A stretch of DNA of 64,000 bases, taken from the NCBI GenBank assembly GCA_037043015.1, contig CM073326.1:682001-746000 (forward strand), read 5' to 3'. Both the position numbers and the translations under genes were made by a program. Shown in pieces: positions 1 to 64,000 of the stretch; within the stretch, counting starts at the first letter, position 1, and each line of letters begins with the position of its first letter. Origin of the DNA: Bryum argenteum (lineage: Eukaryota; Streptophyta; Bryopsida; Bryales; Bryaceae). The notes under the pieces were generated by a model, which did not search any database, was not told the DNA's origin, and worked only from the letters and a program-made list of their open reading frames with translations.

Positions 1-1575
1 CTAGTTCGATAATGGTTTTTTCCTTATCTTCTTTACCATCCTCTTCACCAACCTCTTTGACAGGAGATAAATCCTTGGTATACGTCTTTCTCTTCTCTTC
101 TTCACCATCCTCTTTACCACCCGAATCAAATTGTGAAAGAAAAAGACTATCAGAGAAGTCCCGATAATGGTCTTCCCCTTATCTTTATTACCATCCTTTT
201 CACCATCCTCTTTACCATCGTCTTTACCACCCGCATCACATTCCGGATAAACATAACTACATGAAGCCCCCTGAGTGTCATCCTGTGTTGGAAAGAAGTT
301 TAAATACTTATATCGGTTATCTTCTAAGTTTTCTACCGCCTGCCTTTGGCGCATTGCTTCTTCGTACTTTGCCACATACTCGCTAGCAGGACCTTGGCCA
401 ACCAACCGCAATTCCTCGTAAAACTCGTCAAGGAGACGTTGCGTAATTTGGTGTTGTTTCTGCAGTTTCTCAATGATTAGCTCATTCTTCGCTCGCTCAT
501 TCAGTAGAGGGTGGAATCGATCTATGATTGCCTCATAATTCACCGCGACTTGTATAATGCCAGGCAACATCGTTGCCAAAGCGTGACTCATTGATACTAA
601 ACTGGGAGATATAGTAGCAAGTCTTTCTGACACCTCTTTGAAGTTGACGCCTACAGCAACTATTGAACCGCCTGAGGCTTTATGCCTAACATCCCCTGGC
701 AAATCTTCGTCTTTATCTACCTGATTGCACCAATCAGCCATCATTTCTGCGGTTTTCAACCACTCCCCCAATCTCTTATTGCTCGGTACCGTATGCAGAT
801 AGTCCACGAAATTTTCCACCATACTACTTTCCGGTGGAATGACATCTACGGCATCTGTAGGTGATCTGGTTTCTCGTGATTCACTTGGCCCTGCCTCCTC
901 TGATGTTGGTACCGGGGTTACACGAGGTTCTTCAACTACGTTTGCACCTTCGAGCCTATCAGTTATAGTTGGTTCTACGATTGGGGCATCCGTAGGAACC
1001 ATATTCCTTCCATCCTCCCGATGTGTCGTGGTTGTTGGAGGAGAGATTCTTTCTCCCCGCGTCTCATGAGTTTTCCTCCTCAAGTACTGCAATAAGGCCT
1101 TTGTAGAGTTTGATTCTGGATCAAACCTATCAGGGATATCCTTTTGATTTCTCCCGATTCGAAGAGGATATGCACTACTCGCCGTGAATGTGCTCCAGTT
1201 CACCTTGCGCTTCAATATGAGCTCAGCATACACCATGCTCAAGAGCGTATAGGAAAAATAACCCTTGCTCTTGGGACGAGTTCCAAACAATGCCACCCAC
1301 ACTTCTTCAGCACGATGAAGGAAGTGATCATCCTTGCATGTTTGAGGGTTGCAAGTAAAATTATTGGTATTAACTTTGTGACATTCTCGAGGCCAAAGTT
1401 TCCCAATGTGATACATCTTCACATATTTCTTGCACGTCGCCATTCTCCAATATTCCTCCGTTTCATTGGCCCAACCGCTCTCAGCTTTGATGGCCTCATT
1501 ATCCAAGATCTCGTAGTGCAACTCATGTCTCGCTCCTTTCGGTTTCACTCTCTTTGACGGTGTCTCATGTAAAAC
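1..1575 (-). pseudogene. Left-arm copy of the RING-type gene, middle part, split by the 19.6-kb element
   Basis: This stretch is the inverted near-copy of 33,185-34,755. It encodes the region starting VLHETPSKRVK, through the CKKYVKMYHI motif, the low-complexity middle part and the repeated KEDGEKDG-type acidic/basic stretch, and runs off the window start. Its N-terminal 35 codons lie 19.6 kb away at 21,220-21,324 because a TIR element has inserted between a Leu and a Val codon. The reading frame inside this fragment is open. Translation upstream of 1,575 continues into transposon sequence and is meaningless. The function is unknown; the right-arm copy ends in a RING-H2 finger, so a ubiquitin-ligase-like role is inferred for the family. 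The disruption makes this copy non-functional unless the insert is excised. Confidence 0.8.
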
Positions 1576-1579
1576 CAAC

Positions 1580-1608
1580 AAGGGGATATTCGTTATTTTG
1601 AGACAAAA
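1580..1608 (+). repeat. Left terminal inverted repeat of the 19.6-kb element
   Basis: About 29 bp matching the right end in inverse orientation with a few mismatches. The shared blocks are AAGGGGATATT and TATTTTGAGACAA. A further TTTTGAGA motif lies just inside, at 1,615-1,622. Confidence 0.85.
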
Positions 1609-2313
1609 TGGACATTTTGAGATGTTGAAAAACGTACACGCACGAGGGATTAGGAAAAAGTTGTTGAAGTATTTCAAAGATATGAAATTTAAATTAACAT
1701 GCTAAGCAAAAAGAAAGAGTTGAAGGGTCCAATCACAAAGCAATAGATTTGAAAATGAGATCTTACTATAAATAGGAGGAAGTAGAGATCAATTTGGCAA
1801 TATAATATTTCTAAAAATAGACATTCAACAATACATAGTAAAGAATCATATAGGAACCATGTTCACATTATTTCCCCTGAGAAGTCACAATTGATTCAAG
1901 TGAGATCATAGTTGAAAGACATAGTAAAGGTTGTATTGAAGTATGAAAAATACGTACAATTGTACAAGTGTACACTATATTTTGACATTGGTATATATCG
2001 TAAAAGAATGAAATCAGAGAATGAATGTAGAGGCATTAAATGTTGTGCCTATAATAATACTAAAGATAGAGTAATTAAAAGAATGTTTGTAGAATATACG
2101 AGGAATATACGCGGAATATACTAATCACAGAAGAGCAATAAATGCATAGTCACGAAGGGGATAATCCTCAAGTAAGCACAACTAGCAAAGCCTTGATATC
2201 TTAGATGTACTAGGTTCCACCAATCTGCGACACACATTAATTATGTTGAATATATCCCGCTGATGAAGGATATCAGACCGGAGGAGGAAGAATAGAAAGG
2301 AGGAACATTAAGG
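1609..2313. other. Subterminal AT-rich region, no gene seen
   Basis: AT-rich DNA between the left terminal repeat and the last exon of the first cargo gene. The only open frame (1,912-2,124) has no recognisable motif and a composition expected by chance. It probably holds the 3' untranslated region of the minus-strand gene ending at 2,314. Confidence 0.5.
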
Positions 2314-3159
2314 CTAGGTCTCTTTAGATTTAGAGCCATTCTGCTTGGTTGAATTCTCCAACAACTTGGCTTCGGCCTCGTGCTGCTTCATAAGCGCGCG
2401 AATAAGATCATTGCGACGAGAGTTTGGCAAGCAATTAGTACCCAAGGTCTCACTCCGACGGGCAAACAAACCAGTGTCAAAACATTCCCCATCACGCCTA
2501 CGAAGGGAGTCAAGAGAACGTGAAGGACGAGAGGATGAAGGAGCCGCCGATTCTCCATGCGCGAGGATACGGCCGGGGGTGCAAGAAGCTCGCCTTGATG
2601 GTGGGGGTCGCGATGCTAGTGGCTTTGCAAGAGGCAAGAAATCCCCCTTTGAACGAAGATGTCGCGGGGCACCGCCGAGGGATCTTGTTGTCCTGCTACT
2701 CTTGTAATTGTTGACTTGGAACGCGGGTTGTGATGTATTGGACGTCCCACCCACATTAATGGTGGAAGGAGGAACAATTGAATCTCGCAAAGGAACGTCC
2801 ATAGCGCCCACAACGGAGTAGAGCTGCCTCTCAGGTGTTTTTGAATTTAGAGCATCGGGCGACATAGAGCGCCTCCGCGATGGTGATGTACAAAGCCGCT
2901 TCAGGGGAGACGGAGAGCAAACCGGGGTCCGAACAGGACCACGACTCGGCGGGCTGTCAACAACATTGTCATCAACACTATCTCTTGTAAAATCCATCGT
3001 TGCGGATGCTGCGTCCGTAGCCGTGAACATATCAAAATGCCTCGACGCGAGAGAGGCGGCAACACTTGCTGAGAGTGAAACAGAACATTCCGGGACGGAG
3101 GTCTGGTTGGAGACATCATCCTCATCACCGGACTCCTCGACGGTGGAAGGCGCCCTGAC
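2314..3159 (-). CDS. Last exon of an unknown Ser/Arg/Pro-rich protein
   Basis: An open reading frame of about 280 codons on the minus strand, preceded by a good splice acceptor (a pyrimidine-rich run ending in TACAG just above 3,160) and ending in a stop at 2,314. The protein is rich in Ser, Pro and Arg, with motifs such as SPLKRLCTSPSRRRSMSPD, and ends in a basic helix (RNDLIRALMKQHEAEAKLL). It looks disordered and nuclear, with no catalytic domain that I recognise. The upstream exon is not resolved; the intron above it contains degenerate copies of the 21-bp palindrome at 3,226 and 3,381. It lies directly downstream of the FCP1-like gene on the same strand and could be an additional exon set of that transcription unit, although the FCP1 frame has its own stop at 3,641. 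Confidence 0.45.
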   Translation of the reverse strand, partial: VRAPSTVEESGDEDDVSNQTSVPECSVSLSASVAASLASRHFDMFTATDAASATMDFTRDSVDDNVVDSPPSRGPVRTPVCSPSPLKRLCTSPSRRRSMSPDALNSKTPERQLYSVVGAMDVPLRDSIVPPSTINVGGTSNTSQPAFQVNNYKSSRTTRSLGGAPRHLRSKGDFLPLAKPLASRPPPSRRASCTPGRILAHGESAAPSSSRPSRSLDSLRRRDGECFDTGLFARRSETLGTNCLPNSRRNDLIRALMKQHEAEAKLLENSTKQNGSKSKET

Positions 3160-3225
3160 CTGTAGAACAAACCCAGAAATGAAAGGAGTCGGTCAGGAAA
3201 GATGGACGCAAGAAAAATGGAAAAG

Positions 3226-3401
3226 TTATCCACGAAGCGGGGATAACTCTAGCCGGGGAGAACTAACGTCCTGTTCACAACCAAAAAGCATACAAGAACA
3301 TAAAGCAAACAACCAGTGAAATCAAACTCGACATAAAGAGAACATATGACTCAATGCATACAAGCTGATACCTCCAGAGATTATGCCCGGGCCGAGCATA
3401 A
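3226..3401. repeat. Two degenerate copies of the 21-bp palindrome
   Basis: Units at 3,226-3,246 (TTATCCACGA, then AGCGGGGATAA) and 3,381-3,401 (TTATGCCCGG, G, CCGAGCATAA). In the second, the fifth base of the arm changed from C to G and the pairing base on the other arm changed to match, so the dyad is kept. Both lie in the presumed intron upstream of the 3,159 acceptor. Confidence 0.6.
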
Positions 3402-3640
3402 ATAACGTCCTAACTGACAACAAAGAAAGAGTCATAAAACAGAAACAATCATCAACATCAATACTAAGTGAACAAGCATCCACAAATGATGTAATAGAAA
3501 TTGATCACATTGCGATGTGGTACATAAAGGATGATAAAATAATCGGCTTTTTTATTTAAACCATGATATTCATACAATAGCAACTCATTTACATATTTAT
3601 CTACTGTGTCCGAGAAAAGGAATAAAGAGCGCACTAATCG

Positions 3641-4620
3641 TCAATTGGACAATGACTCAGGAAATGAAGGAGTTTCGTAAGTACGCCCTAAGTTCCTATG
3701 CGACTGCGCCATACCATCTAAAATAAACCGACCTAAATTGCTATACTTATTGATAGGCGGAATACCAATCCTATGATTGTCTACATAGGACCGAAGATTC
3801 CCAGGCCTGCAATTGGCGAGAAGAGCAAGTAGCCACGGAGTAAGCACGGCGGACAGAGTATTGTCCTCCCGGCTAGATTTTGTCCAAGGCTGGAGGAAAA
3901 TGGCGTTCCCAGTGTGGTTGCAAATACTCTTCTCAGGACTGTCGTCTATAAGGAGAGTGTTATCCAACCCAAACACAACAGCACCGTTACTAAGCGGGAA
4001 CACCGCAGAGGACAATGTTTTCAAAAATATCCTCTTTTGAGCATTGGTCGGGTACGACAAAAAGACACCTCTGCTAACCTCAACCAATCCACAAGACTCT
4101 TGTCCGAGGATCTCAAAAGGCTTAGGAAGTCCATGAAGAGGTAGTCGATAACGGCCTCAACAAAGTGGACTTCTTCATCGAACTCCATATCACAACCCTC
4201 GCAACATGGGCGGACATGGTCTCCAAGAAATTTCTCACTCCCCGGGCGAGAAGACCGCCTTTGGGGGCACCTTCGCTGGGATGTCCGGCACGTAGAGCCG
4301 GTCCCCAGGAGAGCACAAGGGAGAATTCTTCCCGAGCGATGGCAGATGCACACACTGACAAAGAATCCCGTTGATGTCGAGGACGACATTCAACCATCGA
4401 GGCGGCGCTGTCTGCCCGAGTGCAGACCTCGGCCGCGGGACACACTCAAATTGGGAAATCAATTCTACCTGGCATCAAAGGAAACGATAATGTTGAGGAT
4501 ACCTGATTGAAAGCAGAGACACTGCGATCTGAGCAAATCCACAATGACGGCATGCATTGCATCCGTGGCATTGGGGCGGATCGATCGGATTCTCGATGCA
4601 ATCTCACGGCCCGTGGGCAT
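3641..4620 (-). pseudogene. FCP1/NIF-family (HAD) phosphatase-like gene, frame-disrupted
   Basis: Reading the minus strand across several frames gives a recognisable FCP1-homology (CTD phosphatase) domain. The N-terminal motif is VVLDINGILC, matching the DxD/DxNG nucleophile loop. Next come GVRNFLETMSAHVARVVIWSS, the strand and helix before the WSS(M)KK block, then VEAVIDYLF. The distal HAD motif is NTLLIDDSPEKSICNH, followed by a typical YVD tail. Family members remove phosphate from Ser/Thr, classically on the RNA polymerase II C-terminal domain. Coding probably starts at the ATG at 4,620 (MPTGREIASRIRSIRP). Frame changes near 4,475, 4,255 and 4,165 interrupt it; they may be decay or sequencing errors. 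It sits inside the 19.6-kb element, downstream of the ParB-like gene, as cargo. Confidence 0.65.
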
Positions 4621-4799
4621 GAGAATGAATCCCACAGAGGTGAACCGAGAAAGACATTGAGGAAAATCAAATCACATTCCAATTTGAAGGCGAGATAAAT
4701 TGGTATCAAAAATAAGTTTATTTACATCAATCATGATACAAGGGATGTGTCATCAACTCGACCGAAACACTACATTTGGGTACTAAAACTACCGAAAAT

Positions 4800-7700
4800 C
4801 TAGAATACATGACGCGCCACGCGTAAACGTTGACAAATCGCAGAAAAATCATAACGAATAAGGGTCGACGATCTCTGCAGGAGAAAATAGACGAATAAGC
4901 GAAGTTCGTGCAAGCGAATCGGTTCGGGTTACGGCCAAGCGACAAAATCATGACGGTTGTGACGACGACGAGTTATTGCAGACATGCGGGGGAGGGTGAA
5001 AGTACTTACATCTTCATGTGGCTCTTGCGATTGAATCGCGTTGGTCGGGCTAGACGAATAGTCCACCAACTGCTGGTCTTCGGACACCGGCGCCGCGACG
5101 AGCTCAGGATCGGTCTCCTCCACTTTGACTCTTGGCTCCGCATTATCCCCGGCTCGGGGATAACTTACCAGCTGGTCGTACTGCGAAAGTTCTAGACCAG
5201 AATCGGGTGCTTGATCAGACTCAACCACTGGAGCAGCGGGTGCCAGACTCGATGAATCAGGACCCAAGGCAGGATCTTCGGCGGGAGGGGAGACCTCTAC
5301 AGAAGAGTCTGCATTATCCCCGGGCCGGGGATAATCTCCAGACTGAGGAAGCTGATCGGAAACAGCATCGGGCTGATCGGAAACAACATCGGGCTGATCG
5401 AAACAAAGATCGGCCGATCGAAGAAAGATCGGGCCGATCGTCGAAACAAGATCGGGCTGATCGGAAACAGGAAACGAAGCCTTTCGTGACACGACCTGCT
5501 CGGGTTCCCTCTCGAGGAATGGGCTGCTACCAAGGCGTCGAGCGGTCAGTAAAGAAGATTATCCCCGCCCGGGATAATCTGTGTGGCGGCTGTCCCAGGA
5601 GAGCGGCAAAGGCTCGACATCGCTGATGGGTGCAGACGCGGTGGTCGTGGCAGTATTATCCCCGGGCCGGAGATAATCTGCAGCAGGCTCGGAACTCAGC
5701 GTGCCCGAGGTGGAAGGATTATCCGTATTCTGCCGAGCGATTATCTCAGCAACGTGCGGTGGCATCGGCGTGTTAGATCTCAGCCATTCGAAGACGATGT
5801 TAGCCTCCGCGATCTTCCTTGCGTCCTCTGCTTCCTTCTGGGCCTTCTCCTTCTTCTGTCTCGCCTCTTCGGCTAGCCTCCTGGTGTTTGCCAGGTAGTG
5901 TTCCTCAACCTTCACACCCGGAGCACCTGGAGGAGGCGCAACACCTGCTGCATTCGCCATTGGGTCAGTAGAGGGATTGCACACCACGACAGGTTTCTCC
6001 TTCTTCACAGGCGTGCCAGCATCAAAAGAAGCCTGGTCAGAATCATCAACGGGCAGGTTACGTTGACGGGAGCTCAAAGGTGTCGATGTCGGGAGCACGA
6101 TGGCTTCGCGTTCGGGAGCTGCGACATCGACAACATAGAATTCATCCGCCTCATCAGTGCCATCGTCGTCACTGAGATCAATGAATACGTGGGTGGGCGC
6201 GACGAGTGCATAGAGTGGCTTCCCCCGTTTGGTAGGATCTTTACTCTGAGGGGTTCTGTCCACCGCAGGCGCCACAGTAGAAGAGGGCATGGCGCAAGAC
6301 GCCCCATCCAAAGGTTGACCCGGTGCCACTGTCTCAGCTGCGAGATCGAGCCGGCGTTTCAATGGCCTTCGCGAGTCGGGGTTGCCCGATGATCCGACGA
6401 CAACATCCGCAGATGATTGTACAGGCATTGTCGTTGACGTAACGAGCCTCGAGGGGATCACAGGCATGGGCTCCTTCCCAGGGCGTCGGGTCTCGGTATC
6501 ATGCCTATGCGCCTGGTGCTCATCACCCATCGGACTGGAGATACGAGGAGATGTCTCCATTGCTTCCGGTGATGGTGCGGTTGGCGAAGCTTGCGCAGAC
6601 GGTGCAATGGGCGATGCCGGCTCTGGTGCAGCTGTTGGCGATGCATGCGGGGATGACCTGACCGGGGAATGCCTAGACGCCTGACGTCCCGATCGATAGT
6701 CCGAATCGTCAGAATCGTCACCATCGGAGTCGTTTGATGTGGCATCGCTGTTCCTTTTCTCCGAGGAGTCTGCAGACGTATCTGGAGCTTGAGCTTGAGG
6801 GGACCGCGTGCTCTCAGCTCCCATGTCGGACACCGGCTCTGCTGCAGAAGATGAAGGTTGGCTCCCTTCGAATGAAGCCCTCGTGACGAGGCTGAGGTCC
6901 TGCATTTCGTCGGACGAAGAGCTCTTCTTGGGCACGTAGGGACAGTCATCGTGTAGGAAGTCCCTATAGTCGACCCTTGTCCTTTTACCCGCAGAGAGTA
7001 AGTATCCCCCGTAGTAGTGATTGTCAATCAGGCCATAAAAGGCATGGTTCAGGATCTGCATGGGAAGAAAAGAAGCGATCAATAACGGTGATGCACAAGG
7101 GAAAAGTTATCCCCGCCCCGGGGATAACTGATAGAACAGAACGCGAAACTGAAAATTTGCAGGATTACGAGCAACACAGGAATACACTGGTATAAACTGA
7201 AAGTTATAAAAGAAGGGGAGCTATTTATCCCCGGGGCGGGGATAATGGGTCTATTTCGAGACAAATGAGGATGCTGGGTGTCAAGCTTACCAGGGAGGCG
7301 ACCATGAATTTAGAGCCGGAGAAGATCCCGAGTGTTGCGTCACCCTTCTTGCAGTACTGGCGGATGAGTCCAATGTAGAACTCCATCCGCAGCTCGGAGT
7401 ACTTAGCACACCACTTGGCTTCGTTGAAGTGCCCACTATCGATGTAGTACGGTAGATGGGCGGGTTTGAACTCCGTCGGGTTTGTGCCGATGAAGGCTTC
7501 CCCTTCTGGTGTCTTCTTGAACAAGAAGACAATGAACACGTCGTTTGCAGCTCTCTCTGGGGCTGGTGCGTTGAAGATCCTCTCAGCTTTCGCCACCACG
7601 TACTTGGATGTGCTCATTGTGTAGGTGGGGTGGCTGAGCTGAATCATCGCCTTCAGCTTCTCAAGCTTCTTCGTAGTGCCGCCGTTCACGATCCAGACCC

Positions 7701-10170
7701 ATACGGTAGGGTCGGTGTATGCTGGACTCGATATCACCGCGAACTTTGCTACCAATGCTTTGAAAAACATTTTCGCAGCATTGGCGTCCTTGCAAAGCGA
7801 GAAGGTTGTGTCACGCAAGTCAAACAGCCCCAGCGAAACTGTTCCCTCAGGCGCCTTGGTTGACCATTGGCCAGTAATGGTCATGGCCTTCGAGTCGAAG
7901 GTCCGAAGATCGAAAGCCTTCGTGGACTCCCGATGCTTGGACTTCTGCCGCAAGAAGCCCTTGAAGAAGTCCTCAACGTTGGGGTACAAGGACTTCAACT
8001 CCCCCGCCGTTTTGAACTTCCCCTGATTCTGCAGTCTGGTCGAGTAAAATTTTGGCTCGACGTGGCTGAGCAGCATGTTCCACGACGCCGTCGAGAAGCC
8101 CTTCCTCGACTTCCATACCTTCCATTTCTCAGGGCTTACTCCTCCGTCGTTGGGAAGGAAGAATGGGAGAGATGGCCTAATCGCCTTCAGCTCTTGGTAC
8201 ACAACACCCTTGCACTTCTGACGAAAAATCCAGTCACCACAGGCGTGGCTCAGGCGATGGAAGTACTTCGTCTTGTGGAAGGACAACCTTGGATACTTCA
8301 GCGCACCTTCGGCGGTTTCGACGTGGACAAGGTAAGTGATGACCCTGTCGATGTCGTCGTCGGAAAGATTTCCGAACTTCCTGAAGAGCTCCCGGCTCAC
8401 ATGATGCAAGTCTCGCGTGAAGTACGTCGGGTTCAAGCGATAAGGTCCGCCTGTATCGGGGTTGATCAAATTTCCAAGCGAATGAAGTTCGAGGAACTCT
8501 GCGAACTTATCGTACATGCTGTCTGGAAATGTGATAATCTGGATCTCGTGCTTGAGGTCCGATGTTGTCAAAATCAACTTCCCGACCTTGGTGGGATCGA
8601 TGTTGCGAAACCGGATTAACAGAAGATCCGTGAATTTCTGAGAAAACAAGAAAGAAAGGTTAAATGCGATTAGTGAAGGAACAATGAATACGTCTGGAAC
8701 AAACTCAGAAACAGAAGCAGGATTATCCCCGGGGCGGGGATAATCTTTGGGAATGGTGTATTGTCTTACCTTAAAATTGGTAGGATTGTAGACCGAGTTG
8801 TTATTCCGCGTCGCGTTCTCGTTCAGGCTTGCGGATGGACGCCCACACTCGATCCAAATAGACCTTCCAGGTTTTATTTGGTTGCCCCAAGTCGGCTGGG
8901 CGTGCTTCAGAGGGTTCGTGGTGTTGTAGAAGGCCGAAATCGCTGTAAGGCGCTTTGGGTCGGTCTCGTACAGAATGTAGGCATACCACGATTGTAGCTC
9001 TTTCTTCCTGTCCTCTGTCACGGGCTCGTTCTGAAGCTCCCTCGAGGCTTCCACGGAGTGCTGGCCATCAATGATGGCAAATTTACCATCTTTTATCTCC
9101 TCCCAAGTTCTTGGCCTCCTAGGGAGCAAGTTTCCACTAGCGTCAATGGGCGTGATGATGATCGTCTGCCTCCTTGTAACATCTCCCATCATTGCGAGGT
9201 ATGCCTTGGTGTTCGTAACGATGTCCCTTTCAAGACTTCGCACAACCCATGCGTCCTTTCCCCTCTCAAGCTGGGAAATGGGCACCAGCTTCTGTTCTTT
9301 CTTGAACAAGAAAGAGTCCTTGAAGCTTTGGTTGAAGATTGTCTGCTCAGAAGCAAACCTCACATAGTCTGCCACTTCAGCAGAAGGTTTCGATGATTCC
9401 TTCTTCTGTCGGGCAGGCACTGCGACTACGGAAGTCAAGGCCGATCCTTGACTTGCGGTTGCAGGGGGAGCTGTACGCTGTCTCTTCTTCTTGGGGGCGC
9501 CACCGCCTGCAACGATCGCATCATTCATCAGCCTCTTCGAAGGCACTCGCGGAGGTGCCGGTAGAGCACCACTAGACTGCGGAGCTGAAGCTTCCGTATG
9601 CAGGACAACTGCAGACGCGGCGGGTGCCTTCTTCTTCTTGGCCGCTTTACTGCTTGACCCTTCATGCGTCTGTGACAGCCTTGACAGCATGGTCGAAAGC
9701 TTACGAACTGTATCTTCTTGGTTGATGTTCTCCCAGCTGTCGATTTTGTCCTCCCAGAACTTGAGAAAGCCATGCCGAGTCTTGCGCAGCTCTGCAAGGA
9801 AGCCATGCGGGTCGAACTGCGCTCCGCAGTTTTCACCCACCTCTACCACAATTCCAAAGTGGTAGGGATCCCTACCCTCGTCCTGTTGTTGAAGGACACA
9901 CCTAAGCATCATGTACTTCTGCCTGTGTGCCTCGAATGCTGTTACCCTCACATTCTGGTGTAAGGGAAGAAATGGGTCCGTCATGACCAACTTGGTCATA
10001 ACGAGGACATGGTTCTTGACGATCTTCAGTGACCAGCTGACGACCACATCTTTGAAGACCCAGAGGTCAAGGCCTTCGTCGTCGTTATCGCGGAGGAAGG
10101 GGTTGAAGCCGAATGGGTGCTCGACCTTGTCCAAGGTCATGTCGAGAGGATTTGTGGCGCTGAGAGCCAT
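4800..10170 (-). CDS. ParB-like (DGQHS-motif) multi-exon protein with methyltransferase-like C-terminal region
   Basis: The start is MALSATNPLDM at 10,170, just after a leader-intron acceptor at 10,179. Coding exons are 10,170-8,770, 8,637-7,291 and 7,055 to about 5,010, with a probable last exon 4,874-4,800 and an AATAAA signal at 4,717-4,722. The GT-AG introns 8,769-8,638 and 7,290-7,056 carry palindrome units. Around residues 280-430 lies a ParB/sulfiredoxin-like block (VPISQLERG, then FAIIDGQHSVEASREL), the position of the GxHR loop of ParB folds; here Ser replaces Arg. Basic nuclear-signal-like stretches (AAKKKKAPA, PKKKRQR) precede it. The later part (LGLFDLRDTTFSL) aligns by position with the methylase-like region of the gene at 54.7-58.0 kb but lacks a clear catalytic motif. 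The third exon is acidic, Ser/Pro-rich and probably disordered. The frame is unclear near 5,560. Confidence 0.55.
5143..5677. repeat. Four palindrome units in or near the third coding exon
   Basis: Copies at 5,143-5,163, 5,314-5,334, 5,559-5,577 (two bases short) and 5,657-5,677. On the minus strand, three of them read in frame as YPRPGDN-type heptapeptides, because 21 bp equals seven codons. The 5,143 copy also touches a GTAAGT donor-like string, so an intronic location is not excluded. Confidence 0.7.
7056..7290 (-). other. Intron 2 of the ParB-like gene, with two palindrome units
   Basis: The donor (CTG then GTAAGC) and acceptor (ATGCAG then ATC) are both good. Splicing joins KFMVASL to ILNHAFYGL in frame. 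Palindrome units lie at 7,107-7,127 and 7,225-7,245. Confidence 0.7.
8638..8769 (-). other. Intron 1 of the ParB-like coding region, with one palindrome unit
   Basis: A 132-bp intron with donor AAG then GTAAGA and a pyrimidine-rich acceptor ending TTTTCTCAG. It happens to be open in frame, so a naive translation reads through it. The palindrome unit is at 8,723-8,743. Confidence 0.7.
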
Positions 10171-10178
10171 GGTTTTGT

Positions 10179-11028
10179 CTGCAATCGTAAATGACAATTC
10201 GTTAATACTGGTGCCTTAAGTAACAAATTTGTTATCCCAGAGGTCACATAGCCTCTCTGCATGCAGAAGTTATCCCCGGGCCGGGGATAACTTCTGCATA
10301 CAGAGCTCACAAAGCTGCTCTGCGTGCAGAAGTTATCCCCGGGCCGGGATAATTTTTTCGCTTCTGGCAGAAATTATCCCCGGGCGGGGATAACTTCGCA
10401 TCTGAGTTCTTATAGCCACTCGCATGCGAAGTTATCCCCGGGCCGATAATTTTTCGCTCTGGCGAGCAGAAATTATCCCCGGGCGGATGACTTCGCATCT
10501 GAGTTCTTATAGCCACTCTGCATGCAGAAGTTATCCCCGGGCCGGGGATAATTTCCTGCTCATAGCAGAAAATTATCTCCGGGCCGGGGATAACTTCTGC
10601 ATACAGAGTTCTTATAGCCACTCTGCATGCAGAAGTTATCCCCGGGCCGGGGATAATTTCCTGCTCATAGCAGAAAATTATCTCCGGGCCGGGGATAATT
10701 TCTGGACGCAGAGGTCACAAAGCTGCTCTACATGCAGAAGTTATCCCCGGGCCGGGGATAATTTCCTGGTCAGACTAGAAAATTATCCCCGGGCCGGGGA
10801 TAATTCCTTCTATCATAAGCTAAAGATTCAGCTATGAGCAAGATTTATCCCCGGCCCGGGGATAACCTTGGTAGCCACTGTAGAAATATTGTGCATTGGC
10901 ATACATGCAATCCGGTGAAACTAACGCTATATCTACATACGCCGTAGATTTTAGCATTCCTGAAGCAATTTCACTGAATTCGATTGAGTTCATGAATCCA
11001 AACAAAGCAATTGGAATTGGGATCTCAC
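10179..11028 (-). other. Leader (5' UTR) intron of the ParB-like gene
   Basis: The donor is CAG then GTGAGA at 11,029/11,028. The acceptor ATTGCAG ends at 10,179, eight bases before the ATG. It contains palindrome array 1. Assigned from splice consensus only; no transcript evidence is available. Confidence 0.5.
10270..10875. repeat. Palindrome array 1: 12 units, 42/63-bp alternating spacing
   Basis: Units start at 10,270, 10,333, 10,374, 10,432, 10,473, 10,531, 10,573, 10,636, 10,678, 10,741, 10,783 and 10,855. The core is a 10-bp arm TTATCCCCGG, one central base, and its complement; a few copies are short by one or more bases. Spacing alternates between about 42 and about 58-63 bp, giving a repeat of about 100-105 bp. 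The short spacer (TTTCCTGCT-CAT-AGCAGAAAA) and the long spacer (CTTCTGCAT ... ATGCAGAAG) are themselves inverted repeats, so the whole array is made of nested dyads. Confidence 0.9.
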
Positions 11029-11029
11029 C

Positions 11030-11870
11030 TGAAAGGAGTGCTTAGTCAAGGCTGAATGTGCGATAACAAAGTAGCCCAATTCCTTGATGAGTTCAGTAAA
11101 ATCCTGGACTTGCACCACCTTCCAAGCAGACACCTTGAACATCAAAAAAATACACTTGATTCAGCTCAAATCAGAGTGCAAATTCGATAATCAAGCAGGT
11201 TAGAGTAGACATGAGAACTTCCATCATCAAGCAGCTTCCATGCAGTGACCTAAATTTCTGAATTTCGATACCCAATAGTGACACAAAAACAAGAAACAAC
11301 AGAAAACAAGCACGACTGCAATTCGGAAAATACAACCCTGATTTTGTGAAAAGCAGAAACAATTAGCACAGGAACTGGGACGAGCAAAACCTGGGAAGCG
11401 TAGGTGGGGAGCTCAGGATCGCAGGCGGGGAGCTGAGGAGCGTAGGCGGGGAGCAGCAGCGATCACCTGGAGCGGCGACCGAAAAGGCAGCGCAGCAGCG
11501 AAGGAGCGAACAGCAGCAAAGGCAGCACCAAACACCCCGAGCGGCGAGCAACACCGCAGCGAACACCTGGAGCGGCGACCTCAGGAGCGAAGAGAGAGTG
11601 CGCAATGCGATGCACAGGAGAGCAAAGGCTGAAAAAGCAGGAGCGAAGCGGAGCGGAGAGCAAGTGCGGCACAAAAGCAAGCAAAAAAAAACGGCAAACG
11701 GCGCAGGGAGCGATGCGATGCACAAAGGCGGCGAGCTCAGGCGCGGAGCGATGCACAGGAGGAGTTCACAGGCGATGCACAGGAGCGAGTGCGCAAAGAG
11801 CGGAGCAGGCGCAGACAGAACTGTGCGAGGGAATGTCGGCGGGGGTGGTCATCATGACCCGGCCCCCATA
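11030..11870. promoter_or_regulatory. GC-rich upstream region of the ParB-like gene with short repeats
   Basis: From about 11,380 to 11,860 the sequence is much more GC-rich than its surroundings and repeats variants of GCGATGCACAGGAG (near 11,607, 11,711, 11,749 and 11,772) and of GAGCGGCGACC. It lies upstream of the leader exon of the minus-strand gene, so promoter function is inferred. Open frames in it look like composition artefacts. Confidence 0.4.
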
Positions 11871-11892
11871 ATCACGCTGATGGGCATGCATG

Positions 11893-11953
11893 TCTATGAC
11901 CATATGCATGGGCATGGACATGTATGTGTCCATGCCCATGCACATGGTCATAG
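11893..11953. repeat. Long near-perfect inverted repeat (hairpin or cruciform)
   Basis: Arms of about 28 bp: CTATGACCAT..GCATGGGCATGGACAT pairs with its complement downstream, with two mismatches and a loop of a few bases. Weaker pairing extends outward on both sides. It sits at the edge of the AT-rich core. Confidence 0.75.
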
Positions 11954-11969
11954 GCATGGGCAGCTTGTA

Positions 11970-14520
11970 TCTAAAAAAAACCCTAATTTTTTTATTCTAA
12001 ATTGAACTAGTATACTAAGACTTCGTGTATTTTTTATTTTAATTAGTATATTCTAAATTTGTATTCTTAAGGTAAAGTCATGTATTCTAAGATTGAATTC
12101 GTAAATTCCAAAATTTTATTTTGATATGTATTTGAATGATCATCATTTTTTGTCTTAGTTTGCATACTTTGGTACGGTTAAAATTGTCCACGTACAAGAA
12201 TTTCAGTATACTAAGTTTACATTCTGAATACGTAAATGATTTTTAATATGTTTGTGTTCAAAGTTTTAAATTCATGTATTCTTAGATTGTATTCTAAAAT
12301 TAGTACTTCTTGTACTTGAAATGGAAAATCACTATTTGAAATGGAAAATCACTTGGAATATTTTAGAACATTTGATCAATGTTGAAGAGGTCTATTTATT
12401 TTCAATTTTTTGGTAGATATTATCTCTTTGTTTTGTACGCAAAAGTAGTCATCTTTCCTAAGTATATTATGTCTTAATTTAGAATACGAATCTATTCATG
12501 GTCAGGGCAATGAAAGGAAAAAAAAAAAAAAAACATTGCTTACTTTTTTTTCTAGCTTTTTTACTTCAGTAATTGGTTTTTAAAATAAATTTGGTATGCA
12601 AAGAGTTTTGAAAAACACTTTTTAGTTATTAATCCAAGTTTAGAATGCATAAACATTCTTTGTTTTTTTTTAAAAATTTGACTTGGTGTTCTATTCATAT
12701 GCACTTTTGATTCCTTGGAAGATCATGTATAACTCCTAACTTCCCTTAAAACATGAAACGGGTTTTGGAGGTTATCGGAAGAGAAAAAACTCAGCCATCT
12801 TTGACCATTATAGTCTCACAAATGGGGAAGAATGAACGGGTTAAATTTAAATTTGTGGAGGAATGTTAAGTGAATTTGAGATCTTATGGTTGAATCTTTT
12901 AAATAATACTTAGATTCTAATTTTTTGAACTAAATCTAAAGGAAAGTGAAATTTTGTGACTTAGACCGTCTTGCAACAAGGTAATTTAGGGGTTAAGTTA
13001 TGAATAGAAGACTTTTTTAGGTCTGTTCTATAAAGTATTTTCTAAATTAAGTATGTGAAAGACCTTTGTCTTATAAATGTATGCTACTATACAAAATGTA
13101 AATTCTTTGTTGTTTTCCAAAATGATTTTTTGAAAGGTTTAGTAATAAATTACATATAATTATGTTTGTACATATATTCCTGATTAAGTTGAAGATAAAT
13201 TTTCAAAAAGTCTATGTATTCAAGATAGAAACATTGACAATTATGATCCTATGATTAGGTAGATTAGAATTCTTGGTATTATAAGCTAAGTTTAGAAGAT
13301 AAATAATATAATCTATTAATACTATTATTATTTATTTTATTTAATTAAATATAATTATTAGTAAATATTATACTATTATAATTATTTCCTATAATTTCCA
13401 ATATTTTCCTATATTATACTATATTATATTGTATTATAAAATTTAACTATTATTATTAATTATATAATTATTACTATTATTATTAATTATATAATTATTA
13501 CTATTATTATTAATTATATAATTATTACTATTATTATTAATTTTATTTACTAAATATTATATTTAATCTATAATTACTAATAAATAATCTAATTTCATTT
13601 CAAATCTGAGGTTGTATTTTTAAAACCTTAGCTATGTGAGTATTGATTGTACAGTTAGAACATTTTATACTATTGCAATGTAATTTTGTAACTCAAACTT
13701 TGGTCTATTTCATCTATGGTAGGTAAACATTGATGCAATACACATATTGTAAATAAGGTATGGAATAATTTAGTACAAAATAAATGAAATTTCATCCAAT
13801 TTATGTATGACAAATACACATCAATACTAATCTCCATTTGCTCTTTTAGTAGAGAATAAATCATAAGGAATCAAATAAATAAGAAAATTCTCCAAAGATC
13901 TACTATACCATGATGACACCAAGTATTAAAATAAAGTTGAAGGTATCATAGATTTTTCAAATGAGAGTAACATTTATTTATTGTGTTTGATATTATTCAA
14001 CAATAAAACCATAAAGTTCAAGTACTTAATAAAAAGAAAAATAAACTAACGAAGTATAGTAGATTGTTCAAGAGAAGTAACCTACTTTTATAGTTATCCA
14101 TTTTCTTCTATGGTATGAGCACATACGTCAATGTACCTATTTACTTCAAAAAAAACCTATCAATACTATTATACCATTATAAGTATTTTTTCATTATCCA
14201 ATGACTCTATTTGAACAAATATTTTTGGATTAAACAGTAACTATGTTATATATTTGTAAGACTATAGGGCTTGATTTATCAATCAACAATATTCTTTTTT
14301 TAAGTATATAACTGTGTACTCATGTTTTAAATTAGATTAAAATATCTTGTAATAAAACATAGGACCTTCTTATAATAGATTTTGTTAGATTGAAAATTGC
14401 AATTGTAAAGACTAACTTCGACGGTTATAGCCAAATTTTTTTTTCTTAATGTAATTTTGTTATACCTATCAATTGAAAATAATAAACTTACTTACTAAAA
14501 GAGCCGATTATTTTGTTTCT
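11970..14520. other. AT-rich core of the element, no gene seen
   Basis: About 2.5 kb of AT-rich DNA between the two divergent transcription units. No open frame has coding character and no RNA gene was recognised. It contains the 27-bp tandem repeat listed separately. Confidence 0.6.
13447..13554. repeat. 27-bp AT-rich tandem repeat, four copies
   Basis: Unit CTATTATTATTAATTATATA plus seven bases, starting at 13,447, 13,474, 13,501 and 13,528, nearly perfect. Confidence 0.85.
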
Positions 14521-14524
14521 ATGA

Positions 14525-14640
14525 TGTGGGCGATGCCTGCGAATATTGCATGACGGCCGCGCTCGCGCCCCGATAACCCGCACGATAGTCCGAGTTGTTC
14601 TAATCGTCACCGTCGGAGTCGTTGGAAGCGTCATGACCTT
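14525..14640. pseudogene. Decayed fragment of the ParB-like gene's third exon
   Basis: A GC-rich island in the AT-rich core. Its segment ATAGTCCGAGTTGTTCTAAT through GTCACCGTCGGAGTCGTT closely resembles 6,690-6,750 of the ParB-like gene, with GGGCGATGCC shared further upstream. It is about 100 bp and not translatable as a unit. Confidence 0.55.
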
Positions 14641-14759
14641 CCTACTTCTTTGATATCATAATAAGATTTTTTTGAACTAAATCTAAATAGGATTTCTAAT
14701 GTGTGAGTCATTCAATCCAAGCCTTCAAAGGCGTAATTTTAATTCTCTCAAGCTAGTTG

Positions 14760-15398
14760 TCATTGCTATTTTGAAAAAAAAAGTTTAGGTACATATAAAG
14801 AATTATAATATAATATAACAGAAATTAACATATTAAGATATAATACTATAGAGTATAATATTATTCAATATAGTACAATAGAATTTAATAGTATATATTA
14901 AATCTTACTTAATATCCTTTAATATAAGATAGTAAACTATAGTATAATATACTATCACATAGTATTATCTAGTAATATATTCTATCCAATAATTAGTATG
15001 ATATATTATAATATATTATAATATATTATAATGCAGTATAATCTAGTATAATCAAACATAGTACAATATAATAGAATATAGAATAATAAAAGAATATCAT
15101 ATAGAAATATACTATAGGATAATAACATAAATATATTGTTTTGAAGATGTAATATTATATTACATAAAATAAAATAACATAAATTAATATAATATAAAAT
15201 AAAATAAAATAAAATAAAATAAAATAAAATAAAATAAAATAAAATAAAATAAAATAATATAATATAATAGACTATAATATAATACACTATAATATAATAG
15301 ACTATAATATAATAGACTATAATATAATACACTATAATATAATAGACTATAATATAATAGACTATAATATAATATACTAAAAATAATATATTATACAA
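14760..15398. repeat. AT-rich simple sequence: (AAAAT)n and a 15-bp repeat
   Basis: Degenerate TATA-rich DNA, then about 65 bp of AAAAT repeats (15,190-15,255), then about eight copies of a 15-bp unit (GACTATAATATAATA and variants) to 15,376. Confidence 0.85.
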
Positions 15399-16161
15399 AA
15401 TATAATATAATATAATATAATATAATATAATATAATATAATATAATATAATATAATATAATATAATATAATATAATATAATATAATATAATATAATATAA
15501 TATAATATAATATAATATAATATAATATAATATAATATAATATAATATAATATAATATAATATAATATAATATAATATAATATAATATAATATAATATAA
15601 TATAATATAATATAATATAATATAATATAATATAATATAATATAATATAATATAATATAATATAATATAATATAATATAATATAATATAATATAATATAA
15701 TATAATATAATATAATATAATATAATATAATATAATATAATATAATATAATATAATATAATATAATATAATATAATATAATATAATATAATATAATATAA
15801 TATAATATAATATAATATAATATAATATAATATAATATAATATAATATAATATAATATAATATAATATAATATAATATAATATAATATAATATAATATAA
15901 TATAATATAATATAATATAATATAATATAATATAATATAATATAATATAATATAATATAATATAATATAATATAATATAATATAATATAATATAATATAA
16001 TATAATATAATATAATATAATATAATATAATATAATATAATATAATATAATATAATATAATATAATATAATATAATATAATATAATATAATATAATATAA
16101 TATAATATAATATAATATAATATAATATAATATAATATAATATAATATAATATAATATAAT
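15399..16161. repeat. (TATAA)n microsatellite, about 150 copies
   Basis: About 763 bp of essentially perfect pentanucleotide repeat. Long open frames through it (LYYII repeats) are artefacts of a period that is not a multiple of three. Confidence 0.98.
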
Positions 16162-16199
16162 ACAACATACTACAATATACTAAATATATTATATAACTC

Positions 16200-16875
16200 T
16201 AATTTTGTAGTTATTATAGTTTATTCAATAAATACACTAATACGAATTCGTATTTCTTTTTCCACTTCTCATAGTTATGTATACAATGTTCAATTTTGTA
16301 GAGAAAACTATAATACAATATTTTTTGTAAAAAATAAAAAACCGTTATTTAGAAATGGGTTTCCCTCCAAAATCAGTTTCCCGCCGAACCATCTTTGCCG
16401 CCTAATTTTTTCAAATTTCAGTTTGAAAAAGTGGAATCGTATTTAGATTCCCAATCAAGACAATCCATATTGCGACAAAAACCTGTCCGCTTTTTGCACG
16501 ATTTCGGGCATCGAGATACTCTCACGATGTACCCGTTGGGGTCGGCCTCGGGTTGCATACTCGGTTTCTCAAGTGTCATTTCATTTTCTTCTCACTCTCT
16601 ATCGTGCTCTCAAGGTGCGCTTCGTTTCGTATTTCGTTCCGGTGTGTAGATTCAAGGTTCTGTGTGTGTAGAAGGAGTTTCAGTTGGTGCTCAATGCGTC
16701 TGATGTAGTTTCGCATTTATAGGTTTCAGTATTGTTGCATTAGTTTGAGAGTGATTCAAGTTTTGACTACTGCTCCTCATGTTTCTTTTCGAATTCTGTA
16801 TTAAGTACTGATTATTGTGCTTGGTTTTGTTCAGTTGCGAGCCCTTGTTTATCTTTCGAATTCTGCAATTCGCAG
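16200..16875 (+). promoter_or_regulatory. Promoter and leader exon region of the DUF7869-like transposase gene
   Basis: After the microsatellite the base composition becomes mixed. A strong splice donor (TTCGCAG then GTGAGC) lies at 16,875/16,876 and would end a leader exon. No start codon with coding continuity is seen before it. The exact transcription start is not identifiable. Confidence 0.4.
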
Positions 16876-17839
16876 GTGAGCGATGTTCGCAAATCGAGTG
16901 CAAGGCGTGAATGCCAGTATTTCAGCACTTACTATTAATAGAATGGAAGTTATCCCCGGGCCGGGGATAATTTCTCTTGTCTGTGGGGATTATTTCCATA
17001 TGCTATGCTCCGATTATTATCCACGGCCCGGGGATAATGAAATAACTGCCCACAAAATACCATTATCCCCGGCCCGGGGATAATAGTTATTTTGTGGCGG
17101 TCGAATAGTTATCCCCGGCCCGGGGATAACTATGTAACCGCCAAAAAATAACTATTATCCCCGGGCCGGGGATAATAGTTTCTTGTGGGCGGTTACAAAG
17201 TTATCCCCGGCCCGGGGATAACTATGTAACCGCCAAAAAATAACTATTATCCCCGGGCCGGGGATAATAGTATTCGCGGGTCGGTTACATAGTTATCCCG
17301 GCCCGGGATAACTATTCGACCGCCACAAAATAACTATTATCCCGGCCGGGATAATGGTATTTAATGGGCGATTATTTCATTATCCCCTGCCCGGAGTTAA
17401 CCAACCAACTGCCCACTAAAGACTTTTATTTCCGACCCAGGGATAATAGTTTTCAGTGGGCATTTGGTTAGTTCTCCCCGGGCCGGGGATAACGAAATAA
17501 CTGCCCACAAAATACCATTATCCCCGGGCCGGGGATAATAGTATTTTGTGACTGATGCATGGTAATCTCGGCCCGGGGATAACTAACCAACTGCCTACGA
17601 AGTATTTTTATCCCCGGGTCGGGGATACTGGTTATTAGTGGGAAGTTTGGTTGTTATCCCCGGGCCGGGGATAATTCTTATTTTTTTGTCAGTTGCATAG
17701 TTATCCCCGGCCGGGTTAAACATGCAATCGCTCAGGTTAACATACAGCTAGTTTATACTCAACGGAATTCATGTTTTCTCATCTTGTTTGCTATTAAACA
17801 AGCACTAAGCTATCTTCTCAATCTTCTTCTTATTTGTAG
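16876..17839 (+). other. Leader intron of the transposase gene
   Basis: Donor CAG then GTGAGC at 16,876; the acceptor is a pyrimidine-rich run ending TTTGTAG at 17,839, two bases before the ATG. All 17 units of palindrome array 2 are inside it. Assigned from consensus signals only. Confidence 0.55.
16950..17719. repeat. Palindrome array 2: 17 units on a 46-bp period with alternating inverted spacers
   Basis: Units start at 16,950, 17,017, 17,063, 17,109, 17,155, 17,201, 17,247, 17,293, 17,337, 17,380, 17,426, 17,472, 17,518, 17,562, 17,608, 17,654 and 17,701. The spacing is 46 bp except where a unit has lost a few bases. Spacers of about 25 bp are related and mostly alternate in orientation: TAGTTATTTTGTGGCGGTCG at 17,084 is the exact reverse complement of sequence near 17,312. 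Each core is therefore the centre of a larger inverted repeat of about 70 bp. Confidence 0.92.
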
Positions 17840-17840
17840 G

Positions 17841-20658
17841 ATGGAGACTTTCGTCGTCAATGGTGTCGATTTCCGTCCACCAGTTCTACCTGACGGAGTT
17901 GCACAGTGCGAGGGTTTTAGCCGCTCATCATGGGTGTCGAAACGTGTCACTCTTCTGAATGACGCCGGTGTCGAAGTTGCAAAAGCTGTCTGTCAATCGG
18001 TTGACTCTAGCATTGTCCCAGAGTCTGGTGGTCGGCCTCTTGGATCCGACTTTGTCTGCGTGCAGATTGCAGAGTCATTAGTAGAAGCAGAGGTTCCTTT
18101 CGGTTGGATCTACTCTTTGCGTGCATGGCCGATCAAGCATGTCCTTCTCAACGGAGCAAGCCTCTACGACCACGACCAACGCGCAATCTTCAATGGAGCT
18201 TGCAAGGTTTTTGGTCGGCCACCACGAGTTGGTCTCCGTCAGTACGAGAGCAAACGTCAAAGACGTCTTCGGGATTCACCACCAAAGAAGGAGTACTTTC
18301 TTACACCGGAGTCCATCAACTTTGTTTCAACAACTTATTGTTGTCCAAAGAATTGTGTACAGCCCTATCCTCGAGCCAAAATTAAAGATCTGAGGTTCCA
18401 GTTCTATGTTCGCGGTAATGTTTACTTCAGAAAACATTGTCTCCTCAGTGTGCATGGTCAAGTCCACGAAGCGGCGGACGGAAATGACATGATTATGTTG
18501 GAGGGTATTGAGGTGTGTTGCGTGGCGTGGTACCTGATTATGGGTGTGTCACGTGCCACATTTTTCCGGTGGAGGTATGCCTATCAAGACGGACAGCAAG
18601 CAGAGAACCATGGAAACTGTGGTTCAAAGAAACCTCGTATCCAGACATTGCAAGCCACAAAGATCCCTTCAAGCCATTGTGAAAATGCTTGCCGATCTCA
18701 TGCCGCATCGAACAAAGACTATTGATACAAAGCGAGAAGGTAGTGTCCAAATGCTTGCCCTCCTCCTTCATTTGGAGGGACAATTTACCGTGAGGTGAAT
18801 GCTATCAATGCCGTCCACGGTCTTCCTCCTATATCAAATTCCGCTCTAAGTAGGATCCGCAAGAATCATTCCAAGAGTACTATTCCAAGCAAAAGGGTGA
18901 CACATTTGCACGATGTGGTGAATGTGACAAAATCAAACAACTTCGAGCATCCAAGATTTCGAGGCAGTCGCGCATGGGCTCTTCATGATGCCAAATTCAA
19001 ACGTCATAATACTTCTCAAATGGCGCATAGGTTACTATATTATAGCAACCGTTCAGAGTCTGAGGCGCGGCCCGAATCATCTTTGTGCATTATTCATGAC
19101 AAAATGGATCATTCCAAGACAGCCTCTCCGCAATTCTCACACAAGAGTAAATCGACCGATTCGTTCATGAAATTGCCGGTTTCCATCACAGGCATGATTG
19201 CTCATGGACACGGAGATGTACGTTACGCACATTACGGCTTGGATATATATCCCACGGATTCTAATCATACTATCGGTTTATTTGCTCAACTGTTAAGAGA
19301 TTTGGAATCTCCTCCAAAGTGCTCTTCCAGGCAGTTGTTTGGTGGTGGTAGAAGTAGCCCTCTCTGTGAGGCTGTTTTGGATGGGGCGGACATGTGCTTG
19401 GATTCGCTTGGTCTTCTCCCGGAGGCTCCAATTCGGGAAAGCCTCTTCCTCGGTGCTACACATGCGACTTGATAATGCTTGCGGGGATAATAAGAATCGG
19501 TTTGTTTTTGCATTCTTTTCATTGCTCGTTTACAAGGGCGTTTTTAGAGAGATTTACTTGAACTTCCTTATTGTGGGTCACACTCATGAGGATATTGATG
19601 CTCTTTTCGGGCGATGGAGTAGTAAACTCAAGACCAACAGCTACCCTACTGTTCCCCTTCTCATGAGATCTTTTATGGACACAGAGGATAAGCGGTAATT
19701 CCTCACTTAATTGAGGAAGTTCCGGATTTCAAGACGTTCATCAAAGGTTACCTCTGTGATGGCGACGAGGCGTTATCTGGGCATACTAGTGCCCAACAAT
19801 TTAGGTTTTTTAGAGATGCTTCCGGCTGGCCTTTGATGCAGTACAAAATTCTATGTACGGATAGCGAGTGGCTTCCTCAAGATAGTGCAGGGGTTAGGTT
19901 GTGGAAAGTTTTGCCAAATGGTCAACCTCAGGTTCCTCCTGGAGATCCTACGTTACTAGTTCCAAACGAAATGAAGAATATTGAAGACATTCGAAAGGGA
20001 ATTAGTGGTTTTGTGAGCTTGTGGGAGTCTTTGGCGGATGCGGATCCAACAGGGGACTATCGTAGACATCATGAGCAATTCATTTACTATTGGAAAGCAG
20101 TTCGTGAGGCTTTAGATTTACCCGTCCCTACTCCATCAACATTTAGGGATGGATTTTGGCCCACTTCTAGGTACTCTCCAAGTGAAGAGGATCGATTTGA
20201 AGATAACGGAGAATTACGCGAGGAATTTGATGTTGATCCTCCGTTCGTAGGACAAATACGAGATCGTCCACAAGCATCATTCCGAGTTGGACGGGATGTT
20301 TATGAGGGATACCTACTTGTGCTACGTCCGGCTGATGGAGATCTCAAGAAATTTTGGATAGCTCGTGCTTTGAGCAATCCAAATGCTAGTGTCGAGCATC
20401 CTCAAGAAATCCACATTGAGTATTGGAAGCCGGTATCTTCCGAAACATGTCAATCCTGACACTTACGAAGGGTGGGATACAAGAAGAGGTAACTCTTGGT
20501 GTAAAGATATGGATTATGATCCAACTTGGGTGGCTACATCATCAATCATGGGAGCTTGGAAGCCAAGATTTCGTCTTGAAACCGTTAATCCCAAGATGTG
20601 CATACCGGAGCTACAAATTTCAATTATTAAAGACTCAATTATCGAGTTTGATGAGTAG
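17841..20658 (+). pseudogene. DUF7869-like DDE transposase-type protein, frame-disrupted
   Basis: The start METFVVNGVDF at 17,841 follows the leader-intron acceptor. N-terminal part: a Cys-rich block (YCCPKNC), then the core CCVAWYLIMGVSRATFFR and HGNCGSKKPR. Central part: IIHDKMDHSKTASPQ, then MRLDNACGDNKNRFVF and FLIVGHTHEDIDALFGRW. These Asp/Glu-containing blocks match the RNase H-like core of the plant and animal DUF7869 family as I remember it. C-terminal part: FWIARAL, IEYWKP, YEGWDT and WVATSSIMGAWKP, a BAH/Tudor-like tail seen in relatives. The frame shifts near 18,650, 18,770, 19,430, 19,690 and 20,450, so it is either decayed or mis-sequenced. As the only transposase-like gene of the 19.6-kb element, it is the natural candidate for mobilising it. 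Confidence 0.65.
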
Positions 20659-21190
20659 TTCTCATATTAATGTATAGTTATATTAGCTTATATTAGTTAC
20701 AATGGTGCATTCTTCCTCATCGCAATGTAGCCAATGCAAATTAGAGTAGTATGACACTACTTCTAGAGATGATTTATCTATTTATAGTAAGATAATATAT
20801 CCATTTCAATGTATTTCCATGGTATTATTTCCTTCTATTGGTGTTGTGATAATTTTATTTCCCTATAAAAAATTAATATGTCCTTTGATCGGATTACTTC
20901 TTATATATATTTTTCTTTAAAGTAATAATATTCATCATGCATAATACTTTTTGGTCCTCGAAGCTTGCAATCTATGACTCGAGTAATGAGATGTGAAGTA
21001 GTCTCAATATACTTTCCGTCTCAAAATAATGAATATTAATGATCAACAAATATATTAATAGAATTTTTGGTATCGAGGGTTCAAATTACATTCTTTTGTT
21101 GGGTTCATTCGAGTCTCATTTTCAATTGAGTCTCATTTTACTTGACACCACATTTACTATTTTTAACCACCGATTTAAATTGAGATTGCA
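20659..21190. other. Right subterminal region with repeated GTCTCA motifs
   Basis: AT-rich, no gene. The motif GTCTCAAAATA, part of the terminal repeat, recurs at about 21,020, and GAGTCTCATTTT occurs twice at 21,111-21,140. Such subterminal motif repetition is typical of transposase-binding regions. Confidence 0.55.
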
Positions 21191-21219
21191 AATTGTCTCA
21201 AAATACTTAATATCCCCTT
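21191..21219 (-). repeat. Right terminal inverted repeat of the 19.6-kb element
   Basis: On the minus strand it reads AAGGGGATATT, three bases, TATTTTGAGACAA, matching the left end. It is immediately followed by the CAAC target duplication. Confidence 0.85.
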
Positions 21220-21324
21220 CAACTCAGTCCCCACCAATCCTGCGTTTGTGTTTTCTGTTGCAGGTGACCTCAAGGTCTGTTCAGAATTAGCTTCCATGTT
21301 CGTGCTATCAATATCCGTCGCCAT
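21220..21324 (-). pseudogene. Left-arm RING-type gene, N-terminal codons
   Basis: The ATG at 21,324 starts MATDIDSTNMEANSEQTLRS, identical in sense to the right-arm gene at 33,080. The frame is cut after GTEL by the TIR element; the rest continues at 1,575 on the minus strand. Confidence 0.85.
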
Positions 21325-21520
21325 GAAGAATAGGGAGTATTTAAAATACCCCGAAGATATCCCAAGTATGCAAAAATTCGATGCAGCAGCCGCAAGTATC
21401 ACGCTGACTTCCCCCCGCCACCACAAATGCAAAGACACACGAGAAGCTAATGCCCACGGTTTGGCTCGGTTGAGATGGATGAATACAAGGAGAAGTGAGG
21501 GGAAATGAGGCCCCAAGGGC

Positions 21521-21823
21521 CTTTATATCCCCTCCTTCCCAACCCTAGGGGACGCCCGCACGGACGGTCGCTCGCCAATCACGGCCGCGCGGCCGTCGGC
21601 CGTCGGGCGGCGGTCCGGCCGACAGATTCATGGCGGTCGATCCGGCCGACAGATCATGGCCGGTCGATCCGGTCGACCGATCGTGGCCGGTCGTTCGGGC
21701 CGGCCGGTCGCTACCGACCGGTCGCTGCCGACCGATGTGGCCGGCCGATCGTCGCCGCTCGATGTCGGCCGACCGATCTTCGGTCGACCAACGCGCCGAC
21801 CCGCCGATGTGAAGCGGACGCGT
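21521..21823 (-). promoter_or_regulatory. TATA box and GC-rich CGGTCG patch upstream of the left-arm gene
   Basis: GGATATAAAGG on the minus strand at about 21,521-21,531 lies about 200 bp upstream of the ATG. Beyond it, 21,541-21,823 is a run of overlapping CGGTCG, CGACCG, CGGCCG and GATCGG words. The right arm has the same arrangement at 32,624-32,890. Confidence 0.55.
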
Positions 21824-23734
21824 TTTTTTTTTAAAATTTTTTAAAATGTTTTTTAAAATAAAAAAAAAAAAAATAATATATATATTTATTTATTTATTTA
21901 AAATTCAGAGATCTTACATAGCATAGGATCCTTTTTTACTTCGCAAAGCTTTTTGTTATTTGATTCTCAGTGATTATTACACACTGAAAAAAAGGAATCC
22001 TAGGTTGATTTCTGAAATGCAATATATTATTTTCTCACGGATACATCCTAACCCCTAAAAATCCACAATGTTTCGGGAGCTTGAAATCCCAACACAGACC
22101 ACTATGTACTAATGGGGGTACGTCCAATATTTTTGAAATTTTTGATAATTTCAACCGTAGGATGTTGAAGTAGACTACCATTGGTAGTAGTGTGAAAATT
22201 TTCAACCGTTGGATCATCACTAGATGTGAGATCATAACGTTTGAAGTTGACTGTAAATTATTTTTTCCTTCACCGTAAACGCCGAATCGGTGGCCGTGGT
22301 CGTTTAGGGGTTAACTCTAAATTTTAAGTTCATAACCATTTTGAGTGGACTCTTTAAAGTGTAAATCTTCACAAATTCATAGATGTTTCAAACAGAAGGC
22401 ATTCATTTGGTTTGGAATCAATATCTTTCTTCTCTATTTTCCTTTTGTAATTTAATTGACCATTGGCTTCATGAATCAAACTTTTAACCACATGACGTAC
22501 AACAGTAACTCTATTCCAATATTGCATGGTTGAGAATGTCAATTGGAGTATCCTAATCTTAATGTAGGACACTTATTTTGGAACTCATCCTAAAGAGTTA
22601 TTCATACATCCTAAACCATAAACCACAAATCCTATCCACGAGTGATTTTATCCACTAGATACTCTAAATGAAGAAGAGATGCCTATTTAAAATTTTATAT
22701 TTTCAAAACAATCAATCGAAGAAACAGTTATATCGGAAATTACTAGAAATTGGGAAGATTATTTTTGTAATCTCTCAAGGCTACCCTTGTGAAATTGACA
22801 AACATTTTGACTTCGGTCACTTTGGAACTGAAGTAGTAAATTGTTCATGAACATATTTCCAAAAAAGAATTTCAAACAAAGACTAAATTTAATTGCCCTT
22901 AATGGATTTCAGACGTAAATATTATAGATGTAGGTTGTAAATTTGGAATTTGGATATGCAAATTTTACCACATGCACTTTGCGGTGTAAGGAGCACCTAG
23001 AAAAAAATTTAATAAAAAATTATTACTTTTGACCTCTTCATATAAGCTGCCCGAAATAGGAAACCTCCATTTTGGTGTCCATGGATCTTTAGGGGTTAAG
23101 AAGGAATATTTTAACAGTAATAAATTAAGGTGTACAATCAAAAGCATGGTCTCTAACTTATAATAAGAATTGGCCCCATTGCCTTTGCTTTCCTTATAAA
23201 CAAGGGCATCAACTCTCAATGCATTCACAAATGAGAAAATTGACCACACTATATTGATTGTTAAATGCTTACTTCGATTCAAGCCAATTGGGCACAGCAA
23301 CTCAAAAAGTGAGTGTATTGGCGTGGAGATTTGCTCGCCTTAACTCCCCTTGAAGAGAGTCCCTTACTATGAATATATTTAAAGCCAAGAGTATCTTTGT
23401 CATAAAACATTCTCGCGTGGGACAAAGAGATATTCCCGACATTCTCTTGTCAGAAAATTCCATGTCCATATTTAGACGCCACGTGGATCATAAAGACTAA
23501 ATATAGTACTTTTGAAAATGCAGGTATACAACGCGAGGAAGTGATCGAAGTTGTGCAAACGGGGAGTTTTGGGGAGAGGCAAGAGGAGGAGGGGGAAGGG
23601 GGGACGCGGAAGGAGCGACCGACCGGTCGCCCGGGGGACGTGGTCGGTCCCCAGACCGGTCGGCGGTCGCCGGGCCCGTCGCCAGGCCGGTCGCACGCCC
23701 GCCCGATGGCGGCCAACCGATATGGGCGGCCGCA

Positions 23735-23769
<35 letters not shown>

Positions 23770-24150
23770 CTTCTTCTTCTTAAATATATAACTAAAATCA
23801 GATAAAATTGCATAAGATCCTTTTTTTATTTCTCAACGATTTCTGTTACTCGATTTTCAATAATTACTACACAATGAAAAAGGAATCCTATGTTGATTTC
23901 TGAAATGCTAAGTATTCTTTTTTCACGGATACATTTGAACATTAAATTTTAAGTTCATAACCATTTCGAGTGGACTCCATAAAAGTATAGATCTTCACAA
24001 ATTCAAAGATGTTTCGTACAAACACTACTTCAATACTCATACGTTATGATCTATGAGGCTGTATGAATTAAACTCTAAGCCACATGACCTACAATAGTAA
24101 CTCTATTCCAATTTTGGTTTAAAATAGGCTATGAGGTTGAAGACTCTGGA
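21824..24150. other. Left-arm intergenic region, inverted copy of 30,205-32,620
   Basis: No gene. It is colinear in inverse orientation with the region between the kinase-like and RING-type genes, including a second GC-rich patch (23,601-23,733) and a T tract of about 30 bases. Homology stops at about 24,150, where the right arm starts the kinase-like coding region. Confidence 0.75.
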
Positions 24151-25800
24151 ATCATAATTCGTATGTTGATGTTGAATATTGTACCTATATATTCTTTGCA
24201 ATAAATGTGTGATTTATCCCATGTCAATAACATCTTCAATCAAAAATGATAAATACAAAATAGATTATTTTGCACACATTAACTATGCGATGTAGAGAAG
24301 TGCAACTTGTATCCTTGTAAAATATAATTGAGAACTCCACCATACATATATATATAAGAACTCCAATCTTCAATTGAAGATTGGCGTGAATAGAGTGTCT
24401 GTTCGTAATGTCATTCCCTCGCTCCACCATACATATATTAATCCATTATTTTACATCCACACACAATTGTGTTTGCAAAGCTTTGCAACACAAAAACTAG
24501 GATTAATATGAAATCCACCCCAAATCCTCAAGACCATAAACCCTAAACCCTAAACCCTATACCCTAAACCCTATACCCTAGAGGCCTACATAGTAATTCA
24601 TACATCTTTAACCAAGAACTTAAAGTTTATCCACAAGAGAATGTATCCATTACATACTGTAAATGAAGAATTGATGGCTCTTGAAAATATTGTATTCCCA
24701 AATCAATCAATCATAGTATACGAATAATCAATTTGATATAACATCTAATCTTAGTACTAATGTACTATACGTGTACAATATCAAATATGCTTAAAAATTT
24801 AGAAGTTGATGCCATTATTGCCATATGTTAAGCACTTATAGGGTGGGATATTTTTTAAAATTTATTTGTCTCCCTATTTATTTCTCTTATTTTATGCTTG
24901 CAAAAATAGTAACAATAAAAACTTATTTCGATTACCTTTGTAAGAGGGAAATAAGTAACTATTCAAATCCATACAATAAGAATAATGCTACAATTAATCA
25001 TATGTACTAGATTATATATATTCTCTTAGGTTAGTTGAAGGTTGTCAAACAAAAAATAGCCAATAATAGAAATAATTGTTTATGCACCATATTTTTTATA
25101 ATAAGTACTACTAATTAGAATACACAACGATGGAGTAATTTCCAAATACCCATCAATTAATATAGACCATACAATGTGGAAAAGTTAAGGCCCAAATAGA
25201 AAGTCTAAATATTGACAAACTCAGTAAGACCAAAGTTATGAAAAGTAAATGCTCACACATGGTGACCTACATTTCATATATACTTGGATCTCTCCAATGT
25301 GAGACATCAATATACTCTCACGAAGGAATAGGTAAAATTTATGGAATGTAATCAGAGAGGATTTAGAGCCACCTCAGGGTACACAGTACGGGACTACGGG
25401 GCAAGTCATGAATGGGGGCCAAGACATGGCAAAATCTCCTAGTGAGAATGGATAACTTTTGACAAAAGTTGGGAGATAGAAGAAATGAATGTGAATCCAT
25501 GGGAGCTTGCAATACTAGCACTCACCACTATGAACTACGGTGAAACCACCTAAAGGCGGGAGGCAAAGATTCTTGCCTTTATAAAGATCTCACCTCCCTT
25601 GCATTTACATTATGCGTACATATTTAGGGTGCCCGCCTTTAGGCTTCTCCTTATAAAATTTGTATTTCTTTATGTGTGTGCTTTAAAAAAGCACATAAAT
25701 AGGGTTAGCTTGTCTTTTTCTATTTCCTATCCGTGAAAAATAGTAACCCACTCCTTTCTCACACCAAGTATATAGATTCCCTCAATTTTCCTTAAGTGTA
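24151..25800. other. AT-rich spacer, no gene seen
   Basis: Contains no frame with coding character. A palindrome CCAATCTTCAATTGAAGATTGG-like dyad lies near 24,362, and a short telomere-like repeat is listed separately. It replaces the kinase-like gene that the right arm has at the equivalent place. Confidence 0.55.
24536..24582 (+). repeat. Interstitial plant-type telomere repeat
   Basis: About six copies of CCCTAAA, two of them with a CCCTATA variant. The Arabidopsis-type heptamer supports a green-plant origin. Confidence 0.85.
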
Positions 25801-27010
25801 CGAGAATAGGTGGTTTCACTATAAAGGGGCTATGTCCAATATTTTTGGATATAGTTTATAATTTCAACCATAGGATCTTGAGTAGACTACCATATGTAGT
25901 AGTGTGAAATCTTCAACCGTTGGATCATCACTAGATGCGAGATCATAACATTTGAAATTGAATATGAAACATTTTTTGGCCGTGACGATAAAAGACGAAA
26001 TGGTGGCCATGGTTGTTAAGATGTTAGGGAAGAATAATTCAAAAAAATAAAAATAAAAATAAAAATAAATGTGTACAAATAAAAAACATGGACTCTAGTC
26101 AATAATAAGAATTGGCCCCATGGCCTTGGCTCTCCTTATAGACATGGGCTTCAACTCCAAAGGACTTCACGACTCGGAAAATTGGCCCCACTAAATTGGT
26201 TGTTAAATGTATTGTTCAATTAAAGCTAATTGGGCAACATAACTCAAAAAGTGCGTGAATTGGCTCGGAGATTTGTTGGCCTTCCCTCCTCTTGCAAAGA
26301 GTCCCTTATTATAGATTTATTTAAAGCCCATAGTATTTTTGTCATAAAACATTCCCGTTTATGACGAAAAGACATTCCCGACATTCCCTTGTCAGAACAT
26401 TCCCTGTCCTTATTTAGATGCCACGTGGACCAAACAGGCTAAATATAGTAGTTTGGAAAATGCAGGTATGCAACGCGGGGAAGACATCGAAGTTGTGCAA
26501 ACGGGGAGTTTTGGGGTGAGGCAAGAGGAGGAGGGGGAAGGGGGGACGCGGAAGGAGCGATCGACCGGTCGCCCGGGGGACGTGGTCGGTCGCCAGCCGG
26601 TCGCGGGCCCGGTCGCATGGCCGGATGCCGGTCGCGAGGCCGGTCGGCGGACTGGTCGCCGGTCGACCGGATCGGTCGGCCGGGATCGGCGGCCCCGATC
26701 GACCGATCGGCCGCGCCATCGGACGGCCCCGATCGACCGATCGGACGTGCGACCCTGATCGGTCGTACCGGCCGGTCGCCGGCCGCCGGATCGCCGATTT
26801 GACGGCTGCCGGCCGGGATCGGACGGCCAGTGCCAGCTGGCCAATGGCGTCCGATCCCGGTCGGCATAAATAGAAGGGGAGGGGCTCATTGTCCCTCACT
26901 CTGGTGAACGAGCTGTACGTTGCGGCTTTTTTTAAAGCTGCATCGACTGCGTTACTCAGAGTCCGCGTGGGTCACCCACGCCCACACTTACATACTTGTC
27001 GCTGCTGGGA
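25800..27010 (+). promoter_or_regulatory. Upstream region of the second CKKYVKMYHI gene, paralogous to 22.1-23.7 kb
   Basis: 25,820-26,000 resembles 22,110-22,310, and 26,080-26,530 resembles 23,130-23,600, both as direct repeats. A GC-rich CGGTCG patch occupies 26,557-26,862 and is followed by a TATA-like CATAAATAG at about 26,865. The start codon is at 27,011. Confidence 0.6.
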
Positions 27011-28264
27011 ATGGCGCCGAAGTTTTCACGTTCGAGGGGCGAGGCCAAGTCTCCACGACCAAAGGGCGACCCTCCAAAAATGGATTGGGAAGCATGGAGT
27101 GACCCAAACTGTGTTGCAGAGCCGGGTTGGCGAGAGGAGAGGGCGGACATTTGGAATTGCACCATGTGCAAGAAGTACGTGAAGATGTACCACATAATGA
27201 AGTTATGGCCGCGGCACGAAGCAGAGAAATATGGTCCTCGTCGCGAAGGCCCAGTGAAGAGTCGCAAGAGCGACCATTTTGCGCACAAATATCATGAAGT
27301 CACAATTGCACTTGGGATCAAGAACACAAGGCCAGAATTGATGTTGTATTCTACCATCGGCATGGTGTGGGCTGAAATAATCCTGCACAAGGACATTGAC
27401 TGGACCACTCTGATAGGTTTGAACGTGCATTTATTGGATCGCAGCAACCGATTCATTACCACAAATTGGATGGGACCAAACGATTGTTATACTACTTATT
27501 CAGAACGTTCAGCTGATATGGATGCCCAACTTCAACAACATGGAACTCCAAGGGCATATGGGGGCACTCAGCAAGACTCAAACCATGACGATCGTCAAGC
27601 ACCAGTATCCTTTGGCACAGGAAGTGAGGGGTATTACCATGGAAATCACCAATTCAGTACTCCGGTAAGTTATACGCCACCTCATCAGCAAAACACGTAC
27701 GGAGCCGAATGCGAGTACGGTAGAGGTGGATCTAGTTCGAACTATCTATCTCCAATGTATACAGGAGGTACACATGGTTTAGGAGGTGAGCAGGGTAGCG
27801 GATCTAATGCTCAATGCAACTCAAGCCCAAATCATCTTATAAACCCATACAATCGTGGGAACCAATACGGTACAACATTCAGAAGTCCCGAGTACCGTAG
27901 GCCATGACACCCGAAGGAAACATACGAGTATGGAGGTCAATATGATAGAAGATCAGACATTGTTGGCTACACAAATTATGGATATGGTCAGAATGCATAC
28001 GGAAGTAACGACCAGCCTTCAGCACCTTTTCTATCTCCGGAGGACGAAGAGGCGAGGTACCAACGAGATCTGCAACAAGCCACACTTCTAAGTCAGCAGG
28101 AATACATTGAACAGCTTGAAGCCGAAAGAAACTTTAGGCAAACGTACTTGTTTGGAGAATCTTCTCGAGGACCACCTTCTTACTTACTGCTGCGCCAAGT
28201 CGTAAACACGATGATGAAGAATCGGATTAAGAATGACAAATCATCATACATAGTGTCATTATAG
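27011..28264 (+). CDS. CKKYVKMYHI-domain protein with Tyr/Gly-rich tail
   Basis: The start MAPKFSRSRGEAKSPRPKG has a basic N-terminus. Residues about 35-140 hold a domain shared with the RING-type gene: WNCTMCKKYVKMYHIMKLWPR, then a His/Lys-rich segment, LMLYSTIGMVWAEIILHKDIDWTTL. This is followed by a low-complexity stretch rich in Tyr, Gly, Gln, Ser and His, and a Glu/Gln-rich helix (EEARYQRDLQQATLLSQQEY). The frame ends at 27,907 but reopens one frame over without a gap in character (HPKETYEYGGQYDRR) to a stop at 28,264, so one indel or error separates the halves. I do not recognise the domain; the paired Cys residues suggest metal binding. It is convergent with the kinase-like gene. Confidence 0.6.
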
Positions 28265-28947
28265 TGAAGGTTATGTAGTTTTTGGCAACGGATAATGTCT
28301 ACACCATTATCGCCTTGGTAGGGGCCAATTTTGAGGATACAGAAATCCATAGTTCGTTTATGAATGGATTATCCAATATCGGACTATATCGTTGTATATT
28401 AATATACTATGCAATTTGTTATTTCAAGGATTTTATCACGATGTCTTTGTATTTTATACTATAAGTTCACTTGGTGGTAATAATTTCTTCTGTTTGGCTT
28501 TAAGCTTTTTTTCAGAGTCTCACACTCTCACCTAACATATAATATGTTCATCAATTCATTCAAAAAAAAACATATGTAAGAAAAGTCATATTATGCTTGA
28601 GCTGACTTCGGACAAACCATTAATATCGCAACTACGCAAGGTTGATGTAATGAAGAAGTTCCACAAATCATTATACATTCTCAAATATTGTTCATGAAGA
28701 TTTGGAGATATTTCTATTGAAGGTAAGAAGTAATAAAATAAAATAACAAACAATAGAGAAGAAGTCATTGATTAGAATCATTGCAATGTATATATAAACA
28801 AGAATGTCATTGAAGCCGATACATATAGAAGGCATGTAATACATTTTACTACAAAAAATTTGCCTACATCTACATCAAAACTTCAATGAAGAATCTAAAA
28901 ATCTAATAAAGCCGCAAGAACTAAAAGAAATGCGCATAACTAATTTG
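28265..28947. other. Convergent intergenic region, no gene seen
   Basis: AT-rich DNA between the 3' ends of the CKKYVKMYHI gene and the kinase-like gene. It presumably holds both 3' untranslated regions. Confidence 0.5.
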
Positions 28948-30216
28948 CTAATCATACTTGGTGCGATAATGATCATTTGGCACCGGCCAATGGAATGATT
29001 CCATGAAGCGGTTGACAACGTGGGTCAACGTATACTTTGCATCAGCCACCATCTCCAAGTATTGGTCAAAAGCATTTGCCAAGTCTTGATTGCACCACCG
29101 GTCAGGCCCCGTTGTACTTTGGCAATTCTCGTAGGCCTTCGACATGCTCTTCTTGAGGATGCGTTGTGCTATTCGTGCCGTAGCAAACTCCTCCGAAGCG
29201 CAATCAAGAAGGGGAATAACGTGAATGTCATCACTCCGTTTGTACAAGTACGCCACCCGAGGATCTACCCAATATCGTGCTTGTAGAGTATCAATTCGCT
29301 CTTGGGGTTTTGTGAACGTATACAAGGACCTCATTTTATCATCCATGCTCGTAGTTAGCCCCCAATCACATACTCCAATATACACCCGTGATTCATCTTG
29401 AGGGAAGTGAAGAAGTATGTTGTCTGGAGACACATCGTTGTGGAGGTAGTTTAACCGGTGGACTTCACACATGATATGCACTAAAGCCCAAGCAAGCTCT
29501 GTTCGTTTTTTGCGGAACCGGACCAACTGCCAAGCTCAAATAAGCTCATCATCAGAATGAGGTGAGAGTCCGATCTCTCCATTAACATCATCTCCATATC
29601 TTGCATCAAGGGCCAACATCGATCGAATCGTGCCGCCATTCCACCAGTACGTATAGCCTTGGAATTTATTTGCATGAATGGCTATAAAACAAATAACACC
29701 TGGATGTTGTATCCTCACAGCAAGCGCCTCATTCTGATGCTCCACCTTGGCCAAGTCAGGTCGTGTCACAGCATGGATGGGAGTCTTTGCAGCAAATTCC
29801 CAAAACTCTTCAATACCCACAACCCCTCTTATGTGAACTTTGGAAATTGTGCCATATCCTCCCCTTAGAGTCCTCTTCTCAAGCTCGATGATACGGGCTG
29901 TCATAGGAATTACTACCAAATTATTCGTACGAACCAGCTCCATTAACCTTCCTTGTTCTGTGCGCCACCATCCTATGGAACCAACCCGGTTTTTATTATT
30001 GGAATACGGCCTCATCGCTTCTTGAAAAGCCTCCACCCTCAATACCACATCCCTAAACTCCTCATCACCCGCTCGACTGGTTCTCTCATACCTCTTCAAT
30101 ATGTCAACAGCATTCCAGAGAACATCAATTAATCTATCTTCCATCCAGTTCGTAAAACCACGCTTATCGGTCTCCGTTCTCCACACCGGATCTTGGAGCG
30201 CTTCCATCAATCTCAT
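28948..30216 (-). pseudogene. Protein kinase-like gene with a single in-frame TGA
   Basis: The start is MRLMEALQDPVW at 30,216. The frame is continuous to the stop at 28,948 (about 420 codons) apart from one TGA at 29,539-29,541, after SPHSDDELI. N-terminal 130 residues: unknown helical region. Then a glycine-rich-loop-like RGGYGTISKVHI, a β3-like EALAVRIQHP, and after the TGA a catalytic loop YLHNDVSPDNILL (canonical HRD replaced by HND) and a DFG-like VCDWGLTT. The Asp residues of both motifs are kept. The HND and DWG forms, plus the missing clear β3 lysine, suggest a divergent kinase or a pseudokinase. The gene is divergent from the RING-type gene across 2.9 kb and is absent from the left arm. 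Confidence 0.65.
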
Positions 30217-33200
30217 AGCCTATTTTAAACCAAAATTGGAATAGAGTTACTATTGTAGGTCATGTGGCTTAGAGTTTAATTCATACAGCCTCATAGATCA
30301 TAACGTATGAGTATTGAAGTAGTGTTTGTACGAAACATTTTTGAATTCGTGAAGATCTATAATTTTATGGAGCTCACTCGAAATGGTTATGAACTTAAAA
30401 TTTAATGTTCAAATGTATCCGTGAAAAAAGAATACTTAGCATTTCGGAAATCAACATAGGATTCTTTTTTCATTGTGTAGTAATTACTGAAAATCGCGTA
30501 ACAGAAATCTTTGAGAAATAAAAAAAGGATCCTATGCAATTTTAACTTTTTTTAGTTATGTATTTAAGGAATTTAAAGAAAAAAAAAAAAAAAAGAAAAA
30601 AAGATAAAAAAAAACTGTACTTTGGCCCCCATTTCAGTTCGCCGCCATTGGGCGGGCGTGGCGTCCAAGCGTCCGCCGCCGGCCGGCGGCGCCCGGCCAG
30701 CGTCCGGCGACCGGCTGGCGGCCGGCCCGGCGTCCGGCGACCGGCCTCGGGCGACCGCCCGACGACGCCCGACTGCGAGGGGACCCGACCACGCCCCCGG
30801 CGGCCGGGTCGGTCGGTTCTTCGCGTCCCCCTTCCCCCTCCTCCTCTTGCCTCTCCCCAAACTCCCCGTTTGCACAACTTCGATCGCTTCCTCGCCTTGC
30901 ATACCTGCATTTTCAAAAGTACTATATTTAGTCTTTATGCTCCACGTGGCGTCTAAATATGGACATGGAATTTTCTGACATGAGAATGTCGGGAATATCT
31001 TTTTGTCCCACGCGAGAATGTTTTATGACAAAGATACTCTTGGCTTTAAATATATCCATAGTAATGGACTTTTTTCAAGGGGAGTTAAGGCGAGGAAATC
31101 TCCACGCCAATACACTCACTTTTTGAGTTGTTGTGCCCAATTGGCTCGAATCGAAGTAAACATTTAACAATCAATATAGTGTGGTCAATTTTCTCATTTA
31201 TGAAGGCATTGAGAGTTCATGCCCTTGTTTTTAAGGAAAGCAAAGGCAAAGGGGCCAATTCTTATTATTAGTTAAGACCATGCTTTTGATTGTACACCTT
31301 AATTTATTACTGTTAAAATATTCCTTCTTAACCCCTAAAGATCCATGGACACCAAAGTGGAGGTTTCCTATTTCGGGCAGCTTATATGAAGAGGTCAAAA
31401 GTAATAATTTTTTATTAAATTTTTTTCTAGGTGCTCCTTACACCGCAAAGTGCATGTGGTAAAATTTGCATATCCAAATTCCAAATTTACAACCTACATC
31501 TATAATATTTACGTTTGAAGTCCATTAAGGGCAGTTAAATTTAGTCTTTGTTTGAAATTCTTTTTTGGAAATATGTTCATGAACAATTTACTACTTCAGT
31601 TCCAAAGTGACCGAAGTCAAAATGTTTGTCTATTTCACAATGGTACTGTTGAAAGATTACAAAAATAATCTTCACAATTTCTAGTAATTTCCGATATAAG
31701 TCATATAACTGTTTCTTCGATTGATTGTTTTGAAAATATAAAATTTTAAATAGGCATCTCTTCTTCATTTAGAGTATCTAGTGGATAAAATCACTCGTGG
31801 ATAGGATTTGTGGTTTATGGTTTAGGATGTATGAATAACTCTTTAGGATGAGTTCCAAAATAAGTGTCCTACATTAAGATTAGGATACTCCAGTTGACAT
31901 TCTCAACCATGCAATATTGGAATAGAGTTACTGTTGTACGTCATGTGGTTAAAAGTTTGATTCATGAAGCCAATGGTCAATTAAATTACAAAAGGAAAAT
32001 AGAGAAGACAGATATTGATTCCAAACCAAATGAATGCCTTCTGTTTGAAACATCTATGAATTTGTGAAGATTTACACTTTAAAGAGTCCACTCAAAATGG
32101 TTATGAACTTAAAATTTAGAGTTAACCCCTAAACGACCACGGCCACCGATTCGGCGTTTACGGTGAAGGAAAAAATAATTTACAGTCAACTTCAAACGTT
32201 ATGATCTCACATCTAGTGATGATCCAACGGTTGAAAATTTTCACACTACTACCAATGGTAGTCTACTTCAACATCCTACGGTTGAAATTATCAAAAATTT
32301 CCAAAAATATTGGACGTACCCCCATTAGTACATAGTGGTCTGTGTTGGGATTTCAAGCTCCCGAAACATTGTGGATTTTTAGGGGTTAGGATGTATCCGT
32401 GAGAAAATAATATATTGCATTTCAGAAATCAACCTAGGATTCCTTTTTTTCAGTGTGTAATAATCACTGAGAATCAAATAACAAAAAGCTTTGCGAAGTA
32501 AAAAAGGATCCTATGCTATGTAAGATCTCTGAATTTTAAATAAATAAATAAATATATATATTATTATTTTTTTTTATTTTAAAAAACATTTTAAAAATTT
32601 TTTAAAAAAAAAACCGCAGCGGCTGCCCACATCGGTCGGCCGCGTTGGTCGACCGGCATCGGTCGGCCGACATCGAGCGGCCACGATCGGCCGGCCACAT
32701 CGGTCGGCAGCGACCGGTCGGTAGCGACCGGCCGGCCCGAACGACCGGCCACGATCGGTCGACCGGATCGACCGGCCATGATCTGTCGGCCGGACCGGCC
32801 GGCCAGCATCGGTCGCGGCCGTGATTGGCCGAGCGACCGGTCCGTGCGGCCGGTCCCTAGGGTTGGGAAGGAGGGGGGATAAAAGGCCCTTGGGGCCTCA
32901 TTTCCCCTCACTTCTCCTTGTATTCATCCATCTCAACTGAGCTGCAACCGTGGGCATTAGCTTCTCGTGTGCTGCATTTGTGGTGGCGGGGGGAAGTCAG
33001 CGTGATACTTGCGGCTGCTGCATCGAATTTTTGCATACTTGGGATATCTTCGGGGTATTTTAAATACTCCCTATTCTTCATGGCGACGGATATTGATAGC
33101 ACGAACATGGAAGCTAATTCTGAACAGACCTTGAGGTCACCTGCAACAGAAAACACAAACGCAGGATTGGTGGGGACTGAGTTGGTTTTACATGAGACAC

Positions 33201-34755
33201 CGTCAAAGAGAGTGAAACCGAAAGGAGCGAGACATGAGTTGCACTACGAGATCTTGGATAATGAGGCCATCAAAGCTGAGAGCGGTTGGGCCAATGAAAC
33301 GGAGGAATATTGGAGAATGGCGACGTGCAAGAAATATGTGAAGATGTATCACATTGGGAAACTTTGGCCTCGAGAATGTCACAAAGTTAATACCAATAAT
33401 TTTACTTGCAACCCTCAAACATGCAAGGATGATCACTTCCTTCATCGTGCTGAAGAAGTGTGGGTGGCATTGTTTGGAACTCGTCCCAAGAGCAAGGGTT
33501 ATTTTTCCTATACGCTCTTGAGCATGGTGTATGCTGAGCTCATATTGAAGCGCAAGGTGAACTGGAGCACATTCACGGCGAGTAGTGCATATCCTCTTCG
33601 AATCGGGAGAAATCAAAAGGATATCCCTGATAGGTTTGATCCAGAATCAAACTCTACAAAGGCCTTATTGCAGTACTTGAGGAGGAAAACTCATGAGACG
33701 GCGGAGAAGGAATCTCCTCCAACAACCACGACACATCAGGAGGATGGAAGGAATATGGTTCCTACGGATGCCCCAATCGTAGAACCAACTATAACTGATA
33801 GGCTCGAAGGTGCAAACGTAGTTGAAGAACCTCGTGTAACCCCGGTACCAACATCAGAGGAGGCAGGGCCAAGTGAATCACGAGAAACCAGATCACCTAC
33901 AGATGCCGTAGATGTCATTCCACCGGAAAGTAGTATGGTGGAAAATTTCGTGGACTATCTGCATACGGTACCGAGCAATAAGAGATTGGGGGAGTGGTTG
34001 AAAACCGCAGAAATGATGGCTGATTGGTGCAATCAGGTAGATAAAGACGAAGATTTGCCAGGGGATGTTAGGCATAAAGCCTCAGGCGGTTCAATAGTTG
34101 CTGTAGGCGTCAACTTCAAAGAGGTGTCAGAAAGACTTGCTACTATATCTCCCAGTTTAGTATCAATGAGTCACGCTTTGGCAACGATGTTGCCTGGCAT
34201 TATACAAGCTGCGGTGAATTATGAGGCAATCATAGATCGATTCCACCCTCTACTGAATGAGCGAGCGAAGAATGAGCTAATCATTGAGAAACTGCAGAAA
34301 CAACACCAAATTACGCAACGTCTCCTTGACGAGTTTTACGAGGAATTGCGGTTGGTTGGCCAAGGTCCTGCTAGCGAGTATGTGGCAAAGTACGAAGAAG
34401 CAATGCGCCAAAGGCAGGCGGTAGAAAACTTAGAAGATAACCGATATAAGTATTTAAACTTCTTTCCAACACAGGATGACACTCAGGGGGCTTCATGTAG
34501 TTATGTTTATCCGGAATGTGATGCGGGTGGTAAAGACGATGGTAAAGAGGATGGTGAAAAGGATGGTAATAAAGATAAGGGGAAGACCATTATCGGGACT
34601 TCTGATAGTCTTTTTCTTTCACAATTTGATTCGGGTGGTAAAGAGGATGGTGAAGAAGAGAAGAGAAAGACGTATACCAAGGATTTATCTCCTGTCAAAG
34701 AGGTTGGTGAAGAGGATGGTAAAGAAGATAAGGAAAAAACCATTATCGAACTAGA
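30205..34755. repeat. Right arm of the large inverted duplication
   Basis: Matches the reverse complement of 24,150-21,220 joined to 1,579-1, without the 19.6-kb insert. Similarity is high across both coding and non-coding DNA. The left copy runs off the window, so the arm is at least about 4.5 kb. Confidence 0.85.
30217..33079. promoter_or_regulatory. Divergent intergenic region of the right arm, with two GC-rich patches
   Basis: No gene. A GC patch at 30,638-30,830 lies upstream of the kinase-like gene, and another at 32,624-32,866 upstream of the RING-type gene, the latter followed by GGATAAAAGG where the left arm has GGATATAAAGG. In between is AT-rich DNA colinear with 21.8-24.15 kb in inverse orientation. 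Confidence 0.65.
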
Positions 34756-35529
34756 CGATGATGACGATGATGAACTTCCGGAGGAATTGAAGTTAAGATC
34801 ACAAAAGGAGGTAGATGATGGACAGATTGAGCGACAACGAGCATGGGCGATGAAGTTCGCGGCAGTGAAGAAGGAGAGAGATGTTACAGTTGCGAATTTG
34901 GAGGAGGAAGCAAAAGCATGCTCAATGAAGTTGGAGGCTACAAGTAAAGAGAGAGATGAGGCAGTCGTTGAATTGGAGGCATTACGGAAAACCTTCAAAA
35001 CGGTAGATTCTAGAGAGGCAGCAATCCACCTTCACCTACGCATACTACCATGGTTGGCATGGGTTCATCGACTTCAAGATAAGAGGAGCTTGGTTTCGAG
35101 AGCAAAAGAAGATCTGAAATCGATTGCATCTACATCAAAGGAATCACGTGAAGTTGTAGATGCTTCATTGGAGAAGTTCTGTACGAACAGATCAAAAAAA
35201 CGATATGACCCCATAGAGGTCACTTTTTGGGGGGATATTAAAGAGATGATGGAGCGTACAAACTACTCTAAGATGGGACGAAACAATGATGTTGATTGGA
35301 CTATGGAGATAGAGGAAGGATGGGCGCCGTGTAGTAGATTCTCATCGCACCTACAAGAGTCAGCTTGCATTGTAATCAACACATGCGACCCTCCTCCCGC
35401 AATACTTAAAGACAAATGTGCGGTGTGCCTACATAATTTTGGTCCGGAAGGCGCATACACGTTAGGCCAATGTGGCCATAACTTTCATGTTACTTGCATA
35501 TGCCGATATGCGATGACAAAATCGGTATG

Positions 35530-36392
35530 TGTTAGCCGGGGTCACGGTATGGAGGTGTCCGAGGTACGGGGAAGGGGGAAGGAGGAAGGGTCAGGAGTAT
35601 GAGAAGACCGAGGGGTGGTCTTCTACCAGGGGTACCCCAGGGGACAGGGTATGCTTGGGAACCGGCGTTGGGGATACCCGTGGGTATCACAGGCAGGTTA
35701 TCTCCGGGTCTAGGCCGGACTACTGTAGCCGTTGACTACACTCGTAATCACTTCAGTGATTGGAGCCGATCGGGGCAACCTACGGGCCGAGGGGAGTGTC
35801 TTGGACCATTGCGGCCCAGGGTTACACTCGCGGCGGGCGTCTCGATCGGTCGGTGTGCTCACTCCTCGTCCCGGTCCATGGCTCGGTGTCTCCGTGGCGC
35901 AACAAGGAGCCGAGGAAATGGTTACACACAACCACGGGCGTGTTCGTCCTCCCGAGACACACTTGATCCGAGGATTGCCACGGGCCTCGGCGCGTGCTTG
36001 GTGTTAGAGCGAGAAGAATAGAAGGGAAGAGGGAGAGTTTGGTGACTAGACGAGTAGCGTAGAATCGAGCCCGTATTGCATTGCGTTAGTGAAAGCGCCG
36101 AATGGCTACAAGAGGTGTTTGCGGAAAGGGAGCACTCACGGCTATCACTACTCGTGCGATCTGCGACTAGTGTTTGTGTAATTCTATCACTATTTATAAT
36201 AAAACCTAATCTTCTTCTTATTTGTTGTTGCCTTAATCGCTTCTTCCTGCGTCCGCGGTCTCGATCCTCGTATTTTGTCTATCTCTGTGACACTGCACCC
36301 TCGGCCTCGAGCCCCGTGGTGGCTCTTTGTAACTCCATGGTCTCCCGTGGCTTGGTCTTGGTAATGATACCCGCATGCTATGGCGGGTAACA
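35530..36392 (-). repeat. 3' LTR of the retrotransposon
   Basis: 863 bp. On the minus strand it starts TGTTACCCGCC and ends GGCTAACA (TG...CA). A TATAAATA box lies at about 36,195-36,203. Confidence 0.93.
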
Positions 36393-36410
36393 TTTTGCCC
36401 TCCTTCATGA
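36393..36410 (-). promoter_or_regulatory. Polypurine tract
   Basis: GAAGGAGGGCAAAA on the minus strand directly before the 3' LTR, matching the standard plus-strand primer position. Confidence 0.75.
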
Positions 36411-36436
36411 GTGCAATTCGTCCCGAATTCTTTGTG

Positions 36437-38823
36437 TCAACGGCGCGTGTGGGGGCGGGCCTCTGTTCGGCCTGGCATGTTGGGGAAGGCCGCCGGGCCG
36501 CTGCGAGGGGGTTCTTCATCGTTGTGGATCCTTCGAAGTGCCTCGGCCACGGCTCGGTGTACCAGGACGTGGTTGCCACGGAAATTGAGTGCATGGGTGT
36601 ATACGTCAAACACCGTGCCTCCCAGTGTCCTGTTGCAGGCTGGGCATTGTCGGCCTTGGGCCTCGGGATCTGTATAATGCGCGGCGAGATCGGGATGCTC
36701 GTGGAAATATTTCAACACAAAGTGCATTGACTCCGTAGCCTCATCTCCGTCCTCGTCCGCGTTCTCGATGTTCCAACCCTCCTGTTCCTCCTGTTGGAGG
36801 AGGATTTGCCTATGTCGTGCTAATGACAGGGGAGATGGCCGCGTTCGCAATGGGGAAAACGTGGGTAGGGGGTTCGAGGGCGTCATGGGTGATTCTGCCC
36901 GTCGTGGCCATGGGTACGTACCATCGGCGTTCTGTCTTACAGGAGACTCATATTGTATCGGTGGTGACAGGACTGGGAGGTGATACTGGGGTGAACTCGC
37001 CGTGGTGTGTTGCCGTGGAGATTGATGCGGTGTTTGCTCCTGATCGGTGAATCCCTCCGGTATGTCTACTCTCTCCTCCCCTATCTGTGTCGAGAACTGG
37101 TACAAATCCTCCCCGGAGTTCGTGTCTCCCCCCCTGTCCTCGGTTTGTGCGTGTGTGTGCCCCTCGTATGCCTCGTCGTCGTCGTCCATAGGGGCGTGGC
37201 TCCGAGGCTGTGTGAGCTCCGGCTCCACCATGGTTTGGGGCTGTGCTTCCTCCTCGTCCTCGCCCAGGAAGGCTTCTCCTTGGCTGCCCCAGTTATGATC
37301 GGAGCCCTCGAGCTCCAGTGCCACCAGTGCATCTCCTGTGCATTGGTCGAGGAATACCGCGGGGGGTTCCATGGATGTGGGTGGTGCGGACCACAGCATT
37401 TGATATGCTGTGGCTGCAATTACTCGGGCCGCGTTGGTTGTCCATGCCAATTTATTGGCCTCGAAATTCTCCCTGGCATTGTCAATCTCCTGGCGCTGCC
37501 GTTGTAGTGCTGTAATGTCCACGGTGCTGGTTGACGGGGCCGAGGATTTACCGGTGAGTTCCTCGGTCAAGGCCTTGCATTTGGCCACGAGCTCGACTGT
37601 CTGTTGGTCGGTCGAGCAATCCTCTCTGTGGTCCGGGTGTGCTGCTGCTCTTGAAGGTTTGGACCTCTCTGTGGCCGCTGTAGTTCCAAATCCCGTGCGT
37701 CAGTGGTTCTCGAAGGAGGTCACTGCCCCTGGATGTGCTCGGTGTTGAGCTGAACCTCCCTCTTGTATTCCTCCATCGCTTTGCGAGCCGCGATCTGTTC
37801 GTGTTGCGTGTGCATTTAGCCGTGCCGTATGACGCTTGTGTCGGCTTCCAGTCCTTATGTTTGGCCGTGGTCTTTTGTTCTTCTTTGCTCCATGATGTGG
37901 AGGAATTTCAGCATTTCCTCCATACACTTCTCCATGGTATGCTTCTGTGCGTTGAATTCCGTGGCGTGTGGGCCTAACTGTGTGGCCGTGGAGGTACTAG
38001 CGATTTCCATGGGGGCTGCTTCTATTGTACTGTCCTCCTCGGTGCGTGGGCGCTTTCCCCGGGGTGTTGGCGTGGTGTCAGGCCTCTCCGCCGCTGCCAA
38101 TTCGCGCTGTATGTCCAGGAATGTCCCCATGGCCCAGGGGTGGTGGTTCACTCGATGATAATCGAGGAAATGGCCAATAAATTGCGTCAAAAAAGGGGCA
38201 ATGGGGCTCTCGTATTCATCGCTCTGGACGTGCCCTTGGATTTGGTTGACCGCGTTCCTGTCCACGAGTTTGCCCCAGTTAATCTTCTCGCCACGGCCCG
38301 CCATGACGCACAGGGCAATCTGATCCGGGTGTACTGCATTGCAGTCGTTCCGGAAAAACACTTGGCTGAGTATGCCGCGGATCCGCCCAAACCATGGATC
38401 GGGCATATTCGGGTTGCTCCTCGTGATGTCGTACACATCGAACTTGTTATCTCCTTTCACGGGGTAGCCGTCAGTATAAATCGAGGTGTCGGGTTGGGGA
38501 AGTGTGCTGGTCTGAGGCGACCAACTCGTAACTCCGGTGCCATCCCATCCGAAAAACTGGTGTAGGTATCTCGGGGAGTACCGCACGAGGACTCCCTCTA
38601 CGACCCCGGCCACGTCTGTATTGCGAGGGTCCTCCCTCTGTCTTTCCCTCATTGATGCGATGAAGGCTCTGCATCGGCCGAGGTCGATATTAGCGCGGAG
38701 GTGGTCTGCATACCGGAGCAGCCCTGCCGTCGCGAGCCACTCCGCGTCCGGGTACTTCTTCCATTCTGCAATCTGCCTCGGGACATACAAGGGCTTGCGC
38801 TCCCGGGGGGCACCTCGCGCCAT
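36437..38823 (-). CDS. Extra 3' ORF of the retrotransposon: coiled coil plus C2H2-like zinc motif
   Basis: The start [20 protein letters not shown] at 38,823 overlaps the end of pol by about 130 bp in another frame. The N-terminal 200 residues are globular ([33 protein letters not shown]) and recall the plant transposon-protein/gag-like domains of large Gypsy elements. A nuclear-type RGKRPRTEE follows, then a coiled coil, an acidic Pro-rich region and a C-terminal CPACNRTL ... [11 protein letters not shown] motif that could bind zinc. One frame change lies near 37,700-37,850. A second, nearly intact copy of the distal part is at 52.15-53.85 kb, so the ORF is conserved between copies. It occupies the env position, but I see no signal peptide or membrane segment. 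Confidence 0.7.
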
Positions 38824-41287
38824 GGTCAGCGAGAGTCGCACCGAGGGATTCACACGGGAGAGAGAGAGCTGCAAATCGGCGAAGTATGACTAGGAAGCGA
38901 GAGGCGGCAAGCGCAAAGTCAGAACACCGATCATGCGAGGCGAGAACACTCCGGGCAATTCCCGGCTTTTGAGCTTTCACTCGTCGCTGAGAGGAGAAAG
39001 TGGGAGTGATGATGGATCTGCTCGTGGCGGCGGTGTCTTTTAAAGGGTGAGGTGATGATGCCTCGGGAGTAAATGATGCCTCGGTCGGATCCAGGGGGGT
39101 AATTATGGCATTGATTGGCCATTCCTCGGGGGTCGGGTGGTGACTGTGACTCCCTGGGTTTTTGTCATGGATGACATGGATGTGGTTGATGTATGCACAT
39201 GGGATGTGCATGGGTATGGCCGAGGCGGGGAAGTATCCCTGTGCTGCTAAGTCCCAGGGGCTGACAACGTAGTCTTCTGACGGAGTCCGTTCGTGTAGTC
39301 GGTGCTGTTCCCCGGTGCCTCGTGTGTCTCCCTCGGATTTTGGTCTCCCTGGCTCCTGCATTTTTCCACGGTGCGCTGCCTGGCTTTGCCTGATGCCTTG
39401 GTAATTTTGGGTCTTGTGTGGAGTACTCCCGGCTGTCGTGGTTTGTGTGTTGTTGCTCGTCGTGTCCATATCCTGTGCCTCGTCTGCCAATGTCTTATGA
39501 ATGTCTTGCAGACTTAGGGCCGTCGTTAGCCGTGGCACCGTGGCGTGGTACTGTTTGAGCTTGGCGGAATTGACAATTGTAGCATGGGGGTCGAAATGGG
39601 TGCTGTTGACGAGGAGCACTGTGTTATTGGGCAGCGCTAATTGTACGGTGTAGGGGCCGTGCCATATCGATTCGAATTTGGATCGTTTGAGTTTGGAATC
39701 TCGGGGGCACCAGAGTACTTGGTCCCCTTTTTGGAACACTCGTGGGGGCTGCGTACCTTGGAAGTGGCGTGCGGCCAGGGTTTGTTTGTGTAGTATGTGT
39801 GTAGATGCCGAGGCCCGAATTTCCTCCAGATGATGGAGGTCCCTGATGCGAGCTGCGAGTACCCTGTGCGGTGTATAATCCCGTGGCTGAAGGGTGTGAA
39901 ATGTCGGCACGATGTATTCCGTGGGTAGCAGAGGTTGCGTACCAAAAACCATTTCGAACGGGCTTGCATTTGTGGCGGTTTTTACAGCTACGCGGTATGC
40001 CCAAAGTGCAGCTGGTAAGCAGTCATCCCAATCTGCCTGATTTGCATGCACAAATCGTTTTAGCATATTGATCAAGGTTTTGTTTGTTGATTCCGCTTGC
40101 CCGTTTCCTTGTGGATAGTACACGGTGCTGGTCCGATGTTTGATGACATGGTTGTCCAGGAGATCTTGGATCACAGTGTTCACGAAGTGAGTCCCCTGGT
40201 CGGAGATTATCTCCAGTGGGCATCCAAACCGAGTGATAATGTTTTCGTAGATGAACGTGGCCGTGACGACCGCGGTGTTAGTTCGTAGTGGCTTGGCCTC
40301 GACCCACTTTGTGGTATAATCCGTGGCGACGAGTATGTATTTGTAACCTTGGCGTGTCGTGGGTTTTATTGGGCCCACGAAATCTAAACCCCATCGCTGA
40401 AATGGTCCCAGTGGAGGTATCGATTTTAACGGCGACTTGCCTTGGTGCTGGAAATTCGTCGTGGAGATTTGACAGGCATGGCAATTTTTGACGTAGGTGA
40501 TTACGTCTTTGTGCATTCTCGGCCACCAATACTTGGCAGAGAGTATCTTCTTCACCGTGGTGTCGGGGCCTTGGTGCCCTCCCGCGGGTCCGTCGTGGAG
40601 GTGTTCTATTATCTGTTGCTGTTGTTTGGTTGGTACACACAACCGAACCTCTTGATCCGGTCCTCGTTTGTACAGTTTTCCTTGGACCACGGTGTATGGC
40701 AGAGTAGTCTGCACAAAACTGATTTTACGTGTTCCTGTTAACTCCGCGGGGGTAATGCCCGTGGTGAGGTAGCGCACAATGTTGGCCCTCCAATCCTCCT
40801 CGGTTTCCCCGGGGTCCTTTTCGATCTGCATGGCTTGTACGTAGGCCTCGTTAAAAGAATCATCTATTCCTTCCGCGGTGGTGTTAGTATCCCGGGATAG
40901 GTAATCCGCCACGATGTGACGCTTCCCTGGAACGTATACCACTTCGAAATCGTATTCGAGCAGTATCATGATCCAACGCGCCACTCTCCCTGTAACCAAA
41001 GTTTGGTTTACGAGGTACGACAAGCTGTGGTGATCAACCATGAATCGAAATTTCTTCCCGAGGAGGTAATGCCTAAACTTTTTAACAGCGTATATCATGG
41101 CCAAGGCCTCGCGTTCCGTGGTAGAGTAGTTTCGTTCTGCTTGGTTGAGGAGTCGGCTAGCGTAGGCCACGGGTTGATCGTGCTTACCGTTTATGTTTTG
41201 GGCCAACATGACTCCCACGGCAATGTTAGACGCGTCGGTATGCACGTGGAAAGGCCGACCAGTCCGGGGCGATGAGGATGGGTGCAT
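38690..41287 (-). CDS. Retrotransposon pol, RNase H and integrase part
   Basis: RNase [13 protein letters not shown], then [19 protein letters not shown] and VDHHSLSYL supply the acidic residues. Next are an integrase HHCC zinc finger ([12 protein letters not shown] ... NCHACQ) and the core D (LDFVGPI), D (IISDQGTHF) and E ([10 protein letters not shown]), followed by a GPY/F-type module ([16 protein letters not shown]). No chromodomain is evident. A roughly 250-residue low-complexity extension runs to the stop at 38,690 and overlaps the extra ORF. Confidence 0.9.
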
Positions 41288-41431
41288 TTGAGTATGCTTG
41301 CTTGATCTTCTCCAGCGCCTTTTGTGCCTCCGGTGTCCAGTCCCTCGGGTAGACGTATTTGGCGTGATTTAACGCCGTGATTGGAGCTGTTATGTGGGCA
41401 AGTTTTTCGATGTAGATCCGATTAAAGCGTG

Positions 41432-43459
41432 CTAATCCCCGAGTCGTTGTACACCCTTTTGATTGGTTGGCGGTGTCATATCCAAGATGTCCTTGATCTT
41501 CTCAGGGTCGGGGAGTTTACCATGTTTACACACGATGTAGCCCAGGATAACGCCGGCGAAGTACAGGAACATGCACTTGTCTGCGTTGAGGCTCACCCCA
41601 TTGGATCTACACGCGTTGAAAATTTGCCGGAGATGCGAGACGTGGTCTTTCATCCTACCGTAGACGGTGCCATCATCTAAGTAGATTCGGAAAAATTGTT
41701 TGAGGTATGGTCTGAAGATTAGTTCCATAACTCGTTGAAATGTCATGGGTGCATTTTTGGTCCCGAAGGGCATTCTTTCGAATTGGTAAGGTCCCCATTC
41801 CGTGGAAAAGGCCGTCTTGCCTTTGTCTTGTTACGCCATGGCCACTTGATAGTATCGGCGTCAGAACGAGTACATTTCGTGTCCTGCTACTTCATCTATA
41901 ATTTCCTCCATGTAGGGCAACGGATAGTGGTCCTTTTTTGTGGCTGCGTTGAGTTTTCTGAAGTCCACACAGATGCGCAATGTACCATTTTTCTTAGGAA
42001 TGATGACCATGGGTGATAACCATGGTGCGCGTCCCACGGGGATATGAACTTAGCGTGGAGCAATTTGTCGAGCTCAGTTTTGACCCGGGCAGCGTAATTC
42101 GGGTTCATCCTGTACCGCCGTTGTTGCACCGGTGTAGCACCGGGGACGAGGTCGATGGTATGCTCGGCTAGGGCATTGGGAATGCCCTTCAAGTCTTCGT
42201 GATTCCACGCGAATATGTCTGTACTCATGGAACAAGGCGATGGCGGCTTGTTTAATTTCGGGGGCGCGTCGGTATTAATTTTGATGTATTTGGTCATCCA
42301 TTTGTTCGAGGTTAACCAACTGTACCCTTTCCTTGGCTCCGTGGGTCCATCCTGTGATGGTCTCGTGATGTAGTGCCTTTTTTGCAGGGACAGCATTGAC
42401 CACGACCTCCCGTCTATCTCCCGGGTAAAGTGGGCGGGGATGTCTAACTTTTCTCCTTCCCGTACCAAGGCGGCCAAGTGTATCTCGGCCATGGGTGCGA
42501 GGTCAGGATGGACATGCAACACCAGAGCCTCTTGTTCGGTGGTGAACTGCCGTGGCCAGTCTGTTCCCGTCGATGTCCTAATTTGACTCATCTTGGCTCG
42601 GGTCAGGCAGCTATCCACAGGTATGACCACGGTTCTCCCTTGGCGTTGGATGTGTATTTGGTTCTTGGTCCAATCATGAATTGCCTCCATGTCTCGTAAC
42701 CAGGGTCTTCCTAATATAACCGGGAAACCGCTGTCTTGAGGCATGTCGATTACCACAAATGTTGCCGGGGTGGAGACCCCGTGTATTGTGATTCCGACCA
42801 TGGTAAGAATTCCCAGGGGTGTGACAGGTGCGTCATTAGCCATGCGCAAGATGAATCGCGCGCTGCGGGGTTGTGGTAGTAGTCGGCGCTTGTCTAACGT
42901 GGTTACTCATTACGTTTACACCTGATCCCCCGTCAACGAGGACGTTGGTCAGTGTCTGTCCTCCCAATTGGACATGGATCACCGCGGCATCCGGGTCTAA
43001 TGTGGTGGCGTTAACCTCCACGAACTCGGGGTCTGGTTTGGCCGTGGTTATGGCGGTTTGTTGTAGGTACTGTTGTAATTCCGGGCTGATCTGTAGTAAT
43101 TTAGCCAGGGTGATCGTCACATTGGTAGTGTCGAGGATTCGTTGTAATGCGGGGTCCGTGGCACGCCTCTGGTCCGTGGGTGCCATTTCCAGATCCTTTT
43201 GCAGATCCGTTCGAAGATTATGTAATCGTTCCCAGTGGTTTTCGGGGAATGGTTTCTTGTGTTCCACCACGTGGGTCGGGGAGCGTGTTTTTGACCTTGT
43301 GGTTACCGCGGAGGCCGAGATTGTGGAAATGCTGGCTTCCGGCCCGCGTACCTCAGTAAGTGTCACCCCTCCTCGCCTGTGACCCGTGGAGTTTGCGTTG
43401 GGAGGCCCCGTGGATGTACTGGCCCGATTTTGTGCCCACCACATTTTAGTACCGGGCAT
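41432..43459 (-). pseudogene. Retrotransposon protease and reverse transcriptase part, frame-disrupted
   Basis: The protease has LVDGGSGVNVMS, the DGGS active-site variant known in plant Gypsy lineages, and FPVILGRPWL downstream. The RT starts with DIFAWNHEDLKGI and YRMNPNYAARV, continues after a frame change with CVDFRKLN, MPFGTKNAPMTFQR, and the catalytic IYLDDGTVYG (YLDD box). Frame changes occur near 42,840 and 42,040, and two in-frame stops lie near 41,830-41,860 around YYQVAMA. Activity of this copy is therefore doubtful unless those are errors. Confidence 0.88.
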
Positions 43460-43468
43460 TGGCTTCGT

Positions 43469-44630
43469 CTATGGTCCAGGCCCCGCATTCCCAGCAAGCG
43501 TCGTGCGCCCTGGTTGGAAAGCGTCCACATTAACCTCCTCGGGATATACCGCGGCCATGGTGTTTCTGGGGCGTCTAGGATCCTGGGTCGGGGTTGTATT
43601 TGTTGAATACCAACACCTTCCATGGTGTGTTTTTCCACATGTCTCGCATAACTGTGGTGCGAGCCTAGCATCCTGGCGCGCCGCGGGTAGAGGTAACAGG
43701 GGGGTTTGGGTCTGTTTCAGGGCTGTGAGCTCTCGGCTGATATCGTTGGCCGCGGAGAGGATGTCGGGCAGTGTCTTTACACCACGGATAACGATACCCT
43801 GTTGTATCCATGGGAGTAGTCCTTTTTTAAACCACTCACACATGTATTCTTCTTCGGGTCGTTGGCTAAGTTTGTCGGCCAACTGTTTAAATCTATCGTA
43901 AAATTTGTCCACAGGCTCATTCGTGGATTGGGTAATCGAATCCAGCGCTCGGAGAACTTCCGAGCTTGTTTTTAATTTCCTAAACTTATGTAGGAAGCTG
44001 CGCTCCATGTCCTCCCAACTAGCATTGAGGTGTTCGGATTCGAAGTCAATGTACCAGTTGATGTGATTCCCTTGGAGCGTGGTGCCGAAGATATTTTGTA
44101 GGTCCGAGGCATTAACGATGCCGTTCGTGTGGCTATCACCTTGAACCTTCGATATGCGGTCGGGATCCCCGCACTCGTCAAACACGGGTATGGTATCTTG
44201 GGTAACTTGGCATGAGTGTCAAGGCTCCCGGGTGTGTGACATGTGGGTAATCCCGTGGGTACCGCTCATCGGTGCCGGTGATGGCATCCCCGAGGTGCTT
44301 GAGTGGCCGCGGCGTTGTTCCCCTGCGGTATCTTTGGCCGACCCGTCGCCTGTTTGGTTCACCCACACTCCTTGGCGTGGAAGCAATAACCTCGGGGGCA
44401 ACATTACCTTGGATGTCTCGATATTTCAGGCTGAGCAACTCCAATTTAGCATTCGTGGCCTCATTCTGGGCCGCTAGATCCGTCATTTGTTGCTTCATCC
44501 ATTGTAGTAATTCTCTGGTCTCATCTTCATGTTGCACGATTTCTTCCATATCTGCAACTATATTTTCCACGGCTTTTTCCGCGGCGTGTTTTTTCGGGGG
44601 CATTTTCCTTCCCTGCAGGCTCGTAGCCAA
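43469..44630 (-). pseudogene. Retrotransposon gag, one frame change
   Basis: The N-terminal helix region MPPKKHAAEKAVENIVADME is followed by a coiled coil, then after a frame change near 44,180 the retrotransposon gag core: FGTTLQGNHINWYIDF, FLHKFRKLK and FYDRFKQLADKLSQ. A small Cys/His cluster, CETCGKTHHGRC, resembles a zinc knuckle. Gag assembles the particle and packages RNA. Confidence 0.85.
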
Positions 44631-44697
44631 AGAATCTTTCTCTTTCTATCTCTCTCTCTCTTTTTTTTTTTTTTTTTTTTTTTTACCTCAGTACTCC

Positions 44698-44716
44698 ATC
44701 CCCAGCATGGTCGCCA
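44698..44716 (-). promoter_or_regulatory. Primer binding site
   Basis: TGGCGACCATGCTGGGGA on the minus strand, three bases inside the 5' LTR. It begins TGG, complementary to a tRNA CCA end; the tRNA is not identified. Confidence 0.65.
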
Positions 44717-44719
44717 AAA

Positions 44720-45571
44720 TGTTAGCCGGGGTCACGGTATGGAGGTGTCCGAGGTACGGGGAAGGGGGAAGGAGGAAGGGTCAGGAGTATGAGAAGACCG
44801 AGGGGTGGTCTTCTACCAGGGGTACCCCAGGGGACAGGGTATGCTTGGGAACCGGCGTTGGGGATACCCGTGGGTATCACAGGCAGGTTATCTCCGGGTC
44901 TAGGCCGGACTACTGTAGCCGTTGACTACACTCGTAATCACTTCAGTGATTGGAGCCGATCGGGGCAACCTACAGGCCGAGGGAGTGTCTTGGACCGACT
45001 GCAGCCCAGGGTTACACTCGCGGCGGGGCGTCTCTGATCGGTGTGCTCACTCCTCGTCCTGGTCCATGGCTCAGTGTCTCCGTGGCGCAACAAGGAGCTG
45101 AGGAAATGGTTACACACAACCACGGCGTGTTCGTCCTCCTGAGACACACTTGATCCGAGGATTGCCACGGGCCTCGGCGTGCACTGGTGTTAGAGCAGAA
45201 GAATAGAAGGGAAGAGGGAGAGTTTGGTGACTAGACAGAGTAGCGTAGAATCGAGCCCGTATTGCATTGCGTTAGTGAAACTGCCGAATGGCTACAAGAG
45301 GTGTTTGCGGAAAGGGAGCACTCACGGCTATCACTACTCGTGCGATACTGCGACTAGTGTTTGTGTAATTCTATCACTATTTATAATAAAACCTAATCTT
45401 GCTGCGCTGTTGTTGCCTTAACTGCTTCTGCGTCCGCGGTCTCGATCCTCGTGGCCCCTGTCTATCTGTGACACTGCACCCTCGGCCTCGAGCCCCGTGG
45501 CTGCTGTAACTCCATGGTCTCCCCGTGGCTTGGTCTTCGGTAATGATACCCGCATGCTATGGCGGGTAACA
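44720..45571 (-). repeat. 5' LTR of the retrotransposon
   Basis: 852 bp, near-identical to the 3' LTR. Differences are concentrated at CTG/CAG trinucleotides, suggesting a recent insertion plus sequencing artefacts. Confidence 0.93.
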
Positions 45572-46523
45572 GTATGTCCAGTATGTTGCTCCCCATTTAG
45601 CACGAGATTCTACGAGATGATGGGCATACGAGATCTTATGCCACCAGGGCACGACTTCAATCGATGGAATCTTCCATTGGATCAATACCCGAAGAAATTT
45701 CTAAACTACTCTGATTGGGGAAATGCTCTTACCTGGAGTACATCCGAATCAAAACACCAACTAGCCATTCAATTTGGTGGGGATCATGATCAGTTATTTT
45801 GGATGACACGAGATTACGAAATAGAGATCAGGGCGAGGAATATTGAAGGTGATGAGCAACGAGAGTTGTTTTGTCGTAATTTCGGGGGGCATTGGAGCGT
45901 CGAACACAACCGTTTCTTTCGATTTCCTCCAAAGAAAGTGGAAAAGGGAGAAGATGGTTCGTGGCACGAAATAACCGATTCAACAGGCTTTGGTGAGGAG
46001 TACAAGAAGTACGATCATACTCCAATTGGAAGGCTCTGGTACTCGCGAAATTGGAGGAGGCCGCAATATTCCGGATTTCGATACCGGAAAATTCTTTTGA
46101 AGATGTGGAGGTCTCTTATTGGGATGCGGTGAAGAAGTTTGATACGCGTATCGATGACGCCATTACATTTTGGAGAGAATGTCTTTTAAACCCAAAAGAC
46201 ACTCAACTTCTATTATTGGATGAGTTTGAAGGTGTTGTACAGGATGTCGTTGCAAAGATCGAGAAGGCCATGGAAATCTTACGTAACAAACAAGTGGATC
46301 CGAGCAAAAAGCGGAAGAGGCAATCGGGCGACGATGGGGAGGATAGTTGGCAGGCAGGTATGAGAGGCGAAATCGCAGCGGTGGATCGAGAGTATGAAGA
46401 GGGCGGTCGAATTGCCCGTCCAAGTCAAAGACCGTGTACTCGTAGTGTAGCTCAGATTGGCCAATCGGATGGATCTTCAGTTTGAAGTTAGAACGGATGT
46501 TGGACCTTAAGTTCCACGTATAT

Positions 46524-46527
<4 letters not shown>

Positions 46528-46583
<56 letters not shown>
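46528..46583. repeat. (AT)n microsatellite
   Basis: About 28 AT dinucleotides in the convergent region just after the RING-type gene. The remaining DNA to 46,912 is AT-rich without a gene. Confidence 0.95.
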
Positions 46584-46586
<3 letters not shown>

Positions 46587-46912
46587 TTTTTTTAGATTGT
46601 ATGGTTGTTGTTTTAAAAATGATGAAAATGCCACCATTGATCCATGGGGCCTTATTTTTGAAGTAAAGGGTTACAATCTTTTTTGATTTAATGTGCATTT
46701 CTTTTGTATGCTTGAGAGTGAAGACTATCGTACGACAAGTATGTAAAAATATATGTAATATTTTTCAAAACATTAAATGCAGTCATGTAGACAATAGAAT
46801 CTCCAAATGCATTTGGAGTAAAACAATAAAGTACTACAGTAAACTATAGCTACAATTTTTATAATAAGTATAAGTCCTATGAACCTATACTACATAAAGA
46901 TGCCAAATTCAA

Positions 46913-49815
46913 CTACTCATCAGGACCAGAGGATTGCTCATAATCGCTATCTCCCTTCACTTCAGCTCCACTGGATCCCGTAGGATCATATTCATAATCG
47001 CTTGGAACCTCCTCTTTGATCTTGGGTTTATTCTCTGGACATTGTATATTCCCATACTTATGCCAAGTATCAAATTCGGGGAGATTAACAGGGATCTTTG
47101 GTTTTTTAGGCGGAACAATTGGAACCATTGGAGATTTCCGTTTATGCGACTTGGAAGTGCCAAGCATGTGCTGTAACCCCGTGGCAGTACGAGGAACATT
47201 GGCATTCTTTAAATACCTGCCCAACGGTACATCAGAGTCACTAGAGATGCTCCCATATTTGGCTCTTGAAAGGGATACTAAACCCTTAGACGATTTCTCC
47301 AAGGTTGTCGTAACCCTTGTAGTAGAGGGTTGAAATAAAGCGCGGGGAGTAGCACATTGATCAAATACTTGATCCTTACTACCGGATGCGATATTCTCCG
47401 CGACCGGATCAGAGCTCATAGTGCCCGCAGTTGTGTTGCACGCAGTGGTCTTCGCATCTATCGCCTCCTTTTCCAACCGTAAACCAGTAGCGATAACAGG
47501 TAGGACGTTATTTGATTTGTCCATGCCGCCTTGTGTCATTAACCGGGCTAACGGCTGCTCATCATCTAGATCATCCGCTGAAAGACCATGAGCGATAAAA
47601 TCACCATTACCATCATGAACATTTGGAGCATCTTCAGCATTTGAAGCGGGGAAGAAAGTCATATCATCATCTTCATCGCCAAATTCAAAAACATCATTGT
47701 CATCAGACTCTGATTCGTCCTCGACAGCTTCCTCATCATTCTCATGTACTTGGTCTTCCTCTAAATCCAAGTTCTCTCTATACCACCGCCCATCATCACT
47801 CAACTTATCATTCGCGAGCAATTTCGAGTTGGAATATATGTAGACCAAGTCATCAGCTCTGCCTGGTAGGAACCGATTCCGTTTTTGTCGTGAACATAAG
47901 AGTAGCTACTCCAGTTGCGTTTGCAAGCCGACGAGGACACGGTCTGTGCTAGTATTCGCTTTGCAATTGGAGAGAGGAGCTTAGCACAAGCACCTTCAAA
48001 CTCCCACCATGCATGTGGAGCTAGTTTTTGAGTATTAGGCTCCAGCATGTCATGGAATGGTGGACCCCTTACTCGAAACGCAAGAAATTCACTCACCACG
48101 TCTGCGTAATCCTCCGCGGGACATAATTTTGGTAAAACACGCTTGCAAGCGATTGTAAGATCGGGATCGTCAGCTAACTCTTGGTCTTGTAGTAAATAAG
48201 GATTTTAAAAGTGCGGCCGCGCATGTGTAAATCCGTTGTCATGAGCCGTTTCCGATGGTAAAACTCTCTTTTGCGGTGGCCACCTCAAGTGGTTCCAATG
48301 AGATGGGCGGTGCGTGCAAAGTATGGACATGTCTCTCAAGATCACGCATGATATGCCATGCCTTGCCCGTACTAGGAGCCTTGCCGTCGAATTCTCTCAG
48401 AGCGTACACCACGGGGGCAACCATATCCCGTAGTCTTTTGCATTGCTTCCAAAACTCATCGCTCAACACCACCTTCTTGACCTTACGTGAGAATATAAGC
48501 TTATCTCTAGCAGATATCGTCTTCTTCGAGGCATAGGCTGTGAACATAGGGTCGACAACAACTTGCTCCAATGATTCCTTGACCTCCAACAAGCGATCTA
48601 TCATTATGAATTGACTAGCAAATCTTGTTTTCCCAGGCATCAGTAGGCTGAATTTTGCCTCGTGTTTACGAAACACAGCTAGGGGCATTTGTCGCCTCTT
48701 GATAAACTTGACCATTTTCTTCGCCATGACCAAAGTATTCGCCATCCATCCAGCCTTTCCCCAATCCTCCAACAACAAGTCCATTGCATGTGTCGCACAC
48801 CCTTGCATGAAAATGTGCGGATATTTCTCAAGGACTATTCTTGAGGCATTGAGCACATGAAGCATTGTGCGTGCATACTTGAACAATGTTCTCTGCTCCA
48901 ACTTGTTCTATATACTTCAACATGAGAGTTGACATGTACACCGCTGTTTTTTCTTGGCCAGTAGTATCGACAGCACCAAGAAAAAGCTCTCGAGCTTGAG
49001 TCACGAGCATCGCATTCACCAAAGGGCGACTAGTCACAGATGACCATCCATCCATAGTCAAAGTTCCTCCAAACTTCCGAAGGCTTTCAGAGAGTCTACT
49101 ATCTAGTTTCTTTTGTAACTCCGTCTTTACTTCTCCTAACAACCTTGTCCGAATGTCATGGTAGGATGGTGGAGCATAGGATTTTCGAAATCCCGCGAGT
49201 CTTCATCACGGCGACTTTGAACGCATCATTGCGGGCTACCGAGAATGGTATATTTGCTTCGTAAAAAATTTCGCCCGTGAGTTTATCCAACTCCCGCCTA
49301 TCCCTTCTCGCAAAAGTAGCTTCAATTGAAGATTGCTTCGTTTGCTTCATAGATCCAAACATCGGGCGAGTATCCCTTATTCCCCTCATATGCATGGAAG
49401 AAGCGAGAGGTTGACCCTACCAAAAGATTTGTTGAATTCATGGGGGTGCCTAGCGAGGACCCTACACAAGAGTCACTCCTAGGGGTTTCGGGAATGTCAT
49501 GTTTTGAAGCACTGAACGTCCGTGGATGGAGTAAGAGAACATTCACCGAGAAATAGTTCCAATTCTCCGTTATATGGAGGGAACTCCCACCACATCTTAA
49601 AAATAACTCGCCTAATTTCCCTAGGCGACTTTGGGCAAAAGGCGCGAACTCGAATCCCTATGTCCGGGAATCTTCTCGTACCCATAATGACTCAAATTCC
49701 GACTCTTCTTCTTCGAAACAATTACATGACATAGTGAGCACTGTAGGAAGGACCCAGACGCTTTGCCTTCCTTCTCGATGTCTCTAAACCAAGGCTCATG
49801 TAGAGCAGGGCCCAT
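46913..49815 (-). pseudogene. hAT-superfamily transposase with a long acidic C-terminal tail, frame-disrupted
   Basis: The N-terminus, FLQCSLCHVIVSKKKSRNLSHY, resembles a BED-type zinc finger. Then come EIFYEANIPFSVARNDAF, TMDGWSSVTSRPLVNAM, FMQGCATHAMDLLLEDWGK and KTRFASQFIMIDRLLE, all characteristic hAT blocks. The dimerisation region has HAWWEFEGACAKLLSPIAKRI and SSSACKRNWSSYSYVH. After it a tail of about 300 residues, acidic and then basic (PPKKPKIP), runs to the stop at 46,913; most hAT proteins end soon after the dimerisation region. Frame changes occur near 49,660, 49,520, 49,370, 49,150, 48,860, 48,210 and 47,820, so it is decayed or badly sequenced. It is convergent with the RING-type gene. 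Confidence 0.8.
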
Positions 49816-50443
49816 TTTGATAAATAGGACTCCTCAAAGTCTTAAACAGTGGTGGGACCGTGACGGGGAAAAAAACGGCAAGAGTTCCTTACGGAAATCC
49901 TCACTTCCGAACTCAATACCTACCAAGCAATGTACACATAAAATGAATTATGCGGCTCATAGCTCTTGGAAAGTGTTCAAAATTCGGAAGTGAAATGAGA
50001 CTCAATGTGTCTTCTCTTATATACCATCCAACTCCGAATATGACCGTTGCAATTTGAAGTTGAAATGCTCCTAAACCGTTCGATGCTCAAAAGGGCCATC
50101 TGGCCGTTGGCGTTCGGAGGATACGAGGGCCGGTCGCAGGATGTGAGGGCCGGTCGCCCGGGCCGACGGCCGGTCGCCCAGGCTGACGGCCGGACTTAAG
50201 GCCGGTCACCCGCGGCCGACGGCCGGTCGCCCGGGCCGACGGCCGGTTGCCCGGGCCGACGGCCGGTCGCCCTGGGCAGCCGACCGGTCGGTCGGGCGGA
50301 CGGAGAGGTCGGGGACCGGTCGAGAGGGTGGTTCGACCAATGAACGCACCCCGTTGGTCATTTACCCTTGGTAAAACGACCAGATTTTCTAAGTCACGGA
50401 CGGTCTCCGGACCCCTGCCGGACGTCCGGACGCTGTGACATCC
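49816..50443 (-). promoter_or_regulatory. Upstream region of the hAT gene, GC patch and possible hAT terminus
   Basis: A GC-rich patch of CGGCCGGTCGCCC words spans 50,098-50,335. At 50,443, reading the minus strand, the sequence starts CAGGGATGTCACAGCGTCCG, which resembles hAT termini (CAGGG...). No inverted partner was found in the window, so this is only a candidate end. Confidence 0.35.
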
Positions 50444-50640
50444 CTGGTCCATCATGTCATCCTTGAATTTGGCCACAGTCAGCTTCCTCTTTGTATCTCA
50501 CGTATTTGCTGAACAAACGTGGAAGACTGTTAGCCTCATAAAATCGCACGATTACATTCTCCCGAAGAAAGTTCTTGCACTTATTGGATGGGTGCTCCCA
50601 CTTCTCCAAATGTCTAACAACCCTTGGTCTCCGGCCTCGA
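50444..50640 (-). pseudogene. Short unknown coding fragment
   Basis: About 54 codons (RHLEKWEHPSNKCKNFLREN, VIVRFYEANSLPRLFSKYVR) end in a stop at about 50,453. It has coding-like composition but no recognised family. It lies just downstream of a GC patch and TATA-like TATATAAGG, so it is the start or remnant of a gene interrupted near 50,443. Confidence 0.35.
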
Positions 50641-50642
50641 TT

Positions 50643-51092
50643 CCCGGTCGGCCTTATATAGGCCGCGGTCGCATGGCCGACCAGCGACCTAGATCGGACG
50701 GCCGATGGCCGACCGGCCCGACCGATCTGACGGCCGGCGCCGACCGGCCCGACCGATCAGCCGCGGCCGACCCGACCGATCGGCCCGGCCGACTCGACCG
50801 TCGTCGCGGCCCGACCCGACCGTCGGACGGGCGGCGCGCCGACCGTCGGTCGCGTCGATCGGACGGCCGGCGCCGACCGGCCGGTCGCGGCCGATCGGAC
50901 GGCCGACGGAGACCGCGACCGATCGGTCGGCCGACGCCGACCGAAGCCCATCCGACGGCCGACCGAAATCGCGACCGATCGGACGGCCGGCGACCGATCA
51001 AGCGACCAATCCGTCGGCTGCGACCGATCCAACGGCGTCGACTGGTTGGTCGGCAAGGCCAATCGGACGGTCCTGGGCCGCCCAATTCAATC
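50643..51092 (-). promoter_or_regulatory. Longest GC-rich CGGTCG patch, with TATA
   Basis: About 450 bp built from CGGTCG, CGACCG, GATCGG and CGGCCG words, ending at a TATATAAGG box on the minus strand near 50,653-50,661. Long open frames in all phases are composition artefacts. Confidence 0.5.
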
Positions 51093-51174
51093 CAACCGTA
51101 ATCACCTACACTCACAACACTATTTGAACGGCTACGATGCAATTTTCAATACGATCTGACGGTTAAAAAATTTA

Positions 51175-51605
51175 CTACATGCATAGTAATTCCGATTTAC
51201 CCCCCCGGATGTTGTACGCATGAACTGCGGAGGCCAGCTTCCTGTCCCAATCAGTCTTATGGGCGGACACCATCTTGTTTAGCATTTTGCCGATGGTGCC
51301 GTTTGACCGCTCCGTCTGACCGTTGGCCTTGGGATTGTACGGGGTTGTTTTGCGGTGCCGGATCGCATACTTGGTGGTGATGTCCTCAATAATATCATTA
51401 ATGAAGTGCGCTCCCCAATCACTGACCAGTTCTAGGGGATGTCCGAACCGCATCATGATTTCCTCGAAAAGGAATGAGGCTGCTGTCCTGGCATCATTCC
51501 CCCGAGTTGCCCGGGCTTCTACCCACTTGGTGGCGTAGTCGGTTGCGAGAATGATGTAGCGTTTGCGGTTTTTGGTAATGGGGGCGACCGGATTGGTAGA
51601 GATCT
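51175..51605 (-). pseudogene. Ty3/Gypsy integrase fragment
   Basis: Minus-strand translation gives ILATDYATKWVEARA, LVSDWGAHFINDIIED and NPKANGQTERSNGTIGKML, the D, D and E of the integrase core (DQG changed to DWG). It stops within HAYNIRGG. It differs from the integrase of the 10-kb element, so it comes from another Gypsy family. No LTR is visible next to it. Confidence 0.8.
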
Positions 51606-52150
51606 ACCGCTTATAGTGAAATTTACGGTCAAAGTGCTCAAATTCATTTTGAATGGCATTCACTCAAAAATAAGCCAATTTTTGTTTTTTTTTTCTACTC
51701 CCCCTCTACAGAGTGTATTGCATGTGTGTAAACGGTGGATTTCATCGAAATGAATGTGATTGTATAATTTGTAGACACCTCTCATCTTCTACACTGGTAC
51801 AAAATTTGTACCAAAGGTACCAGTTCGGGAAAGAGAAGTGGCGCTTCCTGCAATTAATGCGACTGACAAGGCATTGCCGACGTCGGTTAGAGTTAGTTAA
51901 TTTCCTTCGGATTCTGTCACGTTCATGACAGTCGGCGGCGCATCCTCTTCTGTTGTCTTGTCAGAGAACGTTCCACGAAGGCGATCTGAGTTTTGGAGGG
52001 AGAATTTTCGGGCCTCTCTGTGGCACTGTTCTGTTTTGCGCGATCGTGTTTTGCTTGTGATGTGAGGAATTGTTTTGCGTTATTTGCGGGAGTTCCGTTT
52101 TGTCGTGAATCTTGAGGAAGGTCCAGAAGATCACCGGTTATGGGGAACGC
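51606..52150. other. Unassigned DNA between retroelement fragments
   Basis: No gene recognised. The last few dozen bases before 52,160 weakly continue the extra-ORF homology (a MGTFLD-like segment out of frame). Confidence 0.4.
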
Positions 52151-52171
52151 TAGAATGGGACCTTCTTAGAT

Positions 52172-53848
52172 GTGCAGCGGGAAATCGCCGAGGCTGCAAC
52201 GCCAAGTACTACACCACCACACAGAGGCAAGCGTCCACGTACCGAGGAAGCCGAGGTAGCGGAAGCAGGCCCCGTGGAGGTAGCCAGCACATCCACGGTC
52301 ACACAGTTCGGCCCTCAGGCCACAGCGTTTGAAGTACAGAAACGCACCATGGAGACATGCATGGAGGACATACTTAATTTCCTCCACGCCACCGAGCAGC
52401 AGCAGCAGACGGCCACAGCCAAATACAAGGAGTGGGAGGCCCGGCACAAGCGCCACACCGCCCAGCTCGTTCAGACCACACAGGCCGCGGCACACAAAAC
52501 CCTGGCAGATTACAAGCTGGAAGCACAGCTTCACATTGAGCAACTCCAAGGGCAGGTAACATCCCTGCGAAATCAACTCAACACGAGGGATTTGGAGCTA
52601 CAGGCTGCCACGGAAAGGGCCAAGTCTTTTGAAGACCAGGGTGCCAGAGACCGCGAAAGGATTGAGCGGCTGGATCGTCAAACAACTGAACTCGTGGCGC
52701 AGTGTAAGACACTGACCGAGGAATTGGCACTCAAAGCCACGGCCCCGGCACCCAGCCCCATGGACGTGGAATCGATACAGCGGCACCGCCAGGAGGTGGA
52801 CGATGCCCGAGAAAATTTTGAGGCCAACAAACTGGCATGGACGAATCATGCGGCCCAAGTGATAGCCACCACGGCCTACCAGCTGCTGCGATCCACGCCT
52901 CCCACGTTCGAGGAACCCCCGGCATCATTTCTCGATCAATGCACCAGCGAGGCACTAATCACGTTGGACCTCGAGAGCTCCGACAACAATTGGGGCAGCC
53001 AAGGAGAGCCATTCCTCGGCGAAGAAGAGGAGGACAGCACCCGGGAGGAGCCGGAGTTGACACAACTCCGGACACACACTCACGAGGAGGATTATGATGC
53101 ACAGGAGGAGGACACCCCCGCACAGCAAACCCACACACATGCACAGAACAGGGACATGGACGCGGACTCCGGGGAAGGGATGTATGACTTCCCAACACAG
53201 ATAGGAGAGGAGCGAGTGGACATACCCGAGGGATTTACAGACCACGAGCAGACCCCACACCAGTCCCCGCGGCAACATACCACGGCAAGCTCCCTGCAGT
53301 ACCATCTCCCAGTCCTGTCCCCCCCAACACAATACGAGTCCCCGGTCAGACAGAACGCTGATGGGACTTACCCGTGGCCAAGACGGGCCGAGTCTCCCAT
53401 GTCTCCTTCGAACCCCCTGCCAGTGTTCTCCCCATTGCGAACAAGGCCTTCCCCTCAGTCCCTGGCCCGGCACAGACAGGTCCTCCTCCAACAGGAGGAA
53501 CGCGAAGGATGGAACATCGAGGACGCAGACGAGGGTGGGGATGAGGCCTCGGAATCAATGCACTTCGTATTGAAGTACTTCCACGAGCACCCCGATCTCG
53601 CGGCCCACTACACCGACCCCGAGGCGCAAGGACGCCAATGTCCGGCATGCAACAGGACATTAGGAGGCACGGTATTTGATGTGTACACTCATGCCCTCAA
53701 TTTCCGTGGCAATCACATTCTAATGCACCGATCCGTGGCCGAGGCGCTGAGACGAATCCACAATGATGACGAACCTCCTCGTAGCGGTCGACAGCTTCCC
53801 CGGGAGCAAGCCAGGCCGAACAGGAGGCCCGCCCCCTCGCGCCGATAA
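52172..53848 (+). CDS. Distal extra ORF of the truncated retroelement
   Basis: 558 open codons matching the second half of the 36.4-38.8 kb [17 protein letters not shown], a coiled coil with [40 protein letters not shown], an acidic region, and the C-terminal [20 protein letters not shown] with its two His. Unlike the copy in the full element it has no frame change. Its start is not native, because the N-terminal half is deleted. Confidence 0.75.
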   Translation: MQREIAEAATPSTTPPHRGKRPRTEEAEVAEAGPVEVASTSTVTQFGPQATAFEVQKRTMETCMEDILNFLHATEQQQQTATAKYKEWEARHKRHTAQLVQTTQAAAHKTLADYKLEAQLHIEQLQGQVTSLRNQLNTRDLELQAATERAKSFEDQGARDRERIERLDRQTTELVAQCKTLTEELALKATAPAPSPMDVESIQRHRQEVDDARENFEANKLAWTNHAAQVIATTAYQLLRSTPPTFEEPPASFLDQCTSEALITLDLESSDNNWGSQGEPFLGEEEEDSTREEPELTQLRTHTHEEDYDAQEEDTPAQQTHTHAQNRDMDADSGEGMYDFPTQIGEERVDIPEGFTDHEQTPHQSPRQHTTASSLQYHLPVLSPPTQYESPVRQNADGTYPWPRRAESPMSPSNPLPVFSPLRTRPSPQSLARHRQVLLQQEEREGWNIEDADEGGDEASESMHFVLKYFHEHPDLAAHYTDPEAQGRQCPACNRTLGGTVFDVYTHALNFRGNHILMHRSVAEALRRIHNDDEPPRSGRQLPREQARPNRRPAPSRR

Positions 53849-53894
53849 ACACAGCAATTCGGGGACGAATTGCACTCTGCGAGGGAGGGCAAAA

Positions 53895-54683
53895 TGTTAC
53901 CCGCCACGGCACCGCGGGTATCATTACCGAAGACCAGTAGCCACAAGGAAGACCAAGACTTAACAGCCACGGGGCTCGAGGCCGAGGCGGTGATCAGAGG
54001 ACCACGAGGATCGAGAACAGGGGCACAGGGAGTTAAGGCCGAAACACAGCGCAAAGAAATTAGGTTTATTATAAATAGAGGAGGAATTACACAGAGGGGT
54101 AGCTTTGTATCACACGGATTCTAGAGATAGCCTCACGCGCACATTTGCTGCGACTTGTTGTAGCCAATTCGGCATTTCACGGATCAATGTAATACGGACT
54201 CAAGTCCAATTCCTACTCTTTCTGTCTGCTTCTAAACCCCTCCTTCTTGCTTCTGCTGTGCTCTACCTAACTGCGATACTCACCGTGGCGCCGTGGACAG
54301 CACGTCTTGGTTGTGTATCCCTGTGAAACGCAAACCAGTCGTGGGAGACCTCCTCGTTCAGCCTCGTCGCTCTTCGGAAGACAGCCGCCTCACCAACAAG
54401 GACCTTGGCCGTGGAGACGGAGCCGGGATCACACAGCAAGGTCGTAACCCTGAAATGTGACCAGCTCCCACACACTCGCGGGACCTCTTACCACGAAAGC
54501 CCCGCCGACGACACTAATCTATCTGTTGATTACGAGTTAACCAGTCCACGGCCTTGGAACCCTACCCTGCCCCGGGCAAGTCGTGGTAACCGACCACATA
54601 CCCGGTCCTCCTCACGTCTCTTATCACCCTTCACCCCTCTTCCCTGGGCCTCAGGCATCTCCATACCATTACCCCGGCTAACA
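53895..54683 (+). repeat. 3' LTR of the truncated retroelement
   Basis: 789 bp, starts TGTTACCCGCC and ends GGCTAACA, with TATAAATAG at about 54,067. It is clearly diverged from the two LTRs of the 10-kb element, so this is an older subfamily member. Confidence 0.9.
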
Positions 54684-57600
54684 TTCGTACCTCTATGGGT
54701 TTGGGTACGGTAGAGGCCATAGGGAGCGGATTATATCCCCACCAGTCTCGAACAAGACGAAAACTATAAGTATGCGACTCAGAATCGAGAGCACGCTCGA
54801 TTTTACGACACTTTGGATGCATCACAAGAATGGCTCCAACGTCTGTCAAATGATAGGCCGCAAATACAAAGAGGCTCTCAAAGTAGGTTTTGTCTCGCCG
54901 GTTCCAGGATGGAATTTCTGTTGGAGACACACCCGGTACGGGCAAGTTCTCGGGAGCATCTGCAAAAATGAGATCAATTCCCGGATGCTTGGGCTGATAC
55001 TCCATCGCCGAACACGGATACTTACGGTCCTTGCCAATCTGAGATACAAGTGAAAAATTAGTTAGTCGCTAATAGATTCATTAGTACAAAACGTAATTAG
55101 AGTTATTATAATTGACAAATGTGTGAAATAATACCTTCTTGATGTGCTCAACGATATCAAGGATTTGCGAATCCCAATTTCCTGTCTTCGATGAGTGATG
55201 GACCAAATCTCCAATGTTTCCCTTCTCGAGGTACATTGGTAGAGTCACCGATATTTTAGACGACGAGCTGCTACCAATATGAGTGGGTTTCGGAAGAGGG
55301 CGTCTGGCGAATACCGGTTGATCGCGGCGGACGTGGGGATTGTTGTTGGGAGTGTTCAACGGTGAATGATTGAGGCGGAGACTCAACATTCGTAAGTCCA
55401 CCCGTAGAAAGTTGAGTCGATCTTGCACCCGATGACGAATGGCATTGTTTGTCGCTCCTCCGACGCCTGAGTCAAGTCAGCATCTTCGGGCCCTGCAATG
55501 TTTTCTGGAGGAGGAGCAATATCTTCGGAATCCTCGTCAAGTTGAACAACATGCTGTGCAATAGCGTTGCGGCGCTTCCTGTTTCCACGAGACTTGGGCA
55601 CTGCAGCTGGTGATGAAGGAGAAGAGATTGGTTCAGACGCGACTGGTAGAATAGATAGGTCGTCATCGTCATCGTCGTCAATCTCCATCGGTGCAGAGCC
55701 AGCTGGGTTTGAAGGGAGATTTCGAAGAAGATGCTTCTCCTCCTTGTGCACGTAGTTGTCGTCGCACTCGAGGAACCATCCACCGGTTGACAAATGAGAG
55801 TTTGGAAACCGCTCTTGTTGGGCTGAGGAGAAATAGTTGCGGGGATCATTTGTGACTGAGACGTCCTCGAACTCCATTGGAATGGAGAACGAAGCTAATG
55901 CTCCCTTGGCAACGAGCTCTTGTTTTAAGTACCTTCAAAAAAGAAACAAATTAGATTGTGAGAATTGAACAAATTGTATCGATTTTATTAAAATAAAATA
56001 CTAAACCAGAAACATACCGGAATAAAAGCCGTTTGATTGTAACTTTGCCTCCGGTAATCTTTTGAAGATCTGAGCCTTTGCTGAATTTTGGGCTTGCATT
56101 CGGACCAAGATAGTTGTTGAATGCCTTGTCCCATAAGAGCAATCTCCACTTCTCCACATACGATGATGGCTTTAGAACAACACTAGACCATTCGATGTTG
56201 AGGTTTTCGTTGTCGATTAGGTTTTGCAATTCACTTTCAAGTGATTGCTCAAGCTGTGAAAAACGGAAACATGTTAACTATCAAAATAGCAAATAAACAC
56301 TAGCTTTGAAATCACGTAACGAAAAACAAGAAGTTACCTGTGCCCAAAGAGAAGCGCGATGCAGGAAGGCCATCAAAGTTTTATCCTTCATTGGACGTTC
56401 TTCTGGGAAACGAAAAGAACGTCGAACTTCGTCTGATGAGTTCCACCATTGGAGCCATTTACCCTTGAAATCGAAGTGAACATTGGTAGTGGCTACCATT
56501 TGTAAGCGATCGATTGTCATATCGGGTTTCAAGTTATTCTTTGTAATGAGAATAAATCGCACATGAAAATCAAAAGTAAGAATCAAATTAAAAACATGAT
56601 TATAAGTCATATAAAACATGAAAGGAATGTTTTCTTTACCTCCTTCGCAAATACTTTTCCAAGTTTATTGTTGGCCACAGCGACCATCTTGTCGAAGTTT
56701 TTGCCACGTATGGCCTTAATTTTCGCTTTGATCGCATTATCCATGGCACTCCATACCCAGTCCCGTTTGTTTCTCCTTTGGGACGGTGGCGTAGTAATTC
56801 GTTTCAGCGTCATCGGATGCTTTCGCTAATCTCTCGTATAAAGTATAAAAACAATTTAATTAGGTGTAAAAAACCGAATACAAACATTGATTTGAAACAC
56901 GTTCCACTCAACTTACCGCGTATAAGAACTTTACGAAAACGTCAATCATTTAGGATACCAAGTATCTTTTTTGCCTTAGCATTCTTGCATATTCTGTAAT
57001 CCTCTGGAGAAATGAGATCCTTGAAATCTTCCAGTTTTAATTTTCCGAACTGCCTCATGCGTTGCAATTTTGCACACAAACCGTCTTCGACATGGTCATG
57101 TTCAGTAGACCTGCAGTGCGAGATCAGACATGAGAAACATTATACTTAATCAGAATAGAAAAAGATCGAATCGAAAAAATTAAATAAATACTCACCAATT
57201 TATGTCGTTCATACCGTCCAGCAAAAGATTGCTTTCCCCACGTGCATCAAGAATGATACAATCCACGGAGATGTACCACGAAGGTTCCATCTTATGGTAC
57301 TTCTCTATGTGACGCATCCACGCCGTCACACGGTGGTTGCCTTCGTAAACGTAGAAATACTTGTCACTGAGGTGTTGTAGATCCGAATCAGACTGCAGCA
57401 TCTTCTCAAACTCTTCATTGGCTGATTTCAGAGAGGGTTCGTCCCAGGACGGCATCTCGGCATCAACCAATTTCTCTCGACCTTTTTTATCAAAAGGTGA
57501 CACGTACATCACTCGATCCCCTTCTCGGTACCCTTTGTTGAATTCATTCTCTAGTTTTCTGACGTCTTGCTCTGAAATCGGGCGAACCTTCGGATAACAA

Positions 57601-57993
57601 ACAAGAGGCAGAGTGGAATCAACATACGAGATTTCTTAATGAGGTTTGTAGCGTAACTGTTGATGATTGCAATCGAATCACTCTTGTGAAGCATTCGCAT
57701 CTCGTTTGCACTCGGTCGGGGTCCTTGTTTTGCGGATGCAATGGCATATGGACGATTCCAATGTTGACACTCCAGGCAAAGGAGTATCTTCATCCCCCGA
57801 AAGCGAATCGCACGATCATGATGACGCCCGAGTTTGAGAAGGACTTTCTTCCGGGACTCGGTGCAAATGTTTTCAACATTTGCGACACTATCTGTATTTG
57901 TTCGTCTCCATCGGTCGAACGAGCTGGTGAAGAAGTAAGAAGTTGAAGGCTGCGTTCGTCATCTTCATCCGTAAGAACTTGAGCTAAGGTCAT
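54684..57993 (-). pseudogene. ParB-like plus DNA methyltransferase-like gene, 3'-truncated by an LTR
   Basis: The start is MTLAQVLTDEDDERSLQLL at 57,993. A ParB-like block follows: VCYPKVRPISEQDVRKLENE, VMYVSPFDKKG and YFYVYEGNHRVTAWMRHIEK (the GNHR loop is intact). After GT-AG introns come helical exons (RRNKRDWVWSAMDNAIKAKI; IEWSSVVLKPSSYVEKWRLL) and an acidic Ser-rich linker. The last exon, IDLIFADAPENLPVPG, FVFAAYHLTDVGAILVMHPK and YSFRLVRDWWGYNP, resembles the motif IV (DPPY-like) and following strands of amino-methyltransferases. Single-base frame changes lie near 57,795, 57,640 and 55,430. The coding sequence is cut at 54,684 by the LTR. Same overall plan as the gene at 4.8-10.2 kb. 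Confidence 0.55.
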
Positions 57994-58125
57994 CTAGCAA
58001 TTCAGAAACCAAATTCAACACACCAAAGACTGGATAAGAATGTGTCAAATAAACAATGTGATGAAAACTAATATAGAACATCGGCTTTTTAATTAAGTGT
58101 ATGATAATCTCATCCGACAATACAA

Positions 58126-58446
58126 TTAAGATGACTGCAACTTTCTAGCAAGTCGCGGAGAACGTCTGGGTTTAAGTCTAGCTAATGCTTTCTCATTGTT
58201 TCGTCTAGCTTTAGCCTCATTCTTTTTGAGTCGCATGTTAACCGCTTGTGCAATCCAATCAACGTCATCACGCATAGTGTGACGGACAGGTGATGCAAGG
58301 GGTGGGGTTTCCGGAACCGAAGTCAATGGTATGTTTAATCGGCGAGACTCCACGTAAGCTATCACATTCTCTCTCAATGTGGAAAGGTCACTATCTGCAT
58401 CAGAATCCTCTTCTCTTTCAATTTTTGTTCGCACATTTGGAACCTG
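58126..58446 (-). CDS. Terminal exon of an unknown gene
   Basis: An exon after a TATGCAG acceptor: VPNVRTKIEREEDSDADSDL, a short helical region and a basic tail RLKPRRSPRLARKLQSS with stop at 58,126. It has coding character but no recognised family. Upstream exons are not found, because the satellite begins about 100 bp away, so the gene is probably truncated. It lies upstream of, and on the same strand as, the ParB/methyltransferase-like gene and could be an additional 5' gene. Confidence 0.4.
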   Translation of the reverse strand, partial: QVPNVRTKIEREEDSDADSDLSTLRENVIAYVESRRLNIPLTSVPETPPLASPVRHTMRDDVDWIAQAVNMRLKKNEAKARRNNEKALARLKPRRSPRLARKLQSS

Positions 58447-58689
58447 CATAATCACACAAAATCAATGTTAAGTCATATATCAAACGCTACGGAAAAATGA
58501 ATGAAGCAAATATTTAAAGCTAATATTTAGCAATATCATTCGCCCTTTAAGACCTTCATTCACAACTAGGCTAGCACAATAATCAAGAAAGGGTCGACCA
58601 GCAACTTCTGTGACCAGCCATCAAGCTTGTAAGATGCACTGATGCGATTAGCAGCATAGGAAAATCTCAAGCCCACAATGAATAATACA

Positions 58690-61600
58690 GCACTCTTCAT
58701 AGGCACAATAAGGAAATGCAACAGCGAGCAATGACGAGCCAGAAAGCAAATGCCACAGCGCAGATCGGCCACAGCGAGCGAAGAGGGTGCAGGTGTGACA
58801 CTCCACGAATTCCGAGCACGAGTTCCAGCGATCGAAAGCCAAAAAATGCACACCGGAAAGTACTAGAAAAGCAAATTCGGGAACCTCCCTTCAGACCTTC
58901 GTCGACGAATGTGTGAGAGCTTCCGGGCTGACCAAACACCAAGTGCACGAGTACAGCTTATGAGATACAGCCTCAGGCCCGCCACGAGGATGTGAGCTGC
59001 CTTCATTGGCACATGATGATGGACCACAGCGAGAAATGAAGGTGCGGCAGTGGCACACCCCGACCCCTTTCACGAAATCATGCGAATGAATTGAACAAAA
59101 TGCAAACCAGCATGTCAAAAAATGGAGAATTCGGGCACCTCCCTTCAGACCTTCATCCACGAATGTCTGTGAGCATCCGGGCTCATCCCACACCAAAAGC
59201 ACGAGTACAGCTTATGAGATGCAGCCTCAGGCCCGCCACGAAGATGTGAGCAGCCATCATTGGCACAGGATGATGGACAACAGCTAGGAATGAAGGTGCG
59301 GCACTGGCACTCCCCGACCCCTTTCACGAAATCATGCGAACGAATTGAACAAAATGCAAACCAGCATGTCAAAAAATGGAGAATTCAGGCACCTCCCTTC
59401 AAACCTTCGTCCACGAATGTCTGTGGGCATCCGGGCTCATCCCACACCAAAAGCACGAGTACAGCTTATGAGATGCAGCCTCAGGCCCGCCACGAAGATG
59501 TGAGCAGCCATCATTGGCACAGGATGATGGACAACAGCGAGAAATGAAGGTGCGGCAGTGGCACTCCCCGACCCCTTTCACGAAATCATGCGAACGATTT
59601 GAACAAAATGCAAACCACCATGTCAAAAAATGGAGAATTCGGGCACCTCCCTTCAGATCTTCGTCCACGAACGTCTGTGCGCATCCGGTCTCATCCCACA
59701 CCAAAAGCACGAGTACAGCTTATGAGATGCAGCCTCAGGCCCGCCACGAGGAAGTGAGCAGCCATCATTGGCACAGGATGATGGACCACACCGAGAAATG
59801 AAGGTGCGGCAGTGGCACTCCCCGACCCCTTTCACGAAATCATGCGAACGATTTGAACAAAATGCAAACCAGCATGTCAAAAAATGGAGAATTCGGGCAC
59901 CTCTCTTCAGACCTTCGTCCACGAATGTCTGTGGGCATCCGGGCTCATCCCACACCAAAAGCACGAGTATAGCTTATGAGATGCAGCCTCAGGCCCGCCA
60001 CGAGGATGTGAGCTGCCTTCATTGGCACATGATGATGGACAACAGCTAGGAATGAAGGTGCGGCAGTGGCACTCCCCGACCCCTTTCACGAAATCATGCG
60101 AACGAATTGAACAAAATGCAAACCAGCATGTCAAAAAATGGAGAATTCGGGCACCTCCCTTCAGACCTTCGTCCACGAATGTCTGTGAGCATCCGGGCTC
60201 ATCCCACACCAAAAGCACGAGTACACGAACGAGATGCGACCTCGAGGCCGCCACGAGGAAGTGAGCAGCCATCATTGGCACAGGATGATGGACCACACCG
60301 AGAAATGAAGGTGCGGTAGTGGCACTCCCCGACCCCTTTCACGAAATCATGCGAACGAATTGAACAAAATGCAAACCACCATGTCAAAAAATGGAGAATT
60401 CGGGCACCTCCCTTCAGACCTTCGTCCACGAATGTCTGTGGGCATCCGGGCTCATCCCAACCAAAAGCACGAGTACAGCTTACGAGATGCAGCCTCAGGC
60501 CCGCCACGAGGATGTGAGCTGCGTTCATTGGTACAGGATGATGGACAACAGCTAGGAATGAAGGTGCGGCAGTGGCACTCCCCGACCCCTTTCACGAAAT
60601 CATGCGAACGATTTGAACAAAATGCAAACCAGCATGTCAAAAAATGGAGAATTCGGGCACCTCCCTTCAGACCTTCATCCACGAATGTCTGTGGGCATCC
60701 GGGCTCATCCCACACCAAAAGCACGAGTACAGCTTATGAGATGCAGCCTCAGGCCCGCCACGAGGATGAGAGCTGCCTTCATTGGCACAGGATGATGGAC
60801 AACAGCTAGGAATGAAGGTGCGGCAGTGGCACTCCCCGACCCCTTTCACGAAATCATGCGAACGAATTGAACAAAATGCAAACCAGCATGTCAAAAAATG
60901 GAGAATTCGGGCACCTCCTTCGGACCTTCGTCCGAAGATATCTGTGGGCATCCGGGCTCATCCCACACCAAAAGCACGAGTACAGCTTATGAGATGCAGC
61001 CTCAGGCCCGCCACGAAGATGTGAGCAGCCTTCATTGGCACAGGATGATGGACCACACCGAGAAATGAAGGTGCGGTAGTGGCACTCCCCGACCCCTTTC
61101 ACGAAATCATGCGAACGAATTGAACAAAATGCAAACCAAAGATGTCAAAAATGGAGAATTCGGGCACCTCCTTCAAACCTTCGTCCACGAATGTCGTGGG
61201 CATCCGGGCTCATCCCAACCAAAAGCACGAGTACGATTTTTTATGAGATGCGACCTCGGGCCCGCCACGAGGATGTGAGCTGCGTTCATTGGCACGGGAT
61301 GATGGACAACGACTAGGAATGAAGGTGCGGCAATGGCACTCCCCGACCCCTTTCACGAAATCATGCGAACGATTTGAACAAAATGCAAACCAGCATGTCA
61401 AAAAATGGAGAATTCGGGCACCTCCCTTCAAACCTTCGTCCACGAATGTCTGTGGGCATCCGGGCTCATCCCAACCAAAAGCACGAGTACAGCTTATGAG
61501 ATGCAGCCTCAGGCCCGCCACGAGGATGTGAGCTGCGTTCATTGGCACAGGATGATGGACAACAGCTAGGAATGAAGGTGCGGCAGTGGCACTCCCCGAC

Positions 61601-64000
61601 CCCTTTCACGAAATCATGCGAACGATTTGAACAAAATGCAAACCAACATGTCAAAAAATGGAGAACTCGGGCACCTCCCTTCAGACCTTCGTCCACGAAT
61701 GTCTGTGAGCATCCGGGCTCATCCCACACCAAAAGCACGAGTACAGCTTATGAGATGCAGCCTCAGGCCCGCCACGAGGAAGTGAGCAGCCATCATTGGC
61801 ACATGATGATGGACCACACCGAGAAATGAAGGTGCGGTAGTGGCGCTCCCCGACCCCTTTCACGAAATCATGCGAACGAATTGAACAAAATGCAAACCAG
61901 CATGTCAAAAAATGGAGAACTCGGGCACCTCCCTTCAGACCTTCGTCCACGAATGTCTGTGGGCATCCGGGCTCATCCCAACCAAAAGCACGAGTACAGC
62001 TTACGAGATGCAGCCTCAGGCCCGCCACGAGGATGTGAGCTGCGTTCATTGGTACAGGATGATGGACAACAGCTAGGAATGAAGGTGCGGCAGTGGCACT
62101 CCCCGACCCCTTTCACGAAATCATGCGAACGATTTGAACAAAATGCAAACCAGCATGTCAAAAAATGGAGAATTCGGGCACCTCCCTTCAGACCTTCATC
62201 CACGAATGTCTGTGGGCATCCGGGCTCATCCCACACCAAAAGCACGAGTACAGCTTATGAGATGCAGCCTCGGGCCCCACACGAGGATGAGCTGCCTTCA
62301 TTGGCACGGGATGATGGACAACGGCTAGGAATGAAGGTGCGGGGTGGCACTCCCGACCCCTTTCACGAAATCATGCGAACGAATTGAACAAAATGCAAAC
62401 CAGCATGTCAAAAAATGGAGAATTCGGGCACCTCCCTTCAGACCTTCGTCCACGAATGTCTGTGGGCATCCGGGCTCATCCCACACCAAAAGCACGAGTA
62501 CAGCTTATGAGATGCAGCCTCAGGCCCGCCACGAAGATGTGAGCAGCCTTCATTGGCACAGGATGATGGACCACACCGAGAAATGAAGGTGCGGTAGTGG
62601 CACTCCCCGACCCCTTTCACGAAATCATGCGAACGAATTGAACAAAATGCAAACCAGCATGTCAAAAAATGGAGAATTCGGGCACCTCCCTTCAAACCTT
62701 CGTCCACGAATGTCTGTGGGCATCCGGGCTCATCCCAACCAAAAGCACGAGTACAGCTTATGAGATGCAGCCTCAGGCCCGCCACGAGGATGTGAGCTGC
62801 GTTCATTGGCACAGGATGATGGACAACAGCTAGGAATGAAGGTGCGGCACTGGCACTCCCCGACCCCTTTCACGAAATCATGCGAACGATTTGAACAAAA
62901 TGCAAACCAAAGATGTCAAAAATGGAGAATTCGGGCACCTCCTTCAAACCTTCGTCCACGAATGTATCGCAGGCATCCGGGCTCATCCCAACCAAAAGCA
63001 CGAGTACACGACTTATGAGATGCGGCCTCAGGCCCGCCACGAGGATGTGAGCTGCGTTCATTGGCACAGGATGATGGACAACAGCTAGGAATGAAGGTGC
63101 GGCAGTGGCACTCCCCGACCCCTTTCACGAAATCATGCGAACGATTTGAACAAAATGCAAACCAACATGTCAAAAAATGGAGAACTCGGGCACCTCCCTT
63201 CGGACCTTCGTCCACGAATGTGCAGTGAGCATCCGGGCTCATCCCACACCAAAAGCACGAGTACGACTTATGAGATGCGGCCTCGGGCCCGCCACGAGGA
63301 AGTGAGCAGCCATCATTGGCACATGATGATGGACCACACCGAGAAATGAAGGTGCGGTAGTGGCGCTCCCGACCCCTTTCACGAAATCATGCGAACGAAT
63401 TGAACAAAATGCAAACCAAAGATGTCAAAAATGGAGAACTCGGGCACTCTCCTTCGGACCTTCGTCCACGAATGTCTGTGGGCATCCGGGCTCATCCCAA
63501 CCAAAAGCACGAGTACGACTTACGAGATGCGGCCTCAGCCCGCCACGAGGATGTGAGTGCGCGTTCATTGGTACAGGATGATGGACAACGACTAGGAATG
63601 AAGGTGCGGCGGTGGCACTCCCGACCCCTTTCACGAAATCATGCGAACGATTTGAACAAAATGCAAACCAAAGATGTCAAAAATGGAGAATTCGGGCACC
63701 TCCCTTCAGACCTTCATCCACGAATGTCTGTGGGCATCCGGGCTCATCCCACACCAAAAGCACGAGTACAGCTTATGAGATGCAGCCTCAGGCCCGCCAC
63801 GAGGATGTGAGCTGCGTTCATTGGCACAGGATGATGGACAACAGCTAGGAATGAAGGTGCGGCACTGGCACTCCCCGACCCCTTTCACGAAATCATGCGA
63901 ACGATTTGAACAAAATGCAAACCAGCATGTCAAAAAATGGAGAATTCGGGCACCTCCCTTCAAACCTTCGTCCACGAATGTCTGTGGGCATCCGGGCTCA
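58690..64000. repeat. Satellite array, about 254-bp unit, at least 20 copies
   Basis: After one degenerate unit (58,690-58,990) units follow every 253-256 bp, marked by GAAATGAAGGTGCGG or GGAATGAAGGTGCGG (59,033, 59,287, 59,541, 59,795, 60,049 and so on), to the window end. From 60,301 a three-unit higher-order pattern repeats about every 760 bp. Units are open in frames on both strands, but these frames are shared by tandem copies and end within each unit, so I do not call genes. Confidence 0.97.

Follow-up and report, generated by a model that had tools for sequence, protein, structure and literature searches.

A stretch of 64,000 nucleotides of Bryum argenteum DNA (hereafter, the window) carries a giant two-gene DNA transposon that is well supported as Sola1-like, a placement made by its features. 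Alongside its DUF7869 transposase gene there is a long accessory gene that reads in the other direction, and the element holds many copies of a 21-bp palindrome. We consider it probable, by analogy with VANC, that the accessory protein recognizes the palindromes of its own family and controls the element's own expression. We infer the binding and anti-silencing steps of this accessory protein and palindrome system, which appears to be new.

Ends, empty site and genomic copies

The original prediction described a multi-gene transposon with inverted termini, a 4-bp CAAC duplication and an empty site inside the window, and each of these points held. The element, which we call family A, is bounded as follows:

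1576..1579, + strand: left target site duplication, CAAC
1580..21219, + strand: whole element, family A, 19,640 bp, with terminal inverted repeats (TIRs), target site duplication, empty site and further genomic copies
1580..1605, + strand: left TIR, 22 of the first 25 bases matching the right end
21194..21219, - strand: right TIR
21220..21223, + strand: right target site duplication, CAAC
33181..33184, - strand: empty target site with a single CAAC, within an inverted duplicate of the flanks

The left end at 1580 reads AAGGGGATATTCGTTATTTTGAGACA and the right end at 21219 is the same 11 bp, inverted; inverted copies of AAGGGGATATT open and close the element, with CAAC outside each. When 100 bp of each flank were joined with one CAAC, the product was identical at 200 of 200 positions to the uninterrupted inverted copy at 33181. 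Within the window, this insert-free duplicate aligns 1-1579 with 34754-33181 at 99.4% identity and 21220-23694 with 33184-30737 at 94.3%. One arm of the inverted duplication of about 4 kb (1-1579 and 21220-23694 vs 30737-34754), which carries a 913-aa ORF with a RING-like end at 32861-35602, is the seat of the element. Other occupants of the window include an LTR-retrotransposon ORF with reverse transcriptase RNase H and integrase (38690-41368, minus strand), a DUF659 ORF (48239-48907, minus strand) and satellite DNA in tandem units of about 254 bp with 91-95% identity, which runs from 58843 to 64000 and continues past the window end. About 280 copies of TATAA lie at 14804-16193, between the two halves of the element.

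The check proposed with the original prediction, a search of the source genome (258.8 Mb, 25 contigs) with both ends, supported it. The best 40 of 95 left-end candidates and the best 40 of 94 right-end candidates were scored, and 28 of these 40 left and 25 of these 40 right matches start exactly on the terminal base. Pairing each left end with the nearest correctly oriented right end within 150 kb yielded, from these 40 and 40 ends, at least 24 pairs, 15 of them 17-24 kb apart, one 12 kb and eight 32-87 kb; among the matches listed, 16 ends in each set of 40, left and right, were without a partner. The eight long pairs, on contigs C1, C3, C7, C8 and C10, may be nested insertions, copies with extra cargo or wrong pairings.

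The window copy was compared with ten further copies, and both flanks were covered in 10 of these 11; the eleventh, copy C3, was left out of the count of duplications because its sequence stops short of the left flank. The 4-bp duplication is perfect in all 10 family A copies so covered, and each has a sequence of its own (CAAC, CTTG, TAAA, ATGT, ACTT, AAGT, TTAT, ATAG, TTTG and CTAG). Because so many ends pair and the paired copies carry perfect 4-bp duplications, chance, a single rearrangement and misassembly can be rejected. The 12-kb copy, C1e, retains only 14% of the transposase. Contig C1 (44 Mb, the longest seen) holds 21 of the 40 left ends and 15 of the 40 right ends among the matches listed, as well as 20 of the 23 left ends with at most 95% identity among the 40 listed, which suggests a chromosome that retains old inserts.

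Two genes in opposite orientation

The transposase gene is preceded by a predicted intron:

16876..17839, + strand: 5' intron predicted for the transposase gene from splice consensus only (GTGAGC ... TTTGTAG)
17841..20658, + strand: DUF7869 (DDD) transposase gene, its frame broken in the window copy

A Pfam match (PF25273, 5e-27) confirmed the DUF7869 assignment. The window copy has 12 stops in the matched stretch; copy C1:41569798-41572587 has none, and its reading frame is uninterrupted over 930 aa. Counts of differences by codon position, set against flat controls, indicate purifying selection on this gene. In the predicted structure, the protein models as a DDD RNase-H transposase, with an RNase-H fold and invariant Asp residues at beta1, beta4 and the last helix, the third of these residues being D584 or D586 of P0002. 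Foldseek alone returned no PDB match at E <= 0.001 for the transposase, and the fold claim rests on a second structure look (VIA) together with the invariant residues. The genome search with P0001 scored the best 49 of 2590 candidates. DUF7869 is named in no paper of the literature searched.

Several superfamilies can be set aside by ends and duplication length. EnSpm/CACTA elements have CACTA termini and mostly a 3-bp duplication, and are ruled out by the AAGGGG ends and 4-bp duplication found here. KDZ/Zisupton elements make 8-bp duplications, which the 4 bp in 10 of 10 copies exclude. Ginger ends are 5'-TG...CA-3' (PMC10741241), and the AAGG...CCTT ends of the present element rule this assignment out. 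The original prediction held that a 4-bp duplication fits no main superfamily; this was too strong, as a 4-bp target site duplication is a stated feature of Sola elements (PMC10741241). The Sola features found here are that duplication, in 10 of 10 copies, and the predicted DDD transposase. A giant Sola1 element has been published before, the 21.5-kb Sola1-1_Ec32 of Ectocarpus (PMC12477816). It is the nearest relative by element type: it is of Sola1 type and about 20 kb, it has a long opposite-strand gene with a ParB-like part (PMC12477816), and its host has a long haploid stage, as here. A Physcomitrella Sola1 is named in a table of PMC9033089 and in PMC10741241; it shares the moss host and the Sola assignment with the present element. 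The P. patens proteins include P0025 and others with DUF7869, as well as P0113 and P0114, both homologous to the accessory protein.

The accessory gene reads in the opposite direction and is divided into several predicted parts:

8770..10178, - strand: first coding exon, containing the ATG (10170) and the conserved motif IKDGxFxIIDGQH
7291..8637, - strand: second coding exon, acceptor at 8638 and donor at 7290, homologous to P0113
5559..7055, - strand: linker exon or exons of low complexity, acceptor before 7055, 3' boundary approximate
3641..4490, - strand: NIF/FCP1-like phosphatase region, frame broken in the window copy
2314..3192, - strand: P1, a Ser/Pro-rich ORF of about 290 aa, possibly the last accessory exon, absent from P0113

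The original prediction listed a ParB-like gene and an FCP1-like gene as separate cargo. Both parts are present, but we read the minus-strand ORFs 10215-7225, 7106-5559 and 4389-3641 as parts of one gene, because P. patens has a corresponding fusion protein and the order of parts is colinear. The only two database matches of the first ORF are P0113 and P0114 of P. patens, each about 1550 aa long and named 'FCP1 homology domain', and both combine a homologue of the first ORF (24% over 96%) with a NIF domain. The first and second exons are colinear with P0113 (the first also with P0114), the order of accessory parts is colinear in all five copies listed, and stretches ending in GT...AG separate the parts in the window copy. 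For the first exon, a splice-like acceptor, GATTGCAG, is predicted ahead of the ATG and a donor at 8769. Codon position 3 changes in excess in the first and second exons, the linker and P1, and codon-position counts against flat controls point to purifying selection on the accessory exons, linker, phosphatase part and P1. In 6 of 11 copies P1 is an open frame of 291-292 aa, and one more copy has it at 305.

ParB/Srx-like domains carry a GxxR/DGxHR-like motif. The putative ParB label of the accessory protein comes from a single short motif, E[DE]IKDGxFx[IV]x[DN]GQH, and no ParB family in Pfam, NCBIfam or PHROGs matched the protein. A stretch of the type IKDGxFx[IV]x[DN]GQH is conserved in family A, in the related families B, C and P described below and in P0114; P0113 is without it, perhaps owing to its gene model. 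Against PF03031 (cut-off 21.8 bits), the window ORF scores 20.8 bits, just below the cut-off, P0113 54.3 and P0114 50.2, and the phosphatase region is open over 277 aa in copy C1a. The catalytic motif of NIF/FCP1 phosphatases is DxDx[TV]; here motif I is DxNG in 9 of 11 family A copies, in family C and in both P. patens proteins, and it was not found in copies C3 and C1c or in families B and D. Motif III, DDSP, is retained wherever it was found.

Wider comparisons of the accessory protein returned little. A tblastn search against phages gave one chance-level row (E = 4), 211 pattern matches in viral contigs included no relative, and PDB matches of alignments A3 and A4 (best E 0.039) were judged low-complexity matches to ribosomal S4. 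An AF2 model was set aside for its pLDDT of 29.5. The genome search with P0113 scored the best 30 of 2056 candidates; a P. patens-like accessory gene lies at C6:647164-650064, about 32 kb before the window start.

Palindromes in family A and its relatives

Palindrome arrays, also anticipated by the original prediction, are present in the element and share a 21-bp, 9-3-9 geometry (9-bp arms, 3-bp spacer):

3226..3401, no strand: degenerate palindromes at 3226 and 3381, with the phosphatase part on one side and P1 on the other
5143..5676, no strand: single palindromes at 5143, 5314 and 5656, within linker sequence that may be exon or intron
7107..7127, no strand: single palindrome in the same intron as the next site, after the second accessory exon
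7225..7245, no strand: single palindrome in the intron that follows the second accessory exon
8723..8743, no strand: single palindrome in the intron between two accessory coding exons
10270..10865, no strand: array 1, ahead of the accessory ATG, in what is probably a 5' intron
16950..17720, no strand: array 2, within the predicted first intron of the transposase gene

Allowing at most 3 mismatches in 10-bp arms and spacers of 0-2, the window element has 31 sites of the TTATCCCCG-N3-CGGGGATAA type; by the same rule there are 23-48 in each of the ten copies of 17-20 kb (the window's included) and 9 in the 12-kb copy. Array lengths vary between copies. The two main accessory exons and the transposase ORF of the window copy contain no palindrome. 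Chance is ruled out as their source: exact sites with a GSC centre number 661 genome-wide, the reversed pattern occurs 0 times in the genome, and 20 mononucleotide shuffles of the element gave none. Divergence at nine single sites is half that of the sequence around them (0.066 vs 0.130; 8 of 9 individually), values that come from 9 sites in 10 related copies, so that the cells are non-independent, and in which site 3381 runs against the trend. CpG depletion, taken as a sign of methylation, gave no clear signal (CpG observed/expected 0.72-1.27 across regions).

The same genome holds related families that keep the layout: A, B, C and P alike have a 21-bp palindrome arrayed upstream of both genes and recurring in the accessory introns. 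Its spelling is one in A/C, another in B and a third in P. Family B (on C4; 19.8 kb) is 52% identical to A in the transposase, 32-33% in the accessory protein and 38% in the phosphatase part, and has the palindrome TTATCGTCG-N3-CGACGATAA at places corresponding to those of family A. Its ends read AAGGCCATATTCGTTAAA, and 25 of 26 bases match between them; a 4-bp duplication was a condition of the search for these ends, so only the end match counts as evidence. Family C (on C3) is closer to A (transposase 75%, accessory 45-50%, phosphatase part 68%) and has the family A palindrome, in more variable form, and an A-type right end. The transposase of family P (on C10) is 35% identical to A and 55% to a Ceratodon protein, its accessory protein 26-39% to A and 37-42% to P0113; its palindrome, TTYAACTCG-N3-CGAGTTRAA, lies in accessory introns and in two arrays, one ahead of the accessory gene and one immediately before the transposase. 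Genome-wide there are 127 B-type and 1494 P-type sites, with 0 for controls. With mismatches counted in the arms only and at most 1 allowed, none of families A, B and P carried another's palindrome; when as many as 3 were allowed, one to six B-type matches appeared in 6 of 11 A copies. Family D fits poorly, with only 5 palindromes when at most 1 mismatch is allowed and 9 when the limit is 3; the 20 kb covered contained a phosphatase-like stretch, on the same strand as the transposase, but accessory exons were not found there.

A fourth spelling, TTCAGCTCG-N3-CGAGCTGAA (Q), occurs on two contigs from another source, L041 and L042, which make up 2 of 119 pattern matches and belong to the cyanobacterial MAG AVDCRST_MAG81. 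The sites of L041 lie between and just after coding stretches, as in introns, and one site of L042 is a P/Q hybrid. Because the gene in L041 is interrupted as if by introns, we provisionally read both contigs as contaminating eukaryotic, probably moss, DNA. Conserved across the spellings are the 9-3-9 geometry, the places, and the outer and inner bases TT...CG; the middle changes where the accessory protein changes. This is what a co-evolving protein-DNA pair would look like, judged from sequence comparison.

What may read the palindromes

In the mechanism that we favor as probable, the transposase would cut and paste the element through recognition of its TIRs, and the accessory protein would bind the palindrome of its own family as a dimer, through its conserved IKDGxF..DGQH part. 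The arrays would gather the protein on the element's promoters and introns, where it could control transcription or counteract silencing, as VANC does on Arabidopsis VANDAL elements. A possible target of the phosphatase-like part is the transcription machinery; alternatively, this part may be a docking module.

The nearest working model, by analogy, is VANC/VANDAL; VANDALs are Mutator-type. Like them, the present element has family-specific motif arrays in its non-coding parts. In the VANDAL21 system, arrays of the motif are found upstream of VANA21 and within VANC21 and VANB21 introns (PMC5735166). VANDAL21 shares with our element a short family-specific motif placed upstream of the transposase gene and in accessory introns, and a further likeness is that motif and protein diversify together. 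The VANDAL21 motif, YAGTATTAY, is non-palindromic, in contrast to the palindromes here, and demethylation has been shown for VANC21 (PMC5735166), whereas our system is described from sequence comparison. Among the Pfam matches of the accessory proteins scanned there was no VANC-like family. As far as the accessible text of the literature searched extends, we found no report of such palindromes.

The strongest alternative, which we nevertheless hold to be unlikely, is that the palindromes are internal or subterminal binding sites of the transposase itself, used in synapsis or autoregulation. The half-site GGGGATA is common to the family A TIR and palindrome, array 2 lies directly upstream of the transposase ATG, and transposase divergence between families parallels palindrome divergence. 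However, the palindromes are mostly far from the ends, many of them in the introns of the other gene, and in family B the TIR, AAGGCCATATT, and the palindrome half-site, GACGATA, have diverged differently. Because of this difference, TIR and palindrome probably have different readers, a comparison based on one family: only family B disfavors the palindrome as a TIR-type transposase site, and family C fits either view.

Somewhat less credible still is the idea that the accessory gene product binds and chemically marks the element's DNA, as proposed for algal proteins that join a ParB-like part to a DNA methyltransferase. Sola1-1_Ec32 shares element type, size and opposite-strand position, and its authors suggest that the protein binds and modifies the DNA of the element that encodes it (PMC12477816). 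A stretch near the end of the second exon, ELRMEFY...GD...FxGxK, also resembles, on our reading, the order of elements in N4/N6 methyltransferases. But the Ectocarpus gene encodes ParB-like and methyltransferase parts in 1104 aa, whereas the domain found here is a NIF/FCP1-type phosphatase and no methyltransferase is recognizable, with no match to a methyltransferase family at E up to 10 and no DPPY-like motif found by eye in the accessory protein. The available portion of PMC12477816 does not mention family-specific palindromes.

We regard as improbable that the palindromes act as RNA, their 9-bp stems and 3-nt loops serving as splicing, processing or small-RNA signals. Presumed introns and upstream regions, or their vicinity, hold nearly all sites of the window element, a perfect palindrome folds into a hairpin, and in the presumed RNA sense the paired mismatches lean slightly towards G-U (101 G-U vs 70 A-C); yet 185 mismatched pairs are neither, the skew is no clean test because the copies are related, and a fixed family-specific spelling is needed by a protein reader but not by a hairpin. 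A role in segregation or replication of an extrachromosomal form, as in ParB/parS partition, is very hard to credit: the ParB-like motif and clustered palindromes recall parS arrays, but no ATPase partner was recognized among ten ORFs scanned with Pfam, 11 of 11 copies are chromosomal inserts, and many sites are in introns and not at one partition locus.

Beyond recognition of the palindromes by the accessory protein, we put forward more tentatively, and with rather less than even confidence, that a giant Sola lineage evolved, independently of VANDALs, a private form of self-recognition, in which accessory protein and cognate 21-bp palindrome co-diversify and mark introns and promoters against silencing through an effector resembling a polymerase-CTD phosphatase. 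In the accessible text of the literature searched, sequence-specific anti-silencing by transposons is detailed only for VANDAL/VANC. If our reading is true, the moss elements would be a second, apparently unrelated case, and private address systems would recur. The palindromes are sharply defined, changing spelling between families and keeping their places, and the four natural site spellings make recognition and its evolution directly testable; homologues of both genes are present in the laboratory moss P. patens.
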